A program made the translations under genes and the position numbers. The notes beneath the pieces were generated by a model. That model ran no database searches. It saw nothing but the letters and a program-made list of their open reading frames with translations, and was not told where the DNA came from. A DNA stretch of 33,859 nucleotides from Gracilibacteraceae bacterium (lineage in GTDB: Bacteria > Bacillota > Desulfitobacteriia > Desulfitobacteriales > Syntrophobotulaceae): positions 1 through 33,859 of the forward strand of contig JAISWK010000020.1 in assembly GCA_031270805.1 (NCBI GenBank), read 5' to 3'. Shown here in pieces: positions 1 through 33,859 of this stretch; position 1 is the first letter of the stretch; each line of letters opens with the position of its first letter.

Positions 1-28
1 TATAATATAATATAATATATATATATAT
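1..28. repeat. AT simple repeat at window edge
   Basis: Pure A/T tract made of TATAA and TA units directly abutting the broken N-terminal codons of the hydrolase gene that follows. It could be a real microsatellite or an assembly edge artefact. It sits where the start codon and ribosome binding site of that gene would be expected. Confidence 0.7.
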
Positions 29-716
29 CTGTTAAATTTTTCATACCAGGAACAGCTTCGCTACGGGATTCGCGCTGCGGAGGAAACATGTGTCATTGAC
101 GTGTTGATGGCGGAAGAACAGCTCTTTTCCGACAAACTGCTGCCGAAAACCTTAGCGGAAGTGATAGACCATCCTCAAGCACTGGAACGCTTAAACATTA
201 TTGCTCTCCGGCAATCAGAACTGGACGGGGCCTGCGTTGTCCCACTTGCACAGGTAGGAATAGAAGCGCCGCTACCGGAACCGAAGCGTAATATCATCTG
301 CATTGGCCTGAATTACCGGGAACATGCTGTAGAGTTCAACGCCGCCATGCAATTGGAGGAAAATATACCAAAAACACCTATTGTTTTTACAAAGGCGAAC
401 ACGGCAGTCGTCGGCCCGGAAAGCGATATCAAACCGCATTCCCATTTGACGGTTCAGTTGGATTACGAGGCGGAGTTGGCAGTTATCATCGGCAAAGAAG
501 GAACGGCCATCCGCGAAGAAGATGCGTTTGACTACATCTTCGGCTATACCATCATCAATGATGTGACCGCCCGTGACCTGCAAAAAAAGCACAGTCAGTG
601 GTTCATCGGCAAAAGCTTGAATACCTTCGCGCCTTTGGGGCCTTACTTGGTCACGAAAGACGAAATAGAATGGCCGGTTCAACTGGATATACAGTGCCGT
701 GTCAACGGGGAACTGC

Positions 717-767
717 GGGGAACCACCCCGCCGCTTCGCGGCACCCCTCCAAGGGAGGGGAACCACC
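717..767. repeat. REP-like palindromic element, copy 1
   Basis: Two adjacent hairpins (GCCGC-TTC-GCGGC and CCCCTCC-AAG-GGAGGGG) bounded by an 11-bp direct repeat GGGGAACCACC at 717-727 and 757-767. The core from about 722 to 762 matches, in reverse complement and with one mismatch, the sequence at 31902-31942. It interrupts the FAH gene. Elements of this look are familiar as dispersed repeats in clostridial genomes, but that is from memory and was not searched. Confidence 0.8.
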
Positions 768-777
768 GTCCCCACTC

Positions 778-819
778 TTTTCTCTTTCCTCTTTTCTCTT
801 TCCTCTTCTCTCTTTCCTC
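778..819. repeat. 14-bp pyrimidine tandem repeat, three units
   Basis: Three consecutive copies of TTTTCTCTTTCCTC (778-791, 792-805, 806-819; the third has one change) form a strand-asymmetric polypyrimidine tract of over 40 bases. It lies between the REP-like element and the promoter of the first histidine kinase. Confidence 0.8.
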
Positions 820-834
820 CCTCGTACATCGCTC

Positions 835-863
835 TTGCTGTTAACCCCCGGTCATGCTATAAT
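835..863 (+). promoter_or_regulatory. sigma-70 type promoter for the histidine kinase operon
   Basis: TTGCTG at 835-840 and TATAAT at 858-863 with a 17-bp spacer; the -10 is extended (TGCTATAAT). The predicted start near 870 leaves a leader of about 48 bases before the ATG at 918. This is one of the best vegetative promoters in the window. Confidence 0.75.
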
Positions 864-917
864 GTATTTTATGATTTTTCCCTGTGGCCCCTCACTCTGA
901 TTCTCACCGGGGTATAT

Positions 918-3900
918 ATGCGAAAATTTATCCGAAAGTACATTTTTTCCGAGGAACTCTCTCTCGACGCCAGAATGGTAAACATGATCTGTCTGGTGGG
1001 GATGGGCGCGGCGCTGATGTCTACGATTACCCGCATTTGGATGGGTAATAGCGCCGTCATGATCGTCGTGATGCTGGGCATCGTCCTCTCCGTCGCGCTT
1101 TTTACCTTTTTCTGCAACCGCTACAACCTTTATCGGGTCAGCACATTGATTGTGCTGGTCGTCCTCAGTTATATTCTGTTTCCGGTCGCCTTCTTTTTCC
1201 TCGGCGGCGCGGACAGCGGCATGACCGCCTATTTTGTCGTCAGCCTCACCGCCGTTTTTTTTCTCGCCCGCGGCAGATCCCGCGTCGTTCTGGTTCTGAC
1301 CAGTATCGCCTGGGTTTCCGCCTGCTACATTGTCGCTTACCTCTGGCCGCACCTGGTCATGAGTTCTACGCCGCGGGAGCAGACCTACGACAACATTCAG
1401 TCTTATATTATTTCCGGCCTCTTTGTCGGGCTGCTCATTCTTTTCCAGAGCAATATCTACGACGCGGAAAAACATAAGGTGGAAGTGGCCGGTCTGGCCC
1501 TGGTCGAGCAGGACAAATTGCTCCACGCCGTCAATCGCGCCGCGGCCATCCTCCTGACGCATGAAGAAAGCAATTTTGAGGAAACCCTGCAGGGCGGCAT
1601 GGCTCTGATGGCGGAGAACGTGGGCGTCGACCGCATCTATATCTGGAAAAATATTATGCTGGAGGGCCGGCTGCACTACATGCAGATCTACCAATGGCTG
1701 AGCGACTATCCGCAGGCCTGGGCCACCAGCGTAGTCAATCAGACTTCTTTTTCATATATAAACAGTATCCCGGCCTGGGAGGCAAAATTCATGACCGGTC
1801 AGGCCGTGCGCGGCAAGCTGCGCGAATTGTCGCAGGACGAGCGGGAAAGCCTTAAGGATTACGGGATTCTCTCCATTCTCGTTATTCCGGTCTTTTTGCA
1901 CGAAAAATTCTGGGGTTTTGTCAGTTTTGACGATTGCCGCCGGGAGCGGGATTTTTCTGAGGATGAGGAAAGCATCCTCCGTTCCGGCAGTCTGCTTTTG
2001 GCCAACGCCATCATCCGCCACGAATATAATGGCGCCCTCCAGAATCGGCTGAAACAGCAGGAAGTGATGTCCGCGATTTCCCAAAGTTTTATTACCCGTC
2101 AGGAACTGTCCGCCCTCATCGACAGCGCTCTGCAGGAAACGGGTAAGTTCCTTGGCGTGACGCGCTTGCTGATTGCCGCGGCGGAACAATTCGGCAGCGA
2201 CAGACAAAACCATGTCTGGTGCGACGGGACGGAGATCCCGGATCCCGAAGCGGTTCGGGACGCCCTCGAAGAGATAATCAGGGCCAGTTTTCCTAAATTC
2301 CTCTCGGCGCGAGGCTCCGTGCCCCTCGTCTGCTGTTCCGATTTACAAAGAGAGGAAAAATACTCCGCGCTGGCCGGCGCGGGGGTGAACTCTTTCATTC
2401 TGACCCCGCTCTATGCCAACGGCGAATACTGGGGAGCGCTTGTCGTCGAGGAACGGCGGACGACGCGCTCTTGGAGCGAAAGCGATATTCAACTCGTGAA
2501 TATGGTGGGCAGCGCCCTGGCCGGCGCCATCTCCCGCGACCTGATGGACAAGGAGCGGACGGCGGCCCTGGATCAGGCCATGCGGGCCAGCAAGGCCAAG
2601 GGCGATTTTCTTTCCAATATGAGCCACGAAATGCGCACGCCGATGAACGCCATCATCGGTATGACCACCATCGCCCAGTCAACCGCCGACGCGGAGAAAA
2701 AAGATTATTGCCTGAATAAAATCGAAGACGCTTCCACCCATTTGCTCGGCGTTATCAATGATATTCTGGATATGTCCAAGATCGAGGCCAATAAACTGGA
2801 ACTGTCCCTGGAAGAATTCAATTTTGAGCGGATGTTGCAAAAAGTCGTCGGCGTTATCAATTTCCGCGTGGAAGAAAAACATCAGGCTTTTTCCGTTTTT
2901 ATCGACAAAAATATTCCCCGCTACTTAGTCGGCGACGACCAGCGGCTGGCGCAGGTGGTGACCAACCTCCTTTCCAACTCGACCAAATTCACGCCGGAAC
3001 ACGGCTCGATCCATCTGGAAGCCCACTTGGAGCAGGAGTGGGACGAACTTTGCACCATCCGGATCAGCGTGACGGACAGCGGCATCGGTTTCAGCACGGA
3101 ACAGCAGACCCGCCTCTTTAACTCTTTTGAACAGGCGGAAAGCAGCACTTCGCGTAAATTCGGCGGCACCGGTCTCGGTCTGGCCATTTCCAAGCGCATC
3201 GTCGAGCTGATGAACGGTCGCATCTGGGCCGAATCCGTGCCGGGCCAGGGCGCGAGATTTACCTTTAGCGCGCAGCTGCGGCGCGGGCGCCGGGATGCCC
3301 CGAGTCTCCTCCGCCCCGGCGTGAACTGGCAAAACGTGCGCGTGCTGGCGGTTGACGACGATCCGGAAACACGCTATTATTTCAGCGACATCGCCCGCCG
3401 GCTCGGCATTATTTGCGACACGGCTCCCGGTGGTCCGGAAGCGCTGAATCTGGTGCGCTCAAACGGCGCCTATGATATTTATTTTGTCGACTGGCAAATG
3501 CCCGGCATGGACGGCGTGGAATTCACGCTGCGCCTGCGGGAAATCTACGGTTCGGCCAACTCGGTCGTCACCCTGATCTCGGCTTCGGAGTGGAGCATCA
3601 TTGAGGATAGCGCCCGCCAAGCCGGCATAACCCGTTTTCTGCCCAAACCGATCTTTCCCTCCCAGATTGCCGATTGCATCAACGAGTGTATCGGCAAGGA
3701 AAATCAAGTGACGGAGGCCGTGACCGAATCCGCCCAGAAAGACTGCTTCGCCGGTTATTGCGTACTGCTGGCGGAAGACGTGGAGATCAACCGGGAGATC
3801 GTCGTCGCTTTGCTCGAGCCGACCCAGGTTCGGATCGACTGCGCGGAAAACGGCGTGGAAGCGGTGGCTAAGTTCAGCGCCGACCCGGATGGCTACGATA

Positions 3901-4577
3901 TGATTTTTATGGACGTGCAAATGCCGGAAATGGACGGCTATGAAGCCACGCGGCGCATCCGCGCTTTGGACGCCCCGAACGCGGCCGCCGTCCCCATCAT
4001 CGCCATGACGGCCAACGTGTTCCGCGAGGATATCGAAAAATGCCTGGCCTCGGGGATGAACGGCCATGTGGGGAAACCGCTGGATATTGACGATGTGCTA
4101 TCCTGTCTCAGGGAAAATTTGCACACCGGCTCTAATCAGACCGCGCCGCAGCGGCGAAGTAGTGATTGGAATCAGGGGGTGGCCTGGAGCCGGGATCTCG
4201 AAACAGGCAATGAGAAGATAGACGCGCAGCATAAGCAGCTTTTCCAGCTGACCAGCGATCTGATCGACGCTTGCGCCAAGGGCGAGAGCCGCGCCGTCCT
4301 GGGCGAGGCGCTGAATTTTCTGGCCGCCTACACGGTGCAGCATTTTGCCGACGAGGAAGCACTGCAATTGAGCTGCGGTTTTCCCGACTACCAGCGACAT
4401 AAAAAACTACACGACGAATTCAAGGTGACCGCCGCCGACCTAATCGAGGAGTACGACGCCGCCGGCTCTACGAGCGACTTAGTCAACAAAGTGCATACGG
4501 TCGTGGTGCGCTGGCTCGTGAAACATATCAAGGGCGAGGACCTCAAGATCGCCGACTTTATCCGCTCTAAGCTCTAA
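918..4577 (+). CDS. hybrid sensor histidine kinase with two GAF, two receiver and a C-terminal bacteriohemerythrin domain
   Basis: A 1219-residue membrane kinase. I start it at ATG 918 (MRKFIRKY), preceded by a GGGG motif and promoter, not at the ORF-track start 699, which lies in repeat DNA. Order: about six membrane segments (residues 18-180), GAF-like region (about 200-350), second GAF-like region (about 390-550), HisKA with phosphoacceptor His570 in SNMSHEMRTP, HATPase_c (about 665-780; N box NLLSNSTKFTP, GGTGLGLAIS), receiver 1 (acceptor Asp858 in FVDWQMPG), receiver 2 (Asp999 in FMDVQMPEMDG), and hemerythrin (about 1088-1219). The hemerythrin has all seven expected iron ligands in order: AQH, HFADE, HKKLH and HIKGED. 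This suggests oxygen or redox input feeding a phosphorelay. No DNA-binding output domain is present and no response regulator gene is adjacent, so the partner is unknown. Confidence 0.93.
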   Translation: MRKFIRKYIFSEELSLDARMVNMICLVGMGAALMSTITRIWMGNSAVMIVVMLGIVLSVALFTFFCNRYNLYRVSTLIVLVVLSYILFPVAFFFLGGADSGMTAYFVVSLTAVFFLARGRSRVVLVLTSIAWVSACYIVAYLWPHLVMSSTPREQTYDNIQSYIISGLFVGLLILFQSNIYDAEKHKVEVAGLALVEQDKLLHAVNRAAAILLTHEESNFEETLQGGMALMAENVGVDRIYIWKNIMLEGRLHYMQIYQWLSDYPQAWATSVVNQTSFSYINSIPAWEAKFMTGQAVRGKLRELSQDERESLKDYGILSILVIPVFLHEKFWGFVSFDDCRRERDFSEDEESILRSGSLLLANAIIRHEYNGALQNRLKQQEVMSAISQSFITRQELSALIDSALQETGKFLGVTRLLIAAAEQFGSDRQNHVWCDGTEIPDPEAVRDALEEIIRASFPKFLSARGSVPLVCCSDLQREEKYSALAGAGVNSFILTPLYANGEYWGALVVEERRTTRSWSESDIQLVNMVGSALAGAISRDLMDKERTAALDQAMRASKAKGDFLSNMSHEMRTPMNAIIGMTTIAQSTADAEKKDYCLNKIEDASTHLLGVINDILDMSKIEANKLELSLEEFNFERMLQKVVGVINFRVEEKHQAFSVFIDKNIPRYLVGDDQRLAQVVTNLLSNSTKFTPEHGSIHLEAHLEQEWDELCTIRISVTDSGIGFSTEQQTRLFNSFEQAESSTSRKFGGTGLGLAISKRIVELMNGRIWAESVPGQGARFTFSAQLRRGRRDAPSLLRPGVNWQNVRVLAVDDDPETRYYFSDIARRLGIICDTAPGGPEALNLVRSNGAYDIYFVDWQMPGMDGVEFTLRLREIYGSANSVVTLISASEWSIIEDSARQAGITRFLPKPIFPSQIADCINECIGKENQVTEAVTESAQKDCFAGYCVLLAEDVEINREIVVALLEPTQVRIDCAENGVEAVAKFSADPDGYDMIFMDVQMPEMDGYEATRRIRALDAPNAAAVPIIAMTANVFREDIEKCLASGMNGHVGKPLDIDDVLSCLRENLHTGSNQTAPQRRSSDWNQGVAWSRDLETGNEKIDAQHKQLFQLTSDLIDACAKGESRAVLGEALNFLAAYTVQHFADEEALQLSCGFPDYQRHKKLHDEFKVTAADLIEEYDAAGSTSDLVNKVHTVVVRWLVKHIKGEDLKIADFIRSKL

Positions 4578-4622
4578 GCTCTTAGATCGGATAATTACCC
4601 CCTGCAGTAAGGAGAGCGTCGT

Positions 4623-6503
4623 ATGGACTCAACTGAAAAAAAGGCCGCCAAGCCGGCCCGCGTACCTTTAACTATCCCCGACCGGCACCGGCGGCGGTTT
4701 CAGGCGGAATTGCTGGAAACAAATACCACCCGCATGCTGGGTTTTGCCGTTTATGTAGTGGCGCTGCAAGTGGTTTTGCAGGTGACGAATGTCCTCTACC
4801 CGCAGGGGCAGGGCGAAGGAATGCCTGTTCCCCTGATTTATTACATTGTGCTTTCTCTTCTGACATTGCTCGTCGGCGTCGTCTATTGGGTGCTGCTGGC
4901 CTTATCGAAAAACGGCCGGATCAAAAATTACGCCGTCCGCCTTTTTCTCGTCCACAGCCTGCTTTATATCTATTTTTTTATTCAGATGTCGTTTTCCTCG
5001 TTCAATATTCTCTCCCATCAGGGCGTCAACGGCCAGATTATCCTCGTCCTCCTCTTCGGCATGGTGCCGATTCTGCGCCCCCGGCAGAGCGCGGTCACCA
5101 TCCTCCTCTCCTTCGCCTATACGCTGGCCTTCATGTTCTGCACCCAGCATATAACGGACGAGCTGGGCCGCTCCGCCTGGGATAAATTTTTCCTCACCGA
5201 TATGCGGGCCTATTTTTTTATCATCAACGGACTTACCATCCTGATTTCCATATTTATCTACCGCCTGTATGTTTCTAATTTTTTGAAAAGTATCCAATTA
5301 GAGGAAGCTAACGCCAACCTGGAACAGACCGTGCAGGAGCGCACCGGGGCGCTGGAGGAAAAAACCCTGGCCGCCCAAAGCGCCTCGCAGGCCAAAAACC
5401 GCTTCATGGCCGGCATGAGCCATGAAATCCGGACGCCGCTCCACGCCATCATCGGGATGGCCCATGTCGCCGGCAAAGCGGAAAGCAAGGAGAAGGTCGG
5501 GGCGGCCGTGCGGGAAATCTCCAAGGCTTCCGGCCACCTGCTCGGTATCCTGAACGACATCCTGGACATGTCCAATCTCGAATCGGGCAGTCTGCGGATG
5601 AAAAAGGAACGCTTCAATCTGCACCGGACTCTCACCGAGGTCGCGAGCATCTGCGGCGAGCGCGCCGCCGCCAAGGGCCTGGTTTTCAGCCACAACAGCG
5701 ATGTCCTCGCCGGCGTCTTCGTCCTGGGTGATCAGCTCCGGTTGCGGCAAATTTTGCTCAACCTGCTGGATAACGCCGTAAAATTCACGCCGGAAGACGG
5801 CACGGTTGATTTGAGCCTGAGCTGCGCCGCTGCGGAACCGGGCCGGCGGGAAATCGTTTTTACCGTGACGGACAGCGGGATCGGCATCCCGGCGGAGCAG
5901 CGGCAAAAGCTCTTTGTCCCTTTTGAACAGGGCAGCGTCAACAGCATGAAACACGGCGGCACCGGCCTGGGCCTGGCCATCAGTCAAAACCTGGCGGCCA
6001 TGATGGGCGGCGACATCTCCGTGCAGAGCGAGCCGGGCCGGGGTTCGGTTTTTGCCCTCCGCCTGAGCCTGGAAGAGGCCGCGCCCAGCGAGGAAGGCGA
6101 GCCGCAGATCCCCGATTTGAGCGGCAAGCGGATTCTCTCGGTCGAAGATATAGAAATCAACCGCATTGTTTTGACGGAACTGCTGGCGGATACGGGGGCC
6201 GCGATTGACGAGGCGGAAGACGGAGCGGCGGCGGTGGAAAAATTTCGGGCCTCCCCGGAGGGGTATTATTGTTTTGTCTTTATGGACCTGCTTATGCCCA
6301 ATATGGATGGGTACGAGGCGGCGAGCGCTATTCGCGCCTTGGATCGCCCGGACGCGGGCCAGGTGCCGATCGTGGCCCTCTCGGCCAACGCCGGGCCGGA
6401 AGACGTGGAGCGGGCGCTTGAGGCGGGGATGGACGCTCACTTGGCCAAACCGGTGGATTTTGCGGCGCTGATGCGTATGCTGACAGAAAAAATCAATGTC
6501 TGA
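4623..6503 (+). CDS. hybrid sensor histidine kinase with one receiver domain
   Basis: 626 residues; ATG 4623 has AAGGAGAG seven bases upstream. About six hydrophobic segments occupy residues 40-215 without a recognisable periplasmic domain, followed by a short coiled coil (about 222-255), HisKA with His267 in AGMSHEIRTPLHAIIG, HATPase_c (about 370-490; NLLDNAVKFTP, TDSGIGIP, GGTGLGLAIS) and a receiver whose acceptor is Asp555 in FMDLLMPNMDG. It starts 45 bases after the larger kinase and shares its promoter. The two kinases may belong to one phosphorelay (inference). No output domain, and the sensed signal cannot be read from sequence. Confidence 0.92.
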   Translation: MDSTEKKAAKPARVPLTIPDRHRRRFQAELLETNTTRMLGFAVYVVALQVVLQVTNVLYPQGQGEGMPVPLIYYIVLSLLTLLVGVVYWVLLALSKNGRIKNYAVRLFLVHSLLYIYFFIQMSFSSFNILSHQGVNGQIILVLLFGMVPILRPRQSAVTILLSFAYTLAFMFCTQHITDELGRSAWDKFFLTDMRAYFFIINGLTILISIFIYRLYVSNFLKSIQLEEANANLEQTVQERTGALEEKTLAAQSASQAKNRFMAGMSHEIRTPLHAIIGMAHVAGKAESKEKVGAAVREISKASGHLLGILNDILDMSNLESGSLRMKKERFNLHRTLTEVASICGERAAAKGLVFSHNSDVLAGVFVLGDQLRLRQILLNLLDNAVKFTPEDGTVDLSLSCAAAEPGRREIVFTVTDSGIGIPAEQRQKLFVPFEQGSVNSMKHGGTGLGLAISQNLAAMMGGDISVQSEPGRGSVFALRLSLEEAAPSEEGEPQIPDLSGKRILSVEDIEINRIVLTELLADTGAAIDEAEDGAAAVEKFRASPEGYYCFVFMDLLMPNMDGYEAASAIRALDRPDAGQVPIVALSANAGPEDVERALEAGMDAHLAKPVDFAALMRMLTEKINV

Positions 6504-6515
6504 GGAAGAGCCGTC

Positions 6516-7421
6516 ATGTCCGCTTTCTGGCTCAAAACCCTGGCCTGTCTCTTTATGCTCACAGACCACGTCGGCGCGGTATTCCATACCCTGACCCCGG
6601 ATTGGCTGCGTTGGATCGGGCGGATTGCTTTCCCCATCTATGTGTTTTTCATCGCGGAGGGCTGCGCCCGCACCCGCAATATTCACCGCTACCTGCTGCG
6701 CCTCGGCGTCTTTGCCCTGGTGTCCGAGATCCCCTTCGACATGGCCCTCGCCTTCTTCGCCCGGACTGTCCCGGCGGCCGGCCGCCCGGTAGCGCCGCTC
6801 TCGGCCCTTGATTTTCTCTCGTTTACCAATGTGTTTTACACCCTCTTTATCGGCGTTCTCGCCGTCAGCGTTTACGGCGGCGTCGCCGCCGGCCGCCGGC
6901 CCGCCCTCGCCCTCCTGCCCTTACTGATCCTGACGCCGCTTTTGCTTAACCCCTCCCGGGCCGCCACGACCGGCCTGGTCGCCCTGTACGCGGCGGTGGT
7001 CTACGTTTTGAGCCGCTGCCTCCCGGCCCGGGAGGGCCAGGAGAAGGAGGGCGGGCCAATCGTGCGCCTGATTGCGCTGGCTGCCGCCGCCCCGACTATC
7101 GGGCTGGCCACGCTGCTGGACACGGATTACGGCGCTTTTGGCGTCATTTTTATCCTCGCCCTCCACCTGGCGGGGAGCCGGCCAAGAAAACTCGCCTGTC
7201 TCTTTATTTTCATCTGCCTGGAATACGCCTCGCCGGCCATCCTCACCCAGCCTTTTTCCGCGGCCGGAGGGCTGCTGGGAACGGCTCTGCTGGCGGTTCC
7301 GCTTATCGCTATGTACAACGACCGGCGCGGCCCGAAGGTAAAATGGGCTTTCTACGCCTTTTATCCCGCGCACTTGGCCATCCTGGCCGCCCTGGCCGTG
7401 ATAATTTTTCGCAACGGTTAA
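6516..7421 (+). CDS. TraX family multi-pass membrane protein
   Basis: 301 residues, starting 12 bases after the kinase stop with a GAGGAAGAG binding site. The N-terminus (WLKTLACLFMLTDHVGAVF, then GRIAFPIYVFFIAEG and a conserved ARTRNIHRY region) is typical of the TraX family, named after the F-plasmid pilin acetylase. Eight or more hydrophobic segments run to the C-terminus, where YAFYPAHLAILA resembles membrane acyltransferase ends. Chromosomal TraX proteins are common in Bacillota and mostly uncharacterised; an O- or N-acyltransferase on an envelope component is plausible. No other conjugation gene is present, so the name should not be read as evidence of transfer functions. Confidence 0.85.
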   Translation: MSAFWLKTLACLFMLTDHVGAVFHTLTPDWLRWIGRIAFPIYVFFIAEGCARTRNIHRYLLRLGVFALVSEIPFDMALAFFARTVPAAGRPVAPLSALDFLSFTNVFYTLFIGVLAVSVYGGVAAGRRPALALLPLLILTPLLLNPSRAATTGLVALYAAVVYVLSRCLPAREGQEKEGGPIVRLIALAAAAPTIGLATLLDTDYGAFGVIFILALHLAGSRPRKLACLFIFICLEYASPAILTQPFSAAGGLLGTALLAVPLIAMYNDRRGPKVKWAFYAFYPAHLAILAALAVIIFRNG

Positions 7422-7429
7422 GGATTACT

Positions 7430-8119
7430 ATGGACAAAAACGCCTTACGTCACGCTGCCCGGGCCGCAGTTCCCGTTATTCTCGGCTACCTCTCTGTCGG
7501 CCTGGTTTTCGGACTGCTCCTGACCGGCAGCGGTTATGCCTGGTGGCTGGGACTTTTAATGAGCCTGTTTATTTATGCCGGCACGGCGCAGTACATGGCG
7601 GTGGATTTTTTCCTCCAAAACACGCCGCTCTGGCAGGTGGCTTTTCTGACTTTCCTGCTCAATTCCCGCCACATGTTTTACGGGCTCTCGCTGCTGGAAC
7701 CATTTGCCCGGGCGGGAATCTACCGGCCTTATCTCATTTTTTCCCTGACGGACGAGACTTACGCCCTCCTGACCAGCGTCCCGCCGCCGGCCGCCGTCCA
7801 CCCGGCCAAATTCTCCTTTTACCTCGCGGCCGTCAACCAGGTCGCTTGGCTGGCCGGCTCTCTCTTGGGCGCCCTGCTCGGCGCGGTTATCCCTTTTGAC
7901 CTGACCGGGGTTGATTTTGCCCTGACCGCGCTCTTTATCGTTCTCCTGCTCGAACAGGTGCGCGCCGCCTCCGCGCCCTATCCTTTTCTGGCCGGTCTGG
8001 CTGCGGCCGGCGCGGCCCTCCTCATCTTCGGCCCGGCCAATATGCTGCTCCCGGCGGTCTGTCTGGCCGCCGCCCTGCTGATCCCGCTGCGGGGAAAGGC
8101 GGAACCGCATGGATCATAA
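7430..8119 (+). CDS. azlC: AzlC family branched-chain amino acid exporter, large subunit
   Basis: 229 residues. I place the start at ATG 7430 (MDKNALRHAARAAVPVILGY), 8 bases after the TraX stop with AAGGATT upstream; the ORF-track start at 7343 lies inside traX. Family signs are VPVILGYLSVGLVFGLL near the N-terminus, a SLFIYAGTAQYMAVDF segment, LLNSRHMFYGLSL and SLTDETYALL. Membrane protein with about six segments that pairs with AzlD to export leucine, isoleucine and valine or analogues. It overlaps azlD by 11 bases, which points to translational coupling, and is convergent with ilvBN. Confidence 0.93.
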   Translation: MDKNALRHAARAAVPVILGYLSVGLVFGLLLTGSGYAWWLGLLMSLFIYAGTAQYMAVDFFLQNTPLWQVAFLTFLLNSRHMFYGLSLLEPFARAGIYRPYLIFSLTDETYALLTSVPPPAAVHPAKFSFYLAAVNQVAWLAGSLLGALLGAVIPFDLTGVDFALTALFIVLLLEQVRAASAPYPFLAGLAAAGAALLIFGPANMLLPAVCLAAALLIPLRGKAEPHGS

Positions 8120-8432
8120 AACCCTGGCCGCGGCGGTAATAATCATCGCCCTCGTGACGCTGGGCACGCGCGCCTTCCCGTTCCTCGTTTTCCGCTCCGG
8201 ACAGACGCCGCCCGCCCTCGTCCTCTATATCGGCCGCTGCCTGCCGCCGGCAGTCATCACCATCATCGTGGTTTATTGCTACCGCAATCTTGATTTTACC
8301 GCGCCCCAGACCGCCCTGCCCCAGCTGGCGGCCGGCGCCGCCGTCGTCCTGCTCCACCTCTGGCGGCACAATTTTCTCCTCAGTATTCTGGGCGGCACGG
8401 CTTTTTACTTGCTCCTGCTGCGGGTTTTTTGA
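8109..8432 (+). CDS. azlD: AzlD family branched-chain amino acid exporter, small subunit
   Basis: 107 residues, the usual AzlD length, with four hydrophobic segments and the family-like TLGTRAFPFLVF and LYIGRCLPPAVITIIVVY stretches. ATG 8109 lies within the end of azlC. It is the last gene of the plus-strand run and ends 20 bases before the stop of the converging ilvN; no strong terminator hairpin is visible in that short gap. Confidence 0.92.
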   Translation: MDHKTLAAAVIIIALVTLGTRAFPFLVFRSGQTPPALVLYIGRCLPPAVITIIVVYCYRNLDFTAPQTALPQLAAGAAVVLLHLWRHNFLLSILGGTAFYLLLLRVF

Positions 8433-8452
8433 CGCGGCAAACTCAGGCGGAT

Positions 8453-8950
8453 TCAGTTTTCCCGCGCCGCCCCCGCGCCGCGGCTGACGGCGATGCGACC
8501 TGTGCGCACGATCTCCCGCACGCCGTATTCGCCCAGCAATTCACAGAGGGCGTCGATCTTGGTTTCTTCCCCGGACAGTTCGATAATCATCGCTTCCTTG
8601 TTCACGTCCACCACATGGGCCCGGAAAACATTGACGAGATTGATGATTTCCGCCCGCCGCTCCGGCCGGCAAGCCACCTTGATCATGGCCAGTTCCCGGT
8701 GAACGCTGTCCGTCCCGTCCAGGACGACTATTTTCACGACGTCGATCAATTTGCTCAGTTGATGGACGACCTGCTCCAATTCGTACTGGTCGTCCACGTC
8801 CACCACCAGGGTGATGCGCGTGATATCCGCTTCCTCCGTGTAACCGGCCGCGATGCTGACGATATTAAAAGCCCGGCGGCTGATCAAAGCGGAAACATGG
8901 GTCAGGACGCCCGGTTTGTCCTCCACGAGGACAGCCAGCGTGTACTTCAT
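8453..8950 (-). CDS. ilvN: acetolactate synthase small (regulatory) subunit
   Basis: 165 residues from ATG at 8950 (MKYTLAVLVEDKPGVLTHVS); the longer ORF-track version to 9211 only adds out-of-phase ilvB sequence. It has the N-terminal ACT domain (residues 2-75, with RRAFNIVSIAAGYTEE and the ITRITLVV strand) and the C-terminal IlvN domain (ELAMIKVACRPERRAEIINLV, KEAMIIELSGEETKIDAL). It binds IlvB and gives valine feedback inhibition in characterised homologues. Its start overlaps the ilvB stop in an ATGA arrangement, so the two are coupled. Confidence 0.96.
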   Translation of the reverse strand: MKYTLAVLVEDKPGVLTHVSALISRRAFNIVSIAAGYTEEADITRITLVVDVDDQYELEQVVHQLSKLIDVVKIVVLDGTDSVHRELAMIKVACRPERRAEIINLVNVFRAHVVDVNKEAMIIELSGEETKIDALCELLGEYGVREIVRTGRIAVSRGAGAAREN

Positions 8951-10647
8951 CGGCTCATACCTCCCAGGATCATCTGATCCAGCCGGGCCCCGGCCGGCAC
9001 CATCGGCAGCACATCCTCGTCTTCCGGGATCAGAATCTCCGTCAGCACCGGCCCAGCGCAGCCGAGCGCCTCCCGCAGCGTTTCCGTCAATCGCTCGGGT
9101 TCCGTAACGCGCAGCCCGCGCACCCCCATCGCCTCCGCCAGGCGGACAAAATCCGTCTTGGTCGGGATATGGGAGCAGGCGTAGCGCCCGCCAAAGAAAT
9201 TGCGCTGCCATTGGGCCACCATGCCGAGATAACGGTTATTCAGGATAAAGAGTTTGACCGGCAGGTTCAAATCCGCCAGCGTACTCAATTCCTGGCAATT
9301 CATCATGAAGCCGCCGTCGCCGGCGACGCAAATGACCTGACGGCCCGGATTGCCGACCTGGGCCCCGATAGCGGCCGGCAGGCCGAAGCCCATCGTGCCG
9401 AGTCCGCCGGAAGTGACAAAGGAGCGGGGCTGGCGAAAAGCAAAAAACTGGGCCGCCCACATCTGGTGCTGCCCCACGTCCGTGACCAGGACGGCCCGTC
9501 GATCCGCCAGCCGGCTCAATTCCAGGAGCGCCGCCTGGGGCATGACATAACCCTTCCGGGGCTCAAAACTGAGCGGCTGCTCTTTTTGCCAGAGCTCCAG
9601 CTGTTCCTGCCAGGGCCGGAGGCGGCGGCGCCATTCCTGCCGCGGCGTTTCCCGCACCCGTTCGAGCAGGGAGCGGAGCGACCAGCGCAGATCGCCCACT
9701 ATTTTGAGATCCGCCACCACGTTCTTGTTGATCTCGGCCGGGTCGATATCCAGGTGGACGATGTCCGCTTGCACGGCAAAATCTTCCAGCAAACCGGTGA
9801 CGCGGTCGTCAAAACGCACGCCGCAGCCGATGAGCAAATCCGTCGCCTTGGTCGAAAGATTGCCCGCATAGGCGCCGTGCATCCCAATCATGCCAAAAAA
9901 ACGCGGATTGTCGTTGGCGACGCAGCCGTAGCCCATCAGGCTCGTCACGGTGGGCACGCCGGTGTAATCGACTATTTCCCGCATCAGCGCCGCCGTGTCG
10001 GAGAGGTTGACCCCGCCGCCGACGAAAAAAAGAGGTTTTTCCGCCGCTTGCAGCTTCCGGGCCAGCGCCGCCACCGCTTCCTCGTCGCCGACCGTCGGGG
10101 GCGTATAGCCTCTGAGTAGCACGGTTTCCGGATAGTCAAACTCCGTGACCGCCACGAACACGTCTTTGGCGATATCGACCAGGACAGGCCCGGGCCGGCC
10201 GCTGCCCGCGATAAAAAACGCTTCTTTCAGGGTGCGGGCCAGTTGGGCGACGTCCTTGACCAGGTAATTATGCTTCGTCACCGGCGTGCTGATGCCGCTG
10301 GTGTCGGCTTCCTGAAAAGAGTCGCGCCCAATCAGCGGGACTATGACCTGACCGGTAATGACCACGAGCGGGATCGAATCCATGTAAGCCGTGGCAATCC
10401 CGGTGATGAGATTGGTGGCCCCGGGGCCGGAGGTGGCCACGCAAACCCCGGTGCGGCCCGTGGTGCGGGCGTAGCCGTCGGCGGCGTGAGCGGCGGCCTG
10501 TTCGTGTTTGGGCAGTATATGGGGAAACCCGTCGGCGTAAAAAGCGTCGTAGAGCGGCAGCACCGCCCCGCCGGGATAACCGAACACAAATTCAACTTTT
10601 TCCCTTTTAAGACATTCTATAACAATTTGCGCGCCGCTGAGCAGCAT
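8947..10647 (-). CDS. ilvB: acetolactate synthase large (catalytic) subunit
   Basis: 566 residues, normal length. Condenses pyruvate with pyruvate or 2-oxobutyrate, using thiamine diphosphate, in branched-chain amino acid synthesis. Visible: FGYPGGAVLPLYDA, catalytic Glu49 in LPKHEQAAAHAADGYAR, TSGPGATNLITGIATAYMDS, VITGQV, the FAD-binding middle domain, and the ThDP motif from GDGGFMMN to LNNRYLGMV. The binding site GGGGAGGG sits just before ATG 10647. It follows the truncated metallo-hydrolase gene by 13 bases, so it is probably read from the secDF side; no leucine attenuator or T-box is visible in that gap. Confidence 0.97.
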   Translation of the reverse strand: MLLSGAQIVIECLKREKVEFVFGYPGGAVLPLYDAFYADGFPHILPKHEQAAAHAADGYARTTGRTGVCVATSGPGATNLITGIATAYMDSIPLVVITGQVIVPLIGRDSFQEADTSGISTPVTKHNYLVKDVAQLARTLKEAFFIAGSGRPGPVLVDIAKDVFVAVTEFDYPETVLLRGYTPPTVGDEEAVAALARKLQAAEKPLFFVGGGVNLSDTAALMREIVDYTGVPTVTSLMGYGCVANDNPRFFGMIGMHGAYAGNLSTKATDLLIGCGVRFDDRVTGLLEDFAVQADIVHLDIDPAEINKNVVADLKIVGDLRWSLRSLLERVRETPRQEWRRRLRPWQEQLELWQKEQPLSFEPRKGYVMPQAALLELSRLADRRAVLVTDVGQHQMWAAQFFAFRQPRSFVTSGGLGTMGFGLPAAIGAQVGNPGRQVICVAGDGGFMMNCQELSTLADLNLPVKLFILNNRYLGMVAQWQRNFFGGRYACSHIPTKTDFVRLAEAMGVRGLRVTEPERLTETLREALGCAGPVLTEILIPEDEDVLPMVPAGARLDQMILGGMSR

Positions 10648-10660
10648 TGGCCCTCCCCTT

Positions 10661-11008
10661 TCATATTTCGTATACGCCGCCCACCACCGTCCGCTCCGTC
10701 CGGGGAAAATAGCGGCGGGCCTCGGCTTCCATCGCCTCCGGGCCGCCCAGGTGAGGAAAATGCGTCAGCAAAAGCCGCCCGGCGCCGGCGGCCAGCGCCA
10801 GTTCCGCCGCCTGGCGCGTCGTCAGATGGCCGGGGAAAAGACCGGCTTCCTTTTCAAACATCGAGGTTTCGCAAAGCAGAACATCCGCCTCCCGGCAAAA
10901 ATCGCCCCAATCCGTCTCCGGCCCCGCGTCCCCCGTGTAAACCAGAACCTTGCCCCCTTGTTCCAGGCGCAGCGCCAAATTGTACTCGCCTAAAACCGTT
11001 AATTTCAT
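10661..11008 (-). pseudogene. MBL-fold metallo-hydrolase with internal deletion of the metal site
   Basis: 115 residues against roughly 240 in YhfI-like MBL hydrolases. The first seven residues, MKLTVLG, are the standard beginning of the family, but they are joined directly to EYNLALRLEQGGKVLVYTGD, which belongs to the second half of the fold. The HxHxDH zinc motif and everything between is missing. The remaining half is well kept: VYTGDAGP with a metal-type Asp, LLCETSMF, GHLTTRQAAELA and LLLTHFPH. The frame is intact, which suggests a clean in-frame deletion. It starts one base after the secDF stop. Enzyme activity as an ordinary MBL hydrolase is not expected; whether the short product is made is unknown. 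Confidence 0.75.
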
Positions 11009-11009
11009 C

Positions 11010-13247
11010 TCAAGCCGTTCCCGCCCGTTTTTCCCCGAACAGCTTCTTCAACTCCAACACGAGCTGGCTGGAGAGAAAAATCGTGGAATAAGCGCCGTAA
11101 GCCACGCCGACGATCATGGCCGCGGCAAAAAGCCGGGTGGACTCCCCACCCAGGATAAGGATGGAAAAAAGCGCGATCATCATGGCCAGCGTCGTGTTCA
11201 CGGAGCGGCCCATCGTCTGCCAGATCGACTTGTCCACCATATCCTCAAAGCTGTCGCGCCGCTTCAGTTTTTTCTCATTTTCCCTGATCCGGTCATAAAT
11301 AACCACCGTGTCGTTGATATCATAACCGAAAACGGTCAGCACCGCCGCGATAAAGGTGGAATCGACCTGCCACTGAAAGAGGGAGAAAACCCCGGCCACA
11401 ATCAGCACGTCCTGCAGCAGGGTCAGGATACCGGCAATGGCGTAATTGAGGCGGAAACGGAAGGCGATATAGGCCAGCATGAGGATCGTGGCGACAATGA
11501 GGGCCCGGATGGCCGAACCGCGCAGTTCCGCCCCGATGGAGGGTCCCACCGTATCCTCCTGCACATTTTCCCGGGCAAATTCCCCGACCCCGGCCAGGGC
11601 CAGCAAAAATTCCTCCCGCGAGTCGTCCGTCAGTTCCGGCAGACGGATCAGGGCGGCCGTGTCGCCGTCCGAAAGCTGCACCGTCCCCGCCATCCCCTGA
11701 TCGGCCAGCACGGCGGAAATCCCTTCCTGCGGCACCGGCGCGTTAAAAGTAATGTCCAGGATCGTGCCGCCCGTGAAATCAATCCCCAGGTTCAGGCCGC
11801 GCACCCCGAGCGAACCCAGGGAAACGACCGCCAGAATCGCCGCGACGATATACCAGGTCTTCCGCCGGGAAACGATATTGAAATAGTATTTGCGCGCGGT
11901 TTTGACATCCTCGTAGGTCTCCCCCTCGACCGCGACGATCGCCTCGCTTTTGGCCCGGCGCCGGCTTTCCGCCTTGGAGGGGGGCTGGATTTCGGCCGCC
12001 GGAGCAACCGGGGTCGACCGCTCTTTTACCCCGAACCATTTTTTCCCGATCCGGGGATTGAGGCCGACACACCAGCGCATGACCATGCGGGAAAAGGTCA
12101 CGGCCGTAAAAAGGCTGGTCAGGATACCGATGCCCAGGATCAGGGCAAAACCCTTGATCATGGACGTGCCGAGGACAAAGAGGGTGCCGGCGGCGAAGAG
12201 CGTCGTAATATTGGAATCAAACACCGTGATGAAGGCCCGGCTGAAAGCGGCGTCCACCGCGGCGCGCGGGGATTTGCCCATGCGCAGTTCCTCTTTCAGC
12301 CGCTCGTAAATGATGATATTCAAATCGACGGCCATGCCGATGGAGAGGACAAACCCGGCTATGCCCGGCAGGGTCAGCACCGCGCCGATCCCTTTCAGCA
12401 GCCAGAGGACGATGAGGGAAAAGGCGAGGATGGCAAAAGAAGCCACGAGACCGGGCAGACGATAGAGAATTATGACAAAAATGAAGATCAGCCCGACCGC
12501 CACCGCACAAGCCTGCAGACTGCGGGCCAGCGAATCACTGCCCAAAAGCGCGCCCACCTGCCGTCTTTCCACGATATTGAAACTGACCGGCAGAGCGCCG
12601 GAGCGGAGCAGGATGGCGTGTTCCATCGCTTCTTCCAGCGAGGCGTATCCGGTGATGCGGCCCGAGCCTCCCGTGATCGGCTCCTGGATCGTCGGATTGG
12701 TCAAAAGTTCTTCATCCAGGTAGACGCCCAGGTGCTGATTGACCATCGTCCGCGTCAGTTCGGCAAAAATCTCCGTCCCCTCGCTGTCCAGCGAGAACTC
12801 GATTACCGCCGCGCCGGCGTAATCCTGGTCCAGGCGCCCGTCCGCCCGCGTCAGGTGTGACCCGTCCATAAGTATTTCACCCGCGTCGTTGCGGAAAGTC
12901 AGTTTCGCCGTTGTGCGCAATATTTCCACCGCGTCGTCCGGATTATCGACGCCGGCTATCTCCACGATCAAGCGATCCTTGACATAGTCGATTTCCAGGT
13001 GCGGCTCCGAAACACCCAGTTCGTTGATCCGGCGCTCGATCACCGCCCGCGAGTCGTCCAGGTTTTCGTCGGTCACTTCGGAACCCTCGTCCGGCACGGC
13101 CTGCAAAGCCAGGTGGACGCCGCCGCGCAAATCCAGCCCCAGCGGGATGCCGTTTTCCGCGCTGGTCAGAGGGGCGACGGACAAGCCGGCGGCGACCGCG
13201 AGCAGCACGACCGTGACAAAGAGTTTCACTCCGTTCCTTCGATTCAT
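11010..13247 (-). CDS. secDF: fused protein translocase subunit SecDF
   Basis: 745 residues combining SecD and SecF in one chain, as in Bacillus. It uses the proton gradient to help SecYEG complete export at the membrane. The SecD part has an N-terminal membrane segment, the LGLDLRGGVHL motif (residues 36-46), a shortened periplasmic region, and a six-helix bundle containing GIAGFVLSIGMAVDLNIIIYERLKEE. SecF begins near residue 450 (YYFNIVSRRKTWYIV) with LNLGIDFTGGT and ends with the matching bundle (YDINDTVVIYDRIRENEK). It lies 25 bases after yajC. Confidence 0.96.
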   Translation of the reverse strand: MNRRNGVKLFVTVVLLAVAAGLSVAPLTSAENGIPLGLDLRGGVHLALQAVPDEGSEVTDENLDDSRAVIERRINELGVSEPHLEIDYVKDRLIVEIAGVDNPDDAVEILRTTAKLTFRNDAGEILMDGSHLTRADGRLDQDYAGAAVIEFSLDSEGTEIFAELTRTMVNQHLGVYLDEELLTNPTIQEPITGGSGRITGYASLEEAMEHAILLRSGALPVSFNIVERRQVGALLGSDSLARSLQACAVAVGLIFIFVIILYRLPGLVASFAILAFSLIVLWLLKGIGAVLTLPGIAGFVLSIGMAVDLNIIIYERLKEELRMGKSPRAAVDAAFSRAFITVFDSNITTLFAAGTLFVLGTSMIKGFALILGIGILTSLFTAVTFSRMVMRWCVGLNPRIGKKWFGVKERSTPVAPAAEIQPPSKAESRRRAKSEAIVAVEGETYEDVKTARKYYFNIVSRRKTWYIVAAILAVVSLGSLGVRGLNLGIDFTGGTILDITFNAPVPQEGISAVLADQGMAGTVQLSDGDTAALIRLPELTDDSREEFLLALAGVGEFARENVQEDTVGPSIGAELRGSAIRALIVATILMLAYIAFRFRLNYAIAGILTLLQDVLIVAGVFSLFQWQVDSTFIAAVLTVFGYDINDTVVIYDRIRENEKKLKRRDSFEDMVDKSIWQTMGRSVNTTLAMMIALFSILILGGESTRLFAAAMIVGVAYGAYSTIFLSSQLVLELKKLFGEKRAGTA

Positions 13248-13272
13248 AGCAAAAAAGTACTCCTTCCGTCGC

Positions 13273-13674
13273 TTATCGCTTGTCGCCCTTGCGCACGAAC
13301 ATTCCCTTTTTCTGGAATTGGGGGAATCCCTCGCGCCAGTCGCGGTTCGTAATGTTTTGCACGGCCGCTTTCAAAAACTTGATCTCCACTTCCGGCGCCA
13401 CGCGCAGGACGATCGCTTCATCATCATCCTCGTCCTCGTTCACCTGCACCACGACGCCGTGAATTCCTCCGATCGTGACGACGTCGTCCCCCGGGCGGAT
13501 ATCGCTCAGCATGGCCCGTTTTTCATTCACCTGCTTGCTCTGGGGCCGGATGGCGATAAAATAAAACACCCCGATAAACAAGACGATAAGGACAATGCTG
13601 TTCAGGCCAAAGCCCGGAGCGGCGGCGGCGGCGTCTCCCGCCGCTGTGTTGACGATTGCGTTTGCTGATCCCAT
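13273..13674 (-). CDS. yajC: preprotein translocase subunit YajC
   Basis: 133 residues. Single membrane helix (about residues 22-42, IVLIVLFIGVFYFIAIRPQ) followed by the conserved RPQSKQ...M...I.PGDDVVTIGGIHGVV domain. The N-terminus carries an Ala-rich stretch and the C-terminus a basic tail (about 30 extra residues). A strong AGGAGG site is placed eight bases before ATG 13674. Part of the SecDF-YajC accessory complex; its immediate position before secDF supports the call. The 326 bases upstream are filled by the tandem repeat, which separates it from tgt. Confidence 0.95.
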   Translation of the reverse strand: MGSANAIVNTAAGDAAAAAPGFGLNSIVLIVLFIGVFYFIAIRPQSKQVNEKRAMLSDIRPGDDVVTIGGIHGVVVQVNEDEDDDEAIVLRVAPEVEIKFLKAAVQNITNRDWREGFPQFQKKGMFVRKGDKR

Positions 13675-13718
13675 AAGTTATTCCTCCTGCTAAAATATTA
13701 CTGGCGTCTCTGTTTCTC

Positions 13719-13822
13719 CGTAGGGGCGGATGGCAATCCGCCTGTTTTTTCCTATAATCCGCGTCAGGGGCGCCCCATGCGATACCTTGGGGGACGCGGG
13801 ACGATTGCCATCGTCCCCTACG
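13719..13822. repeat. 104-bp inverted-repeat element (MITE-like), copy 1
   Basis: Bounded by CGTAGGGG and CCCCTACG. The arms continue as imperfect inverted repeats of about 24 bases: CGGATGGCAATCCG on the left faces ACGATTGCCATCGT on the right, and each arm is itself able to fold. A central GGGGCGCCCC palindrome lies in the middle. The shape suggests a non-autonomous mobile element or a structured intergenic repeat; no target-site duplication could be fixed. Confidence 0.65.
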
Positions 13823-13870
13823 CCCTTAAAACTCATCCCCTACGCCCTTAAAAACTCATCTCTGTTTCTC

Positions 13871-13974
13871 CGTAGGGGCGGATGGCAATCCGCCCGTTTT
13901 TTCCTATAATCCGCGTCAGGGGCGCCCCATGCGATACCTTGGGGGACGCGGGACGATTGCCATCGTCCCCTACG
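13871..13974. repeat. 104-bp inverted-repeat element (MITE-like), copy 2
   Basis: Second copy of the CGTAGGGG...CCCCTACG element, one substitution away from copy 1, carried by the second unit of the tandem duplication. Confidence 0.65.
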
Positions 13975-14000
13975 CCCTTAAAAACTCATCCCCTACGCCC

Positions 14001-15164
<1,164 letters not shown>

Positions 15165-15268
15165 TTACCATTAGCAACAGCTTTTTTCAATGCTTTTTCC
15201 GGGGCAATTTTCAACTGCTTAAATATTCCTTCTGATGAGTTAGGGGCTAGTGCTTTCTTGATATATCT

Positions 15269-15297
15269 TTTATACCGCATACACAAAAATTTGTCAA
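15269..15297 (-). promoter_or_regulatory. sigma-70 type promoter of tgt
   Basis: On the minus strand TTGACA (15297-15292) and TATAAA (15274-15269) are separated by exactly 17 bases. Predicted transcription start near 15262, giving a leader of about 120 bases to the tgt ATG. The leader does not fit the preQ1 riboswitch patterns I know. Confidence 0.75.
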
Positions 15298-15429
15298 GAC
15301 ATGGTTATAACCTGTTGGCGGAGGTAGGCAGGCGGGACATGTAAATATAATGTACATATACGCATATTTAATAAACAAAAAAAGTATACACATCGGCCGC
15401 TCAAGCACAAAGAATAAGGCTTTATGATC
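15298..15429 (+). promoter_or_regulatory. candidate upstream activator region of the sigma-54 promoter
   Basis: AT-rich stretch directly upstream of the -24/-12 promoter with short palindromes: GGTTATAACC (15303-15312), ACATGT (15337-15342), ATGTACAT (15350-15357) and GTATAC (15384-15389). Enhancer-binding proteins normally bind dyads 80-150 bases upstream, so the first three are in the right place. Which one is used cannot be decided from a single sequence. Confidence 0.4.
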
Positions 15430-15445
15430 TGGCACGCTTGTTGCA
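15430..15445 (+). promoter_or_regulatory. sigma-54 (-24/-12) promoter of the catabolic operon
   Basis: TGGCACGCTTGTTGCA matches the RpoN consensus TGGCAC-R-N4-TTGCW at every defined position, with the correct spacing of the GG and GC elements. Expected start near 15456, about 24 bases before ATG 15480. A sigma-54 activator gene (27647) lies in the same cluster. Confidence 0.9.
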
Positions 15446-15479
15446 TTATATAATTGTGGGTAAAGAGAGGAGGCGTTAT

Positions 15480-16400
15480 ATGAAATATCGCAAACTCGGA
15501 AAAACCGGACTCGACGTTTCGGTAGTGGGCGTTGGAACCTGGCAGTATTGCGGCGATTGGGGCCGATCCTTTACCGCCCGGGAAGTGGGCGGCATCCTCG
15601 GCTCGGCGCAGGCCAGCGGGATTAACCTAGTAGATACGGCTGAATGTTACGGCGATCACCGCTCGGAACAGCTGATCGGCGAGGCGTTGCCGGGGCGGCG
15701 CGCCGACTGGCTTATTGCCACCAAATTCGGGCACGCCTACGACCGGAGCGGCGCCAAGCACCAGGATTTTTCAGCGGCCGGAGTACGGGAACAACTGGCC
15801 GCTTCTCTCAAAGCGCTACGCACCGACTACGTGGATATTTTGCTTTTTCATTCCGGCGACAACGAGCAGCTGGAAAACCAAGATCTTTGGGCCATGCTCT
15901 CCAGGCAGCGGGAAGCCGGTCTGATCCGCTATTTGGGCCTGTCTTTGCATCCCGATATCCAAAATAACGTATATCAAACCGCTAAGGCCGCCGAATACGG
16001 CTTGGATGTGATTGAGGTGCTATACAACCGGTTGGAGCGCACAGCCGAAGACGCCGTACTGCCCATGTGCCGGGAATACGGACTAGGCGTACTCAGCCGA
16101 GTACCGCTCTCCAGCGGTTATTTAAGCGGCAAATACAGCCCGGACAGCGTCTTTGCGTCGGATGATGTACGAGAAAGCTATCATAATCGGGATGAGCGCC
16201 GGGAAAAACTGCTGCGGGCGGAAAAAATAAAGCGCTACGAAGTACCCGCAGGTGTCGTAATGGCGCAGTGGGCTATCGCCTGGCCCCTGCGCAACCCGAC
16301 GGTATGTTCGGTAATCGGCGGCTATAAAAACGAAGCCCAGTTGCAAGATGCCGTTCAGGCCGCAGCGATGGCCGCAGAAAGTGGTGAAGGCTTTGATTGA
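15480..16400 (+). CDS. aldo/keto reductase
   Basis: 306 residues from ATG 15480, with GAGGAGG seven bases upstream; the ORF-track start at 15438 lies upstream of the predicted transcription start. NAD(P)H-dependent carbonyl reductase of the TIM-barrel AKR family. It begins MKYRKLGKTGLDVSVVGVG and has the catalytic set Asp-Tyr in NLVDTAECYG, Lys in IATKFG and His in LLFHSGD; the nucleotide site includes RVPLSSGYLSGKY and the late VIGGYKNEAQL. First gene of the sigma-54 operon, so probably a pathway step that interconverts an aldehyde or ketone with an alcohol. Its end overlaps the probable fdrA start. Confidence 0.93.
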   Translation: MKYRKLGKTGLDVSVVGVGTWQYCGDWGRSFTAREVGGILGSAQASGINLVDTAECYGDHRSEQLIGEALPGRRADWLIATKFGHAYDRSGAKHQDFSAAGVREQLAASLKALRTDYVDILLFHSGDNEQLENQDLWAMLSRQREAGLIRYLGLSLHPDIQNNVYQTAKAAEYGLDVIEVLYNRLERTAEDAVLPMCREYGLGVLSRVPLSSGYLSGKYSPDSVFASDDVRESYHNRDERREKLLRAEKIKRYEVPAGVVMAQWAIAWPLRNPTVCSVIGGYKNEAQLQDAVQAAAMAAESGEGFD

Positions 16401-17931
16401 GACGATTATCCGGGCTAATAATTATATGGACTCGATCTTTTTAATGCGGGCCTCACGGGAGATGCAGCAAATAAGCGGTGTTCGCAAAGCTGTGGCTGTG
16501 ATGGGTACGGACATGAACAAAACCGTGTTGGAAGAATTTGGGGTTGACGCCGAGATGGTCGCCGGAACCAGTCCCAACGATCTGATCCTGGCGCTTGATA
16601 TTCAGGATAAAAGTGTGCTGAAAGAAGCGCAGAGCAGCTTGACCGCTCTTTTAACCCAAAAGGAGCCGACTGCGGCGGTCGAGCGAACATATCAGACATT
16701 GCGCCATGCGCTCAGGGAGACGCCTGAAGCCAATCTGGCGGTTATTTCGCTGCCCGGCCAGTTCGCGGCGGCAGAGGCGCGAACCGCCTTGGAGCATGGT
16801 ATGCATGTCTTTATCTTCAGCGACGGCGTTCCGTTGGCCGACGAACTGGAACTCAAGCGTCTGGGCCGCGCAAAAGACCTGTTGGTCATGGGTCCCGGCG
16901 CCGGAACCGCGATTATTGATCAGATCGCCATCGGTTTGATGAGCAAAGTCCGCCCAGGCCGAATCGGGATTGTCGCCGCCAGCGGCAGCGGTCTGCAGGA
17001 AGTGGCGATACTCATTCATCAGGCGGGCTTGGGTGTTTCGCAGGCCATCGGCGCCGGCGGTCGTGATTTGAGTGGGGAGGTCGGCGGCAGTACCATGCTG
17101 CAAGGTATACGTTTCCTGCTCGCGGATAGCGCAACGGATGTCGTGGTTCTAATCTCCAAGCCGCCGCATCCGGACACGGCGGCCAAAATGTTTGCCGCCG
17201 TGGAAAATTGCGGCAAGCCGGTGGTGGTTTTCTTCTTGGGGGGCGAACCTCCGCAGCGGGCGGGGATATATGCGACAGCGACGCTGGAGGAGGCGGCGGT
17301 CGTCGCTTGCCGTCTCGCGAAGGGCGAAGAACCGGCAAGAGGTGATTTCGTTTCCGATCTCAAACAGGAACTGATTACACTGGCGGCGGCGGAAAAGTCC
17401 AAACTGAAACCGGAGCAAAAATACATGCGCGGCTTGTTCTGCGGCGGCACCCACAGTGAAGAAGCGATTCTTCTGTTGGCAGGTTTTGTGCCGCATCTGC
17501 ATTCCAATATAAAAATCGGGCAATCAGTCCTGCTCGCCGATCGGCGTCAAAGCCGGCAGAACTCGCTGGTGGATATGGGCGACGAAGAATTTACCAAGGG
17601 CAGGCCGCATCCGGTCATGGATCCTTCGATCTTGAATGACCGTTTGCTGCAGGAAGGGGCCGATCCCGAGGTGGGGGTGATTCTGTTTGATTTGCTGCTG
17701 GGCTACGGCGTACACAAAGATCCGGTGGGAACCATTGAGGCAACGCTCCGGACGATAAACCGCAACGCGGCGTCCGCCGGCCGCTATATCAGTTTAATTG
17801 CTTCGGTTTGCGGCACCGATCTGGATCCGCAGGGTTGCGCGGAACAAAAACGCCGTCTCACCGACTTGGGCGTCGTCGTTTTGCCGAGTAACGCGCGGGC
17901 GGCGTTGCTGGCGGGCCTGATCGTTTCCTGA
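16384..17931 (+). CDS. fdrA: FdrA family acyl-CoA-synthetase-like protein
   Basis: About 515 residues. Homologues begin just before a YxDSVxLM-like segment, here NNYMDSIFLMRASREMQQI, so I favour GTG at 16384 (16381 is equally possible); the ORF-track ATG 16348 is deeper inside the reductase gene. FdrA resembles the alpha and beta parts of succinyl-CoA synthetase. Visible are VMGPGAGTAIIDQI, the Rossmann motif GRIGIVAASGSGLQEV, ISQAIGAGG-like SQAIGAGGRDLSGEVGG, and the C-terminal FCGGTHSEEAILLL. In E. coli, FdrA with a DUF1116 and a DUF2877 protein was reported as oxamate carbamoyltransferase (AllFGH). Here DUF1116 follows after 13 bases, so a related acyl-transfer complex is expected. Confidence 0.88.
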   Translation: MKALIETIIRANNYMDSIFLMRASREMQQISGVRKAVAVMGTDMNKTVLEEFGVDAEMVAGTSPNDLILALDIQDKSVLKEAQSSLTALLTQKEPTAAVERTYQTLRHALRETPEANLAVISLPGQFAAAEARTALEHGMHVFIFSDGVPLADELELKRLGRAKDLLVMGPGAGTAIIDQIAIGLMSKVRPGRIGIVAASGSGLQEVAILIHQAGLGVSQAIGAGGRDLSGEVGGSTMLQGIRFLLADSATDVVVLISKPPHPDTAAKMFAAVENCGKPVVVFFLGGEPPQRAGIYATATLEEAAVVACRLAKGEEPARGDFVSDLKQELITLAAAEKSKLKPEQKYMRGLFCGGTHSEEAILLLAGFVPHLHSNIKIGQSVLLADRRQSRQNSLVDMGDEEFTKGRPHPVMDPSILNDRLLQEGADPEVGVILFDLLLGYGVHKDPVGTIEATLRTINRNAASAGRYISLIASVCGTDLDPQGCAEQKRRLTDLGVVVLPSNARAALLAGLIVS

Positions 17932-17944
17932 AAGGAGCTGGAAA

Positions 17945-19357
17945 ATGGAGGACAGGCGGATTATTCACGGCCCGATAGTGGCAGTTAATCTGGGATTGCA
18001 GGGTTTTGCCGACGGACTGGCGGAACAAGGGGTACGCACGTTGCAAATCGACTGGCGACCGCCGGTTGACCCGCAGCTGAGTACAGCTTGGCGGCGTTTT
18101 CAGGATCGAGGGAGAGGGCGCCAAACCGAACAGGCCAATCTTGAGGCTTTAGCGCGGCTGCAGGCCGCCGAGCCTTATTGGGTCGGCGTCAAACGCGTAA
18201 AAGACGCGGTTCCCGGGATTAAATCCCATATGATTTTGCATGCCGGACCGCCCATCGCCTGGGAAGACATGATTCCCATCCAGCGCCAAGGCGTTATCGG
18301 CGGGATATTGCATGAAAAATTGGCCGTCACGAAAGAAGAAGCCGCCGGTTTGGCGGAGAGCGGCGAGATCGAACTGGCTTCGGCCAACGATTTTTTCTGT
18401 GTCGGCGCCGGCGCCGGCATAATCACCCCCAATATGGTGATCAATGTCAGCCGCGACCGGAAAACCGGCTTGGAAGGCTACTGCATTCCCTTTGAAGGTC
18501 GGGTGGGGCTGGGAGTCTGGGGCGTTTACAACACGGAAGTCGAAGCCAATCTGCAGATTATTGAGAATGAGTTTGCGCCGGCGGTGGACGCGGCGTTGAG
18601 CCATTGCGGCGGCATCAATATCAAGAGCATCATCGCCCGCAGTATGCAGATGAATGACGAGATCCACACCAGGCAGACCGCCGCCGGTTTAATTCTGGTC
18701 AGTGAAATTGTGTCGCCGCTATTGGATCTGGGTTTGGATTACGAATTAGTCAAAAAATGCGTCGCGCAATTTACCGCCACTGAGCGCTGGTTTCACCCGC
18801 TGGGCATGTCCGGCGGCATGGCGGCGGCCCGCAGCATTAAAGGTCTGGAGTATTGCTCGGTGGTCACGTCCATCGCCCAAAACGGCGTCGAAACCGGGAT
18901 CAAAGTCGCTGCACTGGGTGAGCGGTGGTTCAAAGCGCCGGCGCCTCGCTTTGTCGGCCAGTATTTCTCCAGCGAGTGGGGCCCCGACGACGCAACGCCT
19001 TACATGGGCGACAGTACTGTGACCGAGGTGGTCGGTATGGGGGCGTTCGCGGCGGCGGCGGCGCCGGCGGTTTTACGTCTCCGGGGCGGCGGTTATCGCG
19101 AAGCAATCGCCCAAAGTGAGGAATTGAGCAATATCACCGTCGGCCGTAACGCTAACTACCCCATTCCTTTGCTGGATTTTCAAGGCCCGCCTATGGGCAT
19201 TGATATAGTCAAAGTGGCGGAGACCGGCATTACCCCAATCTGTCACGGCGGGATTATATCAAAAACCGGCGGCCAGATCGGCGCCGGCGCGGCTCGTTAT
19301 CCGATTGAACACTATTTGGCGGCTACCGCCGCTTACCTGGAAAAATACACGGAGTAA
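17945..19357 (+). CDS. DUF1116 family protein (YlbE/YahG/AllG-like)
   Basis: 470 residues; AAAGGAG lies eight bases before ATG 17945. The family is recognised from GLQGFADGLAEQGV with DWRPPV near residue 38, ILHAGPPIAWEDM (residues 97-109), the HCGGINIKSIIARSMQMNDEIHTR-type region with its conserved His, Cys, Asn and Asp/Glu, FFLAV-equivalent MSGGMAAARSI, and the late CHGGIISKTGGQIGAG. It is cytoplasmic, without membrane segments. DUF1116 proteins are almost always found with FdrA and DUF2877 as subunits of an acyl (carbamoyl) transferase; the chemical role of each subunit is not settled from sequence. Confidence 0.9.
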   Translation: MEDRRIIHGPIVAVNLGLQGFADGLAEQGVRTLQIDWRPPVDPQLSTAWRRFQDRGRGRQTEQANLEALARLQAAEPYWVGVKRVKDAVPGIKSHMILHAGPPIAWEDMIPIQRQGVIGGILHEKLAVTKEEAAGLAESGEIELASANDFFCVGAGAGIITPNMVINVSRDRKTGLEGYCIPFEGRVGLGVWGVYNTEVEANLQIIENEFAPAVDAALSHCGGINIKSIIARSMQMNDEIHTRQTAAGLILVSEIVSPLLDLGLDYELVKKCVAQFTATERWFHPLGMSGGMAAARSIKGLEYCSVVTSIAQNGVETGIKVAALGERWFKAPAPRFVGQYFSSEWGPDDATPYMGDSTVTEVVGMGAFAAAAAPAVLRLRGGGYREAIAQSEELSNITVGRNANYPIPLLDFQGPPMGIDIVKVAETGITPICHGGIISKTGGQIGAGAARYPIEHYLAATAAYLEKYTE

Positions 19358-19369
19358 CGGGGGAGTAAG

Positions 19370-21007
19370 GTGAAAAACTGGGCAACTATCGAAACCGATG
19401 TCCTGGTCATTGGCGCGGGACTGACCGGGCTTCGGGCAGCGTCCGCCGCTTCCCGGCTGGGGGCTTCTGTTTTGCTGGTGGGAAAATGCAAGAGCGCCTC
19501 ACCGGATATCATGGGTTTTAACGCGGCGGTGCAGGCTGAGGACAGCACGGTCTGCTATTATCGGGATGTCCGGGTAAGCGGCGCCTGGCTGAACGATCGG
19601 GCGATCAGCGAACAATTGGTGGGCGGCGTCACTGCGGAAATCCGTCTCCTGGAGGAACTGGGTCTTGGCTTCGATAAAAACGCGGATGGCAGCTATCATA
19701 CGATTATGACCTTGGGTTGCACCTACCCGCGCCTGGTACACGCCGGCGCGCTGACCGGGGTGAAAGCCATGCGGCTTTTAGAAGCCGACGCCGCCCGCCT
19801 TGGGGCCGCCCGGCGAGATATGATGGTGTTGGAACTATTGCTCGACGGCTCCAATCTGGCCGGCGCCGTGGCCTTTGATCTGCCGAGCGGCGAGTATCGG
19901 CTGATTCGGACCAAAGCGGCGGTACTCGCGGCCGGGGGCTGCGGGCGTATTTACCGGCGCACAACCTACCCGCCGGGTATCGGCGGCGACAGTTACGCAT
20001 TGGCTTACCGGGCCGGCGCCCGCTTGACCGATATGGAGTTTCAACAGTACGAGCCTTGTTGTTTTGTTTATCCGGAAGAATTGGCCGGCAATCTCCTGCC
20101 GACGACTTTGCTCAGGGCCGGAGCGCGTCTGCAGAACAATCGGGGTGAAGATGTGCTGGAGCGCTACGGTATGCGGATCGACAGCCTGCAGAAAGGCGAA
20201 CTGGCTCAGGCCATGGCCGCTGAGATTGCAGCCGGGCGGGGCACGGAACATGGCGGTTTATACTATGATGTATCAATTCTGCCCCGAGATCTGCTGGTCA
20301 GAGATCACAGCATCTTCTATGAAACACCGCTGAAAGCGGGGATTGATCTGACGACGGCATTGGCGGAAGTAGCGCCCTGCGCTCACACCTGCCTGGGCGG
20401 CGTCCAAATTACCGCCGATACGGACACCGGCATCAACGGTCTGTACGCCGCTGGCGAAGCGGTGGGTGGTGTTCATGGCGCCAATCGCATCGGCGGTTGT
20501 GCCGGCGCCGAAACTCTGGTCTTCGGGGGGCTGGCCGGCGCCCGGGCCGCCCGCCGGGCCGCAACAGACGGCTTTGTCTGCTCGCCGGAAAAACTGACCG
20601 GATTAGCCAAGGGCTCAACGGATGAAGCCGAGCGGCTTTTGGGGCGATCCGTCGGCGAAGCGCCCGGTGCGATCCACCGGGAATTGGGGGACATCATGAC
20701 GGAACACGCCGGGTTAGTGCGTTCACAGTCGGGGTTGGAACAAGCGGCGGTCGCGGTCGCCGGCCTGGAAGATCGTCTGGCGCATAGCCGGCTCGGCAGT
20801 CGGGCTGATATCCCACTCTATCACAGTTGCGTCAATATGTTGACGGTGGCGCAAATGCAGGTTGCATCCTCTCACTATCGCAAAAAAAGCCTTGGTGTAT
20901 ATTCTCGCGCTGATTCAGTGGACGCCGCCGCCGCAACGCGCTATAACACTGTGTTACAGCGGCAGGATGGCGTCATGCGGGTTACAACCGTGAGCCGCTT
21001 CGATTAA
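19370..21007 (+). CDS. FAD-dependent fumarate reductase/succinate dehydrogenase-like flavoprotein
   Basis: 545 residues from GTG 19370 (binding site GGGGGAG). It has the dinucleotide-binding motif LVIGAGLTGLRAA (residues 12-24), LAAGGCGRIYRRTTYPPGIGGDSYALAYRAGA, the substrate-region AHTCLGGVQI that corresponds to AHYTMGGI in FrdA, and GANRIGGCAGAETLVFGG near the C-terminal FAD loop. No iron-sulfur subunit, heme domain or membrane anchor is encoded nearby, so it acts as a soluble oxidoreductase or uses a separate carrier. Probably oxidises or reduces a carboxylic-acid intermediate of this pathway. The substrate cannot be named; other members of the superfamily include L-aspartate oxidase and urocanate reductase. 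Confidence 0.88.
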   Translation: MKNWATIETDVLVIGAGLTGLRAASAASRLGASVLLVGKCKSASPDIMGFNAAVQAEDSTVCYYRDVRVSGAWLNDRAISEQLVGGVTAEIRLLEELGLGFDKNADGSYHTIMTLGCTYPRLVHAGALTGVKAMRLLEADAARLGAARRDMMVLELLLDGSNLAGAVAFDLPSGEYRLIRTKAAVLAAGGCGRIYRRTTYPPGIGGDSYALAYRAGARLTDMEFQQYEPCCFVYPEELAGNLLPTTLLRAGARLQNNRGEDVLERYGMRIDSLQKGELAQAMAAEIAAGRGTEHGGLYYDVSILPRDLLVRDHSIFYETPLKAGIDLTTALAEVAPCAHTCLGGVQITADTDTGINGLYAAGEAVGGVHGANRIGGCAGAETLVFGGLAGARAARRAATDGFVCSPEKLTGLAKGSTDEAERLLGRSVGEAPGAIHRELGDIMTEHAGLVRSQSGLEQAAVAVAGLEDRLAHSRLGSRADIPLYHSCVNMLTVAQMQVASSHYRKKSLGVYSRADSVDAAAATRYNTVLQRQDGVMRVTTVSRFD

Positions 21008-21024
21008 TGCCGGAAGGTGAAGGT

Positions 21025-22512
21025 ATGAGGAAAAAAGCACTGCGCTTTAACGACCTGGATAATGTGGCGGTAGTCTTGGACGGACTGCAGGCCGGCGATC
21101 AAATACTGGTGAACGATCAACCGGCGGCGATAAGCGCCGGCGAGGGCGTGCCGGTCGGGCATAAAATCGCGTTGGCGGCTATTGCGGCCGGTGAACCGGT
21201 GTGTAAATACGGTCATCTGATCGGTTTGGCTACTGAGCATATTCCGGCTGGCGGCTATGTACACAGCCACAATCTGCGCGAACCCGAAGTCCAACGGCAG
21301 GAACTGGCCCTGGGCGGGTCGGCAAAGATCGCCGCCGAGTGCAATCTGACAGAGTTACCGCAGCTATCCGGCTATCGGCGGTGCAACGGCCAACTGGGTT
21401 TTCGCAATCATTTGCTGATCCTTTCGACCGTGGTTTGCGCCAACCAGATTGTCCAGGACTACGGCGCCGCTCATCGGGATGCTGTTACGATTACCAACCC
21501 CAGCGGCTGTATCATCCTGCCGGAAGAAGCCGCCCAGCTCAGGGCGATGCTGCTGGGCCTGGCCCGCAACCCCAATATCGGAGCGGTAATTTTTGTCGGT
21601 CTGGGCTGTGAGAGTACCGAAGCGGAGTGGTTTTACGAACAGGTGCAGGCCGAGAAGCCGGCGGCTTTTATCCGGCAGCAGTCCGAACATTCTTCCGGGC
21701 AGGCATACGCCAAACTGGAGACCATGGCTGCGGATCTGCAGCAAAAACTGGCGGCCCAGCGGCGTGAGCCGGCCAGCTTGGCCGACGTCCGGCTGGGTAC
21801 GGAGTGCGGCGGTTCCGACTGGACCACAGCTATCGTATCCAACCCGGCGATCGGTTATGTTTCCGATCTGGTGGTAAAAAACGGCGGTATTTCTTTACTG
21901 GGCGAAACCGTCGGCTGGTTCGGAGGCGAAGCCGCGTTGCTCAAGCAGGCGCGCAATCCCCAGGTGGCCGGCGATATTGTCAGTTTACTGGATCGGGTTT
22001 ATCACCGGGCGCGGGCTATGGGCCGCCGTATCGAAGAAGGCAATCCGTCGCCAGGCAATCGAGCCGGAGGGCTAAGCACGCTGGCGGAAAAAGCGCTGGG
22101 CAACGTGCGGAAAGGCGGTACGGCGCCGATTGAGGGTGTGTTGGCCGTGGCTGAACAGCCGGCGGGTAAAGGTTTGTATGTTCTGGATAACGCCGGGTTG
22201 GATCCGGTGTCGCTTCTGCAGCTGACCGCATCTTCCGCCAATATTATACTTTTCAGTACCGGCCGCGGCACGCCAGTGGGGACGCCGCTGGCTCCAGCCA
22301 TCAAACTGACCGGCTCGCCGGAGGCGGTCGCCTGTTTCGGCGTTCATCTGGACGTAGATTTATCCCCGGTGATAACCGGCGGAATGAGTATGGCGGCGGC
22401 GGGGCAAGCGCTATTTGAGACAATGCTGGCTGTGGCGGAAGGCCGCCTGACGGCGGCGGAGCGTTTTGGCCACCGGGAGTACGCCTTTCCCTTGATGATG
22501 GGCGTTTTATAG
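21025..22512 (+). CDS. UxaA family (altronate/galactarate-type) dehydratase
   Basis: About 495 residues. I prefer ATG 21025 (MRKKALRFND) because GGAAGG is correctly spaced before it; ATG 21007 overlaps the previous stop as TAATG and is an alternative. Full-length architecture: N-terminal SAF domain with GHKIALAAIAAGEPVCKYGHLIG and YVHSHNL, then the UxaA core with GYRRCNGQLGFRNHLLILSTVVCAN, LGTECGGSDWTTAIVSNPAIG, LLGETVGWFGGEAAL and the C-terminal segment IILFSTGRGTPVGTPLAPAIKLTG. Relatives dehydrate D-altronate, D-galactarate or remove sulfite from sulfolactate. It is not a split SuyAB type. Likely acts on a hydroxy acid brought in by the TRAP system. Confidence 0.9.
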   Translation: MRKKALRFNDLDNVAVVLDGLQAGDQILVNDQPAAISAGEGVPVGHKIALAAIAAGEPVCKYGHLIGLATEHIPAGGYVHSHNLREPEVQRQELALGGSAKIAAECNLTELPQLSGYRRCNGQLGFRNHLLILSTVVCANQIVQDYGAAHRDAVTITNPSGCIILPEEAAQLRAMLLGLARNPNIGAVIFVGLGCESTEAEWFYEQVQAEKPAAFIRQQSEHSSGQAYAKLETMAADLQQKLAAQRREPASLADVRLGTECGGSDWTTAIVSNPAIGYVSDLVVKNGGISLLGETVGWFGGEAALLKQARNPQVAGDIVSLLDRVYHRARAMGRRIEEGNPSPGNRAGGLSTLAEKALGNVRKGGTAPIEGVLAVAEQPAGKGLYVLDNAGLDPVSLLQLTASSANIILFSTGRGTPVGTPLAPAIKLTGSPEAVACFGVHLDVDLSPVITGGMSMAAAGQALFETMLAVAEGRLTAAERFGHREYAFPLMMGVL

Positions 22513-22531
22513 CGGGCGGACGGCAGCCCGC
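22512..22531 (+). other. intercistronic hairpin between dehydratase and aldehyde dehydrogenase genes
   Basis: GCGGGC and GCCCGC form a 6-bp stem with an 8-base loop, followed nine bases later by a run of seven T. The T run is too far from the stem for a classical terminator. It may stabilise or partly process the mRNA. Confidence 0.35.
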
Positions 22532-22571
22532 GCCGGAGAATTTTTTTACCGAAAGAAAGGATGAGCAGACG

Positions 22572-24008
22572 ATGAAGATGTTGATCAACGGACAACGCAC
22601 GGGAGCCTCGGACGGCGGCGTCCTGGAAGTGTGCAATCCGGCCACCGGCGCTCTGTTGGACACTGTACCGGCGGCGACCGCCGCTGACCTGGAGCGAGCG
22701 CTGACGGCGGCGCAAAAAGGCTGGCCCGCCTGGGCCGGTACGCCGCTGTTCGAACGGGGGGCGATCCTGCGGCGTTTTGTCCGCAGCATCGACGAACACA
22801 ACGAAGAACTGAGTCTGTTGCTGTGCCGGGAAATGGGGAAACCGATCAGCGAGGCCCGTAATGATTTCGGCAGCGTCAAGCATTTGTTTAACGGTTTTGT
22901 CGAGGCGGCCAACCAATTGACCGGCATGACTATGCCCCTGGGTGTGCAAGAAGGCCGGGAGAAGGATTTTGAGCTGGCGATCCGGGAGCCTTTGGGCGTC
23001 GTCGCCTGCATCATTCCGTTTAACGCACCCTTGGTGCTTTTTAGTCATAAAGTAGCACCGGCTTTGATCGCCGGCAACGCAGTGATCGTCAAACCGGCCA
23101 GCGACGATCCGCTGGTGCTGCTGCGCCTGGGTGAATTGCTCTGGGAAGCCGGCGTTCCCGGCGACGTGTTCCAGATGATCACAGGCAGCGGCGCCCAGAT
23201 CGGCAGTCTCCTGGCCGGCGATCCGCGTGTCGCCAAAGTCAGTTTTACCGGCAGCACTGAGGTCGGTCTGGCGATAGCTCGGGCAGCGGCGGCTAACATG
23301 GGGCATACCGGACTGGAACTCGGCGGCAACGCACCTTTTGTCGTCATGGCCGACGCTGATATCGACCGGGCGGCGGCGGAGGCGGCGGCAGGTCGGGCTA
23401 CCTATGTGACCGGTCAGATTTGCAATGTCGCCAAGCGCTTCCTGATACACCGTTCCGTCAAGGCGGCTTTCACCGCTAATTTGATCGATCGGTTGCAAAA
23501 AATTATCATCGGTGATCCGGAAGATCCGGCGACGCAAATGGGCACCTTGATCAGCGAGAGCGCCGCCCGGGAAGTAGAACGCCAGGTGGCGCACACGGTC
23601 AGTCAGGGCGCGAAACTTATTTACGGTGGGGTGCGCAGCGGCGCTTATTACACGCCGGCGGTACTGGACGAAGTAACCGGTGCTATGGACATTGCCCATG
23701 ATATGGAAGTTTTTGGGCCGGTATTTCCGCTGCTCACCTTTGATACACTGGAAGAAGCCATTGATCTGAGCAACGATACAATCTTCGGGCTGGGGGCTGG
23801 CATCATGACGGGCGATATGAGTATCGCCCTGCGATTTGCCATGGCTGTCCAGGCCGGCAGTGTGATTATCAATGGGCAGAGTTTTTACCGCAGTTTTATG
23901 ATGCCCTTCGGCGGGTACAAACAGAGCGGCGGCGGTCGGGAGGGACTCACGGTCTCGCTCCAGGAAGTAACCCAACTGAAGAGCATTGTCTTCAAAAATG
24001 TGTTATAG
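22572..24008 (+). CDS. NAD(P)-dependent aldehyde dehydrogenase
   Basis: 478 residues, usual length for the non-acylating ALDH superfamily. Oxidises an aldehyde to an acid through a thioester. Catalytic residues are present: Asn151 in IIPFNAPL, Lys174 in VKPASDDP, Glu249 in LELGGNAPF and Cys284 in TGQICNVAKR; FTGSTEVG and EVFGPVFPLL mark the cofactor site. The combination resembles succinate- or lactaldehyde-type enzymes more than the CoA-acylating ones. It sits between the dehydratase and the transporter, so it probably handles a semialdehyde or the aldehyde released by the DeoC-like aldolase (inference). Binding site AAAGGATG precedes ATG 22572. Confidence 0.94.
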   Translation: MKMLINGQRTGASDGGVLEVCNPATGALLDTVPAATAADLERALTAAQKGWPAWAGTPLFERGAILRRFVRSIDEHNEELSLLLCREMGKPISEARNDFGSVKHLFNGFVEAANQLTGMTMPLGVQEGREKDFELAIREPLGVVACIIPFNAPLVLFSHKVAPALIAGNAVIVKPASDDPLVLLRLGELLWEAGVPGDVFQMITGSGAQIGSLLAGDPRVAKVSFTGSTEVGLAIARAAAANMGHTGLELGGNAPFVVMADADIDRAAAEAAAGRATYVTGQICNVAKRFLIHRSVKAAFTANLIDRLQKIIIGDPEDPATQMGTLISESAAREVERQVAHTVSQGAKLIYGGVRSGAYYTPAVLDEVTGAMDIAHDMEVFGPVFPLLTFDTLEEAIDLSNDTIFGLGAGIMTGDMSIALRFAMAVQAGSVIINGQSFYRSFMMPFGGYKQSGGGREGLTVSLQEVTQLKSIVFKNVL

Positions 24009-24022
24009 CGGGGAGGCGCGCC

Positions 24023-24523
24023 ATGCTTAGCAAGCTGACCAATAGAGCGATTGGACTCCTGGAGAGAATAGTGCTAGCCATGCTGGCGGTTGCGGTGCTG
24101 GTAATCGCCCTGCAGGTCGTCATGCGCTACGTCGTGGGTCAGCCCTTAGGCTGGACCGAACAAATGGCGCGCTATCTGTTCATTTGGATGGTAATGCTCG
24201 GGATTCCGATCATGTTTCACCGTAAGATTTTCATGGCGTTCGACTTGCTTTTGCAAGCTCTGCCCAAGATCGTTCAGCTGGTAATGAACTATGTGATCAA
24301 GCTGTCAATTTGCTTCTTTGCCGCTTACTGGCTCTGGTACAGCCTGCAGCTCATCGCCGCCACCTGGGGCAAGCTGACCAGCGGCATCAAGATGCCTCTG
24401 GCGGTCATATACAGCGCCCAGCCGACTTGCGCGTTTTTCCTGTTGTTGGTTATCCTGACCCAGATCGCGGAAGACATAGCGGCTGCAAAACACCGGGCGA
24501 AAGGAGGCGGCGCCGCGTGCTGA
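24023..24523 (+). CDS. dctQ: TRAP transporter small membrane subunit, DctQ type
   Basis: 166 residues with four hydrophobic segments and the family pattern QVVMRYVVGQPLGWTEQMARYLFIWMVMLG. It joins the large DctM subunit in the inner membrane to form the sodium- or proton-coupled carrier fed by the DctP binding protein. GGGGAGG lies before ATG 24023, 14 bases after the aldehyde dehydrogenase. Its last codons overlap the start of dctM. Confidence 0.93.
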   Translation: MLSKLTNRAIGLLERIVLAMLAVAVLVIALQVVMRYVVGQPLGWTEQMARYLFIWMVMLGIPIMFHRKIFMAFDLLLQALPKIVQLVMNYVIKLSICFFAAYWLWYSLQLIAATWGKLTSGIKMPLAVIYSAQPTCAFFLLLVILTQIAEDIAAAKHRAKGGGAAC

Positions 24524-25788
24524 TTTTTATAGCTGTCTGCTTTTTTGTCACGCTGTTTCTGGGTTTTCCTATTGCCATCGCCATGGGCCTTACTTCGGTG
24601 TTGGCCCTGATCGCCGATCCGAACCTGCCCAGCCTGGTGATGGCGCAAAAACTCTTTACAGCGGCGGATTCTTTCGCTCTGATGGCAATTCCATTTTTCA
24701 TGCTGGCGGGCAAAATCATGGAAGCCACGGGCATCACCGATGAATTGGTAAATTTTGCCAAAACATTGGTGGGCCACATTCGCGGCGGCCTGGGGCACAC
24801 GGTCGTCTTAGCCGGTACGCTGATGGCCGGGATCTCCGGTTCGCAAAACGCCGACGCCTCGGCCATTGGCGCCATCACTTTGCCGGCCTTGCGGCGGGAC
24901 GGCTATGAAGACGGCTTCGCGGTCAGCATCGTCGCTGCGGCCGGCGGCCTGGGTCCGATCATTCCGCCCAGTATTATCATGATCATTTACGCGACGCTGA
25001 CCAATATGAACGTGGGGAAGCTATTCCTGGCCGGTTATATCCCGGGCCTGATGCTGGCTCTCGGCTACATGGCGATCATCGCCGTTTATGCCCGAATGCA
25101 CAATCTGCCGCGCAGCCGCTTCGTCGGTTGGCAGGCAGTGGGGCGGGGTTTTCTCAAAGCAATCTGGGCGCTATTCATGCCGGCGATCATTATTGTCGGC
25201 ATCCTGAGCGGCGTTTTCACCGCCACCGAGTCCGGCGTGATCGCAGTTCTCTACGGCCTGGTCTATGGTATCGTTACTCGCACGATCAACTTGGCCAAAC
25301 TCCGGGAATGCTTGCTGGAAGCCGTAGTTGTGACCGCGATCCCCATGGCGATCATCATCATGGCCAACCTGCTCGGCTACCTACTGACCCGGCAGAATCT
25401 GGCAAATATCGTGGCGGAGTTTGTCACCGGCATCGTCGCCGGGCCTTACTCATTTTATTTTGTCCTGATGGCGATCCTGCTTTTTGCCGGAATGTTTATT
25501 GACGGTACGGCGACATTGCTGCTGTTAGTGCCGGTTTTGCTGCCCATGGTGGACATTTTGGATCTAAACCCCTTGCATTTTGCCCTGATCTTCCTTTTGT
25601 CACTGCAGACTGCCGGCCTGACGCCGCCGGTGGGTCCGCTCCTGTTCATCGTCGCCGGCATCGGTCAGGTTCCGCTGAAAAAGTGCGTGCTGCCGGTGCT
25701 TCCCTTCATCTGCATTATGCTTTTCTGCGTCGTTTTGATCATCTTTTTCCCGGGGATCGTCACCTTTATTCCGGGTTTGATCAAATAG
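24517..25788 (+). CDS. dctM: TRAP transporter large membrane subunit, DctM type
   Basis: 423 residues from GTG 24517, chosen because AAAGGAGG is nine bases upstream and the product then begins with a membrane helix (MLIFIAVCFFVTLFLGFPIAIAMG) as in the family; the ORF-track start at 24310 is inside dctQ. Eleven to twelve hydrophobic segments, with the signature AGTLMAGISGSQNADASAIGAI, GGLGPIIPPSIIMIIYA and TAGLTPPVGPLLF. It overlaps dctQ by seven bases. Confidence 0.95.
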   Translation: MLIFIAVCFFVTLFLGFPIAIAMGLTSVLALIADPNLPSLVMAQKLFTAADSFALMAIPFFMLAGKIMEATGITDELVNFAKTLVGHIRGGLGHTVVLAGTLMAGISGSQNADASAIGAITLPALRRDGYEDGFAVSIVAAAGGLGPIIPPSIIMIIYATLTNMNVGKLFLAGYIPGLMLALGYMAIIAVYARMHNLPRSRFVGWQAVGRGFLKAIWALFMPAIIIVGILSGVFTATESGVIAVLYGLVYGIVTRTINLAKLRECLLEAVVVTAIPMAIIIMANLLGYLLTRQNLANIVAEFVTGIVAGPYSFYFVLMAILLFAGMFIDGTATLLLLVPVLLPMVDILDLNPLHFALIFLLSLQTAGLTPPVGPLLFIVAGIGQVPLKKCVLPVLPFICIMLFCVVLIIFFPGIVTFIPGLIK

Positions 25789-25863
25789 TGCAGCAACGCC
25801 TGCCGGCGCAGTTAATTATAAAAGTTGACACTTAAGGTACGTGAACTCGAAAGGAGAATGTAA

Positions 25864-26904
25864 ATGCCAAGTAAAAAGTTACTCGCGGTATTGCTCAGTC
25901 TGTGCTTGGCGGCGGTGTTGGCGACCGGTTGCGGTCAGTCCCCCGCCGAGCAACCGGCGGCCACCGGGCCGGGACCGGCGTCGACGCCTGCGGAAAAGGT
26001 GGTGCTGAAGATCGGCTATGGCGGCTCCCCCGATATGACGGCGCCCAGTTATGTTCAGATCTGGGCTGATCGAGTGTCGGAGGCGACGGAGGGGCGGATT
26101 TCTTTTGAGATCTATCCCTCGGGACAACTCGGCACTCTGGTGGAAATGCTGGAAGCCTGTGAACTGGGCACTTTGGACGTGACTTTGAACGACCCCTCGC
26201 TGATGGAAACTTACCTGCCGGAGATCGCTCTGCTTTCCCTGCCGTTTATCATTAAGGACTATGCCCACATGGATACGGTCTTTAACGGCGAAGTCGGCGA
26301 CACAATGATCGCCCGCCTGGATGAACAGTCAAATCTGCATGTGATGGGCTGGGTTTGGAACGGTTTTCGCAGCATTTGCGCCAAGAAACCGCTCCGGACG
26401 CTGGCGGACTGCGAAAATCTGGTTATCCGCTCCCCGGAGAGCGATATCTATGTGAATACCTTCCGCCTGCTGGGCATGAGCCCGACGCCGGTACCATTGA
26501 ACGAGACATTCACCGCTATGCAAACCGGTGTGGTGGAAGCGGTGGACAGCCCGATTGAAAACTTTGTCAAAATGAGCTTTTATGAATTGGGCAAGAACAT
26601 TTTAATTTCCAATCACCTGGCCTCTTCTTTGAGCCTGATCTTTAATCAGGACAAATGGGATTCCTTCAGCGCGGAGGATCAAAAACTAATGCTGGACATC
26701 TATGACGAAGTCTTTGTCCAATGCAACCAGGACGTGATTGCCGCAGAACAGACTTATTACGATCAGCTGGTTGATCTGGGCTGCGCCATGACCGAGTTTG
26801 AAAACCGGCAGGAGGTTGTGAACCGGTTCACCGATTACTGGACGCAGTTTGCTCAAACCAATAATTGCCAGGATTTACTGCAACAGATCATTGACTCGAT
26901 GTGA
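25864..26904 (+). CDS. dctP: TRAP transporter substrate-binding lipoprotein, DctP type
   Basis: 346 residues with a lipoprotein signal peptide; the lipobox LATGC places the lipidated Cys at residue 23, followed by a Pro/Ala-rich linker. The mature domain starts KVVLKIGYGGSPD and shows the family's EIYPSGQLGTLVEMLEACELGTLDV, the carboxylate-binding Arg in NLVIRSPESDIY, and TAMQTGVVEAVDSPIENF. DctP proteins bind organic acids through that Arg, so the pathway substrate is likely a carboxylate. Placed after the membrane subunits, with a 75-base gap and a strong AAAGGAG site that may favour high expression. Confidence 0.94.
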   Translation: MPSKKLLAVLLSLCLAAVLATGCGQSPAEQPAATGPGPASTPAEKVVLKIGYGGSPDMTAPSYVQIWADRVSEATEGRISFEIYPSGQLGTLVEMLEACELGTLDVTLNDPSLMETYLPEIALLSLPFIIKDYAHMDTVFNGEVGDTMIARLDEQSNLHVMGWVWNGFRSICAKKPLRTLADCENLVIRSPESDIYVNTFRLLGMSPTPVPLNETFTAMQTGVVEAVDSPIENFVKMSFYELGKNILISNHLASSLSLIFNQDKWDSFSAEDQKLMLDIYDEVFVQCNQDVIAAEQTYYDQLVDLGCAMTEFENRQEVVNRFTDYWTQFAQTNNCQDLLQQIIDSM

Positions 26905-26917
26905 AGGGAGAGAAGTT

Positions 26918-27616
26918 ATGGAAAAAGAGAAAATCGCCGCCATTGTGAAACGGATTGACCACACGATCTTGGCGCCGGTCACAACCTGGGCGGAGATTAA
27001 AGCTCTGCTGGATGAGGCTATTGCGTACCAGGTCGCTTCGGTGGCTCTCCCGATGTCCTATATCAAAGATGCAGCGGATTACGCGCAAGGCCGGGTGGTA
27101 GTGCAGTGCCCCATCGGTTATCCTGCCGGCTATACGACGACCGCAGTGAAAGTATTTGAAATTGAGGACGCCAAGCGGAACGGGGCGACTGAGTTTGATA
27201 TGGTGATCAACCTGGGCTGGGTCAAGGATAAGCGCTGGCAGGATTTAGAGAACGAGATCCGGGCCTGCAAAGCCGCCGCCGGCGATTTGATTTTGAAAGT
27301 CATCGTGGAAGCCGGACTTTTGACGGAAGAAGAAAAAGTCAAAATGTGCGAGATCATCACCACCGCCGGCGCGGATTTCATCAAGACCGCCACCGGATAC
27401 AACACTACCTGGGAAGGATATAACAAAGGCGTCGCCACGGTTGAGGACGTGGAACTCTTCAAGCGGCATTTGGGTCCGGGTGTCAGGATAAAAGCCGCCG
27501 GTGGTATGTATACCCTGGAAGACGCTTATAAATTCGTGGCTCTGGGCGCCGAACGGCTGGGATCGAAGGCGCTTTTGGGCATCGCCCGAGAAGAGGGTTT
27601 TCAGCCCGAGACTTGA
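26918..27616 (+). CDS. deoC: DeoC-like class I aldolase with altered phosphate-binding residues
   Basis: 232 residues from ATG 26918 (AAGGGAG upstream); the ORF-track start at 26849 lies inside dctP. The deoxyribose-phosphate aldolase core is kept: Asp94 in DMVINLG, Schiff-base Lys156 in FIKTATGY and Lys192 in IKAAGG. The phosphate site is not: E. coli GGVRT is GGMYT here (Arg207 to Tyr198), and the closing GASSLL is GSKALL (two Ser to Lys217 and Ala218). There is also an insertion after KTATGY (NTTWEGYNKG). I infer a class I retro-aldol enzyme whose substrate may be unphosphorylated, perhaps with a carboxylate held by Lys217, and not a housekeeping DeoC. No other deoxynucleoside genes are near. 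Confidence 0.85.
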   Translation: MEKEKIAAIVKRIDHTILAPVTTWAEIKALLDEAIAYQVASVALPMSYIKDAADYAQGRVVVQCPIGYPAGYTTTAVKVFEIEDAKRNGATEFDMVINLGWVKDKRWQDLENEIRACKAAAGDLILKVIVEAGLLTEEEKVKMCEIITTAGADFIKTATGYNTTWEGYNKGVATVEDVELFKRHLGPGVRIKAAGGMYTLEDAYKFVALGAERLGSKALLGIAREEGFQPET

Positions 27617-27641
27617 AAAAGACCGCCTGTCGTGCGATAAT
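27613..27641 (+). promoter_or_regulatory. possible vegetative promoter for the activator gene
   Basis: TTGAAA (27613-27618) and GATAAT (27636-27641, extended as TGCGATAAT) with a 17-bp spacer. The expected start would fall at or just beyond ATG 27647, so the message would be leaderless; the gene also lacks a clear ribosome binding site. It may give basal activator levels independent of sigma-54. Confidence 0.35.
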
Positions 27642-27646
27642 GAGTT

Positions 27647-29566
27647 ATGAAAGAAATCGGCATTATCGTAAACAGTACAGACATGTTCAGACTGGCCGCA
27701 GAAGCAGCCGATCCGGAACATGTTGAGGTCGTGCTGACCCACACTTATGAAGAAAGTTTGAGCTGGGCCCGCAGCATGGAGAAAAGCGGCTTTCGTCTGC
27801 TGATTTCACGCGGCGGGCACAGTTCCCGTTTGCGCGAGGCCGGACTGAGTCTCCCGGTGGTGGACATCCCGTTTACCGGTAATAATGTGGTGGCTCTGCT
27901 GCTGCAGGCGAAAAAACAATACCCCGCTTTCGGCGTGGTCGGCAACCGTTCGCTGCTGCAAATCGCCCAGGCCATGGAGGACTCCATCGGCTGCGGTGCG
28001 CGTTACTACGAAGTCGAAGGCTGGGGCGACTTTGAACTGCGGATTGCCGAGGCCAAGGCCGCTGGTCTGGAGGCGATTGTCGGCGGTTATGACGCCACAA
28101 GTTTTGCGACCAGGGCCGGATTGACCGGGTTGTGCGTCACCAGCAACGCCTACGAAATCCGCACCGCTTTGCAGGAAGCCGCGAAAGTCCTGGCTATTCT
28201 CGATGAGGAAAAACAAAGAAGCGCGGTGTTTCGCGCAACTCTGGACGCGATTCACGAAGGCATCATCTTGCTGGACAGTCGGGGGTCGGTGATCCATTTC
28301 AACCGGACTGCGGAAAAACTGCTGAGCTTGGATGCACCATTGGCGATTGGCGCGCCTTTGGCCGATCCGGCCCTGAATAAAAAGATCTGGGGCGTCTTGC
28401 GAGACGGGGCGCCGTTGGCCGATGATGTGGGCATGGCCCAGGACTACCGTTACACCAGCAGCATCTCGCCCATCCGGGTGGATGGGCAGAACACCGGCGC
28501 CGTGGTGGTTTTGCAGGAAGTGGGCTATGTCCGGAAGATTGAGCAGATCGTGCGCCGCAAATCCGCAGACCGCGGGTTGGTGGCCCGGAATACTTTCGCC
28601 AATATTCAAGGCGGCAGCAGCAGGGCGATGCGTGAAGTGATCCGCATTGCCAAGCACTACAGCCAAATCGACTCGACGGTGCTGATCAACGGCGAGAGCG
28701 GCGCCGGTAAGGAGCTTTTCGCTCAGAGTATTCATAACCATAGTCCCAGAAGTCAAGAAGCCTTTGTGGCGGTGAATTGCGCTTCGATCCCGGCCAACCT
28801 GCTGGAATCCGAGTTGTTCGGGTACGCAGAGGGCGCCTTTACCGGAGCGAAAAAAGGCGGCAAAATCGGCCTGTTTGAGTTGGCTCACGGCGGAACGATC
28901 TTTCTGGACGAGATCGCTGAAATCAGCCGGGATATGCAGCCGCGACTGCTGCGGGTGCTTGAGGAACGCCAAATCATGCGGATCGGAGCCGATCGGGTTA
29001 TTCCGGTCAATACCCGGGTTATCGCGGCTACCAATCAGAATTTATTGAGTTTGGTGAATGAAGGCAGGTTCCGTTCGGATTTGTATTACCGGCTGAACGT
29101 ACTGGCTTTGAACCTTCCGCCCCTGCGGGAGCGGCGCGAGGACACGGCGGCGCTGCTTGAGTATTTTCTCCGCCAGTTCACCCAAGGCAGCTTTGGGCAA
29201 GTGCAGCTCAAAGAGGATGGGCTGGCGGTTTTGCTGGCCTATCCCTGGCCGGGCAATGTGCGGGAGCTGAAAAATACCATGGAGCGGCTGGCGGTGGTGT
29301 ACGGCGATCGGCAACCTGTGGGACGGGCCGAGGCGCTCGCTTGTTTGGACAACACTGGCGCGCCGGCCAAGGCGGAACGGCAGCCGGCTCAGGAAAGCAC
29401 GGCCTTGGGCGCGCTGAAAAAACAGCTGGAAGAACAGGCGATTCGCCAGGCCATGCAAGAAGCAGGCGGCAACAAAGCTAAAGCCGCCCGAGAGCTGGGG
29501 ATCACCCGCGTCACATTGTATAAAAAGCTCCGCCAGCTGGAACTTAACTTATTAATTAATAACTGA
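27647..29566 (+). CDS. sigma-54-dependent transcriptional activator with PrpR-type sensor domain
   Basis: 639 residues. N-terminal PrpR_N-like domain (about 1-180; LLISRGGHSSRLREAG, VVDIPFTGNNVVALLL), a PAS domain (about 195-300; ILLDSRGSVIHFNRTAEKLL), the AAA+ domain with Walker A GESGAGKE near 350, the sigma-54-contact loop GAFTGA near 395, Walker B GGTIFLDEIAE, and a Fis-type helix-turn-helix (about 608-630, NKAKAARELGITRVTLYKKL). PrpR_N domains bind small metabolites such as 2-methylcitrate in the propionate regulator. It follows the aldolase gene by 30 bases and most likely acts on the promoter at 15430. Confidence 0.94.
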   Translation: MKEIGIIVNSTDMFRLAAEAADPEHVEVVLTHTYEESLSWARSMEKSGFRLLISRGGHSSRLREAGLSLPVVDIPFTGNNVVALLLQAKKQYPAFGVVGNRSLLQIAQAMEDSIGCGARYYEVEGWGDFELRIAEAKAAGLEAIVGGYDATSFATRAGLTGLCVTSNAYEIRTALQEAAKVLAILDEEKQRSAVFRATLDAIHEGIILLDSRGSVIHFNRTAEKLLSLDAPLAIGAPLADPALNKKIWGVLRDGAPLADDVGMAQDYRYTSSISPIRVDGQNTGAVVVLQEVGYVRKIEQIVRRKSADRGLVARNTFANIQGGSSRAMREVIRIAKHYSQIDSTVLINGESGAGKELFAQSIHNHSPRSQEAFVAVNCASIPANLLESELFGYAEGAFTGAKKGGKIGLFELAHGGTIFLDEIAEISRDMQPRLLRVLEERQIMRIGADRVIPVNTRVIAATNQNLLSLVNEGRFRSDLYYRLNVLALNLPPLRERREDTAALLEYFLRQFTQGSFGQVQLKEDGLAVLLAYPWPGNVRELKNTMERLAVVYGDRQPVGRAEALACLDNTGAPAKAERQPAQESTALGALKKQLEEQAIRQAMQEAGGNKAKAARELGITRVTLYKKLRQLELNLLINN

Positions 29567-30500
29567 AACAAAGAGCGGCGCTGAGCATACCCAGGCAAAA
29601 ATCGGCGCCGGAAGATGCGCCAAAAGCTAAAATTCCCCGAACCTTGGCCATGAGAACCGCTTCGTCGCCGTCGATCAGCGCCGGCAGCAGTTCCCAGACC
29701 GGGTCGGCAAATTCCAGGCGGACGGCGCAAGCAAGATAAAAAACGCTGGATTCGGTGGTTTGCCGCCGGGCAGGGCCGGCGCAGTAATCAGCCAGTATCC
29801 GGAAAAAAAGCCGGGTCGTCAGCGCAGAGGCAGCGCAGAGGCCCAGCCAGGCGGCCAGACCGCAGATCATATCGTCGGCGGCGGGGGTGAGTCCGGGGCC
29901 GCGCCCGGCAAAAGCCTGAAGCGCCGCCGTGGCTCGCTTGTCGTCCAATGCTTTGACCGCCAGCAGCAAATCGTAAAAATGCCGGTAAAAATAGCGACCG
30001 TATGACGGGTCGGCAAACGGCGGTTCGCCCCGGGCGGCGAGAAAAGCCACCCAGTCGGACGCCTTATGTGAGGCGGCGGCCGGCAGCTGAGAGATGAGCG
30101 CGCCGGCTAAAGCCCGGCCGGCGGCCTGGCGCTGCTCGACAGCCAGATCACGGCCCCTGCGGCGGAGATCGCGGTGGGCGGCGCCCGCCAGCCGGCAGAC
30201 ATACTTGGCGCCGGGAATATGCAAATTACCGCCGGCGCTATAGGCGAGCTGGCCGGTCGCCAGTCCGATCCGCCGGCAGTCCGCTTCCGCCGGCAGGTCA
30301 GTGCGCACGCCGCCGGGCAGCAACCGGGTTCGGGCCGTGAAAACCGTCACCAGGCGCTCGTCGGGATAGAGCAGATTAAAACAACGCCGATAGATACCGG
30401 CCACGGCGCCCCGGCACTCCGGGTGCAGCGCGGCGGCAGCCGAGCCGCTGATTTCCAGGGCGGAGCAACGCGTGTTTATTGCTGTCCGGTTTATATCCAT
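29556..30500 (-). CDS. DUF2877 family protein (YlbF/YahE/AllH-like)
   Basis: 314 residues. The family signature is clear: GRGPGLTPAADDMICGLAAW in the second half and FGASSGADFCLGM at the C-terminus, after an N-terminal part with CFNLLYPDERLVTVFT. It is the third component of the FdrA/DUF1116/DUF2877 complex reported in E. coli as oxamate carbamoyltransferase. Unlike its partners it lies on the minus strand; its stop overlaps the activator gene by 11 bases, and it is divergent from the kinase gene 51 bases away. No clear ribosome binding site precedes ATG 30500; a TTGCGG-17-TAAAAT pair just upstream could drive it, giving an almost leaderless message (weak). Confidence 0.88.
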   Translation of the reverse strand: MDINRTAINTRCSALEISGSAAAALHPECRGAVAGIYRRCFNLLYPDERLVTVFTARTRLLPGGVRTDLPAEADCRRIGLATGQLAYSAGGNLHIPGAKYVCRLAGAAHRDLRRRGRDLAVEQRQAAGRALAGALISQLPAAASHKASDWVAFLAARGEPPFADPSYGRYFYRHFYDLLLAVKALDDKRATAALQAFAGRGPGLTPAADDMICGLAAWLGLCAASALTTRLFFRILADYCAGPARRQTTESSVFYLACAVRLEFADPVWELLPALIDGDEAVLMAKVRGILAFGASSGADFCLGMLSAALCFSY

Positions 30501-30551
30501 AACCCAATTTTAGCAGAAAGCATCCGGCCCCGCAATATGAAAGGGGATTTC

Positions 30552-31760
30552 ATGTCCATATTGGTTTGTAATGTCGGCAGCACCTCGCTGAAATTCAAAC
30601 TGTTCGTCGCCTCCGGCCGGACCGTACCGGCTGAGGGGCGGATCGAGCGGGTGGGCAGCGCCGGCGACGCCGTTTTTACCTATAGTCAGCACTTGAACGG
30701 TATCAGCGAAGAACTGACCGGCCTGAGCGTGCCGGACTACACCACCGGCATCGAACTCTTTCTCCGCTATCTGACCGATCCGGTTAAAGGCGCGATTTCG
30801 GATATCGCCCAAGTGGAGGCCATCGGGTTCAAAACGGTGGCGGCTAAAGGCTATTACGGCGTACACGAGCTGACCGATGAAGTTCTCACCGCCATGGCCG
30901 CCTTTAATCAGGTGGCGCCGGCCCATAATCCACCCTATATCGCGGCGATCCAAAAATTTCGGACTTTGCTGCCCGGTAAACTCTGTGTAGGAGTTTTTGA
31001 AACGGCGTTTCACGCCTCAATTCCTTTGGAACGAAAATTATACGCGCTGCCGTATGAATGGTATGAAAAATACGGTATTCAGCGGCTGGGTTACCACGGT
31101 GCATCCCACAACTATATTGCCCGCCGGGTGCAGGAATTGGCCGGCGCAAATTATCGGCTGATCTCATGCCATTTGGGCGGCAGCGGCTCGCTCTGCGCCA
31201 TTGAAAATGGCCGTTCGACGGACACCAGCTTCGGTTTTTCGCCGCAGTCCGGAATACCGCACGCTAATCGCGCCGGCGACCTGGACGCTTATATCTTTCC
31301 GTATTTACAAAGCGAGGGATTGACACCGGAGGAGATCCGCACGGGCCTCAGCCAAAATGGCGGTTTGCTGGGATTATCCGGGGTGAGCGGCGACATGCGC
31401 GATATTGAGGCGGCGGCGGCAGCCGGCAACCGACGCGCCCGCCTGGCCATCGACGTATACTGCAGCGCCGTGACCCGCTATATCGGTGCTTTTTACGCCG
31501 AGCTGGGCGGGCTGGATTACCTGGCCTTTACCGGTGGCATCGGTGAAAACTCCGCGCTTGTCCGCGGGCAGATTTGCGCCCGACTGGAACATATGGGAAT
31601 TCGCTTGAACGCGGAGCGCAACCGGAACGGCGCCGGGGAGCGATTCATTTCCGACGCCGGTTCTCCGGTGCGGGTGCTAGTCATTCCCGCTGACGAGGAA
31701 GCAGGAATTGCGGCTGCTATCATGCAAATTACACAGGGGGATGGTTCTATTTTGTCTTAG
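30552..31760 (+). CDS. acetate-kinase-family acyl-phosphate kinase with altered substrate pocket
   Basis: 402 residues from ATG 30552, with AAAGGGG upstream; the ORF-track start at 30174 lies in antisense DUF2877 sequence. The AckA fold is unmistakable: CNVGSTSLKF at 6-15, VAPAHNPPYI, YALPYEWYEKYGIQRLGYHGASHNY-type region, CHLGGSGS, TGGIGENSALVR and IPADEE. ATP-side residues Asn7, Ser10, Ser12, Lys14, His182, His207, Arg240 and Glu382 are kept. On the acyl side, compared with Methanosarcina AckA, Arg91 is Lys94, Leu122 is Ala124, Asp148 is Glu150, Asn211 is Gly210, and HRVVHGG is FKTVAAK. I infer an acyl phosphate other than acetyl phosphate, formed by the FdrA complex. The symbol ackA would mislead. 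Confidence 0.88.
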   Translation: MSILVCNVGSTSLKFKLFVASGRTVPAEGRIERVGSAGDAVFTYSQHLNGISEELTGLSVPDYTTGIELFLRYLTDPVKGAISDIAQVEAIGFKTVAAKGYYGVHELTDEVLTAMAAFNQVAPAHNPPYIAAIQKFRTLLPGKLCVGVFETAFHASIPLERKLYALPYEWYEKYGIQRLGYHGASHNYIARRVQELAGANYRLISCHLGGSGSLCAIENGRSTDTSFGFSPQSGIPHANRAGDLDAYIFPYLQSEGLTPEEIRTGLSQNGGLLGLSGVSGDMRDIEAAAAAGNRRARLAIDVYCSAVTRYIGAFYAELGGLDYLAFTGGIGENSALVRGQICARLEHMGIRLNAERNRNGAGERFISDAGSPVRVLVIPADEEAGIAAAIMQITQGDGSILS

Positions 31761-31774
31761 AACGTGTCAAAGAT

Positions 31775-31890
31775 AGTGGTTAGTGGTTAGTGGTTAGTGG
31801 TTAGGGATTAGGGATTAGGGATTAGGGATTAGGGATTAGGGATTAGGGATTAGGGATTAGGGATTAGGGATTAGGGATTAGGGATTAGGG
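31775..31890. repeat. heptamer tandem array, AGTGGTT x4 then AGGGATT x12.5
   Basis: Four copies of AGTGGTT (31775-31802) change, without losing phase, to twelve and a half copies of AGGGATT (31803-31890). The second unit is a permutation of TTAGGGA, very close to eukaryotic telomere repeats but seven bases long. It is G-rich on one strand with GGG runs every seven bases, so the strand could form a G-quadruplex. The copy number is likely variable. Confidence 0.92.
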
Positions 31891-31901
31891 GCGGGGTTCA
31901 A

Positions 31902-31942
31902 TTCCCCTCCTTTGGAGGGGTGCCGCGAAGCGGCGGGGTGGT
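31902..31942. repeat. REP-like palindromic element, copy 2 (inverse orientation)
   Basis: Hairpins CCCCTCC-TTT-GGAGGGG and GCCGC-GAA-GCGGC, the reverse complement of the element at 722-762 with one mismatch. It lies directly after the heptamer array and far from copy 1, showing that this is a dispersed family. Confidence 0.8.
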
Positions 31943-31951
31943 CTCTTACTG

Positions 31952-32065
31952 CATTTTTCACATACTTCGCAAGAGGTTACAGGCTTTTACCGTGAACTTT
32001 ATAAGCAGCTTGTTGAATCATGCCTGTATCTGGGTGAAATGAAACTGCCCCTGAGTATCCAATGA
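31952..32065 (+). pseudogene. possible 3' remnant of an unidentified gene
   Basis: An open frame without start reads ...QEVTGFYRELYKQLVESCLYLGEMKL and stops at 32063-32065. The amino acid composition looks like real protein, in contrast to the repeats around it, and it begins right after the REP-like element. I do not recognise the family. It may be chance. Confidence 0.25.
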
Positions 32066-32107
32066 AACTGCGAATGAAACTGCCAATGAAACTGCCCCTG
32101 AGTATCC
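32038..32107. repeat. short direct repeats of AATGAAACTGC
   Basis: AATGAAACTGC occurs at 32038, 32061, 32073 and 32085; the last three are spaced by 12 bases. The longer 23-bp form ending CCCCTGAGTATCC is present at 32038-32060 and 32085-32107. It lies just upstream of the AbiE promoter. Confidence 0.8.
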
Positions 32108-32109
32108 GA

Positions 32110-32138
32110 TTGACTTTTTATACATAAAGTGATATTAT
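32110..32138 (+). promoter_or_regulatory. promoter of the AbiE-type operon
   Basis: TTGACT (32110-32115) and TATTAT (32133-32138) with a 17-bp spacer. The left arm of the inverted repeat described next covers the -10 region, as expected for an autorepressed toxin-antitoxin promoter. Confidence 0.7.
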
Positions 32139-32182
32139 AGTGGGGGAAATGTGAAGTTAAATTCCAGATTCTAATATCACTT
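32127..32182 (+). promoter_or_regulatory. inverted-repeat operator for the AbiEi antitoxin
   Basis: AAGTGATATTA (32127-32137) and TAATATCACTT (32172-32182) are perfect 11-base complements separated by 34 bases. The left arm overlaps the -10 and the right arm lies just before the ribosome binding site GAGGTG. AbiEi antitoxins are known to bind paired inverted repeats and repress their own operon, so this is the probable site. Confidence 0.7.
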
Positions 32183-32195
32183 ATGAGGTGAAAAC

Positions 32196-32843
32196 ATGGG
32201 ACTGATCGGATATGGCGAACACATCGCCGACACTGTCAAAAATATGCCTTACGAGTCTGCGATCCAAACCGAGGACATTGCGGAAAGGCTTGCGGAAAAA
32301 TTCGCGCTCCCATACGATCAGGCCAAAGCCCTGACAAATGTCAAGCTAAAACGGATGGCGGACAAAGGCGAAATTGAACGACTGCAAAAAGGAGTATACC
32401 GCCATGTAAAGCAAACCGTTTTTGGAAGAGCCACACCCAGCCTCGACGAAGTGGTAGCAAAAACGCTAACGGTACAGAATGGTACGAAAATAGGATACGA
32501 GTCCGGAGCGTTTCTGCTTAACAAGCTAGGACTGACAACCCTGATTCCCCGTGATATCGAAATCACGACAAACCGCTATGGAGCAAAGCTGCCCGAAGGC
32601 TGCCATATCAAGGTGCAAAAACCGGCTGTGGTCGTGACAGATGAGAACTGGAAACACCTCCAGTTCATTGATGTGGTGGCTGAGCTGCCACATGCTTACG
32701 TTGATGCGGAAAAGCCGGAGTGGTTGCTGGTAGAACATGCAAAAAAGCAGCACCTAGACAGCCTTGAACTAATTTTTATAGCTCGGCGGTATTACCCGGC
32801 AAAAATCCTGCCGCGACTCATTGATTTGCTTATGGAGGTGTAA
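32196..32843 (+). CDS. type IV toxin-antitoxin antitoxin, AbiEi/DUF6088-like
   Basis: 215 residues, ATG 32196 with GAGGTG six bases upstream. The N-terminal part (about 15-75) is a winged-helix-like region: AERLAEKFALPYDQAKALTNVKLKRMADKGEIERLQKGVY pattern, ending in the KGVYRHVK wing typical of AbiEi. The middle has IGYESGAFLLNKLGL and RDIEITTNRYG, as in the AbiEi C-terminal domain. It should bind the operator upstream and neutralise the kinase/nucleotidyltransferase toxin encoded eight bases downstream. GC content is clearly lower than in the catabolic genes, which fits horizontal acquisition. Confidence 0.85.
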   Translation: MGLIGYGEHIADTVKNMPYESAIQTEDIAERLAEKFALPYDQAKALTNVKLKRMADKGEIERLQKGVYRHVKQTVFGRATPSLDEVVAKTLTVQNGTKIGYESGAFLLNKLGLTTLIPRDIEITTNRYGAKLPEGCHIKVQKPAVVVTDENWKHLQFIDVVAELPHAYVDAEKPEWLLVEHAKKQHLDSLELIFIARRYYPAKILPRLIDLLMEV

Positions 32844-32850
32844 GTGTAAG

Positions 32851-33858
32851 ATGAATCTACATCAAGACAGAGATGCGTTTAAAGCCCTGCTTTCTGATGT
32901 TAGCCAAAGGATCAGTATACGAAGCGACATTATTGAAAAGGATTATTATCTGACATTGCTTCTATGGGAACTGGCAGAAAAGCAGGATACGCTTCCCGCA
33001 TACTTTAAAGGCGGCACCGCTTTGTATAAAGCAATAGGCCGCATGAAGCGCTTTTCCGAAGATATTGATCTTACGGTTGAAATCCATGACTGCTCAAAAA
33101 GTCAAGGAAAAAAGCGCTTGGAGGTAGCGGCAAGCGGCTACCAGACACTCTCGAGAACTTCGGAAAAAGAGAGAGAAAGCAACCAAAGGGGCAGCATCAC
33201 CAGCGTATATGAGTACAACCCCGTTATCACTGTCGACGCAGATGATGAACTTCAGCGGTTTGGTTATGTAAAAGTTGAGGCAACGTCCTTCACCGTCAGC
33301 GAACCCACTGAATCCATTCAAGTTTCGCCTCTGCTCTATTCGGAAGCAACCTCCGCGCAGCACCGGATCCTTACCGAAAATTATGGGGTCAAGCCGTTTG
33401 CAATCAACACCATAAAAATGGAGCGGATCTTTGCAGACAAAATACTGGCTGCCGAGTTTTACTACCAGCGGAATATGCTGTTTGATACTGCAAAGCATCT
33501 TTATGATCTTACCACGATGATGGAGCAAAACAGAATACGGTATCTTCTTTCTGCGCCGGATGATCTGGTAAAGATGCTTACTTATAAGCGCCAGGAAGAA
33601 AATAACCGGATCGGCAGCGACCTTGCGGACAAACCATTTTCCGACTTTAAGCTATATCAAGCAGTTGGCGTTAATGCTGAACTGTCTGCGGCCTTTTATA
33701 AAATGCAGGACATCTATGTGTTTTCACAAACTGATATCCTCTCAATGACACAATTGTCTGCGAGCATGGCGGCACTTTATCAAACCCTGCTTAAGCTGGA
33801 TGAAGATCTCAAAATGACACAGACTACCAGCGAAGGCACAGAGCAGAAGATGCTCTAA
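32851..33858 (+). CDS. nucleotidyltransferase toxin, AbiEii/AbiGii family
   Basis: 335 residues from ATG 32851, preceded by GGAGGTG in the end of the antitoxin gene; the TTG at 32821 in the ORF track is less likely. The nucleotidyltransferase motif is present: YFKGGTALYKAIGRMKRFSE (Gly-Gly-Thr at 54-56) followed by DIDLT with Asp71 and Asp73 as metal ligands, then later IKMERIFADKILAAEFYYQR and DTAKHLYDLTTM, which match the AbiEii family (Lys and Asp motifs III/IV). Toxins of this group transfer nucleotides to cellular targets, in one case tRNA. Complete; the stop ends one base before the window end. Low GC, same unit as the antitoxin. Confidence 0.9.
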   Translation: MNLHQDRDAFKALLSDVSQRISIRSDIIEKDYYLTLLLWELAEKQDTLPAYFKGGTALYKAIGRMKRFSEDIDLTVEIHDCSKSQGKKRLEVAASGYQTLSRTSEKERESNQRGSITSVYEYNPVITVDADDELQRFGYVKVEATSFTVSEPTESIQVSPLLYSEATSAQHRILTENYGVKPFAINTIKMERIFADKILAAEFYYQRNMLFDTAKHLYDLTTMMEQNRIRYLLSAPDDLVKMLTYKRQEENNRIGSDLADKPFSDFKLYQAVGVNAELSAAFYKMQDIYVFSQTDILSMTQLSASMAALYQTLLKLDEDLKMTQTTSEGTEQKML

Positions 33859-33859
33859 T

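Follow-up and report, generated by a model that had tools for sequence, protein, structure and literature searches.

We consider it likely that the element at positions 15430-15445 is a working sigma-54 promoter driven by the activator encoded at the end of the same gene cluster, through an enhancer at 15340-15356. The window, by which we mean the whole analyzed stretch of 33,859 nucleotides, is contig 15 of an assembly with 196 contigs (2.69 Mb, 84% complete). The regulation of this large operon for acid uptake and catabolism follows an ordinary, well-described clostridial sigma-54 pattern, and the enzyme set under its control is the less ordinary part of the locus. The promoter, the activator, and the candidate enhancer offer an experimental handle on an uncharacterized enzyme set. 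The features of the locus are listed in Table 1.

The element matched the sigma-54 consensus TGGCAC/T-N5-TTGCA/T exactly, its GG (15431-15432) and GC (15443-15444) having exact GG-N10-GC spacing, and the window contained no other exact match to TGGCACNNNNNTTGCW. Allowing up to two mismatches gave matches at chance level (18 observed and 17.1 expected in the window). The leader in which it lies is a divergent intergenic region of 339 bases, shared with tgt on the minus strand (14001-15140). The original prediction of a full RpoN consensus before the first gene was confirmed, except that 34 rather than 35 bases separate the element from the ATG at 15480 on the same strand. A plausible leader follows the element, with a Shine-Dalgarno sequence, AGAGGAGG, approximately 7 bases 5' of this ATG, and taking the C of the -12 GC as reference places the predicted +1 at approximately 15456 (a G), the start proposed originally. 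By these features, 15430-15445 was confirmed as a genuine-looking sigma-54 promoter. No sigma-70-like promoter was scored on the plus strand of the leader by a consensus scan, which is insensitive; the operon might therefore use an undetected sigma-70 promoter and the 16-mer might be a chance occurrence. We regard this as extremely improbable, given that shuffled windows contained 0.03 exact matches each (both strands together) and that the element is on the right strand, 34 bases before the first gene, with an activator gene nearby.

Table 1. Coordinates of the features of the sigma-54-associated locus in the window
Feature	Position	Strand	Basis
Candidate upstream activating sequence (UAS) TGTAAATATAATGTACA, TGT-N11-ACA	15340-15356	.	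73 bases upstream of the -24 element
Sigma-54 (-24/-12) element TGGCACGCTTGTTGCA, TGGCACG-CTTG-TTGCA	15430-15445	+	Exact consensus match
Shine-Dalgarno region of the first gene, AGAGAGGAGG	15463-15473	+	Sequence
Aldo/keto reductase, first operon gene	15480-16400	+	PF00248 1.9e-48
FdrA (AllF) homologue	16393-17931	+	NF004760 2e-127; 33% identity to E. coli FdrA
AllG (DUF1116) homologue	17945-19357	+	PF06545 9.3e-53; 33% identity to E. coli YlbE/AllG
FAD-dependent fumarate reductase/NadB-like flavoprotein	19370-21007	+	PF00890, PF02910
Altronate/galactarate dehydratase family (UxaA/GarD-like), SAF + GD_AH domains	21007-22512	+	PF20629 1e-72
Aldehyde dehydrogenase	22572-24008	+	PF00171 6e-147
TRAP transporter (whole)	24023-26904	+	PF04290, PF06808, PF03480
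TRAP subunit DctQ	24023-24523	+	
TRAP subunit DctM	~24517-25788	+	
TRAP subunit DctP	25864-26904	+	
DeoC-family aldolase	26918-27616	+	TIGR00126 3.3e-56, above cut-off
Predicted extended -10 sigma-70 promoter, TTGAAA-17-TGcGATAAT	27613-27641	+	Consensus scan, 10/12; prediction only
Sigma-54 activator: PrpR_N aa 29-187, PAS 195-242, AAA+ with GAFTGA 323-488, lid, Fis-type HTH 593-630	27647-29566	+	
AllH (DUF2877) homologue	29556-30500	-	PF11392 2.5e-20; 37% identity to E. coli YlbF over 111 aa
Acetate/propionate-kinase homologue	~30537-31760	+	PF00871 1.4e-98

Sigma-54 elements were found in use across the host genome. Exact elements numbered 11, compared with one for the reversed pattern used as a control, and nine of the 11 lay 34-125 bases 5' of a same-strand gene start preceded by a Shine-Dalgarno sequence. 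The genes behind these elements include those for CoA transferases, a dehydratase-like protein, an NADH:flavin oxidoreductase-like protein, and a molybdopterin-type oxidoreductase (names read from the translations). The genome encodes at least nine full AAA+ sigma-54 activation domains. The TGGCAY form, TGGCAYNNNNNTTGCW, occurred 15 times in the host genome versus once for its reverse, whereas two near-complete family genomes lacking rpoN showed no excess (G020 and G023, 2 versus 1 each). The excess was uneven among rpoN-bearing relatives (e.g., 4 versus 1, 45 versus 2, and 5 versus 5), so that it counts as support for rpoN and not as proof.

Although the assembly lacks rpoN, the motif statistics favor its presence in the genome. 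Two domain models found neither the DNA-binding nor the core-binding domain of RpoN in the 84%-complete assembly. The original prediction had named a genome without rpoN as evidence against itself; the gene is indeed absent from the assembly, but the evidence favors a gap in the assembly. Three of four genus relatives and 21 of 25 family genomes carry rpoN. In two relatives (G002 and G003), the gene lies between rnpA and a gene for a LuxR-type ATPase regulator (names read from the translations). In the host assembly, 256 bases of contig C36 remain beyond the rnpA side, and the LuxR-type gene lies close to one end of contig C141, where the remaining 1.5 kb consists of repeats and a nuclease-like gene that disrupt synteny on this side. 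Both contigs with the rpoN-flanking genes end there, and the expected rpoN site is therefore an assembly break; no rpoN remnant was present at the expected place up to the contig ends. An assembly gap is a good, though unproved, explanation, and rpoN presumably lies in a portion of the genome that was not assembled. Alternatively, rpoN may have been lost in this lineage, leaving the element as a relic and the operon silent or read from another promoter. The missing domain match and the existence of family members without rpoN (G020, assembled in one contig, and G023) would fit such a loss, which is nevertheless highly unlikely in view of the intact AAA+ domains of at least nine activators, the motif excess that the rpoN-less relatives do not share, the rpoN genes of the closest relatives, and the broken assembly at the rpoN neighborhood.

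In two genus relatives, a near-identical integrase-like gene separates rnpA from rpoN (L100:5933-6559 and L102:5550-6176), and a diverged copy is present on G000:C51. Short tandem repeats of GTGGTTA/GGGATTA units occupy 31777-31890, 3' of the kinase gene in the window, and GGGATTA repeats close to where contig C141 (L132) ends resemble them.

The activator was found at the predicted position with all of its predicted motifs. Its AAA+ domain (PF00158, 1.2e-67) carries GAFTGA together with Walker A and B motifs (GESGAGKE and GGTIFLDE in the translation), and a Fis-type HTH forms the C-terminus (PF02954, 7.2e-14). The activator had been described as PrpR-type; a PrpR_N domain is present (PF06506, 3.8e-30), related to the N-domain of PrpR (2PJU, 4.7e-07), but the protein scored 381.4 bits against the PrpR equivalog cut-off of 499.2 (TIGR02329), and it contains a PAS domain besides, which leaves the sensing domain unsettled. 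PrpR, the activator of propionate catabolism, shares the PrpR_N, AAA+, and Fis HTH domains with this protein and differs in lacking the extra PAS; no 2-methylcitrate-cycle genes were recognized in the operon. The best NCBIfam match was PrdR (NF041552, 1.5e-118), the proline reductase activator of Clostridioides/Clostridium, which resembles the present protein over PAS-AAA+-HTH and as a one-component activator near its target operon. However, this match covers only aa 191-630 and reached 396.6 bits against a cut-off of 795, and no proline reductase was recognized in the operon. Because both scores are well under the equivalog cut-offs, the protein is neither PrpR nor PrdR; on these domain scores, it is a new PrpR_N-type activator distinct from both. 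It is the sole PrpR_N protein in the assembled genome, and the nearest relatives found in the family are merely 33-40% identical.

Upstream of the promoter, ATGTAAATATAATGTACAT (15339-15357) forms an interrupted palindrome of the TGT-N10-12-ACA class. In a reconstruction of clostridial sigma-54 regulons, 15 activator groups, including PrdR, bind this class of site (PMC6615313). The site was the only one of its class in the 289-base leader. In shuffled sequences, any such site arose in the leader with P = 0.18 and an equally symmetrical one with P of approximately 0.01, both values being post hoc. Most clostridial sigma-54 enhancers lie 100-250 bases upstream of the promoter (PMC6615313), and the candidate is thus slightly nearer than most. 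Of the palindromes originally proposed at 15303-15357, this one is a credible candidate, whereas GGTTATAACC (15303-15312) was rejected, with a palindrome strength at chance and recurrence in unrelated loci. An enhancer borrowed from the other PrpR_N activators of the family was also rejected: their recognition helices are mostly of the GISRTTLWRKL type versus GITRVTLYKKL here, so that their sites are not transferable.

From position only, we infer that the activator and the promoter form a pair. The promoter could instead depend on sigma-54 but respond to another activator of the genome, with the local one serving another promoter or working in trans. At least eight further AAA+ activator domains are encoded in the genome, and 38 of 263 clostridial activators are not clustered with their targets (PMC6615313). 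Such an arrangement is nonetheless unlikely here, since the local activator belongs to the same co-directional run, the window contains no second exact sigma-54 element, and activator genes in Clostridiales mostly adjoin their targets (PMC6615313).

With the local activator as the partner of the promoter, the following mechanism can be proposed. The sigma-54 promoter would transcribe the co-directional genes, the activator would bind the candidate enhancer, and its PrpR_N domain, its PAS domain, or both would sense a small molecule connected with the pathway. ATP hydrolysis acting through the GAFTGA loop would then drive promoter opening. Induction of the operon would generate positive feedback, since the activator gene is part of it. 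The predicted sigma-70 promoter before the activator gene ends five bases before its ATG, and this ATG lacks a clear Shine-Dalgarno sequence. If functional, this weak promoter may supply a basal level of activator, which need not then depend on the sigma-54 transcript. Within 27613-27650, the start expected from this promoter falls almost on the activator ATG, and, as a prediction only, a leaderless basal mRNA could exist besides the operon transcript.

On/off control of the whole operon had been proposed; the gene order fits control of the co-directional run from the promoter to the activator, but not of the AllH and acetate-kinase homologues. All genes at 15480-29566 run in the same direction and are separated by short gaps or overlap briefly, and the activator is the last of them. 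The AllH gene is convergent with the activator gene on the minus strand and the kinase gene lies beyond it, so that neither would be in the sigma-54 transcript unless by read-through. For the FdrA homologue, the reading frame is open from 16348, and the TTG start at 16393 was suggested by alignment to E. coli FdrA; the DeoC frame is open from 26849 and has a Shine-Dalgarno-preceded ATG at 26918. The UxaA/GarD-like dehydratase scored 237.8 bits, under the GarD equivalog cut-off of 730.85. Comparison of the TRAP transporter with solved relatives gave matches to numerous DctP proteins, among which no ligand class stood out clearly. The XduR regulon of Clostridiales (kdgT-uxaA; PMC6615313) likewise places a UxaA-family dehydratase and an acid transporter under sigma-54 control, whereas the present operon combines a TRAP transporter with FdrA/AllG, flavoprotein, aldehyde dehydrogenase, and DeoC genes.

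In E. coli, allFGHK encodes an oxamate carbamoyltransferase and a carbamate kinase (PMC11326118). The present locus is similar in uniting AllF, AllG, and AllH homologues (33-37% identity) with a nearby acyl-phosphate-type kinase. It differs in that the kinase belongs to the acetate kinase family, its nearest solved chains being acetate kinases, and in that the genes are mixed with those for sugar-acid-type enzymes. The window yielded no carbamate kinase homologue, and the AllFGH plus AllK set of an oxamate carbamoyltransferase is thus incomplete here, with an acetate-kinase family member in place of the carbamate kinase. This combination (16393-31760) suggests a phosphorolytic, ATP-yielding step with a substrate other than oxalurate.

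The enzyme genes are also clustered in contigs of two gut Clostridia, a Ruminococcaceae MAG (L023) and Candidatus Merdisoma (L024), with 44-71% identity. Neither of these clusters, both on partial contigs, contained a detectable activator or an exact sigma-54 element. The genus, family, and order yielded no close cluster, nor did any orthologous locus with the same activator turn up, and the FdrA/AllG relatives in the order to which the window belongs are merely 32-44% identical. From these distributions, the metabolic cluster looks horizontally acquired and its regulation lineage-specific. We give limited credence, as a tentative proposal, to the idea that a sigma-54/PrpR_N circuit was superimposed on a mobile, uncharacterized pathway that gut Clostridia carry without it. 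In this proposal, an AllFGH-like complex may split an oxidized sugar-acid product with phosphate, and the acetate-kinase homologue would form ATP from the resulting acyl phosphate. If this were true, the ligand of the activator would reveal an intermediate of a new energy-conserving sugar-acid route.

The gut clusters (L023:1043-4916 and L024:438-4308) start with a zinc alcohol dehydrogenase gene. In L023, this is followed by genes for an RpiB/LacAB-type isomerase, two glyoxalase-fold proteins, and a transaldolase-like protein; the ORFs of L024 are similar in size and order, domains having been searched in L023 only. These extra genes (alcohol dehydrogenase, isomerase, glyoxalase-fold, and transaldolase-like) are missing from the operon in the window, and their presence in the gut clusters hints at a sugar substrate. 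The leaders of the first genes in both gut contigs (L023:929-960 and L024:300-330) have the motif CAATATAGTACA-AAACAG in common, which is probably the site of a different regulator. At the contig end of the window, 32196-33858 encodes an AbiEi/AbiEii-type (type IV toxin-antitoxin) gene pair.

Follow-up and report, generated by a model that had tools for sequence, protein, structure and literature searches.

An acetokinase-family kinase with a remodelled acyl side is linked to a divergent AllFGH branch and may harvest ATP from sugar-acid breakdown

The window analysed here, a 33,859-nucleotide stretch of contig JAISWK010000020.1 from a Gracilibacteraceae bacterium, encodes an acetokinase-family kinase whose start lies 51 bp from a divergent gene for an AllH-like subunit, the sole AllH of the genome (Table 1). 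On the other side of AllH is a run of genes that includes AllF- and AllG-like subunits, a flavoprotein, a dehydratase-like protein and a tripartite transporter. Homologues of all three AllFGH subunits are thus present in the window, with the AllG and AllH models scoring above cut-off and the FdrA model just below; these homologues had been missed in a preliminary description of the kinase. Neither a carbamate kinase nor allantoin or ureido genes occur among the annotated genes of the run. There is likewise no FAH-family acylpyruvate hydrolase gene beside the window AllFG genes: the only FAH-family gene in the genome (101–844, + strand) is about 14.6 kb from the AllFG run, matches just positions 2–147 of the 214-position model before continuing into unrelated sequence, and looks truncated. 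Just 3′ of the kinase (32196–33858, + strand) a DUF6088/AbiEi-like gene is followed by an AbiEii nucleotidyltransferase gene, a type IV toxin–antitoxin pair.

Table 1 Features of the window around the kinase gene
Feature	Position	Strand	Basis
Sigma-54 promoter-like site TGGCACGCTTGTTGCA	15430–15445	+	Single match in window, 0.11 expected
Aldo/keto reductase, first gene of run	15480–16400	+	Profiles
AllF (FdrA)-like subunit	16384–17931, start approximate (GTG 16381/16384)	+	PRK06091 426 bits (cut-off 433); 3dmy FdrA E 2.6e-68
AllG (YlbE)-like subunit, divergent branch	17945–19357	+	PF06545 179 bits; 3clq E 5.8e-64; AllG tree
FrdA/TfrA-like FAD flavoprotein; putative 2-keto-3-deoxy-acid dehydrogenase	19370–21007	+	Profiles
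UxaA/GarD-family (SAF + GD_AH) sugar-acid dehydratase-like protein	21007–22512	+	6u7l galactarate dehydratase E 1.7e-54; under galactarate dehydratase cut-off
Aldehyde dehydrogenase	22572–24008	+	Profiles
TRAP transporter DctQ-DctM-DctP	24023–26904 (24023–24523, 24517–25788, 25864–26904)	+	DctM and DctP by profile; DctQ by position and length
DeoC-family aldolase	26918–27616	+	Profile
PrpR-type sigma-54 activator	27647–29566	+	Profile
AllH-like subunit	29556–30500	−	PF11392 73.6 bits
Acetokinase-family acyl-phosphate kinase, K91/E148/G211/S212 subfamily	30552–31760	+	402 aa; profiles, alignment, model

The AllFG run has the sigma-54 promoter-like site ahead of its first gene and the gene for the PrpR-type activator at its end. 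Comparable sites lie 5′ of AllF at a second locus (L045) and 5′ of the operon at a third (L056), so the run is probably under the control of this activator. L045 additionally encodes a sigma-54 factor. Because the opposite-strand AllH gene intervenes, the window kinase and AllFG are probably carried on separate transcripts.

The kinase reading frame opens with an ATG that has a Shine–Dalgarno-like AAAGGGG immediately 5′ of it. The protein is a member of the acetokinase family (PF00871, 331.9 bits across 385 residues, cut-off 22), passes the TIGR00016 ackA model (328.9 bits, cut-off 293.4) and aligns with Methanosarcina thermophila AckA (1g99/1tuu) at 37% identity (E about 1e-85) without register shift. 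The propionate kinases TdcD and PduW and butyrate kinase are paralogues of the same superfamily in which the acyl pocket also differs, but the window kinase falls far below their equivalog cut-offs (PRK12379, 251 of 580 bits; PRK12397, 319 of 659 bits; TIGR02707, 53 of 289). The preliminary description had proposed structure prediction, and an AlphaFold2 model built from 24 subfamily members (pLDDT 88.9, pTM 0.87) agrees along its entire length with crystal structures of acetate kinase (1g99, TM 0.91, rmsd 2.6) and resembles AckA far more than butyrate kinase. The model is poor at residues 236–242, a stretch that contains the conserved R240.

Scanning a single genome of each species recovered 80 relatives at 47–66% identity, a subfamily whose large size had also escaped the preliminary description. 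Nearly all of their hosts are metagenome-assembled genomes from gut Clostridia or related groups; two are Latescibacteria. The paralogue phylogeny that had been suggested separates these kinases from 31 canonical AckAs with an SH-aLRT support of 100; the relatives' genomes supplied 30 of these AckAs and the genome of the window the remaining one. A PF00871 search finds canonical AckA in 35 of 38 subfamily-bearing genomes, and the window's own genome has one (G000:C50, 522.7 bits). The subfamily is therefore a second, distinct, non-housekeeping acyl-phosphate kinase, and we reject a housekeeping acetate kinase as the simple answer to the identity of the window gene.

The window kinase shares with M. 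thermophila AckA its fold, length and ATP-side residues, retaining (M. thermophila numbering throughout, unless stated) N7, S10, S12, K14, H123, H180, H208, R241, D283, R285 and E384, of which H180, H208, R241 and E384 correspond to window H182, H207, R240 and E383. All of the phosphoryl-transfer and ATP-side residues for which the preliminary description had claimed counterparts (N7, S10, S12, K14, H180, H208, R241 and E384) are found in the PDB alignments. The changes it had listed on the acyl side (R91K, L122A, D148E, N211G and FKTVAAK in place of HRVVHGG) are likewise seen residue for residue, at window K94, A124, E150 and G210, and are joined by G212S (window S211). That the Arg and Asp might instead be present but shifted can be rejected, because neither the PDB alignments nor the 81 subfamily rows have a gap at these two sites.

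These substitutions are fixed in the subfamily: K91/E148/G211/S212 occurs in 81 of 81 sequences (the 80 relatives and the window), R/D/N/G in 31 of 31 canonical AckAs, and the R91, D148 and N211 of characterised acetate kinases in none of the 81. By contrast, position 122 is variable (A 53, L 15, V 12, S 1), making L122A a trait of many members rather than a hallmark. Further differences from AckA, not listed in the preliminary description, are L233Q/E (81 of 81), G96K/R (79 of 81), P232L (76 of 81; the window retains P), F179Y (74 of 81) and H94L (73 of 81; the window has A). L122A and N211G open the predicted pocket, and the subfamily-common P232L and F179Y fill it; the new polar residues contributed by G96K/R and L233Q/E near the acyl side hint more strongly at a polar acyl group. 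Position 233 is Q in most of the subfamily and E in 22 members, mainly of a group with a neighbouring GHL6 gene, which have L or V at position 122; this combination may mark a second acyl specificity.

The window gene is thus a real, widely conserved acetate kinase variant. The invariance of the ATP-side residues, His180 and Arg241, the subfamily-wide fixation of the substitutions and the match of the model to acetate kinase support the view of a kinase that looks functional and whose acyl side is remodelled, much as the preliminary description had it. Its further suggestion of a larger or differently charged substrate does not follow, because R→K and D→E both retain charge.

AllF, AllG and AllH are all needed for oxamic transcarbamylase, which catalyses oxalurate + Pi ↔ oxamate + carbamoyl phosphate (PMC11326118), and the partner of E. 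coli AllFGH is the carbamate kinase AllK, which makes ATP from carbamoyl phosphate (PMC11326118; PMC9843812). AllF/AllG lie beside the subfamily kinase at 23 of 80 loci, as well as in the window, and AllH directly follows the kinase at two further loci (L053 and L054); AllH adjoins the kinase at L053, L054, L075, L077 and L197. The linkage is found in several subclades of the kinase tree. In the genomes of L053 and L054 (G314 and G315) the sole AllH is the one beside the kinase and the flavoprotein–AllF–AllG genes are elsewhere, accompanied in G315 by IlvD and an aldolase. This split arrangement is otherwise hard to explain and argues that the kinase and AllFGH work together.

A phylum sample of 300 genomes contained 44 with AllG, and among the 40 AllG loci fetched a carbamate kinase is nearby in 21 and AllH in 34, whereas the subfamily kinase is nearby in none; conversely, none of the 80 subfamily-kinase loci has a carbamate kinase. 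In the AllG tree, a branch with an SH-aLRT support of 100 divides the 20 kinase-linked AllGs from the carbamate-kinase type. The kinase-linked AllGs retain over 40 shared invariant residues and show few fixed differences, such as H-G for N-T near the C terminus. An AllF–AllG fusion that is not beside the kinase (L195:2529-5540, a single frame of 1003 residues with a lactate/glycolate permease-family gene after it) also lies on the side opposite the kinase-linked AllGs. Across the two AllFGH branches there is therefore a partner swap between carbamate kinase and the subfamily kinase. Our literature search found no report pairing this kinase type with AllFGH. Compared with E. coli AllFGH and AllK, the window has homologues of all three subunits and a kinase predicted to handle acyl or carbamoyl phosphate, but this kinase belongs to another superfamily, its AllG lies across a supported branch and no allantoin or purine genes are near.

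The genes around the kinase-linked AllFG genes are sugar-acid genes, not purine genes. The flavoprotein is beside AllFG also in L056, L075, L077, L093, L193 and L194. Three loci (L075, L077 and L093) combine an SDR, the flavoprotein, an IlvD/EDD dehydratase, AllF, AllG, a KDPG-type aldolase, PfkB, the kinase and AllH; L056 has AllH, transketolase-like halves, the flavoprotein, a GD_AH dehydratase, AllF, AllG and the kinase; and L194 has an aldolase, a metallo-β-lactamase-fold protein, a ROK kinase, an SDR, IlvD, the flavoprotein, AllF and AllG. A sugar-acid dehydratase of known family is accordingly present in the window and L056 (GD_AH) and in L075, L077, L093 and L194 (IlvD/EDD). The GHL6 group (L070, L085, L100) carries a GHL6 protein, AllG, AllF, the kinase, a GarR-type reductase, glycerate 2-kinase, a 2-hydroxyacid dehydrogenase and an MFS_2 transporter; at many loci of this group neither AllH nor a dehydratase is seen, but L197 does have AllH. 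LrgAB genes are near the kinase in L060, L082, L089 and L104. Three of the five genomes with the pathway genes have no FAH-family gene.

The AllFGH pairing does not explain the whole subfamily but only the window and roughly one locus in three. No All gene is present on the fetched stretch, in some cases a short contig, at 55 of 80 kinase loci, and AllG is absent from 43 of 49 searched genomes of such loci, many but not all of them incomplete metagenome-assembled genomes. The kinase must therefore also serve other acyl phosphates, or the pairing is secondary.

We consider the odds about even that the kinase works in the direction ADP + acyl phosphate → ATP + acid, with the acyl phosphate in the window coming from the divergent AllFGH. 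Among possible sources in the window, AllFGH is the most likely. Because an acetokinase stands in the place of carbamate kinase, it is probably an ordinary acyl group that is transferred and, by the gene neighbourhood, probably a hydroxyacyl group.

We infer the chemistry, the part played by the flavoprotein and the identity of the acyl group from the gene content. The TRAP transporter would take up a sugar acid, which the UxaA/GarD-type enzyme would dehydrate to a 2-keto-3-deoxy acid. The flavoprotein would then oxidize C4 to give a 2,4-diketo acid (R-CO-CH2-CO-COO−). Fumarate reductase, which the flavoprotein resembles, usually reduces, and the flavoprotein is not known to act as a 4-dehydrogenase; the SDRs of L077 and L194 are further candidates for this role. 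Replacing the NH of oxalurate by CH2 gives its carbon analogue, a 2,4-diketo-3-deoxy acid, whose phosphorolysis would therefore yield pyruvate and an acyl phosphate. AllFGH would carry out this C–C cleavage, releasing glycoloyl, lactoyl or glyceroyl phosphate, from which the kinase would make ATP. Glycolate, glycerate or lactate may be the products, given the glycerate kinase and LrgAB genes near the kinase and the lactate/glycolate permease beside the AllF–AllG fusion. In its full form, in which phosphate cleaves the C–C bond of a 2,4-diketo sugar acid on the second AllFGH branch to give pyruvate (or hydroxypyruvate) and a hydroxyacyl phosphate that a dedicated acetokinase paralogue uses to make ATP, this scheme is tentative and possible rather than probable.

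The scheme would be a version of Route III that saves energy. In Route III a 2-keto-3-deoxy acid is converted to a 2,4-diketo acid that is hydrolysed to pyruvate and glycolate or lactate, with a UxaA/GarD-family D-arabinonate dehydratase taking part (PMC6336799). As in the Route III of Herbaspirillum huttiense (PMC6336799), a dehydratase of that family would lead to the 2-keto-3-deoxy acid, and the 2,4-diketo intermediate and pyruvate are predicted here. Unlike there, AllFGH-like phosphorolysis and the kinase would replace the FAH-family hydrolase, which cuts the same bond and wastes its energy, and the flavoprotein would replace the SDR dehydrogenase. In anaerobic bacteria, mostly of the gut, the kinase and its AllFGH partner may thus gain ATP from the breakdown of sugar acids. 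If so, an ATP-yielding step would be added to a pathway now drawn as wasteful hydrolysis, a recently identified three-subunit phosphorolytic enzyme would be extended from C–N to C–C bonds, anaerobic gut bacteria would possess an undescribed form of substrate-level phosphorylation, and many 'acetate kinase' annotations in gut Clostridia would cover another function. Even with the chemistry wrong, annotators can use the K91/E148/G211/S212 signature to tell such paralogues apart from true acetate kinases.

Other kinase loci have different neighbours. At eight of them (L035, L036, L038, L039, L042, L043, L044 and L106) the kinase ends an acetoin-dehydrogenase-type operon (E1a, E1b, an NAD-kinase-like protein, E2 and E3), and these loci also carry a Nudix gene and DUF6506- and Lin0512-family genes. 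In the Latescibacteria (L110 and L112), whose genomes have no AllG, the kinase overlaps an MFS transporter gene of the same family in both; an MR/MLE enolase-superfamily gene overlaps the other end of the kinase in L112 and lies 2.6 kb on in L110. Ldh_2 is near the kinase in L053. The cultured Lachnoclostridium sp. An131 has a stand-alone copy. Stand-alone kinase copies with glycogen genes next to them (the L059/L069 group) or with cell-wall or sporulation genes (other loci) were taken to have these neighbours by chance, and the ProA-like aldehyde dehydrogenase gene adjoining the kinase in L066, L067 and L071 probably belongs, judged by gene lengths only, to proline synthesis.

The acetoin dehydrogenase contexts of the L035–L044 group, the transporter–kinase–MR/MLE run of L112 with the same families in L110, Ldh_2 in L053, LrgAB in L060 and the stand-alone copies would all fit a kinase that serves broader hydroxy-acid and sugar-acid metabolism, with AllFGH one supplier of several and the diketo-acid reaction wrong in detail. 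This is rather unlikely, as it leaves unexplained why the kinase-linked AllGs separate from carbamate-kinase-linked AllGs as one clade. We also think it unlikely, and slightly more so, that the gene product is an alternative acetate or propionate kinase with different kinetics and only incidental proximity to AllFGH. It does pass the ackA model, share the acetate kinase fold and lack AllFGH at most loci, yet the loss of R91, D148 and N211 is fixed across 81 sequences, nearly all of the same genomes have a canonical AckA, and the linkage to AllF, AllG or AllH recurs in several subclades. A recruited carbamate kinase, with the AllFGH homologue still freeing carbamoyl phosphate from a ureido compound, would account for the same three-subunit partner as in E. 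coli, carbamate being near acetate in size and shape and the K/E/G changes possibly suiting an amide, but it is improbable because the kinase-linked loci carry sugar-acid dehydratases, aldolases and glycerate kinase and lack the ureido-compound genes present at canonical AllFGH loci.

The canonical AllFGH loci carry cyclases, xanthine dehydrogenase, an AtzD/barbiturase-type amidohydrolase and carbamate kinase. At two loci (L143 and L147) a pair of tandem AllG genes lies next to a single AllF, AllH and an AtzD/barbiturase-type amidohydrolase gene.
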